DNA from: Rhytidiadelphus loreus
Lineage: Eukaryota > Streptophyta > Bryopsida > Hypnales > Hylocomiaceae
Direction: 5' to 3'
Length of the DNA: 64,000 nucleotides
Assembly (NCBI GenBank): GCA_947034895.1
Contig: OX344763.1
Span: 41,105,025-41,169,024 of the forward strand
Shown here: positions 1 through 64,000 of the stretch, one piece after another
How positions within the stretch are numbered: position 1 is the first letter of the stretch
Layout of the letters: each line of letters opens with the position of its first letter
Notes under the pieces: generated by a model
The model's input: only the letters and a program-made list of their open reading frames with translations
Database searches by the model: none
What the model was told of the DNA's origin: nothing
Program-made: the position numbers and the translations under genes

Positions 1-3000
1 GGCTTGGGAAATGTTTTTGAGCATGACCATAGCGGTTCCCCGCTCCTTCACAATCCTATCATCGTTAGGTAGGTTGAAGGCCACTGTCTGTGGTCCCTTC
101 ACATCCTACAAACCACATCAAATGCTAATTTAGTGCCAAACATAATACCATGAGGACCACCAACATTTACAAGACACTGTACAAACCATAGTACAAAAAG
201 TAGGTCTTGAATTCACTGACATAGAAATTAAAGAGAGTGGAAGGAAGACATCAAGAATCATACCCCGCTGTTAAAAAGCAGTTGAATGACACGGATGGGA
301 GAAGCTGTGACGCCCTTAGACTTGTATTCGTCAGCCATTGGCAAATTATCTTCCAATTCCTGCCATACCACCATTGCTGAGCAAATACTCCTTCCACATT
401 CCTTTTACACGACTACCTGGATCAAGTTACTTGATTCAACCTAGAAAATAACGTATAATTTTCTTCAATACCCCATTGAAAATTCTGCAAAATAAAGTTG
501 GGACTTCAACTACAGAATGCACTTCTCTCGGAATTTAGAAGGAGGAAACAAAATCAACGCCTTGGCCCCTAAAGTGTTTCTCGCACCTGAAGATGATCAG
601 AAAACAGCTTCAACTGATGAGTGGCTTCATCATCCCGGATACCAATGAAGGCCTCAAATGTCGCCTGTAAAAAGAAAGCAGTGCATATTACACTCTCCAT
701 GAGGGAACAGGTATTACTAAACAGGAACAAACATCATATCTAACGCAAAAGGTGGAAAATAAAGTGCTATATTGTATGAAAACGTTGGGAAACGTGACTG
801 AGCAAACTTGGTACACAGAATCCGTTTGGAAAGTACCTTATAGCCAAATAGACCATCTTCATATGTCTCGTACGGGCCAATAGTCACATCGATTGGAGAA
901 TCCTAAAGATGATAGAATACAAAAGACACTACTAGTCAAAAACATTTCCTGAAATCCTAGCTGAAAACCTGAAAAGTTTGAAACGTAGCAAATAAAATCC
1001 GATCAAAAGTCCCTCAAGCTGGGAATAAATTAGAAACACCAACTGGACTTACTATCCTAATTCTTGAAAACATGCCTGCTCATCGATTCCACCACATGAA
1101 CAATAAGCAGAGTCATCAATGAACTATCCTCCTACATGCTGATGATGCGAGACAGGTAAACGCACACGTACAAGTTCCATCCAGGCAATGTCAGAGTCGT
1201 AGTAGTCATTTGATAAGAATGCATCTGCTTTGGCTTTGAGCAGTCGCTTCAAGCTGCAATATTCAAATCAAATACCAAGAAACAGAGGTCAGAAGTAATG
1301 TACACCACCTGAAGACAAAGACTTTACCTAGGAGCTTGATTAAATAATTCAACACATTACACATTCTTTATCCATCACTACAAACCAGATTCTACATTTC
1401 TACCTTTCTTAGTCTGTATCTACAAGTGCATGCTACATGCTTACAAATATGACTAAGTAAGACATCCGTAAAAGGAAAGGTGAATTGAAAATTGATTTGC
1501 CTTGGGGTGTCTGCAGAGTCTCCTGCTTTGTGCAAGAGATTGGAGGCCTCCTTTAGAATTGATGCATATTCCTTAGAATAAGGTGAAACTTTGAGATCAT
1601 GAACCTTGGCGCTGTCTTCATCATGGATATCACCTGATCTGCGAATGACTGTGAAGAATGAAGCCGCATCAGCCTTTTGTTCCTTACTAAGAGCACCCTT
1701 CCAAGTTTGGAATTCCTGGAAAACAATGAGTAAACGTTAACAGATGCTGTAGAACATCCTCTGTGCTCTCCCAGATCGTCATTCGGAGACTAGGAATGCA
1801 TCACGCTCGCTAGGACCTTAAGAAATCCAAAAGAATGGCTAAACGTTACAGCTTGTTGAAAAGCAAGGAGAGAAATGAGACAGAGTTCAGAAATGCCAGG
1901 TCCGTCCACCTTTTTGTCCATATCTACTGGATAGAAATTGGCACCAGCCGGCTTATCAACAGGAAAGGCTGCCCTATACAGAACTTTGCCACCCCAAGTA
2001 ACAGTCTTTTCAACAGCACCCTCTGCTACTTGAATTGCTGAATCCGCAGTAGTAAGAAACGCGTTGTTCTCATCCAGAATTGACCTGCGCAGGTGCTTGC
2101 ACTCTTAAATATCTCCATTTGCAGGGATTATAAGAGAGGCACTCACAAGTACTAGTGACTTTAAGCACTGCTACCATCACTATGATAGGGTGCTAAAGCT
2201 GGACTAGTAATCTCATGCATCTGTTCATCTTTGCAGACTTGATCTCCAACGAAGTACACAAGAATAGTTAACAACCAAATTGGTGAAACATCGCTTAAAT
2301 CACGAGGGAGAAGTTTCCAAGTAATTTTCGTACGATCTTTATGTTCAATGTCGAAACAGAAAAGTCCTGAAACAACTTCTTAAGATAACTAAGAAAAAGC
2401 AACCAACATCCTGAAATTCCCAAATCACATACCACGGGCTCTTATTGATCAGATAATAGGCAAACTTCAGCCTGTCCAACTCTGATTTTCCAGCTACTCT
2501 CAGGAGCGATTCTTTCAAAGCAGGATTGGTGGCCCATTCCTGCACCATTCAGGTCATGGTTAGAAGACACGCAAATTTTGCAGAGAACATTTAAGAAACC
2601 ATTTTTTATTAAACTTCAAACCAAGGAGAGAACCTGTTCCAGAAAGATGCGGTCCAGCAGTTTAGCAGCACGTATGGTGTCTGATAAGGCAAGCACATCC
2701 CCTTCACTAAGACCTGCAGTCTGATCCAAGGTAAAGTCAATCCTAAGAAAAGTCTAAGCTCGCACGAAGTTTGTCAAATACCCACATTGTAACGATCATA
2801 GTCCGGGAAACTCGAAGTGACTCAGAAATTGATCCCACATTTATATTTGATGGTCCACGTAATAATCCCATGAAAAAAATTGCATAAAAAAAATCATGTC
2901 ACAACCCTGCTCAGTATGCTACGCAGATGTGTTCATGGATATCCTCTTATCTCAGAATACATGTTATGCAGATAAACGACATTCAATATAGTTTTCTCAA

Positions 3001-5264
3001 ATCAGGAATCAAAAGAACTCGAAGACGGGAATTCTGGACAAACCTCTCCATGAATATCAACAGGAACATATCGGTAAAGCTGCTTCTGTAACTCGTCAAC
3101 TCTAGCGCTTGTATCACCTGTATATCTGCAATTCACAACAATTGTTCAAACAGAATCAACAACTCACATTTACTACAAGATTCTGTTTCTTACAGTGACT
3201 CTGTGTCTTGATGGGCTTTGAAATCAATCCCTGCGCTTGCTCTGTTTCTGTTCTTCTTTAAGCAAAGTGTTTTCACCCCTTCTGTTTCAATCGAAGACAG
3301 AGGAAGAGACGGAAGTGATTAAACGATCTTCCATGAACTCACCTACTTCGCAAAGCTGAAAATAATGCCTTGTAATCTCCATCCACATCAGCGGGTACAT
3401 ATGCAGGATCTTCCTTTCTCAAAATCTCTTCATAATCTTGCCACTTCATGTACTTGACAGCTGATACCTCCGATTCCTGCATGTTAGCAGCATGTTATCT
3501 CCAATTCGAGCTTGTCATACACGTTCTCATTCACAACATGTTAGCAGCATGTTACCCTGAGCTTTTCATAGCCGCTCTCAGTCCGCAAATAACTTTAAGG
3601 ACTACGCGTCACAAACCTTTGTCAAGCTGAGAATTGAGATCAAATTCCGAATTATTTTCATTGCCTTACACTTCGCTGAGAATATCCTGAATCGACAATC
3701 TCATTTCTAAGAAGCAGGTGAAATCGAAAACAGAGTATGCATTACCAGGAAGAATCATGCAAACCTGAAGGGTAAAAGCATCTAAAGGAATAGGGTCCAC
3801 CAGCGTCACAAGGTACACATCATTGTACTCATTGTTAATGTACTTGCCAACGTTGAGCACACTGTTCCCACAAACAACATAGATGTAATTAAAATCTGAA
3901 CACGCACACAAGGAACTCCATAACTCTTGCGAAAATTATCAATGTACCGCGTGAAATGCGCAGCCTCGAAAAATGTAGAGAGGATTATTCTCACTCACCA
4001 CTCTTGCAGAAAGACGAAAAGGAACTCGAACGCATCTGCAGGTAAGCTGATACCAAGTTCCTCCTGAAGCTCCCTCCTGTCACCAATTCCAAAACCAATA
4101 AGTAGAAAGAATAATAATACTTTCATGACTCCAATTAATGATTTAATTTTCCAAATTGTGTCAATTCACAAAACTTTAGTTCGAGGAAGCTTCGAGTCAC
4201 GCATCGACAATGAGATCATATTCCAAACGGACGATCACCTGGCAGTGAGGAGGGACGTGTCTCCGGCCGAGATGTGGCCAGCACTGGAGATGTCCCACAA
4301 CCCTGGCCACGAATCCTTGCAGTCCGCCCGCTTCTGCAGCAGCAACTCCTGCGTGCTCTCCACGAAGAGCCACACGTGCACTGCCCGATAGACAATTATG
4401 TTACTACAAATTCTTCACTGCGCGACGACACTGAAAGCCTGGCCCTAGTTTCCTTGTGTCCTCCAACATCATACCAACAATCAAGGTGACAGGTGCAAGA
4501 TAAACCTCCCCTCAATCTAAACCCTAGGAGAGAAACCCTAAATGGAGTCTGGACCCCAAAAGGATACATCCAATTCTGACATATTAGCAAGGATCTCTTT
4601 TTCTCATTCTCAAATCGATTTTAGAATTCACTTCAGACAAATAATAACAAATTCGCAACATTCCATATTTGCAAATCACCTAATCAGAGCACAAACCCAC
4701 GAGAAACCCTAAATCAAACTCAAGAAGCGGGAGCGGATCCAAAGGATCTCATTTTCTCATTCATGATCAATTCAGTATCCCACTTTCACGAACGTACAAC
4801 ATTCCCTCCCCGCTATTCACCTACTCATATCACAGAACTTCAGAAAAAAAAAAAAATCAGAGTCAGGTGAGGATCCATCCATTCCTGACATGCTTGAAAA
4901 AAAGAGTTCCTTGCAATCGAGAATTCACTATAACCTCAAAATCACAAACACACAACATACAATTGACCTACTCAAAGCACAAACCTGCTCGGTGGTAATC
5001 GCCATGCGCATGCACCAAATGCCTAATTCCCCCACCCCAATTCCAACACCGTCAACCTCCGAAGAATTGATGAATTCACACCAAGTCATGACAGTAGTAT
5101 CGATGGAAACAGAATTTTCTGTAGCAGAATTGAAGGGAAAAAACGGAGATGTGAGAATCGGAGAAAACTAGAGACCGTTTCTTGACTTCGCCGGTGCGTT
5201 CGCCCGTGCGAGTGAGCACGTCCAAGCACTCCCCGATCGCGAACTCCTCCCCGAAGCCCTCCAT
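1..5264 (-). CDS. NUDT3: NUDX3-type Nudix hydrolase with dipeptidyl-peptidase-III-like region (5' 16 exons, 3' end outside window)
   Basis: Orthologue of Arabidopsis NUDX3, a plant fusion of an N-terminal Nudix hydrolase and a C-terminal M49 (DPP III-like) region. The Arabidopsis enzyme is reported to have both diphosphatase and peptidase activity. My coding exons are 5264-5176, 5022-4985, 4380-4239, 4076-3999, 3861-3765, 3476-3343, 3125-3044, 2720-2634, 2539-2433, 2084-1910, 1715-1501, 1253-1172, 902-837, 664-587, 359-264 and 105-1. Phases join without error to give 557 residues; the family has about 770. The Nudix box spans residues 77-99 (G77, D83, R91-E92-L93, E95-E96, G98), followed by FVFLQE and YINNEYNDVYLVT. 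The first box Glu is Asp83, as I recall in the Arabidopsis protein. The M49 zinc motif should lie just past the left edge. Exon 11 ends in a GC donor. The start ATG at 5264 gives MEGFGEEF and then the conserved DVLTRTGERTGE. Confidence 0.95.
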
Positions 5265-5454
5265 CGCTACCTCTCCGCTGATCGCCAAATTTGCAATTTG
5301 CAAATTGCCGCCACAACCCCGAAATTGGGAAGAAACTAAGGGCCGGTATATACTTGGGGCCTGATTGAAGGCCGGCCGCCGGCCGGAACTCTTCAAGTTT
5401 GAACCAATAGGATCACTCAATTTCTCCAAATCCGGCCTAAGAGCTTTATACTAA

Positions 5455-8400
5455 GAGCATCCCCACTGGGGGTCTTCCGTATCCCTATCCGGATGAAATT
5501 CATCCGGATAGGGAAGCACCCCCTCCCACTGGGGTCCCGTATCCCTAAATATTTAGGGACAGGGGGTGCCAATTCCCCAAACCAGGTGGGATATAGGGAA
5601 CTGGGTTTCAGTAAACCCAATCCCCAGTTCACCTCGATTTGTGACGATTTGACCTTGTTGCTTGATGTGGAAGGTAAACTGAGCTCATTGTCTAACTGAC
5701 CAGCATTGCTGAAATGAGGCACATACGTGCTAATATGAAATTACAAATTCATAATTTAAATAACGAGTTGAATGAATTAATAATTATGCTCATTTATTTA
5801 TTTGTGGACTTTTTTTAAATAATTAATTGATACTAACAAAAATATTGCTAACCTAAAATAATTAACAAGCGTAATTTATGAGCATGATTAAAGAGTTGAA
5901 GACATGTATATAATGAACAATAATATTTTGTTGTTCCACACTAATTTCTTGACATGTGACAATTAAAACAGTTTACAATGATTGAATTGGTAGCAATAAA
6001 GTTTTTTAGAGTACCTTAGTGTTTCCAAAATTATTAAATTCCCTTATAGAGTACATTGTAGAGGATGGAGCTCTTGTACTCATGAAATAAATCATTGGTG
6101 TTTTCTTTTTCTTTTATTAATTATGACAAGTGATTTTATTTTTTTGTCAATCTTTGATCAATTTATGCAAGTGATGTATTGCACCTTATTACATTTAATT
6201 AGTGCCCTTAAATTTTCCGAGTATATGTTCTCTCTTGTTTGTAAGAGAGGTGACAATGTTTTAATCGATTTCTTAATTTATTCTACATCTTCTTCTAGAA
6301 AATTTCATAGTTATTAAATTAATCCAACATCAATTAATTTTGAAATTATTGTAATGAGTTGAATTCTACTTTTTTAATCAATATTAGCATATAAATCAAT
6401 CACATAATTAAGAATGTAATCATATCAAGTGTACTTTCTACTCCAATAGGAAATTCTGAAAGATTCATAAATTTCAATCTTTTATGGCACTATGAACCTT
6501 GAATCTATAATAAGCATAGTCTGTTGATTTTATAATTTTAGAGTGACACAATAACTTTGGTTTACACCATAATGTACAGTAAGGTCTACTTCATTTACGA
6601 ATTTTTGCATTCAAAGGGAAAAAATGATTGCTGCCATACACTGCTACCATGTTCGACGCCCTCCCTAGGGCTAAAAAATTGTTATTTCATCATGGGCAAT
6701 TTTTTTCACAAGAGCATCTCTATGTTAATAACATATGTGCCAAATTTCAAGGCCAACAGATTTGCTTATAAAAAGATATTCACAATCTACCAACATGTGT
6801 AGTTGTGAGAAAGTTTCAATGATACCAACTTTGACACCCTCCCAAAGATTGAGAAATTAAAATGTGGCCATGAAATTTTCATTATGAGATCATGTCAATG
6901 TTGGTAATACGTGTGACAAATTTCAAGTTCAAAGGATTTTCCCATTAAAAGATATCTGAAATCTACAAACAAATGTAGTTCTTAGAAATTATTTCACGAC
7001 TATACATGTTGGTAGATTTCAAATATCTTTTTCTAGGCAAATCTTTTAAACTTGAAATTTGGCACACATAATATCAACGTAGAGGTGATCTCATGAAAAA
7101 AATCTCATGATAATTAAACAATTTTTCTGCCTTTAGGAAGGTGTCAAAGTAGACACCAGTGAAATTGTTTCTCTCAACTACATTTGTGATTGATGTGGAC
7201 AATTACATTGTTTTATGTGCAAGTGTAGTCACTAATTAATTTGTAGGTCAAGGTTGAGGTTGAAGTCATAGTATTAATTAAGTATAAGACAATAGCAATA
7301 AGATGTATGGAACATCTTCATTACTTAACTCCTAAATGTCCAAACAATGTTTTTTTGGCAACATAGCAATTTTGGGTAGCTCACTACATTATTTTTAGTT
7401 TTTTCCTTAAAAAATTTCACACAATGTGTGTCCCAGGAGTAACTTTAAGGCACAACAATTTTCATGACTTTTGACTACATGGTTCAAAAGTTTGTTCATG
7501 ACATGTAATTTTCAATGTTCAGCGGGCAACCCGGGTAGTATAAAAAAATTTCTTTGAACATTATTTTTACAAAATATAAAAATTTGAAATTGATTATCTA
7601 GGTTTTTATATATGTGGTGAGTTTTCAATCATTCCATTTTGATTAATGAGATGAAAGTTGTGAGGAATTTTAGTTTGGATTAGTTCGTGTATAGTTATGG
7701 AATCTCTACTCTAAAATGAACTTGTAAGTTGTTTATTTAACTCAATTTTAAATATTTTTGAAAAAAAATAAAAACATTAGGTGTAAATTGTTTATTACTA
7801 CATTACCACTGTTGGGATTGTAGTTTTTCAATTTTATAATAAAATTCTTAATAATTTAGTGTTTTGAATCATTTTGTACTTCTTTCTATTTACTATTTTC
7901 TTCCTATAGGTTGTGCAATTCCAAATGATCTAAAAATTTTCAAGCATGTAGAGAACTTGACTTTAGGAATGAATCCAAAGAGTAACCACCATTTTGGACA
8001 TTTTGTCATACAAATGTGACCTTGTGAAGTGCGTCTGCCCATATTTTCACAGGGTCAAAAAGCAGATTTTTGTCACTTCAAAAGTTAATTTTTTGCAATC
8101 TACACGGTGGAAAATTCTGAAATATTGTCCACATCTTTTCAAACTATTTTACTACAAGATCCAACGGTTACATGTGTCCATGAATGTCTTTCATCTAGAA
8201 TTTGGTGCTTGTAAATGCAAGAAAAATTTTGGAGCGTTTGTGGTGAAAACATAGTCTCTGACGTTTAGAGGTTAAAAAAGTAATAATGTAATTTTTATGT
8301 AAATGTAGAGGGTACACCTCCTAAACTAATTAAATAAATAATTGGTGAATTATTTGAGTTTAATTAGAGTGCATGAACTAAACATTTATACAAAACAGTA

Positions 8401-8610
8401 GAAAAAAAATTTATCATATACTCACCCATCAGCTCAAGTTCTCCCATCAGCTACTCCCATTAGGCCATCAAGCACCACAGTAACTGCACATGAGAAATAA
8501 GTAACTTGGCTGGGTTTTGGGGAAGGACTGGTGGAGAGGGGCTTCTGTATCCCCAACTTTTTGGATGAAGAAGGGGGATAGGGATAGGGAACAGGGCGGT
8601 GGGGATGCTC
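5455..8610. mobile_element. Second PIF/Harbinger-like element nested in the outer one
   Basis: The ends are GAGCATCCCCACTGGGG (left) and the reverse complement of GAGCATCCCCACCGCCC (right), with TAA at 5452-5454 and again at 8611-8613. Both ends continue into GTATCCCTATCC-like subterminal repeats. The element is 3.16 kb, strongly AT-rich inside, and has no recognisable transposase. It has itself been invaded by the TTAA-flanked element at 7329-8271. Removing it restores the outer element. Confidence 0.85.
7329..8271. mobile_element. TTAA-flanked inverted-repeat element, copy 1
   Basis: The element is 943 bp. It starts CTCCTAAATGTCC, ends GACGTTTAGAGG, and has TTAA on each side (7325-7328 and 8272-8275). 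It is related to the better preserved copy at 28174-29085: similar ends, plus a shared internal block reading TCATTCCATTTTGATTA near 7633. No protein is encoded. Confidence 0.6.
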
Positions 8611-8905
8611 TAAGGCCGGATTGATACCACCACTCATCCTACGTGTCGGCTTAGGTGGCATAGTTTTGGCGTCAAACCATCCGGCCCCAAGGGAGCAATC
8701 AGGCCGAGGTTTTCAGTGGCCGGATTTCCCATCTAGGGCCGGATTGGGGCCGGGTTGGGCTCCTCCGTTGGATCGGACAAATCTCCACCGTCTATCATGC
8801 AAGGGCTTTTCTTTTCTTTTTTATTACATTTTTTATTAACTGTGAACTCAATCCCATCTGAGATGGGATTGAGTCATGTTGTGATAAAGATGTTGTGTTA
8901 CAAGA

Positions 8906-9112
8906 TGTTAATATTGAATTTTATTGTTAATACTGAATTTTAGTGTTAATACTGAATTTTAGTGTTAATACTGAATTTTAGTGTTCATAATGAATTTTAG
9001 TGTTCATAATGAATTTTAGTGTTCATAATGAATTTTAGTGTTCATAATGAATTTTAGTGTTCATAATGAATTTTAGTGTTCATAATGAATTTTAGTGTTC
9101 ATAATGAATTTT
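8906..9112. repeat. 19-bp minisatellite, about 11 units
   Basis: Head-to-tail 19-bp units of the form TGTTCATAATGAATTTTAG follow each other. The first few carry TTAATACTG in place of TTCATAATG. The array lies in the outer Harbinger-like element, so it expanded within the transposon. It is AT-rich and non-coding. Confidence 0.9.
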
Positions 9113-10136
9113 ATTATTATTAACCATTGCAATTGTAACAATAATGTCTTTGCAATTGTTTTAGCATGAGATATTAATAATTATTTTTTTTGGTGTAGAC
9201 ACAAATTACATACTATGTTATAGACACTAATTTTGATAAATTACATGCTTAATAAGTAAATTTTTTATACGAACACAAATCTGTAAATGAAAGTCATTGT
9301 TGAAGTTATGCCAAAAAATTTGACATCTACAAGATAATGTGTGTTTTTATCGATTTTGATGACAAATACTTGAAAAAAGAATATGGTAAGGAAAAATGAT
9401 GCTACTAGAAATAAGATGTATGGTAAAACTTGATTTACATTTATCATTGAATTCATTCAAGTTTTCATAATAAAAAATTTCATGCTTTTCTTTAAAATAA
9501 ACTAAGAATATAGATTTGAAAAAGAGATTAAAAAAAATTACATGTTTTCTTGAATTGTATGTTTAATAAATGACAACTATTATGGGGCTACAAATCTTTT
9601 TTCAATGTCAACTCTAGTTTTAGTGTCAAAAAAAGAAGGTTCAAAAGAAGTCAAAGAACTTCCTTTTTTTCCAAATAGAAAAATAGGAAGAGGGTGGAAA
9701 AGGTTAAAAAAAAGTAAAAAACTCTCTCTTCCATTTTGAAATAGGTAAAGTAGGAATAAAAAGGAAAAGTCTAAAGAATTCTAAATTTATTTTTCCTATA
9801 TTTGAAATAGAATAAATAGAATTTTTTTTTTTTTTTTTTCTAAAGTATAAAACATAATAAGAGAAAGTAAAAAATGCATGTCTTAGATTTTTTTAATTAA
9901 GTATTCCAAAAATCCAAGAGCACATTAATCAAGAATTCAGCCTTAGAATCAGGCCTCAACACTTTACATTACCTAGGGCCGGAGTGATGAATTGGAATTT
10001 GGCCCCAAAATTTGGCCTCAACCATTTACATTATCTGTAGCCGGAGTGGTGATTTGGGGCCAAATTGTGGGCCGGATTGGAGGCAAATCAGGCCGGCCTT
10101 TCATCTGGCCCCAAGCCGTGTATATACCGGCCTTAA

Positions 10137-12597
10137 AATCGGATGACGAAATCGACTGCAAAGCTTGGATTTATTCACTCACAAGAGAATGTGTCTACCG
10201 ACGGAGCTATATGACAAAATTTTCCCTGAAATTGACTGTGACGAATTAAAACGCTTGGGGGGGAAATTAAATTAAATTGTAAAAAGAATTAATTATTTAG
10301 TTTGTGAAAAGTTGGATGGAGTTTCATAGAATGGATGAAAGTTCATAAGTGTAATCTAGGTTTTGGCTTCAACCAAAAAATCCAGGAACATAGTATAGGG
10401 GTTCTAATTCTAGGGAATGATCAAATAGTCTAATGTATTGTGGCTGAGGTCACTTGTTTTTTAGAATTAAATTACGATTTCACTTCTCAACCAGAACAAA
10501 GTTAAAATATCCCATTTGTCTTCAAAGGTAATGTATCTTTTATTTATCCAATAACTAGCTTCCGTCCGACACACATGTATGCAACAATCACAAGAATGCG
10601 GTCCCTGTCTTATACTAATATATGGCTCAAACAAGAAGCATGCTAAAGCAAAGGTAAACATAATATATAGCTTATACATACAAGTCTTCATTTCTTGTTG
10701 CAATTGCTTATAGCATAAGCTCACAATATTCGCTTAAAGCGTCTCTCAACATTCAACCGACCACAGTTAGTATATTTCTTCGCTTGAAGCATTGACAGAC
10801 TTTACCAATTGCTTTAAGCATTTCGATGCTAATTTGCTTTAAGTCATTCTATCACCGCCGTCCCACTTTAGACCGCTTCTAAGTTCACTGAACACATATC
10901 GAATTGCTTTAAGCCAACACACACAAGGCTATGAACTGTGTTAATTCTCACTCACACAAACCTCAATCAACTTAATTGCAGTTTTGCAAATTCTAACTAA
11001 GCTTTAAGTGATATCCCAAATTACAATTATCCAATCACTGAATTTACACAAATTTATACATTCACCCAATCTCTGGGATTTCTATACAATAACTATAACC
11101 TCAATGTTTTCAGTTACACTTATCCAATAATCAGCTTTAAGCTGTAATCAACTCAGTCATACGTTTCAAACGAACTCACAATCACTGAACTTAACACAAT
11201 TCGTTTGAAGCATTCATCATTTGCTCAGCCAGTATTACTACACTTATACGCTTAAGCGATTGCTTACTATTCAACACATTCATACACATACATTGTAAAT
11301 AACAACTTGAATCTGAAATACTTTCACTCAAACAATGGCTTGATATCTCACAAATACAAACTCTGCTTTAAGCATATACAACAGTGAGAATGATTAAATC
11401 AGAATTAGATATGATCAACATTAGCTTTAAGTGCCAAAAATTAAGAATTCTTCTCACAAGAAATTACACACACAAAATGAATAAATGCCCAATCACTGGG
11501 ACTTAATACTCAACAATGAAATACACACAAAGTTGCCCAATCACTAGGGCTTACACACATTTAAAAATATACACTTAAAAACTTTATTACATATCATTAT
11601 TAGTTCATAAGAGTACTGAAAAACAAGAACAAGGAAAAATGAGAGATCACACATACACACAAAAACTGAGAGAGAGAAAGAAAAAAAAAGGTCGAGAGAG
11701 CATATAAGCAACTCCCCATCCTAATTGCCAACCGGCTGAACACCCTTCGAAATCCCATTCGATTAAACCGTTTAGAAAACAAATGTACACTCTTGAAATC
11801 CCACGGTGATACTTCAAATCAATTGACAATTGCACTCCTATAACCATATATTTCTAAAACCAAGTCTTTATTAAGCCTCTATTTACACCACAAAACAAAA
11901 ATCACGATTTGAAATTTAATTTCACATGTTTACAATAAGTTATGGATGGATATATATAAAATTGAATGAATATTCTCCATTTCAACGTGCACATTGCTTT
12001 AATTTACCTTTAAATAAATCCTCTTATACTACACCATTTATCCTATTGTTTATGATTTGTTATAACATTCACTTGTTAAAAAGGTGTTTTGGTCAACCTA
12101 GTAGTGAGTACTTTCATCTCCACATATAGTAGTTAAATATGGATTGCATAGGATATCAAAGTATAAATAAAAATAAAAATAAAGTAGCACTTTGATTTTT
12201 ACATAAGATATGCAGTAAAAGGTGAAGGAAAAGAAAATTAGGAAAATTTAAATCATATGATCATCAATACATGACATAAAAATTAATGTGAAAATAAAAA
12301 GTAGAGTCAAAATTAAAGGTAGAATTAAAAAATAACTTTAAGGCTTATGCCAAAATAAATGAAAAGAGATTTTTGTACATACTGGTCATTTTCATAAACA
12401 AATAGATCTAAGGTTTCATTTAAATAATTGGTAGTTTAGTAGTGACAATATCTAATGCTTGATTTAATTTAAAGCTTTAAATCAAACCTTAGAATTTGTA
12501 TGAGTGTAATTAATCTAGTAGAGTAGAATTCATTTCATTAAATTATTATCAAAATTGTTCATTTTCTAAGGGTGACAAAAAAAATGCTAAATGTAAC
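10137..12597. other. Gene-less AT-rich stretch with GCTTTAAGC motif cluster
   Basis: No coding region is supported. From about 10700 to 11430 there are around a dozen dispersed near-palindromes related to GCTTTAAGC or CGCTTAAAGCG (for example near 10731, 10808, 11133, 11250, 11363 and 11423). A second word, CCCAATCACTGGG and variants, recurs near 11067, 11488 and 11535. Such spacing suggests the subterminal motifs of a transposon, but no terminal repeats were found. Confidence 0.5.
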
Positions 12598-12651
12598 GTG
12601 TTGGTTGATTTCCATCTTTAAACTTCTTTAAAGATAGAAATCAACCAACAC
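12598..12651. repeat. Near-perfect 25-bp inverted repeat (hairpin)
   Basis: GTGTTGGTTGATTTCCATC runs on into TTTAAA. Its reverse complement follows after a 4-nt gap, with one mismatch. The arm word ATCAACCAACACCA recurs downstream near 12676 and 12727, and an imperfect arm-like copy lies near 12822. It looks like a fold-back terminus of a small element. Confidence 0.8.
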
Positions 12652-14480
12652 CAAGTTTGGACAATTACCAACTTGTGAATCAACCAACACCATGTTACAC
12701 CATCAACCAATACCGTTGCCCAAACATCAACCAACACCATTGTCCAAACTGCTCTTCCTTTACTTGACATCATGCCATTGTACATTCCTTATCTCTAGCC
12801 ACGTAGCAATTGTTGGTGCTTTGTTGGTGTTCATTTCCATGTTTAAAGCAAGGCTGACAAATGGATTCTCCTCAATCCACGAATCTATGTCAAGGAAGAG
12901 GCACCCAATTTTTGAGTTGGGCCAGGTTATTTTTTGAAGAGCCCGCAACTCAAGTTTATATTGTGAGAGTAATGGTGGAGCACTCTTTTGTGGAAGGGCC
13001 TTCCACAAAAGACTTGAGGCTACATTTGGGTGGCTATGCTCTAAAGATTTGTAATGCTTGTTCTTTCTCTTATCCCTTTAACGTCCAAATTTTTTTTTGA
13101 GATTTTTCATGGAATTGCTTATATATTGTAAAAATATATCATAAATCTCAATTTGTCATAAAAGAAGGTTGCATTTTGGCCCTTTAATGGTTGAATCCTA
13201 TGTTAATCTTTCACACATTATTGTTTATATCTTTGTAAGAATATGTTATTTACCTCAAGTTTAGCAATTTGGTCTTAAAGAAAGGTCATCTTTTAAAGAT
13301 TCAAGAATTTCTTCAAATGGATGAAAAAATATTTGGACAAAACAATGACCTAAAGCACTCTTTTCATCATTTTCAATATGAATGCCATAGTTCAAAGATT
13401 CAAGCATTAACTTACTTTGGATGAATGAGAAGCCATTCCAACCAAAATCTCCTTGAAACACTTTTTTCATCACCTAGAATACGGACTTTAGGGCGTATGT
13501 GAACTTCAAGGTGCTTAGGAATCAATTACAATCTTGTCAACATATAGTAAGAATTATCTTACTTTACAATCCCAAAATAATTTTATTATAGAATGAATGG
13601 TACATTCTTCATTTCTATAGTTTGCCTTGAAGTCATTCATGAAATATTTTAAGTCTTCAAAATCCATACCAAGATCCTTAAAGTCATATATTAAAATCTT
13701 TTGAGCCCACAATGTCTATAGTGGAATATCAACAACATGAGGAGAGAAGAGCTTCTCTTTTCTTGAAAGAGATGTAAATTAAAAATTAATTCTTCTTGTG
13801 TCCTACATACTGCCCCAAGAGGTAAAGTGAGTGATGCCAAGACTATATACCTTAGTTAGGAGGAAGACTTTACAGTATATGGTAACATAAAAGGAGCCCA
13901 AGGAATAGATAGGGATTAGTAAGTGAGAAGAAGTTGAGACAAATTAACAATGTATGGCAACTTGTGTTGGAATTATTTATACATGATTTTTGTGATGTGT
14001 GGTAGATGTCTTGGTAATATCGTGACCATTGCTAGATGTGATTGCTAGTGAAGTAGGATTTCAATAGTATGGCAAATAGTTGTTCAAAACCTTAAATTGA
14101 TTGTTGGACCCTAGTAAGAGTATTGGGGCAAGAAAACGTTACAATTTGTGACAATAGATGGTAGTTTATTGATTGTACTAGGCTACCATCATGTTATTAG
14201 TTATTTTTGGGGCAATAATTGGTGGCATTTTGAAATTAATTGCATAGTAAAATTGGATGTTGAGAAAGTTAACACCAAACACTTTGAACAAGGTGTGGAA
14301 CTTTTGCACAAAGATGGCAAGTGTCTACATATCTATTAAGTATTTAGTATATAAATGCTAATTTATTTATCTTATTCTATTTAGTTTTGTCTATGATTTT
14401 ATGTATGTAACATGAAAAAAGCACCAAAGAGTAAAAAATATCTTTTTATTAAGTTAAAATATGTATTCAAATATAGTAGA
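12652..14480. other. Gene-less stretch; includes a 27-nt palindrome
   Basis: I see no supported gene. A 27-nt palindrome, CTTTTGTGGAAGG-G-CCTTCCACAAAAG, lies at 12985-13011. Short open frames near 13261-13473 (minus) and 14148-14339 (plus) match no family I recognise and have no flanking splice or start context. The DNA is AT-rich and probably derived from old transposons. Confidence 0.5.
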
Positions 14481-14485
14481 AACTC

Positions 14486-14600
14486 TCTAAAGTAATAGGG
14501 CCAGGATTGTCTAACTATATTGCATTAGAGAGGTTATTACATTAGGGAGGATTATTTGTATACAAACATTTGTATGCAACCTAGGTTGGGACTAGCAATC
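14486..14600. mobile_element. Possible pogo/Emigrant-like MITE relic, split by the next element
   Basis: TAGTAGAAACTCTCTAAAGT and the later AGAGAGGTTATTACATTAGG resemble the AAACCTCTATAAATTAATA-type ends of plant pogo-like MITEs. A matching AGAGAGGTTTATTACTTTAG stretch follows the Harbinger-like element at about 16153-16190, as if that element had inserted into this relic. The identification is from memory and weak. Confidence 0.3.
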
Positions 14601-14612
14601 AATATTGCCTTA

Positions 14613-16150
14613 GGCCTGGTTTATACACGCCCTGAACCAAATGGAAGGCCAGTCCGATTTGCCTTCAATCCAGCCCTCAATTTGGCTCCAATTCACCACT
14701 CTGGCCCATGATAATGTAAAGTGTTGAGGCCAAATTCTAGGGCCAATTTCCAATTTATCACTTCGGCCTTAGGAAACATAAAGTGTTGAGGCACAATTAA
14801 GAGCCCGACTTTTAATTAATGTGCTTTTGAATTTTTTTAATGCTCAATTAAAAAAAAAGTAAAACACGCATTTTTTTCCTTTTCCTATTTTTTGTATTTG
14901 AAAAATAAGAGAGATTTTTCCAAAAAGTTTGAACCTTTTTTTTCTCTTTCTCTTTTTCATTTTCAAAAATCAAGAGAGAATTAAAAAAATTTTGAACCTT
15001 TTTTTTTTTCTTCTTCTTTTTTGTAATTTGAAAATAAAACGGAATTTTTGTACTTTTTTTGAACCTTTTCCTTTCTCTTTCTATTTTTTTGGTTATTTAT
15101 TTAATCAATACACACTGAGTCTCTTTTCCTATTGTCCTATCTTTGCAACATAGTGACTACTTATAGGAAAAAGGTGATTATTCAAAGATCAACCAAGGGT
15201 AAACAAAGAAACTTTCTACTTCTTGTGTCAAATTTTAGAGCCATGTATAAAAAAAACTAATGACTTGAAAGTGGTGATGCTGAAACTAGAGTTGCAACTC
15301 CTGAATAGTTGTCATTTATTTTTATGAAAATTTAAAGAATCTCAAGCAACAATGAATTTCAGTCTTGTCACTACTACTTGATCACATGACTAAATACAAA
15401 AATTCAAGAAAATATCTATTTTTTAATCTATTTTTTTATTTTTTATTTTTTATTTTATTTTAAAGAGAAATATAGTACTTTTTTTTAATGAGAATTTAAA
15501 TGAATTCAATGGTAAATATAAATCAGGTTTTATCACAGATGTTATTTTATAACCGTAATCTTTCAAAAAGAAGAAGTTAAATGAGTCCCACTTACAAAAT
15601 GATGTAAATTTGTGAAAAACTGACACTTGAATATTCACATCACAAGCATAAGTTAACAAATTTTAATCACAGATGTGATATGTGACATACAAGCAACATT
15701 TCAACCCCAATGCTCCAAAAATTGGCCAACAGAAATGGTAAGAAGACAAAATACCAATGCTCCAAAAGTTTAGCAATGTAGATGGGAGGAAGTTTCACTT
15801 GAGTTCACAATTAATAAGCATGATTGTACCCAAAAAAAAGAAAACAAAAAGACCTTATATTGGTAGATGGTGGAGATTTGTACTATCCTATGGAGGAGCC
15901 CAATCCAACCCCAATTTGACCTTAGATGGGAAACCATGCCACCCAAAACCTTGTCCCCATTGCTCTCTTGGGTTTGGATGGTTTGGCACCAAAACCATGT
16001 TGCTTAAGGCGACATGTAGGATGTGTTGTGGTTTCAATCTGACCCTAATATAAAGCCCTTAGGCCGGATTTGGAGAAATTGAGTGATCCTATTGGTTCAA
16101 ACTTGGAGAGTTCTGACCGGACTTCAATGCAACCCCAAGTATAAACCATC
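14613..16150. mobile_element. Inverted copy of the outer Harbinger-like element
   Basis: The left end (GGCCTGGTTTATACACGC, then AAGGCCAGTCCGATTTGCC) matches the reverse complement of the right end at 10133. The right end (reverse complement GGATGGTTTATACTTGGGG, followed by a conserved GTTTGAACCAATAGGATCAC) matches the left end at 5340. The length, about 1.54 kb, agrees with the 1.64 kb of the first copy after removing its nested insert. The flanking duplication is no longer clear. No coding capacity. Confidence 0.75.
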
Positions 16151-17739
16151 CAAGAGAGAGGTTTATTACTTTAGAGAGGTTGTATTATACAGGGATTGTT
16201 CCTCAAGGCAACTCTGTGAATTATATTTCCAACAAGGTTCTCTGAATTATATTTTTGACAATCTTGCACACTGACACTGACACTGGTCATTCTCAAGTCA
16301 TGAATCCTTGATGAGAAAGAGCTATACTAATAGAAAGCCTGAGTGGAACGTAACCCATTCAGTAAAAGAATCTTAATTTTCTTTCCTGGTTATCATACAT
16401 TCACACTAGCATCTCAGATTCTCTCCCAACGGAAGGGTGTGAACGCCACCTTCATCACGCACCTGTCGATGGCATGAACTCTGTACACGTCGGGCAGAAT
16501 GACTATTGACAAGACCAATACAAAACGTGACAAAGAGGGGAGCATGATCAGAAGCACCAGAGTATGATTAGGATCCACAGAAAGACTCAAGCACAAGGTC
16601 TGACAACCACTACAGCGATGTGATCATCAACAGTAGAACATGTCGCCTGAAGCAAGCAAGAGCCATGGGAGGCTCAATTGGGCCAGGCAAGTGGGCAGAG
16701 ACAGAGCTCAATCCCTTACCCGGGTTTGCGAGAGTGACAAAATGTAGCACAAACAGTACAAAACCTTGTAACTTCGTCAGAGCAGATCAGCAGATGTGTC
16801 CAACTTGAGCTGTTCTTCGAACATGATGACACCGATCATTACTTCGTCGCAGAGCCGAGCTGCAGGGTGGCAGCCTGCTCACTGCGCCATTAACCATCAT
16901 GTCATATTGCTTTTGTTTTCCAACACATCTGACAGATACGTTGCAACTGACACCGTTGAACTCGTGACATTGTGGAAGGCGGCAAAAGGTAAGACTTCGC
17001 GTTGACACTAAAGTCTTAACTCTTAAAAAGCATATTTTCCCTCGAGACAGAACTGCATCCTGCTTGACTCAAGTCGAGTTCACTAGATACCCACTGTGCT
17101 TTACTTATATGCTCTGCCTGAAAGCCAGCACCAAGTTAATGAGGCAAGGATTATTTCCAATTCAAAACACCGCACAACTTTAAATTTATATGTCATTTGG
17201 GAGCCATGCGCCTCGCCAGTTCTTCAAAAGAATAGTCATCATTGTAGCCAAAGTCAACATATCTGTTTTCTGAAATTCAATCACGCAGTCTTAGTACACT
17301 TCGCAGACTTCCCGTGAAGGTGAAAATACCAGTATAATTTGAACTGGAAGGTAGAAAATGATCATGATTTCAACGGATAGGCCATAGAGACAAGAATCAC
17401 CTCCGTAGTAAATATATTCTGATACAACTACAATGACTGAAGTACAATTCAAGTACGACGAGGAGAAAATTGACTCAATAATTTAATGGGAATGCACCCA
17501 TTACCACTTTTGTGGACTACAGAACTGTGAGGTGGAACCACGGGCTGTGGACCTCTCTAGCGGCAACCTCTTTGTGAACTTGTAACTATTCATTTAATCA
17601 AACAATTGCTCCTAAACTGGCCAACGTATTCCAAACAATTCAATATCATAAGGGAACTTTCTCAAGTGATAATTAGCTAAAATGACCGCAATGCAACGCC
17701 CCCAACAAAATTCTATATAAAATGAGTAGAGTTGTGTCA
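16151..17739. other. Downstream flank of the SAD2-type gene; no gene seen
   Basis: This stretch is less AT-rich than its surroundings and lies 3' of the importin gene (minus strand). The part next to 17740 is presumably its 3' UTR. A 60-codon minus-strand frame at 16414-16596 has no recognisable domain. No other feature is supported. Confidence 0.5.
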
Positions 17740-20700
17740 CTATTGATGAGCTACCGCTCCACTAGCAGCTGCAGCTGCAGCAGCAGCCTTCTCGGCTAAC
17801 TCTTTTTCAATCTCCTTTCGCCTCTCTTCAGCGTGCTGAGCTAGGCCATGAACCCAAGCTTGGTGTTGGAAATCCAAAGATCCAGATAAGGCTTGAAATC
17901 TTGCAGGATCGGATGCCGAAATTGCTGTTTATCGAAGAGAAGTTAAGGTCAGGAAAACGAGGAAGAGGTGAAGGAAGAAAGAAAGGGAAGCATGAATGAA
18001 ACAAGCCCTCCCATGAAAATAGCCCAAGAACCGAATTTTTTTGCAGCAACGTTTTCAAAGTTTAAATGTAGAGAAGCAAGGAATCAATATGACCAACCTT
18101 TCATGGCATCAGAGAAGAAGATGAATGCATCAATGTCGTCAATAGGAGCCTGAAACTCCTCATCATCGGTAAAGTCCTCATAGTCAGAATCAGAATCAGA
18201 GTTATACGAAAAAACTTTAGCCTGCAAAAGCACAGCAAAACATGCAAACTGTAAGATCTCGTGCGAACCGGTACCTTAAAACGAGTGAAAGACATGTAAA
18301 CAGTCGATTTGGGAATATCGCCTAGCCCACAGAAATTGAGACTAAAAGAGAGCCACATTAGTAATTCATCTAAATACACACCTGAGCAGCCAGCTTTGCT
18401 AACTTCTGTGTGTCTGCTTCGTCATCACCCTCATCATCTTCATCAATCTCTTTGTCCCAATCCCCATCCTCGTTATGCCAAGGCTCCAAATCCTCATCGT
18501 CATCCTCTTCTAATTCCACAAGTTTTGCAGACTCTGCAAGCCTCAACAGATACACGTTACTGTGAAGTTAATAAATGATAAAACGGAAAAACAACTAACC
18601 ACCGCAGTTTTACGCATACTTTACATTTCAAACAGTGAAAGGCCTTTACAGAACACTCACCTGCACGCTGCTCTTTGTAGGCAACAAGCAACTTCAATAG
18701 AGCCTTGTACACCTGATCCAATCCAGCTTGTAGTTCAGGTGGCATGGCTGTACTTGGAACTGCCAGCAATGATGCCAACCCTAAGATGCAGACCTTCTTG
18801 TCGTGCTCCCTGCAAAATACGAAATCCATGTTAAGTTCATACAATTTCAATCCTGGCAAGTACATGAAATACGAATCCTGCTGTAGTAAAAGCAGGTGTA
18901 AACGGATACACGGATACAAACAGCAACTTATAAACAAAAAGGAAAGTTTGAGATAGCACCTGACAAAGTGCACAGGTTTGCCCGATTTCTTGACCTCGTA
19001 TAACATTTGAAACCATGCTTGGAAAATTTCACTAGTCACTCCCAAATGTTGTAAGATGGTGAGGCACATAGGTGCATTGTAATAAAGTCCATTTGCAACC
19101 TGAAATAAGTAGACGTAAATCAAAACATGGCAAGACTTTGCAAGCCAAGAGCCTGATGAAAGGAGCTTACACTCCAGAAAAATTACAGATATTAAAATAA
19201 GATGCAAAAAATGATGCAATTAATACGAAGTTAATTTGATCAGAATACAGGTACAGTCAGAAAGAGAAACAATACTTTCCAACAGTACCAAGGCAAAGAA
19301 GGAGGGGAAGAGGTGAGCGTCAACTGATCCATACCACATTGACAAACAAGTCCTTCAAGTAATTTTTCTTCGTCTTGCGAAGCCTTTCTACGCTAATACG
19401 CAAATAAAGCTCCAACCACCGATCCACCCTTCCTCGACAGTTTTGCAACACAGCCTCAATCAGCTTTGGAGCTGACTCTATATCACTGTCTTCAAGTTTT
19501 TCGTCTGCCAACAACTGTCAGGAAAACAATAATAAGTGCCCCGTGAAATCAACAATTTCAGGATAGCCAAGAAGCTAACGGTAAATCTGAGAGAAGGACA
19601 GGATCTTTGGTTGGAGTATTACTGTCGATATCACTTTGAAGAGGCTTGATTGATAATCTGGTTGTGTACAAGTAAGGAAGTGCTCTGTACTTCTTGAAAC
19701 ATAATTATCCAAGGGCACCAATATATCTGCAAATATACCAGGTCTCTGTGTAAATACAAGAACACAAGAACACATCAAAGATCTAAGATGATATATTTGT
19801 TAAAATAATATGCAATGAATTATTGATTTCACCATCAGAACCAGATCCCCCCGCCCCCAATTAACTCTGCAGTACCGGTGCATCACACAATCAAGAAGGC
19901 AGAAAATACGCACTCTCAAAATAATCAATGGCCCAGTCCTGGACTGCATCAACCATGAGTGGCCACAAGCTCCACATGTTCAAAGATATTACGGGAGAGA
20001 AGTATGTCATGTATGACACTATCTCCAACACCTCCTCGAATACATCTGCAAATACGAGCACATGCCAGTCAGTTCCAGGTGCAGATCAGAATAACCCGTA
20101 AGTGCCCCAAAAAATAATTCGTACATCAAATTGAAAATCGGAATGTACTCTTTAAGGATGAAGAAGCCCATATTAGGCCTCATGTTTTTCTTAGGAGTTT
20201 TAATGAGTTTGTGTAGGGATTTTATTTGTTATAAGAATTAAATTTTTGAACCAACAATGTTCTTTACTCAATATGATGATATAAAGGTTCTCCATTTAGA
20301 TTGTACTTCCCACTATGTGATCAATCAAAATGGTCGATTTCAAATCATTAATCCTTCACCCTTAAGGAATTAAAAAACATCTTGCCTCATCTTGCCTTAT
20401 CTTGCCTTCTAATATATATTATAATTTATACAAATCTTTCATTACACTTATTTACACTTAAAAAACAATTATTTTGGATGTTAAGTAAACTTCAAAATTA
20501 TATCTCCTCTATTGGTAAACTTGACTACCATCCTGGAAGCTTCCTAAATGATTCCTTTCAGCTCCTATAGAAATGTAAGCGGCTACTATCGGCCATTTGG
20601 GCACTTGAGCATAATCTCTACACCAAGCTGAGAGAATAACTTTCAAATCAGTTTGCGTAAGTATCTGTTTCTGGTAAGCACATCTCGAGCTTAAATGAGG

Positions 20701-23700
20701 GGAAGAGAAAGGTACATATCCTGCTTGAGAAAGGTGATTCATCAAATAAGTGCGGATCTGCTTCAATTCAAACAAATAATTATCGTATATAACAAATTAC
20801 ATGTATTAAAATGAACAGAGATGTATGGTATGAAAACCAGACAGCTTATTAATTTGTGGCTTGCATAAGCAAGGTCTTCTTAGATGAATTTAAAAAAAAA
20901 AATTCCAACAGCAGGAACACCTTCAGAAAAAACAGGATGCACCTGATCCAAAATCAAGGCTGCAAGGATTGATGAGCTGATTCGTAAAGATATAACACTG
21001 AAAGATTTAAACTAAAACTACGGTTATACGTCCTATCATTGAAGCATATCGGAAACAAGAAGCGGTGAGCTAATACGGACTTCACTTTCTGCTTTCCACA
21101 AACTTCGTGAACGCTCAGCCATACAGATTCTATTACGGTGAAGGACCGTCTCTATTATACAATTGAAGGAGAGTTACTATCTTATGTGACAGTGCGAAAG
21201 ATAGCGTGATAAAAGAGTTCACCTTGGCCATCAGTTGTCAACATCCGCTGCATGATGGGGAGAAGTGTTGGCTCCATTAAGGGGAACAAATCAGGTAAAC
21301 GACTGACGGACTCCAAAATAGTGCCAATAGCTCTCAAGCAACCCACTGCAGCCAGAGCGCCAGAATCATCTTCATCTTCATCGGTCTCTGAAGACTCTAG
21401 ACACTTCCAGAATGCAGCAGCCTGTCCAGTCCCACCCACAAAACGAACAGGACCGACAGAATTAGACCTTGACAATTGTAAAAATGTATACATCTGTATA
21501 AATATGATGGCCAATAGACATAAATCACAGTAGTACACACCAGATGTTGGCAGAGACCGAGGGCATACGGTGCCATCTCTTCCCCGAACTTATCCACAAT
21601 CGTCTCCAGTGTGAATACAAGGTCCTCATTCTCAACTTCGTTCATTAACTTGAAAAACTCTGAAAGAAATCCCCGGTAGCTCCAAATTCAGTACATAAGA
21701 AACAGAAGCAGCAAAACATGAGACATTTCTTACATTCTTCAGAATTCCAGTAGTTACGAAGATCACATTCCCGAAGTAGAGTGCAAAAAAACACTACCAA
21801 ACCATCATTTATGACGATCTCACCATCAAGAAGTCGGGGTAATATTGGTCGAATTTCATTGAGATCTATAAAATTCCAAACAAAAGCAATGACATGTAAG
21901 AAATTTTGATAAAGGCCAGCAGCGCATAACAAGACAACATTAAAAGCAAAGTAAGAATTTTAGTCTCCCTTGCGACATTTCCTGATTCACTTGGGAGGTG
22001 CCGTTACGTCATATCATTCTTGTGTGCAAAAACTGAAGTGATGATGGCCCTTCAAAAGATTAGAAAATAATCTAATGGAGAAGTATGCTTGAGAAAAATA
22101 GTACTGTGCATCCCACAACAGAAAAGAAGACCACAAAAGTGGGATCATACCTTTACACGCTTCTACAAAGGTTCGAAGTGCTACCACTGAATCAACTCGA
22201 ACTGGGAGCTCCGGATCAGTAAGAGCGGCCACAACACAATGTAATGCAGTTGTAAAGTGACGTTGATCGGTGAAGGTAATATCTGCATATTGTCCTGCCA
22301 CCCAACCAGCCTGCAAAATTGAAAATGACATAAGCAAATTTGACTTTATCGATTCTTATGTAAGATGATACCCAGTACATGTAGATGACAGTTTACAAAT
22401 GTCAGAGAAAGATGAGATATATGAACCTCCTCATGAATATCAATCATAGCTTTCTCCATCTCACACAAACTTACAAGGCAGAGCAAATCTCTAACCCATG
22501 ACACGCGAACTACACCGTGTAACACTCAAATAAGGATCCTCTAGGAAATTCAAAACAAGTACCTTCGCTCTAAGATGACCCACAGGGCTGCTGAATTCCG
22601 GATAAACATGAGTAACCAACATATGTTCAAGTTGTGACTTGTACGGTTCAGTTTGCTTCAACTTATCATTCAAAGCGCCAACAGCTAGAAGTCCTCCATC
22701 TTTTTGATGATATGGTTTTTGGTCTAGTGGGGCTTCATCATACCTGCATGCAGAAGAATATAGTTCCATGAGTCAGTTCCTCAAAGTAAGTAGATCCTGG
22801 CTTGATCAGGAACCAAAATGCAGCATATTAAAGGCATATCTTAAACCAATCAAAGACAGCCCAAAGATGCAAATACATGTGAAACCGGCTTGCAAAACTA
22901 AGACAGTTACCCGATACGAGTGATCAATATCCTGCAAACTACGGTATCGTTTGTAGACAACATCAATTTCCAGAGATAACAAGCAAAATAAACAGACAAG
23001 GCTGTACTCAAATGAGTCAGAAGAGCATGTTCTGATCATAAAACTGATATTCAGACGTAATGGATAACATATACTAGCAACAGCACACTGCCCCCCGCCC
23101 CCAATACAATATAGGGGACTTCAAATGGAAATCATTGACGAAAGTGGATAAAAAGAAAAGGTAGATATACCTCCTAAAAACCTCAACAATGAATCCCAGA
23201 AATTTCTGCAGATTCTCTTTCCCTCTCTTTCTGATCAATTCGGATATGAAGTTAATGGCTGCAGTTCGGGGACTATACATGTCCTCAATAATATCTGTGG
23301 AAGGCACAATTAGGAAGCTTCTACAAAATCATAGGCGAGTACCTAGCACAACTTGAATTGAAACAAGATTAGTTTCAAGGGGAAAATCTTTGAGAAAACA
23401 TGTTAACGGGGAGAAAAATATACAGTCCTAAATTTACCAACCAATACTGCCACAATGTAAACACCCACCATATCCTTTCCGGACATACTCATGTGGATCC
23501 TCTCGCCACAATTGTTCATCAGCATCGTTAAAGCACATGAGTGGAAATATGATTTCGAATAGAACAACATCCAATTGGGGCTTCAGTAGCTGATAAGTCA
23601 CAGTTTTGGAGACACTGCAAGGCAAAAAATTAGATCAATATTAGATATCAATAGTACTCAGCCAGTATCAATGACAAATTCTATGACATGTCAGCTTCCA

Positions 23701-26246
23701 ACTCCAACTAGTACTTACCTGGTGATGAGGTATTGAAGAGCCAAATTGATGACTCTATCAGGCAGATACCCATTCTCCCGCACAACACTGAGAAGCTTCA
23801 TGTAAAGCTCCAAAAACTTTCCAGCAAATTGCTTCTGAAACATTTGAGCAAATGCCTTGTTCTCTGGTTTGGACATCTTTGGATCACCAAATCTGAAAGC
23901 CGCCAAAACAAACTGAGTGGATCCACAAAAGAGTGGATCAAAAAACACCAGAGTTGTAAACAGTGCCAAAATTTCAGGGAATGATACACTGCGAACTAAA
24001 TGGGAAATGCATTGTATATTCCAAAACTCTCACCTGTTGTAAAGTCGATTCATAATATGTAAAGTCCACTTTTTCACTTTCCACCAACCCCAAACTTTGC
24101 GTAGCTCAGGATCCGTTGGTTGGCCCTCTGTAGGCACAGGTCTCTCCAAGATACTGTGAAAGCTGGACATCCACGCAGTGACAGTGTTGACGTCATGCAA
24201 GACCTTGGGGATCTCCAGCTACACACAAAAACAACAATTTCTTCAGCAAATCTTGTTTAATCAATTCATCTCAGAAAAGTACATGAACTGGACTATATTA
24301 CACCTACTGTTAATGAGTTGGAATTTAGATAAGAATTGAAAATAGGCGAGATGAAAAGATACACGTTCACAAAAGATCTTGTTGAAAAATGACGTTTGAA
24401 ACAATATAACAGAAATCAACAGTCCCAACACATTCATTTACATCACTTACATAAGCTGATGACCAAAAGATCTTCAATATCAACTTGATGAGGTCTGCAA
24501 CTTCAATAGAAGGATTTGGTAGTGCTAAAAGGTGGTTCAAAATTTCCAATAAAACTGGAAAGATCGTGTAAATAATGTGGTACACTGGTGTTCTCTCTTC
24601 TTCATCCTTAAACCTGCACATCACCAACCAAACGCATGAGTACCTCCATAATCAGCAACAACACTAGTGCCAGTAAGCGCACCAATTCCACCGTAAGCAC
24701 TGGACGAATTCAAGACCACACTCATTAGGGTGAAAAAACAGGTTCTTCCTACCGAATCATGCAAATACAGGTCGTCAGAAGCAACATACTCATATTTGTG
24801 AGTTAAAATGCGCAAAGCGTAAAGGGCACCAAAAACTCGCTGCTGATTTTGTGACTTCAGATTGTTGAGAATAGAGGGTAGAAGAGCTGGCCACAACTCA
24901 GGGTAGTCGGCATGAATGACAGTCTTCAGGCACTCTCCAAGTTGGACCCTGGAAATCGTTACACAAATAAGATGAACCGTCTGAGAAATGTCTAGTCGAT
25001 GCTGATATTGGAATGCAAGGAAAAAATTGATGTAAAAATAATGTATCACCTTATAATGGAAGGTGCCTGTATTATAGCCTCCATGAGATTCTCTCTTACG
25101 GTTGCCTTATCAATGTCGGAAATTTTTGGAGTCTCGACTGCAATTGACGAGCATAACAAACGACACCGTTAAGCTAATCACTTTAACCCCAGTTACAATT
25201 CCCTCCTAATAAGCATAATAAAAGCTGCAATAACTAGCGACAGTAAAAAAACTCAAAAGAAAGAATCGATTGCTTTACCAGGCTCACGGGGCAGCCAGTC
25301 CCTTGCTGTCACATTTTTGAAATAAATGCTGGCAACTTGGCGAATGGAAAGATCCACATGTGTCGCCACAGTAATTTGTAGGAGACCCACGAGGTGCCCC
25401 TGAACATGTTGATACTGCACACCAGTAGAAATGAGATTTCATATCAGCACTAAAACATAATTCACATATCGATTATTTGATGTTCAGAACACAAACCATC
25501 TTGCACAAACAGATATAATTAGCAGTATTAAGGCGAAGAATTAGAGAGCCAGCGGACATATGAAGCCGCGACGTACGTAAGGTACAAATTAATAGCATAG
25601 AAGACGCAGGCTACCCACTGACACTAAACACCCTAAATTTGCAATTAAACAAACAACTTCACATGATATGCGAAATGTAAGCATTGGTCAATCGTCGCTT
25701 GCTGTGATACAGTCAGAGGCCAACTGAGTCAGATGAGGGTTTAGCAAAGCAGAACCCAAATACCGAAATATAAAATTACGATTTTTATAGTGAACAAATA
25801 TACCAGATCGTAAGAGTGTAGAATTTATATTCGCTAGATTTAGCTGATTGTTCAATGTATTCAAGAATGCAAGGTGGTTGGCTAATATGTCCTGTTCAAA
25901 AACGAAAGAAATGACCTCATTCTACTGGAAATTCGAGCGAACTCTCGATCTAAATCATAGTCGCGAGAAAATTAAATACTGGATCTACTGGAAATCCTGT
26001 AGTTCCACTGCTGCCCAACAAGCTCTCACAGGTTTAGAGCGTGATACAAGAGTTATCTTCCAACTAAGGTCGAAGTTAATCAAGCCTCTCAAATAATAAA
26101 AACAGAGCAACATATTGGATTGAGAGATATAACGAATGCCAAGTGTAGGGAACAACCTGATTGAGTCGCTCCTCGCCGGCCTTCCGCTCCTCTGGATTGG
26201 TGCTGAGAGCCGATTGCAGCACGGTTGCCAACGTCGCCAAATCCAT
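17740..26246 (-). CDS. SAD2: SAD2-type importin-beta (importin-7/8 class), complete
   Basis: Nuclear transport receptor of the importin-7/8 class. Arabidopsis SAD2 imports cargo such as MYB4 and affects ABA response, UV-B response, trichomes and microRNA activity. Coding exons: 26246-26157, 25414-25279, 25137-25050, 24948-24790, 24613-24451, 24218-24034, 23892-23719, 23614-23469, 23294-23171, 22743-22563, 22310-22151, 21865-21824, 21659-21541, 21421-21223, 20045-19914, 19726-19623, 19514-19335, 19099-18960, 18809-18661, 18533-18382, 18221-18098 and 17924-17740. All introns are GT-AG and all phases join, giving 1043 residues (Arabidopsis about 1040). The N-terminal importin-beta repeat lies in exons 1-2 ([12 protein letters not shown]). 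Conserved blocks include [29 protein letters not shown] and [12 protein letters not shown]. An acidic Asp/Glu stretch sits at about residues 900-960, and an Ala-rich tail ends the protein. Exon 12 has only 42 nt. Confidence 0.96.
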
Positions 26247-27240
26247 AATGACCGCCTCGTGATCAATTCCAGGCCTCTCACTAGTCACGCATGCCTTTCG
26301 TTCCAAAACCACACCGAAAAAGCAATCAAATAAAAGAAAATTAAACTATGAATCAAGAGCACACTCGCATTAGCCAACAACCACTTCACACGATCCGAGA
26401 CAACACAATCCACAAACAGTGAACCGACACACAAAGACAAAATAAAATCCAGACGATTTCAAAAAACTTTCCTCATCTAGATATACATACACAAACACTT
26501 CCACTCCGCCATCCACTCCCGCCAATAGTCGTAAAACCCTACCCCTCACCGACAAAGAGCCCCCGCCACATCCTCCACCAGAACCGATCGCAACGACAAA
26601 AGCAAATCCTTTGGACCGCCATCTCACCATCCTCGAGCCACATTCCTACCAAATGTCTCCCAACCTCACCTCACCTCCAAAACAAGAACAAAAATCAACC
26701 AAAAAATCAACCAAAAAATTCAGTCAGACGAAAAGCAGCCCACTTACGATTAATATCACCTCCGCTTCCGCGACTTCCGCAGAACGAAGAAAACCTTACA
26801 CGAACACGAACGAGGACGAGAGCCTAAGTCCTCCCCGTCTCGGATGCGGGTCCAAAGAAAACAGAGAAGGTGAGGCTGGCGTCTGAAAGAAGCTTATATT
26901 CCCCGGATGCCCTAATATTCGAGACTGCTCCTCCAGTTGAGTAGTAGCAAGGAGACCTTCCTCCTTCAACGACGGAGCTTCCGTCAGTCCGTTCCGTCTA
27001 CTTCAGCTGTGCTTCCTTCCGTCACCCGAGCTGGGAATGAAAGATGTGACAGCGAGTGCCGGGACGATGATGGAGTGTATATAGTGCGGCACCGTCACGG
27101 CTGCCGTGCTGCGGCCATCACGGGTGTGGGCTGGCCTCAGACGGGGCGAGGTTTAGGGGTTTTGGCCTTTTAGGGGGGGTAAACTGCGGCTGTCTGCGGT
27201 GACGACGGACGGCTAGCTGAAACGATGCACATGGCCTGGA
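26247..27240. other. Upstream region of the SAD2-type gene
   Basis: The minus-strand 5' leader and promoter should lie here. The part at 26870-27180 is rich in C/T and G, as expected near a transcription start. I could not fix a TATA box or start site. No second gene is supported on the plus strand. Confidence 0.5.
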
Positions 27241-27244
27241 ACCC

Positions 27245-27760
27245 CTTATGTTGAACGTCATCCGAGTATTGGAGACATTCGATATCCGGGTATATGGCAT
27301 CCACCCAGGTACGGGTATTTCGATTCTCGCAACTTCCAGGTATCTTTATACCATGCCCTGCACCATGCTGAACCTTTTGCGTGTCTTCTTCCCAGTTCCG
27401 GGCATTGTGCTATTTCTGTGTCCCGGTATGTTCCCGGTATATGGCATGCACAACCTTCCGGGTGTTTGAGTTCTCTCAAGTCTCTATCCACAAGATGCTG
27501 AAACCCAGTTTTTGCAAACCAAACCTCGTCAGACATCCGGGGGGGGTGTCTTAACCTAGTTCCGGGTATTTGAATATTCGACGTTTGGGCATATGGCCTC
27601 CACAACCCTCCGGGTATTTGGATTTTCTCTAGTTCCAAATGGTGAAACCCCTTGCTTGTGAGCCTTTCGTTCTGCGTACCGGTATTGCCAACATCCGATA
27701 TCCGTTTTTTCAGATTCTCTCATGTTCCGGGTATCCGTCTCAAAAGTTCCCTAAATCGTG
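27245..27760. repeat. Degenerate ~150-bp tandem repeat, 3 units and a partial
   Basis: The block ATATGGC(A/C)T(C/G)CAC recurs at 27292, 27439 and 27591. Each is followed by a CCGGGTATTT- or CCGGGTGTTT-like word and a TTCTC stretch, and lies about 30-60 nt after a GAACCCC- or GAAACCC-like word in at least two units. A further partial unit starts near 27640. Spacing is 147 and 152 bp. The array lies about 1 kb upstream of the importin start codon. No coding is supported in it. Confidence 0.7.
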
Positions 27761-28169
27761 GTCAGTTTTGGAGTCTTTCCCACTTGCAGTTATGTACTTT
27801 GTGCGAAAAAGTCGTAACTGTGGGCCTTTCAAAAAATCCACATTCTGTTCACACAACGGATAAGGTTAACTTAACAAGGGCAGATACAAAACCTCTAGAC
27901 CTAAAATCACACAAATACGCAATTCAATATGGTTCCATTATAATATCAATTTTTTTTTAAGGGTCTTGTTGGTAGTCTAAAGGGGACTTTAGATTCTCTT
28001 AGAATGCATTTTTTGGACACCATATGAATAAACTATAAATTTTCAAAGTTTTGAAAATAGGTAATTCTAAAATTGACCTTAGACTTTCATGAATAGTAAA
28101 ATAGTACATTCTAGGCAAGAATATGTAGTCATTGGTTTTAGAAAGCAATAGAAATTGGTTGTAATTACC
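27761..28169. other. AT-rich gap without recognisable features
   Basis: I see no gene or clear repeat here. It joins the degenerate tandem array to the TTAA-flanked element. Confidence 0.4.
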
Positions 28170-28173
28170 TTAA

Positions 28174-29085
28174 CCCCTAAAGTCCCATTGTCCCCTCGGA
28201 GGACAATTTGGAATTCGGGCAAGTTCCTATAGGCTGTAATTTTACCCTAATTTTTTTAAACTTCTTTGGAAGATAGAAAAGCTGATAAGCTTTGTGGGAA
28301 TATAATTTTTTATTTCAATTGGTGCCTGGAAACAAAAGTTATACCACAAAAAGCCTAAAACTGAACTCGGCGGGCAATACAAAAAATATTGCAAAAATTC
28401 AAAATAATTTTTTTTTTTTAAATTCTCAAAAATTATGTTTTTGTCTACATCTGAAGCTTTGATTCATTCCATTTTGATTAGTGATTTGAATGTTATGAAC
28501 AATCTTATTTTTAAGCCAATATAAGCATCTTTTTGAAAAAATAACTTATAGGATTCATTTCAAAATGCAATTTTCAAATTTTTTCAATTTTTTTTTTTGA
28601 AAAGGTTAAGTTTGCTTGCTAGAACAATCTCATCGTTGGGATTATTGTATTTCAATTCCATCTAAGAGCTATTAACAATTTAGTTTTCTTTCAATCTTGG
28701 ACCTACTTCTACTTGATAATTTTTTGAAGTATGAAAATCAAGTTGTTATTTTTTGAAAAAAAATTCTTAGACTCCCAACTCAATTCTTCAATACAATAAA
28801 TTTTAAATTCAAATTACATAGTGTACATTTTTTCCACAAATATAGATCAAAGTCATCTAAAATTGCAGTCCAATGTTAAAAAAAACTTGTTTTTTCAACT
28901 TTGAATGCTCATATCTCTCAATCTGTACGGTCAAACTTCATGAATTTTTTACCACATAATCTCAAACAAGTAAAGTTCAAGATCCTATAGTTCAGTTCAA
29001 AAAAAATTGTTTTTTTGGACAAATGCAATAGAAATGACAGTTTTGAGTGGTTTTTGACAGAAAAATGGCCTTGGGACTTTAGGGG
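28174..29085. mobile_element. TTAA-flanked inverted-repeat element, copy 2 (best preserved)
   Basis: The left end is CCCCTAAAGTCCC, the right end is its exact reverse complement GGGACTTTAGGGG, and TTAA flanks both sides (28170-28173, 29086-29089). The element is 912 bp, non-coding and AT-rich. Internal landmarks shared with other copies are a GGTGCC(T/C)GGAA.CAAAAGTTAT block near 28320 and TCATTCCATTTTGATTAGTG near 28463. A TTAA target is typical of piggyBac and Kolobok elements. No transposase is present, so the superfamily is unproven. Confidence 0.8.
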
Positions 29086-29089
29086 TTAA

Positions 29090-32000
29090 TTTACATCTTC
29101 AATGTTACATATTATAATTGAAAAAATAAACTTGAGACCAACCAAATTTGGTGCCAACAAGCCCAATCAAGAGTTGTAACTTTTGAAATCCATACCCTAA
29201 GTTAGGTTGTTTGTTTTGTTTGTTATAGTGAGATCTACTAGACTATGCATCTTCTGGTCACGTACTTCATATTGTTGGGCATAGACTTTGTTTGTGGCAT
29301 TTGGACCTATAGTGTGAAAGTTATTGAATTTCAAAGTTTTTATGAATTAAAAAATTAGAAATTTATTTTAATTTTAATTTTATTATACTATGGCAACAAT
29401 ATAGGGCACACTAGTTATGTTATTGTATTTCCATATTGAATTGCTTTTTCAAGTACCAAGTCCAATTTTTCTTAATTTTTAACTCTAAATATAAATTTTA
29501 TAGATTTTTTCATTAGATTTTTTCCAATGTTTTCAAGTTGAAACCATTTTTTTCCAATTCTACTAGCTAACAATGAACTAACCGATAGTTCTCCCTAAAC
29601 ATTGATCCACATCACTCAATTTGCTTAGAAGAGATTGTGGGCCTTTGGAAGACTATTTCACTACTATTTCCCTTGTTGAGAACTACAGTGACGCAGTCAG
29701 AATAAATAATAATAATTAAAAATTAATTAATTTTAAATTCTGAAAAAAATTAAAATCTTTTTAAAAAAAACTCAAAAAATTTATGAAAGTATTCATAAAA
29801 TATTTATATTTGACGTAGCAAGGTCTCGGCCACGTTACCAAATAGATTTTGGATTGTTCCCAAAGTTCCCAAAGAGTTCCCATATTCGAGAACTTGTAGT
29901 CTTTCAAAGGCCTCAAACTTCATCTAATGCTACATAAAACTTAATGTTTGAAAACATATGTTCCATTCCACCATTCACTTCCAATCCATAGCACCAAGTA
30001 GGATAGCTTAGAAATCCCTTTTAGAAATTTTGCACAATGCTTGCTTATATTTTTATATAATTTTATATTATTTACCAAAATTTCAATAAATTGATTATGA
30101 AAGACAATTGTGTTTTAAAGATTTTAATATTTACTCGAGTATTTATGTTGGATAAATGTGAACTTATTTGGACAAAATATTATCTAAAAGTACTTTGTTT
30201 ATCATTTAGGATACAACTTTAGAAGATTTAAGGGGCAATTTGAAACGATGATGAAGAATGTTTTGAAAACTTGTAAAATACAATTGATTTGGAAGTGCAA
30301 AAAAATTGACCCTCTTTGAACCTTTAATATTTCACTACTCCCTAATTATCTAAAAACCCTAAGTGCCCTCCTTCCTTCTTACTCCCACCAACCCATTTCT
30401 ATTTCGAATTCGAAGAATGTATACCAACGTGAACTTCAAGGACTTTTAATTTGGTCTATTACTTTTGATTGGAGGTTCCAAATTCCAAATGAATTTTAAT
30501 TCAAAATAACTCCTTCATTTTCTACATTTCTAAGATAGACTAATTTTGAAAAATGAAAATTTATCTTCCAAAAATTAGATCTAAGTTTTGCTTTGAACAT
30601 AATAACTTTCTTGACTTGACAATAGGTGGATATACTCCTCTACACCTATATAAAGTGTTGTACTTCTTGTCCTACTTGTATAAAGAACTTGCCTTCTTTC
30701 TCCATATTACAAACATAGACTAGCTTGTAAAGATATATGATATATATGTAATATAGTTTACTAGCAAGATTTGCTTAAAAGTGTGTTCAAAGAATGTCAA
30801 ATATTCACTACATTGAAATTAAATGTCAATTCAATTTTAAAAAGAATTGTAATCAATACTTTAGTATTTGTTTCAATGAACTTTCCAATATGCAATAGTT
30901 TCAAAAGAAGTGAGATATATGTATATGCCCCTTACACAATTTGAGATTTATTGTGAAGGATTAGACATATGCCTTGACCTCTTCAATCCATCATATGTTT
31001 ATTTTTTAAAAGATATAGATAAGTTTGACCACCTCATTTTTTTAATATTCAATACAAAATTTTAAGCATATGCCAATATTTATTGTTCCATTTCATATTT
31101 ATTACAGAAGATTAAGTTAATTCCTAATTTCTTCACTCCATCTTATGCTTATTGTAAAGGGATGTGCATATGTATGACCCATTGAATCCATTGTATGTTT
31201 ATTGTAAAGGAAATTAGGGGTGTATGACACAAATAGGTTTTGTATTGATTTGAAACTAGCAATATTTTGTTAGACAATATATAGATTTATTCTAGTATAA
31301 GGATGCAAGGATGAGAGGTTCACCTTCCTCAAGTTGGATCTATCATCGAGAGTGTAGAAGCCCTTAGGCAATTTTGAAACCTCATGGACTTGTGTAAACA
31401 TTCTTCAAGGATGACATATAAAAGCAAGTTTTAACCCTAAATGCCCAAGTCTTTTCAAATGTATTTTGACCATGAAAAAAGAGTATGGGCTTGTAGTTTT
31501 TCCTACTAAAGCAAATTGTTTCTTTTTTCAAATCTAACCATGTAGATGTTTAAAGAGCTTGCTTATTAGTATGCATACCAATTTTGAGTGCAAAATTACA
31601 AAGGAGTTGTGAGATTCATAACAAGAGAAATTTATATTTTTTATTTTTAGTATTTTGCCCCTCTCCACAATGTTTTAGAAATTTGCACATAAATTTTTTG
31701 GGGGATTAGAGGTGACATGAACAATTACAAATTGAATTAGCACACTGAAATGCACTTTCAAAATATTTAATTTCACATGAAAAGCTATCAAATTCATTAT
31801 ACAATCCACCTTGCAATTTTCTTTATAAGTAAAAATTGTAAATAACTCCAAAATAACACTTGCATATTTAGATTTTCAATGGTGAAGACCATGAAAACAC
31901 TTTACACTTTACATTGGGACCATTTTCAAATCAAATGGATAAGTACAATTTCTTAGATCTCAAATTAAGTGAAATTGACAAGTTTGCTCAAAGTCGAGAA

Positions 32001-32269
32001 ATGAAGTAAAATTAGCAAGCTTAACTCTTCTACTACTGGACATATAGGGCTTTGAAGACCTCTCAAAAATCAAATGTTTACCTTTTTCAGTGAAAAATAA
32101 AAAATTTCAATAGTTGACCTTCAAAACTGCCCGAATTTTTTTTTAAACAGTCAAACAAATTTCACTCCCCACTCCCAAATGAGCCTAAAATATGAAATCG
32201 ACCATATATGCTCAGTTGGGCATTTAAAGGTTAAGTTAGCACAACTTGAAAAAGATTAGAAGTGGATTT
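29090..32269. other. AT-rich gene-less stretch with short degenerate repeats
   Basis: No gene is supported. Around 30940-31215 a word of the form CATC(T)TATG(T/C)TTATT(G)TAAAGG repeats several times. The part at about 31430-31600 has an inverted, diverged counterpart inside the large hAT element (about 53690-53840), with CATGTAGATGTTTA and ATGGGCTT(G/T)TAGT in common. Confidence 0.5.
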
Positions 32270-33210
32270 TAAACTTGACTCCCCCTCCAAAGATTTGTAC
32301 AAAAACATTCCCATTTGATTTTCTCTATTCTCCAAACATCATTGTACTTATGTATTATTTACCACCCTCATCTAAAATTTAAAAATAGACAAAAGAGATT
32401 TAAATTAGAACTTCCCTCGGAACTTCCCCTCTTGAATTATGCAAATCTCTAAAAGTCATCTTACCGGGATATTATTCATAAAGTGGATTTAAAATACAAA
32501 ATAATAAATGTAGATTTTAGAAAGAACTTTTCGATTTGAATTTCACTATTCTCCAAGCATCATCAATTCATCATACTCATTTATTATTTACCACCTTAAT
32601 TTCAAGCCTAAAAATTAGAGGGAAGAAATCTAAATTAGAACTTCTCCTCTTGGTTTATGAAAATGTCAAAGAATCATTCTAACATTGCATTACTTATCAA
32701 ATGAATTTTAAAGTACAAAATAATAGATGCAAATTTTAGTAAAATTTTCCCATTTGATTTTCTCTATTCTCTGAGCATCATCATATTCATATTTTATTTA
32801 CTAATTTCTACCTTGATCTCAAACTTAAAAAATAGAGGCCTAAAGACATTTAAATACAAACTTCCCTTTCTAATTTGAACACACATTAAAGATTCATCAT
32901 ACTCATATTATTTATCAAGTGGATTTTAAAATTGAAATTCAAAGGGAAGACATTGCAAATAAAACTTCTATTTCCATTTCAGCAACTTTCAAATAAAACC
33001 ATACCAACGACAACAACATATTGTTTATTAAGTTGAATAAAGAATGATGTGCAAGGGTCTAAATGTCTAATGGAGGAGATTTAGGAAAGTCTTTTTCCAT
33101 TTTATTTAATTTTCCTCCACCAATCATCTTAATTATGCACCATTTACTATGTTGGGTTCAAAATTAAAATTAAGAGGGAAGACATTGTAAATAAAATTTC
33201 TCCTTTCCAT
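32270..33210. repeat. ~220-230-bp degenerate tandem array, first copy
   Basis: About four units. Each contains a CCATTTGATTTTCTCTATTCTC-type block split by indels, then ATTATTTACCACC, then GAGGGAAGA, AACTTC(C/T)CCTC and GATTTTAAA(A/G)TACAAAATAATA. Units start near 32310, 32530, 32750 and, decayed, 32960. The same repeat occurs at 45600-46340, so it is part of a larger repeated block. Non-coding. Confidence 0.75.
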
Positions 33211-35019
33211 TTTGTGAATCATCTTACACTATGCTATGGTTGATTATTTAGAATCATTTAAAATATAATGGAATATGACATTTCATGGAATATTTAGAAA
33301 TGAATTCTTGGTCATATTTTGAATAGTTCAAAAAATATTAATACAATGTTTTTGAATTGCAAAAAATCACAATGAAATATGGAATATGAAAAAAGTCCTA
33401 TACTGGAACATCCTTTATTCAAGGCAATATTCTATCTACTGCTCATCCTGATGCTTTTTACCATGAAGATGATTGTATCTATTTTTTTTAAGTTGGACAG
33501 ATCATATCTCACCCTCCCATTTTTTTCAAAACACATACAACTTATTTTTTTCCAAGTCATTGAGAGACCTGAGGTAAGCTTGTACGTACTGACAACTATG
33601 TAGATATGTTTGCAAATCTTTCCTTCTATATATTTTTTTCCTTGAGACATAGAGTTCAACAAGGTAACAATGTTTGGTAGGAATATTTGCTATAAGTTAT
33701 GCAAAACATTCCAAATCACTACACTACTAGTGATACATTTGTCTATCCATTTTTCAACATTTTTTGTACTAGAGAGTTTCTATAAGCAATATGGAAGTAT
33801 GTGGTTAGCTAAGTGACTATGAAAATCGCTCCAAGAAGTTGCGGTCCTCACATGTGCCCGTCCCAAGAACAAAACAAGACAATGTAGTGTTAGTGAGGTG
33901 CACAAGGTGTCTTCAGACCACATCGCATGCTATTAACTTTTACAAGGTACAATTTACATAATCATAGCAAAAACAACCATACATCATACATTCCTACAAT
34001 CCTACAATTGCTAATTTTATAGAAAAAACTGATTGTAACCAATGCGTTGTGATGCAGCCATGACGTTCCCTCCAGCCAGAAACTCACTACCACAGTGCTA
34101 GTTTATGAAACAAGGTCACAGATCAGCCTCTCGCACTCCTTGTAATGTCAACCTCTACTACTAGCTCAGTCAGTTGTGAGTGTCTAAAGAGCCAATGGAT
34201 ATGAAGCTTTGAACAGGGAGATAATCAAGCTCTATGGATCTTGATAACTAAGTTCATGTAAGACTCCAGTAGAAGAACTCAAACATTTTCTTCAAATTTT
34301 GAAGGTACAACTATTGTGATGTCAGGGTGTTTCTTCCCGGTGGCATTCAGCTCCCATAGCCGTTTTGATGAACTAGTTGTCACATGTAATAAGCCTCCAA
34401 TATGAGCTCAGATTTGCTTTAATTACAAGCATGTTTAACTTCTTGGGCTCTAATTTTTGGATCTTTACTCTGCATTTGTACAGTATGTAAGGCCAAGCCG
34501 GCCAAGCTTATGAGCTGTAACAGCCTTGTTCAGTTAACCATCATATGCTATGATTTAAATTACCACAGCTTATCTTAATTAATGTAACTCTTACTGGCAT
34601 GTCGTCATTGTGGCTATGAAAATTGATAATACAGAAATGCTGTCATCATTTATTACATGTGACTGAAAATAATATATTTCCTAGTCACGAAACTAACACT
34701 AGATTATGAAATCTGGAAAAAAATAAAAAAAAATAAAAAAAAAATAAATTTGAAATACATAATTTTGGTATGGCAAACAAATATAATGTGTATTTCTAGG
34801 ATTTAGGGTTTAAAGTTTAGGGTTTAGGTTTTGGGAAGACCTTTCACACTGCTCCAAATAATAATTTACTAATGACACACTAGTACTTTAATGGTAATTC
34901 ACATCTAAGATTTAATATAAAATCACTAAACATAATTATAAGATAGAAAGAAATTTTAGAAAATCAGATTTGCAAATGCTGTAGTATTTGGCTTAATGTC
35001 ATGTTTGCATTTTGAAGCG
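33211..35019. other. Gene-less; includes a less AT-rich island at about 33830-34560
   Basis: No open frame of note. From 33830 to 34560 base composition is more even than on either side, which may mark a captured gene fragment or an old non-coding RNA, but I recognise nothing. Near 34800 a few TTTAGGG-like words occur, too few and too irregular for a telomeric repeat. Confidence 0.35.
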
Positions 35020-35560
35020 GTAATCTGATGCGACTGTGGGTAGAGCAACCTCTTGTCATCGGCAACCTCATAAGGGCAACTATTTGTCTAGGGCAACCTC
35101 TGGTGGAGGTGAGAGTCATCCGAAATGGTTAGATTTTGTGTTCTAAAGGAGATTTGGGGTCTAGACAACCTAAAGTAGGAGAACTCGTCTTGGATGACTT
35201 CTAAGGGCAACTACTTGTCTAGCGCGACCGCAGGTGGAGGTGAGTGCCATTGCCTTCTCTTTGTTCCAAAATTGGCTAGGTTTTGTATTTTGGAAGAGAT
35301 TTGGGGTCTAGGCAACTTTGGGTGGGCCACTTCTTCTCTTGGGCGACTTCTAAGAAGGGACCTCTTGTCTAGGGCAACTTTGGGTAGAACATGAAGTTAT
35401 TTTTTTACTTATAACATTTCAATACTTTATATATTATAGACAACTTTAGGTCTAGGGTGACCTTAATTGGTTGAATGTCTTATTATCTTGGAGGACCTAT
35501 TGTGGGCGATCTCATGTGAGGTGGGAGCTATCGCCTTTTCTTTTTCAAAGAAATGGTTAT
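35020..35560. repeat. Degenerate GGGCAACC/GGGCGACC tandem array, first copy
   Basis: The words GGGCAACCTC, GGGGTCTAGGCAAC and GGTGGAGGTGAG alternate. Two unit-like blocks (from about 35110 and 35230) carry GGTGGAGGTGAG, then CCATTG, then CCAAAATTGGCTAGG. It is the decayed counterpart of the array at 46765-47510, and similar AT-rich flanks follow both. The frames open inside it are repeat artefacts. Confidence 0.7.
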
Positions 35561-36429
35561 GCTTTGTAGTCTCTCATATGTTTAATGATTGGAGAGCAAA
35601 AGGTAGAGGTTTATGTATAATCATCCTATTATGTTTTGGCAAATTTGGCAATTAGAAAGGGATTCCAAACCTCTTCATCCTTTTTCCAATCTACTTGGAT
35701 AATTATTATTAATATTTTTTTGTCTCAGGGTCCTCAGACATCATAAAGACTTTAGAACAAATTATCTTCTAAAGTTTTGAAAACCATTTGCTATTTATTT
35801 CCTCTCCCATTTCTTTTATTGCGTTGTAGTTGTTGAAGAGCCTGCATCAATTAGTTTTTATTTACTATTTTTCCTAGTACAAATATTAAATTAGAAAATA
35901 AAAATTTAATATGTATTCCCAACTTATTTTTTCAACATATAATAGAAAATTGCAACTTGAAAGTTGTAGGATCTACATGTTTTGGGGTAAAATGTTTGAA
36001 CGATGAAATCTAATCATTTAGAAAAGGTTGAAAATACTTCTTTTTGAAGTTTAGGCATTTTGAACTTGAAATTGGTAAAAAATTTATTTTGAAAGTTTAG
36101 GAGAGTGTACTCATACAAATTAACTAAAGGATAGTATGTTTAGATTTGCTTTGAAGACAAGTATTTTGAAGCAATTTTGTACCTTTAAATATATTTGTCC
36201 TCCTAAGGTTAAAGGAAACAACTAAAAGTGACATCACTAAGTATATGGTGACATAATGACATGTGCTTCTAATTCAAAGTTGGGCTCCAACAAGTGAGGA
36301 CGGAGATTATACATTTTTCAATGAGAGATCCCAAGTGGAAATAAATATTTGACTATGTGGTCTACAATAAAAGGACTCTTTTGGTTTTAGTTACCTATAA
36401 TAAGGCCGTAGGTGCTACTTTAGAGACAC
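35561..36429. other. AT-rich flank of the first large repeat copy
   Basis: No gene. The stretch after the array (TCTTAAAA- and TTTATTTCCTCTCCCATTTCTTT-like words near 35800) resembles 47560-47730 in the second copy, supporting one duplicated block. Confidence 0.5.
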
Positions 36430-36557
36430 TCATCCATGCAACTACTCGAATATGACAATGGAATATTTGAAAACACATTAGTAATGAGGTACTTTGTGAG
36501 GAAGTTGGATGTAGTCATTGAGCCTGATTCAAAGAAGCAAGTAATATGTAGATAGGT
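36430..36557 (+). pseudogene. Decayed coding fragment of unknown family, first copy
   Basis: One frame reads YDNGIFENTLVMRYFVRKL and then VVIEPDSKKQVICR before a stop. The second copy, at 63421-63528, reads YDNEVFENTLTVRYFVRKL and then GDLIEPNLKKQLICG. The two agree better as protein than chance would allow, and several differences are conservative. That supports a former coding region in the large repeat unit. I do not recognise the family. Confidence 0.5.
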
Positions 36558-36911
36558 GGTGAACCTACTCATGGATAAACTATGGTTGATAAAGCCCCTG
36601 AAGTAGTTTTTTGCATTGATGTTTTGTAATAGGACATGTTGTTATTATGTTAGCACAAATAGAAACATAGGCCACATTGCATGCTTCCAAATTTTGAAAA
36701 GCAATGTAAATATATTAAACACTTTTTATATAATGTGTCATTTAAAAAAAAATTGAATATTCTAAACGCTAGATGCCAAGGTCTATGTATTGAATCTTGA
36801 ATTTGAATTTTTTTGTGCAAATATTTTGTAATTTTTTCCAAACAATGTATTCTAAATTATTTGCTTCTAAACTAATGTGTGAAAGTTTACAAAAGTAAAG
36901 TTGAATTTTAA

Positions 36912-37860
36912 CCCCTAAAGGACCAACTTGAGTCCTTTTAGAGGACTTTAAAGAGTTCAGGTAGGTGCATATAGTTTCAATTTTCATTTTGATTTTTAAA
37001 ATTTTTTGGGAAGATAGAAGAGTACATCATCTTTGTAAGAATATAATTGTTTCTTCAATTGGTGTCCAGAAGCAAAAGTTATGCCACCCTAAGCTAAAAA
37101 TAGAGGTGAGCAAGTAGCACAAAAATTACAATAAGTCAATTAAAATTAAATTTTTTTTAGTCAAATATTATATTTTTGTCTACATGTGAAGCTTTGGTTC
37201 ATTCCATTTGGACTAGTGATGAAAAAATTATGGACAATCTTGTTTTTCAGACAATTGAAACAACTTTTTGAAAAAATAACTTATATGATTCATTTTTTAA
37301 TACAATTTATACAATTTTTTTTAAAATTGTTTAACATGGTTAAGTTTGTTTGCTAGAACAATCTCACCATTGTGCTTATTGTGTTTCAATTTCAACTTAG
37401 AGCTATTAACAATTTAGTTTTTCATTCAATCATGGACCAACTTCTACTCAACAATTTTTTAAAGAATGAAAATCAAGTGTGTTTTTATTGAAATTTTTTT
37501 CCCAAGACTTTCAACTCAATTTTTTATCATATTTTAAAAAAAATTGAAAGTTTGTAGTGCAATTTTTTTCCCACAAATGGTGGTCAAAGTCATCTGAAAT
37601 TGCAAGCCAAGGTTCAAGTTTTTTTTCTAACTTTGAATGTTGATATTTCCAAACTATATGGCCAAACTTCATGAAATTTTTACCACATGATCTTAGACAA
37701 CTTAAGTTCGGGATCTTTTGGTTAGATTCCCTAAAAAATATTTTTTCTATTTTCTTGGATGAAAGTAGCAGAAGTGGCAGTTTTGAATTGCAATACAAAT
37801 CACCCCTACGAGAGGTCGCCCCTACACGCACTCTCCTACCCGTATGCGCCCCTTGAGTTT
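36912..37860. mobile_element. TTAA-type element, copy 3 (right end replaced by GGTCGCCCC tail)
   Basis: The left end is CCCCTAAAGGACC after TTAA (36908-36911). The interior matches the 28174 copy (TTCATTCCATTTGGACTAGTG near 37198, ATTGGTGTCCAGAAGCAAAA near 37060). After GGCAGTTTTGAATTG (37785) the typical right end is missing, and the sequence turns into ACCCCTACGAGAGGTCGCCCC. A similar GC-rich tail is seen on the inverted copy at 44480-45405. The exact right border is not fixed. Confidence 0.6.
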
Positions 37861-38497
37861 GCCTTGTAGATGCCACATGACATCTTTGCTCGCGCTCTAC
37901 TAGACATTGTGTGACGTCGATCTTTTGCGGTGTCGCCCAATACAATCCTGATTGTACACTTGTTGGACAATGAATGACTATATGCTAATCTTGCCATTGA
38001 AAAGATGATTGTGACATGTATCATGTCATGACCAAGCACCTGTAGTGAGTAACATCACCTTTGCCATGAACCTTTTGCCCTTTGCAATGCAATGAAGTTC
38101 CTCCTCATCGTTTGCTAGATAAGACTACTTCACATTCTTATTGAAATTGAACTATTTTTTATCCAAGTGGATTTTATTCTTCATGAACTTAAATTGTCCC
38201 ATGTTGTTCAAGTGTGACATGCAATATTGGACGCAACCAATCTTATTAACATCCGCCAAGTACGATTTGATGGTACTAGAATGTGGTTTAATGAACTTGT
38301 CCACCTTGATATGGCAAAGGACTTTGTTTTTGAACATTTGCAAATGAGTAGTGAGTGACCAGATGTTCTACCTTTGCGTGAGCGAGATGGCCTTCACGGC
38401 TTCTAAGTCCAACAACCACTTCTTCTTTCCAACCTAACTACTCTTGTGCCTTCACAAATCTCCCACTAAGTTTTCAACTGCTAAAGATTCCCACCCC
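37861..38497 (-). pseudogene. Decayed minus-strand coding-like fragment, unknown
   Basis: On the minus strand, 38343-38152 keeps a 63-codon frame (KVLCHIKVDKFIKPHSST, then SYLADVNKIGCVQYCMSHLN). Further coding-like bits before and after it are broken by stops and shifts (for example WLLDLEAVKAI near 38410 and HCIAKGKRFMAKV near 38080). Base composition is more even than in the surroundings. It may be a fragment of a transposon or of a captured gene; I do not recognise it. Confidence 0.35.
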
Positions 38498-38608
38498 CAG
38501 GGTTGATGAATTTGAACATCCAAAGGCAAATCATGTCCAAATGTCCAGATTTTGCGGATGCTTGAACACAATAGATGGCATCTGTCCAATGATCAATCGG
38601 ACGGACCT

Positions 38609-39167
38609 CGGGGGGGTCATTTAGAATGTCCATTAGAAACCACGTGCAAACAAACTTTAGACCTCCTATATATTTTTTGAATTTTAAATAAAACAAAATT
38701 AAAAAAATATGAATAGATTTTACTACTTTGAAAGTTTATGTTTTGAATTATTGATATTTTTATTTGTTAATAATAATTAGTTACAAATTTTTGAAGTAAA
38801 AAGATACATTGTAGAACTAAAAAATAACTTTCACACCCCTATATTATATAAGAAAAAATTGTCTAACAAATGAACAAAAAATTTCTAAAAATAATTCGTT
38901 ATTGGAAGCTCATTTTGAGTTGAATATTGACTCAATGGTCATCTAAATGTGTCCTCTATAATTATTTGAGTTGAAAAACATGCCATTTTAGTTCATTTTC
39001 AACCTCTTCTAGAAATCATTTCATATTTTATTTGAGTTGGAAATTTTGGAAATAGAAAGCTATAGTCATTATTAAACAATGTTCAAAATTTTAGGTTGAA
39101 ATTATAGTTTATTAGGAACCACTTGTTTGCACGTGGTTTGTTATAGCAGAACAAAGTGCACCCCCCG
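38609..39167. mobile_element. 559-bp MITE with ~45-bp inverted ends
   Basis: The ends start CGGGGGG and share AAACCACGTGCAAACAA about 30 bp in, in opposite orientation (38637-38653 and 39115-39131). The interior is AT-rich and non-coding. The flanks (GGACGGACCT on the left, ATGGACGGACGG on the right) are terminal CGGACGG sequence of the truncated hAT element, so it inserted there. I could not define the target duplication. Confidence 0.75.
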
Positions 39168-39644
39168 ATGGACGGACGGACGAGTGGGAATAGCAGACAA
39201 AAGGGGCTGTAGCCTTATAGAAACTTTTGAAAATGAGTTTTGACCTTTCAGGCTTTTGGTTTAAGAACCTCTTAAGTTGGAATTCTCATTGAAAATGGTG
39301 CAAACCGCACAGTCAACCTCGTTATTTTCTTCATTTCCAAAATTATCAAAAAAAAGGAAAATTATGAAGCCAAAAGTGTTGCATTATACAATTACATTTC
39401 CATATATATAATGCTTCATTCAAAAAATAATGCACACAATCTAATTTTATTGGATTGAGCTTGGATATTGGAAAACAAAAAACCGTGATGGTATTTTGAA
39501 CATTAATAAGTTCACTTGTTCTACAATGAAAGGTTCAAACAATCAATTGCTATTATATGCTTTTATGTATCAATGTATCATGAACACTTGAACACCTAAG
39601 TATACATCCCTTCAATCCCTAAGACTGGTAATCACTATCTTCTT

Positions 39645-42600
39645 TCACCTCAATTCAACTACTATGATCTCTAGTATTCTATACAGAGTCTTCATTGCTG
39701 GATGAGTTTTCCATATTGTCTGATAAAGATTATACAATTGTCCCTCCTTCATCATGTACTTGCTTAGATGTGTGAGTGATTATTTACCCACCTATAGTTA
39801 ACAACTTCACAACCAAGTTCTTGGTAATTCCTAAGTTTTTCTGCTATTGAATGCCTAGGCGTTGGTCCATTGTGCCTTCCTAGCAATGGATCTTTTCTAA
39901 CTCCTACGTATGAAAAATAAACAAAACAACAAGAAATTCTAAATAACTATAAGTTTTACCTTTTTATCTCCACTAACGAAACCACTGTGATTTTTTATTC
40001 AAAATGAATTCAGTCTTGATGTATCATTTTTAATTGATAGAACATGCTATGCCATTTCTAAAAATATAAAACTCAACTTCATTCGAGCTTTCTAACAATA
40101 GTTATGGAGGGATGAAGTTTGACCACTAATCGATTCATCAAACTTCATCCATTGATTTCTACTAATCTACCTTATAATTTTACTTGAGATTTGACTTTTG
40201 GACTCTGAACTCTATTTACTATTTGCCTTCTAATATGGTTGACTTTGGATGATTTATCTAACTTTCATCCATTTTGACCCCTAAACTTCATCCTTCCATA
40301 TCTTGGTTGTTTTAACTCGGTTTTCTAAGTGTTATATGTTTTTGGAATCCCCTAACTAAGATCTACAACTTAAACTACCTGACTTATACAAAAGTTCTAC
40401 CTTAGGCACTCTGACTTAACATTTCAATTCGGTCCTAAGCGAGAATGTCTATTTTTTATAATTAAAAATTATGAGTAAAAACTAGTAACTTACCTCGGAG
40501 TTGGCATCCTCATGTAGGTAGTTGTATACCCCTTCAAACTCCCCATCATTTGCCATGGTTTGAAATCGTTGAGTAGTTTTGCCCACGGCTTAAAGTAGGG
40601 CTGAAAATACAAAGGTAAGGCCTATTCTATTCCTTTTCTTTAACTCTTCTTCTTTCCCTTTTAAACTATTCACCTTCTATTATTTGATTCCCAAGAGTTG
40701 ACTTAGGCTTCTCAAATAATTGCTTCAAAATTCTAACCAATAATTGACTTTTGAAATCCTACAAGTCAATTATTATTCTATCCAACTTCTAATGGTCTAA
40801 ATCACTTCCTTAAGATTTTCTCACAATCTTATCAACTTCTAATTTTTGTATAACTACTCGTATTCTTCACTCCGACTTCACACTTCAATCACTTTAAGAG
40901 TTTGGGAACTCAATGCTAGGCTAGAAGAGAGAAAGAGTGGTGAGCTAGTTTCTAAACACTCATCCTTAATCAACTCGTAATCTCTTTCTAATTCCTCCAC
41001 TTCTTCTTCTAATTGCTAAACTTTTATTTTTCCTTCCTAAGTACTTTAGCTTTCGGTCTGACTTTTGACAGCTTACTACTTTTAGAAGTTTGTGATTTTT
41101 TATAGATAGAGCCTCTCAGTAGCTTTCCGAAACTATAAGACACTTGCAATTTGGACTTCCCTAGCAAAACTTATGCATGGATGAAGTTTACCTACTAATT
41201 AGTACTTCAAAATTTCATCTTCTCATAACTCCCTCATTTCAACTCGGATTTCTACGTGCTTTATGTTTTTGGAAAGCTCTCAACTTCTACTTTCAGATTC
41301 TAAAATCCAATTTATACTGTCACCCCTTTCTAAGGGTCTGACTCCACCTTGGCCTCGGCTCTAAACTAAACCTTAATACTAACTTGGAATTGATACAAGA
41401 GGGAAGTTCAAAGCTTCGCCGTAGGATGAAAAACTTGTAAAATTCTACCAAGTTCTACAAACTTAAAGCCAAAGCTTCACCGCCGTTTTGGAAGGTGATT
41501 AAATTCTATGAAGGACTTGGAAACCACAAAGCCAAAGCTCCGCCGTGCTTTGCAAAATACACAAATTCTATAAACACTTTTAAACAACCGAAGTCAAAGC
41601 TTCGCCATATTACAAAGAACGAGGAGAATACGAACAACCACGAAGGCAAGGAATTGTTAGTAAACGATAGGCTACCACATGTTAGTACTAAAACAACTTA
41701 AAACAACACTAGAGATTTTCTCCAAGCGGCATCGCCAGTCATAGGGGAAGGAAATTCTCTAGGATTAGTGCAAGGTTAGTTCACAATACAAGGAAACTTC
41801 AACTAAATACAACCTTTAACAAACAACAACAACAACAACAACTAAGCTTAAAATACTTCAACAAAAACATAAGAAGAAGATAGCTAAGCTTGAAGGGACC
41901 CCAAGTCCTTCAAGAGAGCTTTGAAAACAACAACAAAGGAGCTTGAAATGCTCCAAAAACAAGAGAATTTGGCAACGTGGCCTAAATGGCCAAAATTCAA
42001 CTAAATGGATCCAAATGATAACAAGGCGGTTCAAGAATGAACCTAAGGGGTTATTTGAGAGAAGAATGAGCCCCCTTATATACTCTTCCAAGGTGGCTCA
42101 CCTCCTCTCAATTTCCAAGCCGTAATCTTATCAACTAAGATTTTCATCCTAATCTCCAATTTTTGACTTTCTACGCTAGTTCGAAACTTTAACTTTTGGA
42201 GAAATGCTCCAAATCACAAATAGATTGCGCCATTGGCTTCAGAAGGCCATTTTTAGGCCAAGAGAAGTCCCAACCCCTTTTCTTATGCTAAAAACTCAAT
42301 GAATCCTAGTGCCAACTTAACGACCAAAAAAGGTAAAAACCCAACTTTTGGAGGTTGACTTTTCTATGAAAAATAACTAGCCTAAGCTCTTAAGTAGGTA
42401 CAAGGGAGTAAGAAAAGACCCCACTTTGACCTCATTCCGAACTCGTATGCCGCCAGAACGCCGGTCAACTCCCCGAATTAATTTAAATTTCACTGATTTC
42501 GAGGAATTTTGTTGGTTTACTGTCTTCTGGTTATCAAAATGTCTTGAAACTTGTTGGAGCATCTTATTATTATAAAAAAAACTATATTAATTTTTAGTGA

Positions 42601-44320
42601 GATTTTATCACCACCTGGATAATTACTAGAAATTTCCCATCGTAGATTTAGGCGGTTGACTATTCGGAAAAAGATCCTTCAATGATAAAAAAAACCGAGA
42701 CTTTTCATGGAGTCTCTTATGGAACTCCATGACCCAAGTACAAGCACATATTCTCACTCTTCACTTCGGGATAGCACCAATTAAATCCCTACTCGTCTTG
42801 AATTATCGGCAGTCAGGGAATCTTCCACATACAAGGGAATCTTGGCAAATCAACTTCGCTTTTGATTTTCTGACATGCTTCTAGTCCAAAAACATAATCC
42901 AGAAGCCCCAGATTCTTCCGTGGGCCCATCTTGAGAATGTAACTCATATAGGCTAACCATTGGGTTTTTTACTATTTCGTTGATAAAGTGGGGAAATTGA
43001 AACCTCTCTTTGGGAATGAACTTAGAACCTTTCTGGACTTCCCTCGGACCAATTTAGCCTTGATGAGTCATAGGTTTGGTAGGTTTTAGGCTATTTTGGT
43101 AATATTCACTCAAATCCTACTATTTACATTAAATTTGGGGTTTTTCCTTATTCACGTGTGGGTTTTAGATGAACTAAAAGGAAAATACTGTAATTATGAC
43201 CAAATACTATAATGAAATGACACATACCTATTTTGGTTTTACACTCTTTTTTGGGCTTTTTGTACCTAAAACCTAACTTAATTTTGCAAAAATTGCAAAA
43301 ATGAAAATTATGAGTCCCAACTCCCAAGTGACGAATTGGGAGCTCACAAGATGCAAGTGACCTTATTGGTTTGCCCTTCCTCTACTCCTTTTTTGCTCTT
43401 AGTTTAGACTTTCCTATGCCTTCTTTAAGGTCATGGACTAATTTTATTATCCTCGTTGAAATAGGTTGACATACATTAAGGGGTTTTTTACCTACATTTT
43501 GTCTCTTTGATGAGGAGATAACAAAAACCTCCATTACTCTTTTCTTTTTTGCTTTTTGGGACTCTTTCACCATTGGTGGTCTTGCTTTTGATCCTCCTTG
43601 ATTGATTATCTTCGTCATGTTCAACGATTGCAATGTTCCATCAAACGATTTGAGAGGATGACGTATTGGATGGCTAAAACGCCGACCAAACATTGACGCT
43701 AATGTCTCTTTCTCATCATCGCTACATGATAAAGCAGATGAATTTGGATTTACGCAAGGGTGCATTTCTTTCGAACTGCTTAAAATGGCAATCGACTTGA
43801 TTTTCAAGCTGTGAGCTTCTGGGACCATTCAAAGTTGTAGTATTGCTTGTAAATAGTGCCGATGGATGATCATTATGTGGTGGTAATTGGGAATCACGCA
43901 CAATTTGCTTCTTGCCTTCACCATTGTGAATTGGCATTGGGCTCCCACACTCTATTACATGTGGATCTACATTCAATGCTATTTCCTATGGGTTGGCATT
44001 TTGGATACTTGAAAGTCCACTATTCTTGCAATCTTGCTTGCCAATACTTCTATTAATTCAACACTTGTATTACCCACATTCGGGTTGACCTTCACCCCAC
44101 ATTGTCATTGTTTTTAGGGTTTTCTTCTGCTTGTGCCACTGTCGTGGATGGACACTCGAAAATTGGAATCACTTCTTATGTTTAGGGAGTCCCATCATCT
44201 TGCCCATTATTGACAAACGTTGCCCTATTTTCCTCCGCTATCTGTAGATGAGTGTCCTTCTTCATTGCTGGAATGTTTTTAATACTCAACAACCCGGTTC
44301 CATGAAGGTTGTCTTGTCTG
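39645..44320 (-). pseudogene. hAT transposase C-terminal region, broken by stops and an LTR-type insertion
   Basis: From right to left, 44320-43354 reads FVDGTGLL-like (as LHGTGLL), EEN, SCSDDEKETLASMFG, RPPMVKESQKAKKKR and VCQPIST, matching the C-terminal extension of the transposase pseudogene at 61800-62640. After the insertion at 39771-43348 the frame continues at 39765-39645 with SKQVHDEGGTIV and SLSDNMENSS, matching 62700-62790. Stops and frame changes occur, so it is not functional. The BED, DUF659 and dimerisation regions are absent. Confidence 0.75.
39771..43348 (-). mobile_element. LTR-type insertion with 5-bp duplication, probably non-autonomous
   Basis: The element starts TGTGAGTGATT, ends GGGAGCTCACA, and lies between two AGATG copies (39766-39770 and 43349-43353): TG...CA ends and a 5-bp duplication, as for LTR retrotransposons. 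On the minus strand, TGGCGATGCCGCTTGGAG at about 41720-41740 resembles the TGGCGAC(T)CCGCTGGGGA primer-binding region of plant Ty3-type elements. I could not resolve the two LTRs and see no gag or pol. Around 41410-41610 an AAAGCTTCGCCG word repeats about every 60 bp. Short direct repeats (TTTTAACTCGG..TTCTAAGTG, near 40310 and 41236) also occur. Confidence 0.6.
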
Positions 44321-44479
44321 ACAGGATTTCGGGTTTTTGCATCTAATAGACGTCACATGTCACATGTCGCATGTTGCATGTTGAGTTGTCGAGTTGTCGA
44401 GCATGGGCATTTTTTGTTGTAGTGTACGGATTTCAAATTTCAAATTTTTTTACCCCTTGGTAAAATGGACAGCCCTACG
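44321..44479. other. Junction between truncated hAT and TTAA-type element
   Basis: Short CATGTCACATGTCGCATGTTGC-type word repetition and GAGTTGTCGAGTTGTCGAG lie here. No homology to the 15-kb element was found past 44320. Confidence 0.4.
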
Positions 44480-45405
44480 TGACTGTGATGTGGTGTGCTT
44501 CCTACGGGGCGACCGCGGATAGGGGTGACCGCGAGTAGGCGGTGACCACAGGTAGGAGCGACCGCACGTAGGGTGATTGCAGGTCTAAAATCCAGGGCGA
44601 TCGCAAGTCTAGGGGCAACCTCTAGTCTCTAGGGGCGACCTTTGGTCCGTAGGGGCGACCTCTAGTCCTTAGAGGCAACCTCTGGTCACTAGGGGCAACC
44701 TCTTTGTTGCAATTGTCCAAAAAACCTCTCAAAACTACTATTTCTAGTACAAAGAGAAAAAAATTAATGGTATTTTTTAATATGTAACCGTAGGATCTTA
44801 AAGTACAATAGTATGACAATGTGTGGAAAAAATTTCAAACACTCTCACTACATAGATTGCAAGGTAAATGCGTTCAAAGTGAAGAAATCACATTTGTGAC
44901 ATATTGGCAAACTACTTTGAATCTTCTTAACTTAAAAAGTTTTGCATTATAGTCTTGAATTAAAAAAAATTCATCATTCAAAATTGATTTGAAAATGTAA
45001 AAAATTTAAAATTTAAAAATAAGGTGGTTTCATTCTTTAAAAAATTATTAAGTAGAAGAAAGTACATTACGGAGAGAAATTTATTTATTTATTTTTAACT
45101 TATTTGTTTAATTGTTTTGAAAAAGTTTGGAGTACAAAAGAATTCCAATCTATGAGAACAAAAAAACTTTAATTTTTAATTCAAGTTTTTGTGAATTTGT
45201 TTTTGTTCACCTAATTTATATTTAGGCTTATCGTGGTATAACTCTTGCTCTTTGGCACCAATTAAAAATCAAATTACAATCCCATAAAACTAGTAAGTTT
45301 ATCTATATCATGAAAAAATATCAAAAACTTCATAAAAAATTGACCTTATATGAAGTTGCCCAAAATCCATTTTGCAAGCTACAAAGACAATTGAGACTTT
45401 AGAGC
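44480..45405. mobile_element. TTAA-type element, copy 4, inverted, with GGGGCGACC array
   Basis: The right end GAGACTTTAGAGC lies before TTAA (45406-45409). The interior is the reverse complement of the 28174 copy (GTGGTATAACTCTTGCTC and GGCACCAATT near 45230; CTCTCAAAACTACTATTTC near 44727). The left part (about 44510-44700) is an array of GGGGCGACC/GGGGCAACC words instead of a plain inverted end, as seen in inverted form at 37800-37860. Confidence 0.65.
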
Positions 45406-45409
45406 TTAA

Positions 45410-45599
45410 CATCCTAACAATGTATTCTCTACAAGAGAAAAGGGTGTTTTAAGTACAACCTAGTAGTATAGTCCTACAATCTATGACCTTTAGGGAGATT
45501 TTTAGTAAATTTTTATTGAAAAAAAATGTATTTCTAATAAATATTTACTATAATTTGCTAAGAGGTCATAAATTATAGAACTATATTGCTAAGACCATA
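45410..45599. other. AT-rich spacer
   Basis: No feature seen between the TTAA-type element and the ~230-bp array. Confidence 0.4.
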
Positions 45600-46340
45600 C
45601 CTAAAACATTCCTTTATCTTCTAGTGATTATTCATGAGGTGGATTTTAAAATACAAAATAATGCACAAAGATTTGTATAAAAAACTTCTCCATTTGAATT
45701 CTTCTTTTTTCCAAGCATTCCTGTACTCATGAATTATTTATCACCTTCATCTCTAACTTAAAAATTAGATGGAAGGGATTTAAAGAAAAATTTCCCCTTC
45801 TGATTTAATTTATGCAAATCTCAAAGAATTACCCTATGGGTCTATAATTTATCAAGTGTATTTCAAAATACAAAATAATGCATGAAGATATTTGCAATAC
45901 CTTCTCCATTTAATTTTCTTGATTCTCCAAGCATCTTTGTACTTATGAATTATTTACCACCTTCATCTCTAATTTAAAAAATTAATGGGCAAGGGATTTA
46001 AATGAAAACTTCCCCTTTTGATTTAATTTATGCAAATCTCAAAGAATTACCCTATGGGTCTATAATTTATCAAGTGTATTTCAAAATACAAAATAATGCA
46101 TGAAGATATTTGCAATACCCTCCCCATTTAATTTTCTTGATTCTCCAAACATCTTTGTACTTGTGAATTATTTACCATCTTCACCTCTAACTTAAAATTA
46201 GAGGGAAGAAATTTAAATGAAAACTTCCCCTATGGATTTAAACAAATCTCAAATAGTCATTCTATAAGTGTATAATTTATCAAATGAATTTTGAAATACA
46301 AAAAAATAGATGGAGAGATATGTATGATCTTTTTTATTTG
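45600..46340. repeat. ~220-230-bp tandem array, second copy
   Basis: Three to four units share ATTTCAAAATACAAAATAATG, CTTGATTCTCCAAGCATC, GAATTATTTACCACCTTC and ATTACCCTATGGGTCTATAA. Two central units (from about 45850 and 46076) are nearly identical, so they duplicated recently. Same repeat as 32270-33210. Confidence 0.85.
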
Positions 46341-46764
46341 ATTTATTTCATATCATATAATCCCAATTGAATAAATGATAATGAATCATTGATATATATT
46401 TAACAAAATCGCATGTTTGCAAAACTTGAGTGTTCAATGGAAGATGACTTCTTGTCATAAAATTTATATACTAGAGTTAATTAATAGATCAAACAAGATA
46501 TTGTCAAATTCAAGCTGTACTATAGAGAATCCAAAGCAACTACATTTTTAGAAGAGCTTTTATTTTTAATAAATGAGATTAGGTGTCTAAGATATGAAAT
46601 GTGATCTCATCAGGGTCCATTTACTTAGCTCACCTAACAAGGAAGGTCCTACTATTATACCTAACAAACTAAAACAAAAATAATTGACTATAATGAAGCT
46701 GCCAATTTCTACCTTCATCACCTCAAAAATGCAATCCAACGCGTTCTTCAAGTGACTTTGCGTC
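46341..46764. other. Spacer without supported gene
   Basis: AT-rich. Nothing recognisable. It leads into the GGGCGACC array. Confidence 0.4.
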
Positions 46765-47510
46765 TTGGGCAAATTTGGACCTTTTGGGGGGTTTAAGGGG
46801 CGACTTCGGGTCTTGGGCAACCTCTCTTGGAGGAGAATGTAGGTTAGGGAAACCTTGGGTGAGGGGCAACCACGGGTGGAGGTGGAAAGAATTGCCCTCC
46901 CTTTGTCCAAAATTTGGTAAATTTGGGCCTTTGGGGGTTTCTAGAGGTGACTTTGGGTCTTGGGCGACCTCTCATGGAGGAGAACGCAAGTCAAGGCAAC
47001 CTCTTAAGGGCGGCCTCGGGTGAGGGGCGATTGTGAGTGGAGGTGGAAAGAATTGCCCTCCCTTTGTCCAAAAATTGGCAAATTTGGGCCTTTGGGGGGG
47101 GTTCTAGGGGCGACTTCAAGTCTTTGGCAACCGCTCTTGGAAGAGAACACGGGTCAGGGCGACCTCAGGTAAGGGGCAACTGCAAGTGGAGGTGGAAAGA
47201 ATTGCCCTTCCTTTGTCCAAAATTTGGCAAATTTGGGCCTTTGGGGGGGTTCAAGGGGCGACTTCGGGTCTTGGGTGACCTCTCATGGAGGAGAACACGG
47301 GTTAGGGCGACCTCCTAAGGACAACCTTGAGTGAGAGGCGACCGTAGGTGGAGGTGGAAAGAATTGCCCTCCTTTTGTCTAAAAATTGGCAAATTTGGGC
47401 CTTTTGGAGGTTTCTAGGGGTGACTTCAGGTCTTGGGCGACCTCTCTTAGAAGAGAATGTGGGTTAAAGTGACCTCTTGTGGTGTGCAACTGCAGGTGGA
47501 GGTGGGAGCC
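46765..47510. repeat. ~150-170-bp GGGCGACC tandem array, about 4.5 units
   Basis: The block GGTGGAAAGAATTGCCCT recurs at 46877, 47042, 47191 and 47358. Each is followed by TTGTC(C/T)AAAA, AAATTTGGGCC, a G-run, GACTTC(G/A)GGTCTT and GGGCGACCTCTC. The frames open across units are repeat artefacts. The better preserved partner of 35020-35560. Confidence 0.9.
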
Positions 47511-48143
47511 ATTTCTTTTAGGATATCTTTTTTTTTCACAATTTTCTAGTAGCTAAAGAAGAGATTCTAAACATCTTTCTTCTTCTTCTTTTTGATTTTG
47601 AAAGTTTCTTAATAATATCTTTTTTTCTTAGAATCTAGATATTTCATATAAATCTCAAAATATATATATTTTAAATTAATAAAAATCATTTATTATTTAT
47701 TTCCCCTCGATTTCTTTCATGACATTGGAGTTCCTAATATATATATAGCTTAATTTTTAGAAACTCCATTGGGAATGTTTATAGAATTTTTTCTTGATTC
47801 CTAGGGTCTTTATAAGGTGGTGTCTTTTTAAATTTCCCTTGTTTGTTGAATCTTCCCTAATTATAATGCAAAAATTGTTATTATAATTTGTGAGTTCTTT
47901 TTTGTAATTATGCATTGAAAATAATCAATTTGGTTATTCAATTGAAACTTTTGATGTCATTAAAAAATGAGTGATTATCACCAAAACAACATATTGGCTA
48001 ACTATATGGATTTACTGTTAAGTGCCTTGCTATCATTTTTGAGTCTCCTAAGATTCATTACAAATAACCTATTAAGGAAAAAAAGTTGAAGAATATGAAG
48101 AATTGTTGGCGGGTGGCTCTAACGTATGTATATGGGCTGCAAC
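47511..48143. other. AT-rich flank leading to the hAT insertion site
   Basis: It resembles 35650-35900 after the first array. The last ~80 nt (48065-48143) look coding: one frame reads KVEEYEELLAGGSNVCIW across to the target site and stays open past the duplication when the 15-kb element is removed. The element therefore interrupted an older coding-like sequence of the large repeat unit. Confidence 0.45.
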
Positions 48144-48269
48144 ATTCAAAGCAGGGTTGATAGGGCGTCTGGACGTGACGTTGGACGTTCGAACATCTAG
48201 AGTCCGCGGGAGTTGACCCTAGGACGTATTTTGACATACATGGCGGTAGATGGTGTCTGACCGCTGGAC

Positions 48270-48560
48270 GGGTGGACGGCTGATTCTTTCGACGGAACAG
48301 GAGCGGACGGCCCGACGGATCAGAAGTAGATGGCCCGACGGAGCAGGAGCGAACAGACCGACGAGGCAGGAGTAGACGGCCCGACGGAACAGGAGCGGAC
48401 TGGCGACCGGATCTCCGTCCGCCCGTTGGGGGCCCGTCCGCTTTTGACGGTGATCGTGCGATGTGACAGACGCCGATTTTCCACCGCTCGATCTTGCCGT
48501 CCGCCTGCGTGTCGTCTGATGCTCCCGTACGTGGATTCATGCTGTCCGACTACATAAATA
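48270..48560 (+). promoter_or_regulatory. CGGACGG array and TATA-like box upstream of gene A
   Basis: GC-rich words GGACGGCCCGACGG and GAGC(A)GGAGCGGAC repeat here in otherwise AT-rich DNA. A TATA-like CATAAATA follows at 48553-48560, about 170 nt before the ATG of gene A. The same motif type precedes the other genes of the element. Promoter role is inferred. Confidence 0.55.
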
Positions 48561-48727
48561 GCGGAGAGCACAGCTTATTTTGCCACAATCATTTTCCTTG
48601 CGGAGTGGGTGATCTAGTGCCTAAGGCTCTATGCGCCTCTTCCGTTTTGGTGTGCAAATGATTGTGATCGAATCCTAAATTGTTTCAAGTGTAAGTGCGA
48701 ATCATTAATCATTTAAGCAAGCTTACC

Positions 48728-49771
48728 ATGCCTCGCGATAACAAATCAAAGTCCAGTAAGAAGGGCAAATCCCAAGATATAAATTGGGATGATTGGGAAA
48801 ACCAAATGTGCGTAGCTGAACCGGAATGGGAAGAAGAGCCCAAAATATCTTGGAACTGCACAACGTGCAAGAAGTACATCAAAATGATGCACCTCTCCAA
48901 AATGTGATTAAGAGAACGCGCAGAGGTGCAAGTTCGCCGTTGGGAAGGACAAATTTCCACATGCCAAAGCAAACACTTTGTTCATTGATACAAGGAAGTA
49001 ACACGTTCAACTCAAATACGGGACTCCAAACCGAATTTAATGAACTATTCCAACATGACCATGGTTTGGGCGGAGATTGTACTTCACAAAGATGTAGATT
49101 GGCGCACAATTTACGGAAAAGATGTTACCCACTTGAATTGCAGTGATGCGTTACTTTATACCAGTTGGACTGGACCGAGCGATTGCATGCCAGAGTGGTC
49201 TAATCGAGGCCAGTTTGGATTTCCACCGGTTGTATTGCCGGATGCAGAAGATGAATGATCAAATGATGATCATGAGGAAAACACTCCAACACCCGCAAGG
49301 ATGGAAGAGAGGCACGAGCGTACAGAAGATCGGGAGGACATTCAATACCAACAAGAAATGCGAGAGGCAATGCAAAGAAGCCTAGAGGACCATGGTCGAC
49401 AATATGGCCATCATGGGGTGTACAGACCCGATCGTGGTGCATATGGCTCACAAGATACCCGAAGTATTTCACACTACGGTAATGACCCTCAAGGGAATTA
49501 TCACAGCTCAAGGACAAGCCACGGAACCACGCATGATTTTGAAGGTAACCAAGGAGGCTCCCAATATGACTTTACGTCTACTAGAGGTGGTTCTCATGGA
49601 CCTCAAGGAGGCCCTTCTTATGGGGGTTCAACTCAAGGAGCATCTACCCACAATGATTCAATTCCTCCTCCAACTTTTGGAGATCTATACCAAGGAAATT
49701 ATGGACAAGCAAGTGGGCAAAACAGATATGAAGACGACTACTATGGCGGAGGACCATTTCTCAATGTTTAA
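48728..49771 (+). pseudogene. Gene A: Cys/His-motif protein with Gly/Gln-rich tail; three in-frame TGA
   Basis: From ATG 48728 one frame of 348 codons runs to a stop at 49769-49771, broken only by TGA at 48905, 48986 and 49256. It starts MPRDNKSKSSKKGKSQD. Its next part aligns with the N-terminal part of gene C: CTTCKKYIKMMHLSKM with KTCKKYVKMYHINK, CQSKHFVH with CNNAHFIH, and WAEIVLHKDVDW with YVELILARKVDW. At the first TGA gene C has Trp; at the second, Arg. Both changes are single transitions. The C-terminal 150 residues are Gly/Gln/Ser/His/Tyr-rich (GGSHGPQGGPSYGGSTQGAS) and probably disordered. Family unknown. Most likely a decayed gene; stop-codon readthrough cannot be excluded from sequence alone. 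Confidence 0.65.
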
Positions 49772-50849
49772 AGGTCTACTGATACAGGCCCAAGCCAAAA
49801 AGATGACACCAAACCAGAATCTGAGGGAAGTAGATTGGAGTATTGGACTATTGTACATTTGTAAGATTGTAGTTGTCTCACAATAAAATCAAGTGATTGT
49901 AATCTCTTGCCACATGATATAGAAAGTGACAAGCATGATACAAAGATGTTGGCTTTTAACAAATAGTATTTTTCTATTTGTAAATTATGAATAAAATATA
50001 TTGTAATTAAGCCCTAAAGCCCTATGGATGTTTTTAGAAAAATGGATTTGTTCAGACCACTTCTACTTTATGTACCGTAGAAAAACATAAACATCAATTT
50101 TTTTTGGGAATTTAAACATAGTATGTTGTACATAACTTATTTGAGAGTATGGCGCAGAAATTTCAAAATTTTTGACCGCATGGATTGGAAGATATGGCAT
50201 TCTAAGCACTGCATTTGAAATTGAGAATGCCTTTAATCTCAGACAAAATTTGCTTAAAGAATTTTTTACAAATTAAAATCTGCAATTTTGGTTTAATTTA
50301 CAAGACCACAACCCAATTATGCTTTGGATTTTTAATTTCATTTAGGTTTCTAGAATAATGAATTGAAAATTGATTCAAGGAGTTCGGCACTTAAGCTTCT
50401 CCTAAACAAAATCAACTTCTCAAAACAACATATTGTATAATGGTATTATTTCAATACAAATGGTGTTGTTACTTTGTTGCCCCCCAATGAAAATTTGGGG
50501 GATTCTCTTGCATGTGTCATGTACATTTACATGATAGATCATACAATTTAGCACACCACCTTGCCAACCTAGGTGGCTAGGTACCCAACAATCCAACATC
50601 AATGATCCATGAAGAAGAAGAACTCCAAGTCTACATTTCTCATCCACCCAAAAAAGATGTTTTGTATATAAATAGTTTGTGTTCTGAAAAATACAAATTG
50701 TTCAAAATGGAAAGCCAATTTCACATATATTGGCATACATTGATGGTGCATATATATTCTATAGTTAGCACACATAGTAACGTACATCCTCACCGATACA
50801 TTTATAGTTTACTTCTATAATCTATAGTACTATGTAGCACACTCATATA
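49772..50849. other. AT-rich spacer between the convergent genes A and B
   Basis: It contains the 3' ends of gene A (plus) and gene B (minus). No further gene is supported. The short frames near 50602-50820 are unrecognisable. Confidence 0.5.
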
Positions 50850-52339
50850 CTAATATGAGTGACGGAAGTGGTCATCTGGAATAGGCCAATTGTAAGAATT
50901 AGTAAATCGTTGGATGATTTCGGAAAAACTTCCGCGCTCTGCAATCACTGGATTGCAAAGGCGATCCAAGTAGAGGTGAAATACCCTTGCCAAATCGTGG
51001 TGGCTAAACCTCGTATGTCCTTCATTTTCACGATGAAGCGATGTGTAGGCCTCTGACATGCATAGTTTGTTGATCCGTTGAGCTATTCGACCAACGGCAT
51101 ATTCCTCCAATTTACGTGATAAAGTTGGAATCATTTCCACATCCGCATCTTTGCGGTGCACATATGCAATTGAAGGGTCCACCCACCACCTTCGGTTCAA
51201 AGCTGCATTCCGATCTGCCGCAGATGTGAACGTACACAAAGACTTCATTGGTTCAGTACGAACCGTAGACATGCCCCAATCGCAAACTCCAATGTAAACA
51301 CGTGATTCATCCTCAAGAAAGTGAAACATGATATTGTTGGGAGAAATATCATTGTGTAGATGACCAGCATTGTGGACCGCATTCATGATATGCACCAATG
51401 CCCATGCCAACTCGGTGCGCTTCTTTCTCCATCGACCAAGACGGAAAGCTTAAATCACCTCTTCAGGCGTTGGTCGTGAATAAGACAATCGAATGGCAAT
51501 GTTATCTGGATAATCATTATCGAGGATTAACATTTGCCACAATGTACCACCATTCCACCAATATGCATACCCTTCATTGTTTGTTGCATGGACAGCGGCA
51601 AACCGAATAACTCCGTCATGTGGAATCCTCACTGCCATTGATTCGTTTTGGTGCTCCAACTTCGCAAGTTGAGGACAAATCTGTTGTTGATGAGATATCT
51701 TTGCAGCAAATTTCCAAAATGACGGAATCTCATGACTTCCTTCAATTCGAACTCTACGAATTGTTGCATATCTGCCCTTCAAGATTTTGTCATTTTGTAG
51801 AATCATCCTTGCTGTGTCTGATAGTGCTATGAGATGTTGTCGTCCACGTTGCAATTCTACATCTCCCTCATCCGAAGTCCACCAACCCAATGACCCTTGC
51901 CGATTCCGTCTCTTTGCAAATGGAGCGCAACGACGAACAAACAAGTTAGCTTTGAGAATGACTTGTTCAAAGCTTTCATCACTTACACGGTGTTCCCTCC
52001 CGTATTTTTCTAGGATCACCTTCGCATTCTACAATGCGTCTTGCACCCTATTCTTCAAAAATTGTTGGAAGTCCTTCTCCATTTCATGAATCCATTCTGG
52101 AACATTTAGAGCATCCGTGAACTTCTGTGTCATATCCATCTTGAATTTGTCTACACACTCCTCTTGGTATCTCAATATCTCACATATTTAGTGTCAAGAG
52201 ACACAGTAGCTTCCGCCTCATAAAACTTCACAATGTATTCAATCAAGAATGCTTTGCAAGCATTGGAAGGAAGTTCACGTGTTGAGTCAATATCGGGTAC
52301 CACATTCTTCTCCTTCGCCGCTTTCTTCGGTCTCGGCAT
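50850..52339 (-). pseudogene. Gene B: transposon-borne protein kinase-like gene
   Basis: Starts at ATG 52339 (MPRPKKAAKEKN) and ends at the stop 50850-50852. Kinase signs: a FAAKI lysine motif near 51700, the catalytic-loop motif HNDISPNNIMF at 51356-51324 (H-x-D-x-x-P-x-N), and CDWG in place of DFG at 51284-51273. The HxDISxxN loop recalls FunK1-like and small-molecule kinases more than plant receptor kinases. The first ~160 residues have no kinase motif. Disruptions: a frameshift near 52180, TAG at 52029-52031 and TAA at 51450-51452. A TATA-like CATATAAGG on the minus strand lies at 52571-52563. The cargo role inside a hAT element is inferred. Confidence in the kinase assignment is good; function is unknown. 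Confidence 0.7.
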
Positions 52340-52539
52340 CGTAAAAAGTATGAATTTTTAGTCCCAATTTAATTCATAAAAAATTACAGTGCACCAAGTA
52401 CACACAAACTAGAAGAAACAGGCAAAATATAGGCCCCCAAAACCCAACTCCTACCTTCCCTACGAAAGGAGCCAATGGAGGATAAACCACCAAGCTCTCC
52501 GCTCTCTCTTGCAAAGTACAAGGGGGAAGGCAAAAGTGA

Positions 52540-52880
52540 GAGCGGACGGGCCGTCTACGCCGCCTTATATGAGGCGGACGGCCTCGAGGTCCGCACGAGC
52601 GGACAGACCCCACGGCGGACAGCCAACGGTCCGCCTCGCTTCGGTCGTCCGATCAAACGGACGGATCAGCAGTCCGCTTCATTGGACGGCCAGAACAAAT
52701 TGCACAGGCGGACGCCGATTCCGCGACGTGGACGGCAGCGCCGAAATCGCGGACGGCGGCTTGCAGCACGCGGACGGGGGCCTCCATAGGCGAACGGGGG
52801 CTCCAACGGGCGGATGGGGGTTCCAACAGGCGGACGGCAGTGTCGGAACGGAGGACGGCGGGGTCCGCCTAAGCGGATGG
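52540..52880 (-). promoter_or_regulatory. CGGACGG array and TATA-like box upstream of gene B
   Basis: Dense GCGGACGG and GGCGGACGGCAGTGTCGG words lie just upstream of gene B. The TATA-like CATATAAGG (minus strand, 52571-52563) is about 225 nt before its ATG. The word GCGGAC(G/A)GCAGTGTCGGAA is shared with the array upstream of gene C, so the two arrays have a common origin. Confidence 0.55.
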
Positions 52881-52919
52881 GGGAGGGATTTTGAAGTGCA
52901 TCCCGCCCAAATTGGTCAT

Positions 52920-54240
52920 TAGAGCCTTAGGGGTCCTTGAATCCTTGATGTCACCAGTTGGCAGGCCCTCCGGTTCAATTTAATTTTTAATGTGGTTCCT
53001 TTGTGCCAATGGCGCTGGGATTTCATTTGATCTATAAATTAAAAAATAAATAAAAAATGGATGTGTGAATTTAGGAATTATCTAAAAGATTCACATATTT
53101 TTGTATGTTGTTTTTACGTGCATGCATTGAGTTTATAGTTTTTTCTTATTTTCTAGTGATGGAATTGAGTTTCCTATGAAATAAACTTTTAAATGAAATA
53201 AAGAATTTAACGCATGATAATTTAATTCTACTTATTCGAACTTCGAGAAATAACTTAAAGCTTCTCATTGTCCAAATGAAGCTATGAGGTTTTTTTCTTG
53301 TATGTCAACACCTCATAAAATGGTCATTTCAAGACCAAAGACAAAAAATCTTTTAAATGGTATTTTGGGTTTAGGGGATATTAGGGGCTCGTAAAGGTTT
53401 CGATACTCTAGTATGAAAATGTGTGGAAGTAGATTTCTAGAAGTCTACCCCCCCCCCTTTGAGTTGAATGAATTTATTGATTTCAAATGTATTGATTTCC
53501 ATTCTTTAAAGAATCATATGGTGCCAAAATATTAGCACCAAAAATATCAAGTTAAATTAATTCTAGTATGAAATTATAACTTTCTCAATCACTAGGGTGG
53601 GACAACGTGCTATGAAAATAGTGCATACACTTGTCTTCTTATAACCTCACAAGTCCATGGTCATTTCACTCTCCAAGTTCATGTGCACCCTACTAGGCAT
53701 TCAAGCAAAATTTTTAAAGTCTAAACATCTACATGGTTAGGGAATGCAAGGACAAATGTTTCTTTCATTGTGGATACTAAAAGCCCATGTTCTTTTTTCA
53801 TACGTACAACACACTTTGAATGGCTTGGGCACTCAAACCCCTAAAAGATTTGATCCATTGGAAAATGAATCAACTTTGAATATTACATGAATTGGACCTT
53901 TGGAATTGTTTGCAATTGAATAACTCCTTTCCATTTTGTTATTAGTTCTATTTGGAATTTTGGATGGCATATTTGTTTATCCAAAATCAAAGACAAAGGA
54001 TTGTGATTGTTACCCCCATTTTGACAACGAAAGGCCTAAACCCTATATCCTAAATCCTAACAAGGGTTTAGAGGCATTGAATTAGTCAAAATACTACCTT
54101 TGAGTCGGTGGATTGCCTTGACATTTATGAAAACCAAGTCAATGCTTCGAACATTGAAACATTCCTTCATCAATGAGCACCCGGTACTAGTACAACATCT
54201 CTACATTCCCAAATGAAAAAATCCTATGCTTCTGAAAATC
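52920..54240. other. AT-rich insert splitting the divergent B/C promoter region
   Basis: No gene. Part of it (about 53690-53840) is an inverted, diverged copy of 31430-31600 from the large repeat unit. It therefore looks like repeat DNA inserted between the two GC-rich arrays. The right part (about 53990-54080) has CCTAAACCC-type words. Confidence 0.5.
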
Positions 54241-54299
54241 AAGAGAGGACTTGAGGACTCAAGAGGGTGAAAACAAGGCCCAAACTCCCCAAAGTGTGC

Positions 54300-54580
54300 T
54301 TGGGCGGACCTCGGGGAGGGAAGGGCGGACGGACCCGTCGGAAATGCGGACAGCAGTGTCGGAAAGGCGGACGGATCCGTCGGAGCAAGCGGACGGGGGC
54401 CCCGATAGGCGGGGGGCAACAGGCGGACGGCGGCGTCGAGAAGGTGGACGGCATCGTCGGATTTGGAGACGAATGGGCCATCCAATTGAGTGGACGTTCG
54501 GGTCCACTTCGCGATGTTCGGGGAAGGCTCGGTGGCAGACAATTTTAGGTTTGGTTTCGGACGGCTATAAGGACGGACGG
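54300..54580 (+). promoter_or_regulatory. CGGACGG array and TATA-like box upstream of gene C
   Basis: GGGCGGACGGACCCGTCGG, GGCGGACGGATCCGTCGG and GCGGACAGCAGTGTCGG follow one another. CTATAAGG at 54565-54572 lies within GGACGGCTATAAGGACGG, about 240 nt before the ATG at 54808. Homologous words occur in the gene B array. Confidence 0.6.
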
Positions 54581-54807
54581 CCTTCTTGTTTTTTCTCACT
54601 TCCCTCTTCTTCCTAGGACTCACAACCGTGTTGGATGTGCTACTGTTGCTTCATTGTGCCAGTTGCTCCTACATGGTAGAGAGGTGGGGTCATTCATCTT
54701 TCATTATTGGTTCATATACAAGCATTCATTGAAACTTGGGTGGATTGAAGACACGTACTTTTGGTGACTATTTAAATTCAATTTGGGACAAGTTCAAGTT
54801 GACAACC

Positions 54808-57800
54808 ATGAGTGGTCAAGGCGTTGAAGGTAGTGGTGGGTTGACCGGCGGAGGTGACAATAGTAGGAGGCCTAAACCAAAGGGGACCGCCCATGAGCTC
54901 CACTATGAGATTTTAGATGATCCCAACATCAAAGCAAAGGGTGGTTGGGAAGCGGAGGAAGCGGAATATTGGTCCTCCAAAACGTGCAAGAAGTATGTGA
55001 AGATGTACCACATCAACAAGTTGTGGCCTAGGGAGGCCCACATCATCCATACTCGTGGTTTTTGTTGCAAGCCAGGGAATTGCAACAATGCGCATTTCAT
55101 TCATCGAGCGCATGAAGTTTGGTGGGCCCTCTTCGGGGATAAAGCAATGTCCAAGGGATATGTAAACTACAGCTTGGCTTCTATGGTGTATGTAGAATTG
55201 ATATTGGCACGCAAGGTGGATTGGAGTATGTTTCCAACGACAGCGAATGCTCCACATGTACTTGAATGTAATCGGAAAGATATTCCCGATTTGTACAATC
55301 CACAGGTAGGGCCAAGTGAGGCATTTAAATCCAAAAGAGAGGTCAAACCAATGACAATGACTATGACCAAGGACGTGGAGGTCACAAGTTCGGCACTGCA
55401 ATTGGCTTCAACACAAAACCGTATGGCAATGATGGATTTCAAAGGCGAGCATGTGGAGGGAGACATATTTTTAACTCCTCCAACGGATTTGATATGCACA
55501 CCAAATGGAACAACAATGGTGGAGCACGTGGCTCCATCCGCACCACATGAACGTCAGGATGAGGTCATTGAGGGAGAAGTTGCTAACGCTAGTATTGCCA
55601 TTCAGAATCTTATAGACAGCAATGCTTTAAATCATTTGGCAAGTACTTCGAAGCAAAGTTTGCCGAAGAGACTGAGCCCGACATTGAATCTAGGAGTTGA
55701 GGTGCATCCTTCACCTCATCATGGAGAACAATCGGATGGCGTGCCGCTAAATGAGACCATTCTTGGCGGATTTATCGATTCCAAGTATCCACATTTGTCA
55801 TCTTTGAGGACATCAAAATGGCAAATTGTTTGTCGGATGCCCTCGGTTGCATTATTAGAATCTTTGTGTAAAGGTTCACATTTGTGGCGGTCACATGAAG
55901 AACGTTTAAAGAACATGGAGCCCACCAATGAGGATGGCACGAGTAACGGAGGCGCGGAAACCCAACATGAGCCTTCCGAAAGTCAATGGGCTGATTTTGT
56001 TTTGACCGCATCAAAATTGGCAGTTACGGCTCAATTTGTAGCTGAAGTTGCTCCAAGGCTGCAAGAAGTTGCAACGGATTTTTCCAAATTAGCGCTTGAA
56101 TTGTTGAGTGGTGCCTTGGAGTTTGTAAAGTTCAGCCAATCTATGACACCATTTCTCGACGAGCAGGTTATAGACGAAGGTTTTGAGGGAATACCAAGAG
56201 GAGATCAAGAAGTATAAGGGTATAGATGTTGAGAATCTCAAGTTGGCGACAGATGCTTCAGAATTGAAAGAGAAGCTAGAGACATTGGAGGCTCAATCAA
56301 AGCTTCGACATAATACATTGCTTTTCCAAAGGAAGTTTATTGAAGACTTGGAGTACGAAATTGTAGCGTTGAAGAAGAAAATCCGAGAAGGTGAAGTGGA
56401 TGTTGAGAAGGGAAAGGAGAAAGTGGAGGACATACTAGATGGCATTGAGGAAAACAACAATCTGGATTTGTTATATTTGACCCCCATCGGTATACTAATT
56501 CCACATTCCACGATGCTTCCATGCAAACGGAAAGCAATGAGGTCGAAGAATTGAAGCAAAAATTGAACGAGGTCACCGAAGAAAACACGCGTTTGGAGGC
56601 CGAGTTGAAACGACTGCAACGGATAGTGCAATTGGATGAATGTATGCTGAAGAGCACTTTGGACTCTCGATGGTTGGCATGGGTGCAAAAACTCGGAGAC
56701 AAACCGTCTATAGTATCACAAGCAATGAAAGGGCTACTCAAATTGGCAATGAAGTCGGATGAAAAATGCGATAGCGTGGAGTCCTCTCTTTGGCGTTTGA
56801 AGAAGATGTTTGATTTACATCCAACAGGGTCCACCGAAATCACATATTAGGGAGACATGGATGCAATGTTCAAGCGTTTGAACCACACGAAGAAGGAAGA
56901 GGTGGCCCCCATTAATTGGGCCTTGGAACTAGAAGAAGGTTGGGTCCCTTATCCCACGCTTTCGGCACACATCAAGAAGAATAACAAGACAATGGTACAT
57001 GCTTGTGATCCTTCGGCCTTAATATTGGAGGGTCATTGTAGCCTTTGTCGAGTTCATTTTGGCCCCGAGGGAGCCCTCACCATGGGCCAATGTCCCCACA
57101 CTTTCCACATCACATGTATAGTCAGAGCATCCCTTGTTCGTTCAGTGTGCCCCGAGTGTCGTTCTCCCTTGCCTCCTAGGTTCTACGAAATGCTCAGGAT
57201 CTTAGAAGCTATGCCCTCCGGCCATGAATACAATCGATGGACCCTTCCGTTAGACCAAGCGCCATTCAAGTTTCAAAATTATGCGCATTGGGGAAAAAGT
57301 CTAACGTGGGATTCGGTAAATTGTACACATGGGCTATATGAATCATCGGAGGTGCTGATAGATTCTTTGGTGTGGATGACCCACGATCGAGAGGTGGAGT
57401 TGCGAGCTAGAGGTATTGCCAACGAGGAGGATCGAGAAGTGTTTTGTCGTAGTATGGGGGGCCATTGGAGCATGCAACACCACAAATTCTTTCGATTTCC
57501 CGAAAAGGAAGTGAAGAAAGGACTAGATGGCAATTGGATAGAGGTGGAGCCTACACAAGAGTTTAATGAGCAATACGGGGATTACAATCACACTTTGCTA
57601 GGGAGGGCCCTCTTTTTATCAAAGTTGGAGGAAGCTGCACAAATTCGTACCTTTGTGGAACTAGATGGGCAATCAAGCACAAAAAATTCAATGGTGGAGG
57701 TGGCAGGGGCATTTGATAAGAGGATGGGTGAAATCATAATGCATTGGAGGGCATTTTTATTGGGGGGAGAAGAACCAAAGTGGTTTTCCAAGAAAAATGA

Positions 57801-58011
57801 TGATGACGTGGTCAACTTTTTGGTAGATAAAGTAGATGCTGCTTTGAGAGCGTTGAAGGCAGAAGACGTGGATTTGACTCCAAAACGGAAGAATAAATGG
57901 AAGATTGAAGACGAGGATGACTACTCTCCGAATACCAAACGACACTTTTCCACAGTAGACATGGAAGCTGCATCCAGGGGGCCCATGAGTGGCAGAGGTC
58001 TTGGTCCTTAA
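54808..58011 (+). pseudogene. Gene C: Cys/His motif, coiled coil and RING-H2 protein
   Basis: From ATG 54808 (MSGQGVEGSGG) the frame runs to 56217. An N-terminal Cys/His segment (TCKKYVKMYHINK, then GFCCKPGNCNNAHFIHRAHE) is shared with gene A. A coiled-coil part continues in another frame at about 56190-56520 (LKEKLETLEAQSK, EYEIVALKKKIREG). The original frame resumes at about 56521 (EENTRLEAELKRLQ). TAG at 56848-56850 precedes the last part. That part has a RING-H2 finger at 57037-57159: C-x2-C, C-x-H-x2-H-x2-C, C-x2-C, then a ~250-residue tail with FRFPEKEV and a KRKNKWK basic segment. A RING-H2 suggests ubiquitin ligase activity. The two compensating frameshifts and one stop make this copy a pseudogene, unless it is spliced in a way I cannot see. 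I do not recognise the full architecture. Confidence 0.7.
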
Positions 58012-58429
58012 ACACGTTGGGCAAGTGCAAGGCTAAAGGATAAAGAGGGTTCGTCGCGTCTTTCTGAGGGAGGTAGCAATGATAATATATAGGGTAGTTA
58101 CACCTTGTTTGTATTTCGATATGACATTATGGAGTGTTGCTTATTTTGAATCTCGAGAGGATTCAATACTATTAATTCACAACATTCATAGAATGCTATG
58201 AATTGCTTTTCATTAATATAAAAATATGTGGATTACTCAAATGTTTTTGAATTAACTCTCCTAAGTTTTTGATATTTTATGCGATACTTTTTTGTCAAGT
58301 ATGATTTTGGACATGCCTATCTTTCAACATAATTTTATCTCATTAATTTCTTAATTCCTAAAATATCATGCATCTCTAAACTAAGTCCTTAAAATTAAAA
58401 CTTGTAGAATTAGTCAAAATCCAGCAGCC
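58012..58429. other. 3' flank of gene C
   Basis: Past the TAA at 58009 the frame stays open for 26 codons (TRWASARLKDKEGSSRL and on) to a second stop near 58092, so the TAA may be a late change. The rest is AT-rich and without a gene. Confidence 0.45.
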
Positions 58430-58850
58430 GTCTGCTAGTCCGCCACTCACTTACAATTTTGACGCTGCCGTCTGCTAATCCGCCACTCGCTTACAATTTC
58501 GACGCTGTTGTCCGCCTGTCGCAGCTCATCATCCACGATTCTGTCGCTGTCGTCCGCAATTTCGACGTTGCCATCTACCTGTCGCAAGTCGCCGTCCGCG
58601 ATTCCGTCGCTGCCGTCCGCTTGTCAGAGGTCGTCGTCCGCGATTCCGTCACTACCGTCCACCTGTCGGAGGTCGTCGTCCGCGATTCCGACGCTGCCGT
58701 CCGCGTGTCGGAGGTCGTCGTCCGCGATTCCGACGCTGCCGTCCGCGTGTCGCAGGTCACCGTCCGTGATTCCGACGTTGCCGTCCGCCTGTCGCAGGTC
58801 GCTGTCCGCGATTCCATCACTGCCGTCCGCATTACCGTTCTCGAAACCGT
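58430..58850. repeat. 42-bp GC-rich minisatellite upstream of the transposase gene
   Basis: About ten units of GTCGTCCGCGATTCCG, then ACGCTGCCGTCCGC, then GTGTCGGAG, 42 bp in the best units. Because 42 is a multiple of 3 and units lack stops, several frames stay open, giving false proteins on both strands. It holds the same CCGTCCGC motif as the other arrays and lies about 310 nt before the transposase ATG, so it may be its regulatory array. Confidence 0.85.
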
Positions 58851-60672
58851 TGGGGCTTTAGAAATGTTTTAGTTTTTGCTGCTCAACGGTCATGAGGAAT
58901 GGGCCTGATCTGAATTCTATAAGTTCTTAGAATTTCAGATTAACAAGCACTCCTGAGAAACTGAACACTAAGATTTCCAAGGGCTAGGAGCTGCAATTTA
59001 TTTTGTGTCCCTTGCTTGGTAATGCATAGTTCAGTGGACAGGGGGGCTTTGGTTTCCAAGGCTTCATTCACACATTGTTTCTAATATTTTTTACAAATCT
59101 TATCCAACGGTTACATTTTTAATTTGAATCCAATATACGGAATCGGAGGTGATCACTATGAGCAAGGATTGGTCTTCTTGGTATGGCTTCCCGGAGGTTG
59201 GTAAAGTGCAATGCCGGTTTTGCAACTTTTTGTTTGCCAAGAAAGTAAGCCGGATGTTTAGCCATTTAGGATACCAAGGCACATCGGGGGCTCGTGACAA
59301 AGGAATTAGCCTTTGCTCAAAAATGACATCTCAAGTTTGAGCTTTATTTTTGGGTTGCCAAGGGGTGAGTCCACGAAGATCGTTTCTAAACAATGTGGAT
59401 GGCAGTGGCATACCTATGGCTATGCGGGAATGCAATAATTCAAATGGAAGAAACATGGCACGGTCTACACATTCCGACTCATGCATTGCACCGGAGGATT
59501 TGGATCCATTGTCTTCTAAAGTGAACCTAAGTACACAAAGATCAAGTGAACGTGGTACTCCGCGGGGATCAAGCAATAGGCCTCTGATTAGTCAAAAGCA
59601 AAGTAGTCTGGTGAATGGATTTGAAGAAGCAAATAAACGCAAGTTGAATGCGGTGTGGGCCAATTTCTTTTATGCTGCAAACATACCATTTGTTGTTGCG
59701 AGGAACCCAGCATTCAAAGAAGTGGTGAAGAGAACAGTCGAGTTTCAACGGCCTTATATCCCACCGTCATATCACGACTTACGCCATAAATTGCTTGACC
59801 AAGCAAAGGCAGACATTGAGGTCAAACTCCAAAAGCAGACCGAACACAGCATTAGGAAGTTTGGAGCAACATTGTCTATTGATGGATGGACGTCGATTAC
59901 GAATCGGCCATTGATAAATGCCATGCTCGTGTCTTCTGCGGGTGAGCAGTTTTTGGAATCGATGGATACGACAGGGCACGAAAAAAATGCAACATACTTG
60001 GCTGGCATACTTGAGAGATTCATAGAACAAGTAGGTCCCAACAATGTGGTGCAAGTGAGTACAGATAATGTGTCAGTGAACCCTATAGCATGGAATTTGA
60101 TATCTAGTAAATATCCCCACATTTTTTTTCAAGGTTGTGTGGTGCACGCCCTCAATTTGTTGCTGAAAGATTGGGGGAATGAACAATGGATTGAAGAGGT
60201 CGTGGAAAATGCCTGTATTGTGGTGAAATTCTTCAAGAAGCGGCACATGCCACTTGCAATATTTCGGAAGTACTCACCGGAGTATAATTTGTTGATGGCG
60301 GTGGAAACAAGGTTTGCCTCTAATTACAACATGATTGGGCGCATGCTGAAGGTCAATGGGAAGTTGCAACAAACAGTGACAGACCCGCAATGAATGTCGG
60401 ATGGTGAAGAAGATAATTTTGAGCGAGCATTTTTGGCGCCGTTGTCAAAATTTCAAGGACTTGTCGGCTCCCGTTGTAAATGGTCTACGTGACTTGGATG
60501 CAAAGAGGCCATGCATGGGCAAGGTGTTGCATATAATGAGGAAATTAGAGAAACATGTCCTCTCTTTAGATAAACCGCCTTTTCGTTTATCCTCAGACCT
60601 TGCCCTTCCACTAGTGCAACCGTATTATGCCCAACGGGAATTGGTGGAGACCGATCTACATTATGCAGGAGC

Positions 60673-61126
60673 CAGGGTTGTCACCGTCACGTCCTGTCCG
60701 TCCGTCAGGATGTCAGGATTCAACCCTAGCGTCCGTCAGGATTACAAAAAAAAAAAAAAAAAATTTTTTTTTTTTTTTTTTTTTCGCTGGACGGTCCGTC
60801 CGTCGACCTGGACGGGTGGTCTGTCCACCTTGACGGGTAGTCCGTCCACTGGGACGGTCGGGCCGTCCCCTGGACGGTCAGATTGTCGACCTGAACGGTG
60901 GACGGACTGGCCGTCCAAAAAAAAAAAAAAAAAAGTTTTTTTTTTTTTTTTTTTTGACGACCTGGCTGTTCACTGGTCTGCTCCAGGGTGCCAAATTCGC
61001 TGTCAAAAAAAAAAAAAAAAGTTTTTTTTTTTTTTTTTTTTGGGCTGACGGCAATACCGACGCGTCAGGACGCGTCATGACATCCGGACGTGAAAAGCCC
61101 ACGTCACGTCCGGATAGACAACCCTG
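60673..61126. mobile_element. 454-bp hAT MITE inside the transposase gene
   Basis: Ends CAGGGTTGTC and GACAACCCTG. The 8-bp GCAGGAGC lies on both sides (60665-60672 and 61127-61134). Removing the MITE and one duplication restores the frame reading LHYAGALLNPYL. The ends differ from those of the 15-kb host in two of ten bases, so the same transposase may have moved it. The interior is GTCCGTCC-rich with three A/T palindromes. Confidence 0.92.
60746..61041. repeat. Three A-run/T-run palindromes
   Basis: A18T21 at 60746-60784, A18-G-T20 at 60917-60955 and A16-G-T20 at 61005-61041. Each can fold into a perfect hairpin of about 16-18 bp. They are separated by GGACGG-type sequence within the MITE. 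Confidence 0.95.
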
Positions 61127-62854
61127 GCAGGAGCTTTGTTGAACCCCTACCTTCTTGAAGATCAAGAGGTAGCCGACGACCAAGATGCAATGGATGCATG
61201 CAAGCGTGTTCTAATGAAAATTTGCAAACAAGAGGAGTACGCCTCGGTCGTGAAAGAATTTATAGCCTTCCGCCATAGGGAACCTCCATTTCACAACATG
61301 TTGAACCCGGATGAGCAACAATTGTCAGTGCACGCTTGGTGGGATTTTGAAAGTGCGTGTGGGAAGTTCATTGCTCCAATTGCTAAGAGGATTTTGGCCC
61401 AACCGGTATCTTCGTCTTCATGTGAACGAAATTGGAGTAGCTATTCATTTGTTCACAACAAAATTAAGAAACAAGTTGAAGCTACAGAGAGCCCAAGATT
61501 TGGTGTATGTGTACACCAATTCCAAAATCCTTTCTACATCAAAGGAAAACGATGAGAAGAAGTGGTACACCGAGAACGTGGAGTCGGAAGATTCTATGTC
61601 GAAAGACGAGCGTGATGAAGATGGTGAAGATGGTGATCCTCTATTCGATGACGAAGATGCTATGAACGATGACATCATCAATTTGGATGATGAGCCGCTC
61701 TGGAGCCCAAATCGGAACAATGAAGACGGGGATAGAAATGCGGAAGACATTTACAACTTTCCATTGGATGAGGACAATTGTGAATATGATGAAGGTGGCC
61801 CTTCGATAGCTAAATTTGTAGATGGAACCGGGTTGTTGACTAGCGAAAGGATTCTAGCAAATACGGAGGACACTCATGCACAAATAGTGGAGGAAAATGA
61901 GGCAATGTTTGTCAATGATTGCATCCCCCAAATAGATGAAGTGATTCCAATTCTCGAGAGTCTACTCATGACAATGGCACTTGTAGAAGAAAATCCCAAA
62001 GTCAATGACATGGGAGAGTGTGGGGTGAATTCTGACATGAATGTGGATAATACAAGTGTTGAATGTGTGGAAGTACCATCGAATGTAGATGCACGTGTGA
62101 CGGAGTTTGGTCGCCCAATGCTAGTTCACAACGTCAAAGCCCAGAAGCAGATTGTGCAAGATCTCCAATTACAACCACGTAGCAATCGTCCATCAACACT
62201 ACATACAAGAGGTAGTACAATTTTGAATGGTCCCGGAAGCTCGCGATTCGAGAAACAAGTTGAACAACATTTGAGTAGTCCGATCGGAATGCACCTTCGT
62301 GTCAATCCAGATCCATTCAATTTATCATGTAGCGATGATGAGAAGGACGAGACATTGGCATTAATGTTTGGTCAACGTTCTGGCCAAACAAAACGTGACT
62401 CATTCAAATCGTCTGATGGAACATTGCAGCAGATGAATGGAGCAAAGATACCCAATCAAGGAGGATCGCAAGTAAGACCACCAATGGTGAAAGAGTCCCA
62501 CAAAGCTCGAAATAAAAGATTAATGGAGGCTTTTGCAATCTCCCCATCAAAGAGACAAAGTCTTGGTAAAACCCCTCTTGATGTATGTCAACCAATTTCA
62601 GCGAGGAAATTAAAACCAATTCATGGCCTAAAAAAGGCATAGGAAAGTCTATACTAAGAGCCAAAAAAAAGCAGAGGAAAGGCCGACCAACGAGGTTAGT
62701 CGCATCCAAGCAAGTACAAAAAGAAGGAGGGGCAATTGTACAATCTTTATCGGAGGATATGGAAAAGTCAAACAATGATGAAGATGAAGATTCTGGATGG
62801 GATACTAGAGGTCATAGTAGCGGGGCAGAGGTGAAAGGAGATAGTGATTACTAG

Positions 62855-63310
62855 CCTTAGGGATGAAAGGGATGTATAATTCATTATTCAAGTGTTCATG
62901 ATGAATTGGTACATGGAAGCATGTAACGGCAATTTATTATTTGAACCTATCATTGTAATGCACATAAACTTAATGATGTTCAAAATATCATCAAGGTTTT
63001 TTTGTTTTTCAATAGTCAAGCACTATTGACTGAAATTACATTGTGTGCATCATTTTCTGCATCAAGTATTACCTATAGAAATGTAATAGTATAATGCATC
63101 AAATTTGGCTTCATGTACTGTTTTTTTTATGGATGTCCGCCCATTCGCGGGTCCCGTCCGCCCGTCCGCCCGTCCGCGTTGTCCGAACGGCCGACGGATG
63201 CAGTCCGATGGATGCCGTCCACATCGTCTGCGCGTCCCAAAAATCTGGACGTCTGGACGTCCGAAAAATGGACGTGATTTTGCCCCGGACGTTGAAATTC
63301 ATCAACCCTG
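62855..63310. other. 3' flank of the transposase gene and right end of the hAT element
   Basis: 62855-63110 is a non-coding 3' region that matches the reverse complement of about 39640-39390 in the truncated copy. 63130-63300 is GC-rich with repeated CCGTCCGCC and GGACGTC(T)GGACG words up to the inverted end at 63301-63310. Confidence 0.75.
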
Positions 63311-63528
63311 ATTCAAAGAGGACCATAGAGATCATGCAAGAAAATCATAAATATACGATGAAATTTATCTTGTATTCTATTAGAAAAATTGATCACTTAA
63401 TGAATATGAATGATATGGAAAAATACGACAATGAAGTATTTGAAAATACATTGACAGTGAGGTACTTTGTGAGGAAGTTAGGTGACCTTATTGAGCCTAA
63501 TCTGAAAAAGCAATTAATATGTGGATAG
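63311..63528 (+). pseudogene. Decayed coding fragment, second copy, cut by the hAT insertion
   Basis: Directly after the duplication ATTCAAAG the large repeat unit resumes. The frame ending at 63528 reads YDNEVFENTLTVRYFVRKL and then GDLIEPNLKKQLICG, matching 36440-36557. The part before it (KYTMKFILYSIRKIDHLMN) has no match I recognise. Confidence 0.5.
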
Positions 63529-63886
63529 ATGGCAAACTTGCTCATTGATAAACCATGGTTGATGATGCCCCTTAATGTAGTTTTCCTCACCAATGTTTTT
63601 ATAATAGGACATGATATTACTAGATTAGTATGAATAGAAACATAGGTCACATTGCATGCATCCAAATTTTGAAGAGCAATGTAAATATATTAACCACTTT
63701 TTATACGATGTGACATTTTAAAAAAGGAATTGAATATTCTAAATGCAAAGTGCAAAAGTTATTGTATGGAATTTCAAATTTCAATTCTCTTGTGCAAATA
63801 TATTGTAATTTTTGTCAAACAATTAATTATAGTTTGTTTGCTTCTAAACTATTGTGTGAGAAATTTTACAAAAATGAAGTTGAATT
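63529..63886. other. AT-rich flank shared with the first large repeat copy
   Basis: It matches 36558-36907 (for example GAAACATAGG(C/T)CACATTGCATGC and GCAATGTAAATATATTAA). No gene. Confidence 0.6.
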
Positions 63887-63890
63887 TTAA

Positions 63891-64000
63891 CCCATAGAGG
63901 ACCAAGAGTTCTCAAGGAATTCTCATCTTGGTTTACATAATGCCTAGAGTCTCAATTTTCATCATGATTTTTTGAAACTTTTTTTGAAGATAGAAGAATA
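63891..64000. mobile_element. TTAA-type element, copy 5, cut by the window edge
   Basis: The left end CCCATAGAGGACC follows TTAA (63887-63890) at the same place as the 36912 copy in the first large repeat. The two therefore derive from one insertion that was duplicated with the block. The rest lies outside the window. Confidence 0.6.

Follow-up and report, generated by a model that had tools for sequence, protein, structure and literature searches.

At positions 48152–63310 of the window, the 64,000-bp stretch of Rhytidiadelphus loreus DNA analysed here, lies a 15,159-bp element belonging to a hAT family with many copies (family 1). Within its inverted ends it holds genes A, B and C, a hAT transposase gene and arrays of a short GC-rich motif (Table 1). 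The window copy is dead. Its aligned frames contain 4 stops in A, 2 in B, 9 in C and 3 in the transposase.

Table 1. Features of the hAT element, in window coordinates
Feature	Position	Strand	Details
Left target-site duplication ATTCAAAG	48144..48151	.	Perfect, 8 bp
Left terminal inverted repeat (TIR) CAGGGTTGAT	48152..48161	+	
Left subterminal array	48266..48440	+	23-bp unit around GGACGG; 5′ of gene A
Gene A	48728..49828	+	366 aa in copy e1; A/C domain, then G/Y/S/Q-rich tail
Gene B, protein-kinase-fold protein	50850..52339	-	494 aa in copy e1
GGACG motif array	52544..52861	.	5′ of gene B
GGACG motif array	54327..54579	+	5′ of gene C
Gene C	54808..58092	+	A/C domain, coiled coil, RING-H2 (RING within 56851–58011)
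GGACG/CGTCC array	58551..58830	-	42-bp (2 x 21) unit; 5′ of transposase
hAT transposase gene	59158..62866	+	DUF659 and Dimer_Tnp_hAT; interrupted by 454-bp insert; end approximate
Non-autonomous 454-bp element inside transposase	60673..61126	.	Own TIR CAGGGTTGTC and duplication GCAGGAGC
Right subterminal GGACG/CGTCC cluster	63155..63291	-	
Right TIR, CAGGGTTGAT inverted	63301..63310	-	
Right target-site duplication ATTCAAAG	63311..63318	.	Perfect, 8 bp

Ends and encoded proteins

hAT elements make 8-bp duplications and usually encode transposase only. The original prediction, made from the window alone, described inverted ends, a perfect 8-bp duplication, a hAT transposase pseudogene, and kinase-like and RING-H2 genes, and all of these were found, the RING-H2 as a candidate domain. 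The TIR decamer is not evidential by itself, as matches with at most one mismatch number 5 in the window against 4.5 expected. The joined window flanks, compared with the fetched loci as a possible empty site, gave no match.

The transposase remains, split by the 454-bp insertion, match Pfam DUF659 (E 2e-36) and Dimer_Tnp_hAT (E 1e-6). In copy e1 the transposase is intronless, 1,095 aa long and above the curated cut-offs for PF05699 (39.8 bits; cut-off 21.4) and PF04937 DUF659 (122.9 bits; cut-off 34.7). Transposase pieces of family 3, a divergent family described below, likewise exceed both. No Pfam BED zinc finger was matched; the transposase N-terminus does bear Cys/His. Sequence searches of the PDB found no transposase relative at E up to 1. 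NCBIfam gave no match for the transposase or for A, and no more than weak kinase-like matches for the two kinases.

The window Pkinase (E 3e-5) and RING-H2 (E 5e-5) matches are both below the curated Pfam cut-offs. The kinase fold of gene B is clear in e1, with the catalytic Lys, Glu, Asn and Asp conserved. Family 1 B scores 24.2 against the Pkinase cut-off of 31.7, and the family 3 kinase exceeds it at 53.8. The sole named species among gene B relatives is the moss Ceratodon purpureus, alongside one record labelled as a Bacilli MAG. The rbcL contig is a land-plant plastid in which rbcL adjoins accD; together with the Ceratodon record this points to a probable moss host.

Gene C, compared over 1,095 aa and open in copy e12, matches several RING models at E 1e-4 to 1e-5, all below curated cut-offs, and RING finger protein 24 in the PDB (E 7e-6). 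A and C have one N-terminal domain in common, here called the A/C domain, which is undescribed. Pfam recognises no domain in A, sequence comparison of A with the PDB gave just two weak matches (E above 0.6), and its predicted structure is poor (pLDDT 43.7). Not all of the seven sequences compared keep the A/C-domain Cys residues. Because of this and the poor A model, DNA binding by the A/C domain is a guess. A Pfam search of A and of most of C, reaching to E 0.1, did not detect the VANC domains DUF1985 and DUF287.

Copies and families

Family 1 occupies at least 130 gene B places in the genome. Recurrence of A–C in the same order had been proposed as a check on the original prediction, and 8 of 10 further family 1 places fetched carry A, B, C and the transposase in the window order. 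Copy e12 has lost its left end and retains only the 3′ part of gene A (residues 231–366); copy e3 is split by a nested 26-kb element. Among elements with both ends seen, which leaves out e3, e11 and e12, 10 of 11 have perfect 8-bp duplications that differ between copies, and e9 has a 6/8 match. Perfect duplications were found at outer ends, except those of the 454-bp insert and the nested 26-kb element. The TIR CAGGGTTG is present at both ends of the window copy, e1, e5, e6, e7, e9 and the nested element; the left ends of e2, e4 and e8 have one mismatch. The observation exceeds chance because the unit turns up elsewhere in the genome with its gene order unchanged and its flanking duplications distinct. 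Full copies have moved as single units, making 8-bp duplications. Among the matches listed, B and C lie 5.2–6.5 kb apart at 62 of 107 gene C places, B is in another arrangement at 4, and no B partner lies within 25 kb at 34.

Family 2 is ~70% identical to family 1 in DNA and carries the same gene set, in which A lies at another place and in the opposite orientation. Family 3, seen as one 26,076-bp copy with the RING gene and transposase broken, carries kinase, RING and A/C-domain genes. Protein identity in family 3 is 37% for the transposase and 26% for the kinase. The gene set recurs in family 1, is reordered in family 2 and is partly kept in family 3. The predicted autonomous hAT family with accessory genes is supported; the absence of A–C from other members would have counted against it, and other members do carry them.

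Selection

Codon-level selection, suggested as a further check, shows clearly when family 1 is compared with family 2 and weakly within family 1. Between the two families dN/dS is 0.18–0.34 across all four genes, lowest for B, against 1.0–1.7 in shifted frames; the gene A value is 0.34 (nine copies versus e10, with e12 left out). Purifying selection acts on all four genes between these families. Within family 1, dN/dS is 0.49 for B, 0.56 for the transposase, 0.58 for C and 0.73 for A (36 pairs, e12 left out), so that the signal is weak there and weakest for A. Variants common to several family 1 copies fall at codon positions 1, 2 and 3 in numbers of 10, 11 and 2 in A and 7, 6 and 8 in B. Recent selection on A is in doubt, given its dN/dS and the placing of nearly all its common variants at positions 1 and 2; the common variants of B likewise show little constraint. 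Variants private to a single family 1 copy look neutral in the four genes (third-position share 0.33–0.36, 9 copies), the transposase included, as would be expected of dead copies.

Motif arrays

The families differ in a short motif, which is clustered 5′ of most genes and at both ends. Two of the array motifs are GCGGACGG and GGGCGAC. Motif specificity is incomplete: the family 2 motif occurs 9 times in e1, GGACG 26 times in family 3, and GGGCGAC 13 times in window positions 1–48000. Family 2 gene B has no real cluster 5′ of it, with one family 2 motif in 700 bp. A plain role as promoters or as sites for the transposase could also account for these GC-rich arrays.

Interpretation

The window element almost certainly comes from an autonomous lineage of cut-and-paste hAT transposons with several genes each. 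The accessory genes are probably part of its life cycle. Whether they serve the life cycle or are cargo was left open in the original prediction; the balance leans to the former through the single family 3 copy, in which kinase, RING and A/C-domain genes recur with proteins only 26–37% identical. Confidence is held lower by the behaviour of gene A within family 1. Conservation in related families suggests that the element carries its own regulatory toolkit.

A possible job for these genes, put at slightly under even odds, is array-directed counter-silencing or self-regulation. By analogy with known systems, the A/C domain, or the transposase, would bind the motif arrays. The chromatin of the element itself, or the transposase, would be the target of a putative ubiquitin-ligase activity of C and a putative phosphorylation by B. 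Host silencing would be countered, or the element would set its own expression and transposition. Array binding by A and C, to counter silencing or to control expression, is the preferred mechanism by analogy with VANDAL/VANC. The best explanation as a whole, a dead copy of a multi-gene hAT lineage with these proposed roles, is given a probability of roughly 0.65.

TnpA is an end-binding cofactor in En/Spm. A comparable role in transposition is the closest competitor, somewhat less likely than array-directed control: the kinase and ligase would tune transposase amount or activity, and A and C would be end-binding cofactors. Motif clusters at both ends agree with such a role, whereas their position before genes hints at control of expression. 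Another reading, unlikely, is that a hAT element took up A, B and C from its host by transduplication and bears them as passive cargo. Capture of gene parts is known in plant DNA transposons, according to excerpts of PMC13317346, and the neutral-looking private variants of family 1 and the lack of any sign of constraint on A there (dN/dS 0.73) fit it. However, private variants look neutral in the transposase as well, comparison of the first two families puts dN/dS of all four genes well below 1, and the set is kept in family 2 despite its new order and partly in family 3. A Teratorn- or Polinton-like virus–transposon hybrid, with kinase and RING from a large DNA virus, would suit the size, the gene types and a 26-kb member and is very improbable, as termini and transposase are plain hAT and Pfam scans of protein sets of 10 and 9 found no polymerase or capsid family. 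Kinase peptide patterns matched 2 and 56 stretches in viral contigs and 21 in genome contigs, with none confirmed and no relative at that sensitivity. Chance nesting of separate elements or assembly error is hardly credible: nesting does happen here (the 454-bp insert; the 26-kb element in e3), but a composite of nested elements is ruled out by recurrence at many places with different duplications, and the common B–C spacing also speaks against it.

hATs are commonly regarded as single-gene transposons. Like Ac, Tol1/Tol2 and DUF659-type plant hATs, these elements have an 8-bp duplication, a short TIR starting CAGGG, and the hAT dimerisation region with DUF659; they differ in being 15–26 kb long with three or more accessory genes. 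Tol1 and Tol2 (4.4 and 4.7 kb) are described in excerpts of PMC10175614 as encoding transposase with TIRs. Searches of openly licensed PMC literature turned up no report of a comparable hAT with several genes in plants or mosses. VANDAL elements with VANC, including Kaonashi (KIU), are likewise multi-gene plant DNA transposons and share with these elements tandem motif arrays, particular to each family, in their non-coding DNA, according to excerpts of PMC5735166 and PMC13317346. In the same excerpts the KIU VANC gene bears a Ulp1 domain of the ubiquitin-like pathway, comparable to the RING that accompanies the A/C domain in gene C. VANDAL combines a MULE transposase with a protease, as against a hAT transposase with a RING; PMC13317346 never mentions kinase, and here gene B has a kinase fold. 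Starship and Teratorn are also large multi-gene eukaryotic transposons, as excerpts of PMC10175614 present them. Starships have at most ~5 copies per genome and varied cargo, in contrast to the recurrent gene set of family 1, and Teratorn is a piggyBac–herpesvirus fusion rather than a hAT.

More tentatively still than the array-directed role itself, these elements may form an ancient bryophyte giant-hAT lineage, a separately evolved hAT counterpart of VANDAL/VANC. A DNA-binding domain, alone in A or fused to a ubiquitin ligase in C, would counter silencing together with a dedicated kinase, and motif and domain would evolve together, confining the control exerted by each family to its own members. 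A kinase, a RING and a shared-domain protein kept over deep divergence with family-specific clusters would offer a natural experiment on host management by plant transposons, and possibly new sequence-specific chromatin tools. Some mosses are easily transformed, and with its many gene B places family 1 makes the system amenable to direct tests in mosses.

There is strong structural evidence that a multi-gene, formerly autonomous hAT lineage is real, and the accessory genes A, B (kinase fold), and C (RING-H2-like) are most likely part of the hAT element. The original prediction of an autonomous family with accessory genes is supported: the whole element recurs with different perfect duplications, and its genes are constrained between families.

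Element structure and copies

The inverted ends, perfect duplication, and gene-sized coding regions noted for the window copy were all found in place (table). Its transposase was rightly called a pseudogene, with three stops in aligned frames and a 454-bp insert. Genes A, B, and C contain four, two, and nine stops, respectively. The window copy is therefore a relic, with stops in all four genes and a split transposase. The insert contains GGACG motifs and A/T tracts, and its first ten bases are those of family 3, the element nested in e3. Family-1 copy e9 holds a relative of the insert (84–90% alike in main matching pieces). Transposase remnants of an older relative, 45–57% identical, lie ~4–10 kb left of the focal element.

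Features of the window and of families 2 and 3
Feature	Window position	Strand	Length (bp)	Duplication	Remarks
Window hAT element	48152–63310		15,159	ATTCAAAG, perfect	
Non-autonomous element	60673–61126		454	GCAGGAGC	TIR CAGGGTTGTC; splits window transposase
Older decayed relative	38498–44301	−			Right end CAGGGTTGATGAATTTGAAC; transposase remnants
Family-2 element e10			16,733	AACCGTAT, perfect	
Family-3 element			26,076	ATCATTAC, perfect	Nested in e3

The 407-Mb source genome was searched with the left end, gene B, and gene C. With the left end as query, at least 58 matching pieces came up, spread over ~40 places (40 of 205 candidates scored). Gene B occurs at at least 150 places (150 scored of 1,008 first-look candidates), of which 130 are listed at ≥77% identity and 20 at 68–70%. 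Gene C occurs at at least 107 (107 scored of 1,097), every scored one ≥86%. Judged by coordinates only and among the matches listed, at 73 of 107 gene-C places B lies upstream of C in opposite orientation and no more than 25 kb away (no more than 7 kb at 63); in 200 trials with randomly placed genes, such pairs averaged 0.5 and never exceeded 3. Among the same matches, B is in another arrangement at 4 gene-C places, and 34 are without a B partner, perhaps in part because further B and C places lie beyond the matches listed.

Ten family-1 places (e1–e9, e12) were fetched for high score, left-end match, or open gene C, so the sample is not random. Eight (e1, e2, e4–e9) align with the window copy over the whole element at ~91–95% identity over long blocks, with A, B, C, and transposase in unchanged order. 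In e12, B, C, and transposase are present, the left end is absent, and A is reduced to residues 231–366. e3 has A and B, then the nested element, beyond which family-1 sequence continues to the limit of the fetched stretch. Perfect duplications flank e1 (CACAAAGG), e2 (GCCTTTGC), e4 (GCGGAAAC), e5 (TCAAATGG), e6 (TAACCACA), e7 (CCTTCATT), and e8 (ATGGCAGG); these differ from one another and from those of the window copy, e10, and the nested element. The e9 duplication matches at 6/8 bases. Both ends were seen in the window copy, e1, e2, e4–e10, and the nested element, and not in e3, e11, and e12. Open frames flank the element at e12 (L031:3–635 and e12 positions 14596–15870, locus L032), perhaps another repeat that e12 inserted into.

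Family-2 element e10 is 66–80% identical to the window copy in matching blocks and is ordered B (reverse), A (reverse), C, transposase. A second family-2 place, e11, matches e10 at 97–99% identity through most of the region they have in common. Family 3 is represented by one copy, in which the RING gene and transposase are broken. Its transposase is 37% identical and its kinase 26% (Pkinase 53.8 bits, cut-off 31.7). The RING protein, 28% identical over the RING part, includes the domain common to proteins A and C (A/C domain), and two more A/C-domain proteins are encoded.

Selection

Nei-Gojobori dN/dS between e1 and e10 was 0.34, 0.18, 0.32, and 0.29 for A, B, C, and transposase (bootstrap upper limits 0.47, 0.24, 0.40, and 0.35); shifted-frame controls on the same alignments gave 1.03 to 1.64. 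Nine non-independent family-1 copies (window, e1, e2, e4–e9) gave 0.34, 0.19, 0.33, and 0.29 against e10, and 0.73, 0.49, 0.58, and 0.56 among themselves (36 pairs). The proposed codon-level test indicates purifying selection between families 1 and 2 in all four genes; within family 1 its signal is weak, and weakest for A.

Variants seen in a single copy are spread almost neutrally over codon positions (1/2/3) in all four genes: A 45/28/38, B 41/30/39, C 173/142/181, and transposase 113/86/98. Variants common to several copies favour third positions in C (12/9/22) and transposase (13/17/24), hardly do so in B (7/6/8), and show the opposite bias in A (10/11/2). For C and transposase, these counts fit source lineages that stay functional and inserted copies that then decay neutrally. 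Such within-family-1 support is thin for B and absent or contrary for A, a gene that substitution rates indicate is constrained between families.

Distribution

Relatives found by protein search number 23 for C, 66 for B, and 21 for A; most are on short contigs, and only B relatives carry species names. Ceratodon purpureus has P0048 (50%) and P0061 (42%, 126 member sequences), and gene-B-like kinases may be strongly amplified in this moss. The P0061 entry carries a VG locus name and is placed on a 110-Mb contig. One B relative is in a record labelled Bacilli MAG, which we interpret as contamination. No relative was found in viral contigs, scanned with kinase peptide patterns, or in prokaryote genomes, at the sensitivity of these scans. 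Chromosome C3, 21% of the source genome, holds 59/130 family-1 gene-B places listed (binomial p 4e-10); family-2 places show no excess (4/20, counted by eye among matches listed). Less similar gene-B copies on C3 are mostly at 50–84 Mb (by eye), as might be expected if this region recombines little or is sex-linked. A plastid contig with rbcL beside accD shows the host to be a land plant, probably a moss. Two more genes for the RuBisCO large subunit (L036, L037), on the small contigs C394 and C74, may be assembly contaminants.

Motif arrays

Clusters of a short, family-specific motif precede most genes and occupy element ends. In e1, 64/73 GGACG cores are outside coding sequence (5,368 bp) and 9/73 within it (9,150 bp). 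Clusters precede A, B, C, and transposase, with another at the right end, and cores are mostly spaced 20–23 bp. The family-2 motif (e10) is TCGGACGG/TCCGACGG (14 each; GCGGACGG only one), found ≤700 bp 5′ of A (5), C (4), transposase (6), and B (only 1), and in the two 450-bp ends (9 and 3). The family-3 motif, GGGCGAC, occurs 70 times: each of the element's five genes is preceded by 3 to 11 within 700 bp, and the two ends carry 9 and 11. Three more GGCGAC clusters (~8.85–9.05, 14.64–14.79, and 16.22–16.43 kb) adjoin no recognised gene. None of the three family-1 copies counted contains GGGCGAC. The motifs are not fully confined to their own families: e1 includes 9 copies of the family-2 motif, and family 3 has 26 GGACG. 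Window positions 1–48000 contain 13 GGGCGAC, partly beside the older relic.

VANC targets in VANDAL21 are described as family-specific and evolving by tandem repetition, a pattern that these arrays resemble (PMC5735166). In KIU elements, a VANC gene carries a Ulp1 domain, paralleling the A/C domain with RING here (PMC13317346). As a mechanism for the accessory genes, we hypothesize that the A/C domain would bind the arrays and may act in counter-silencing or expression control.
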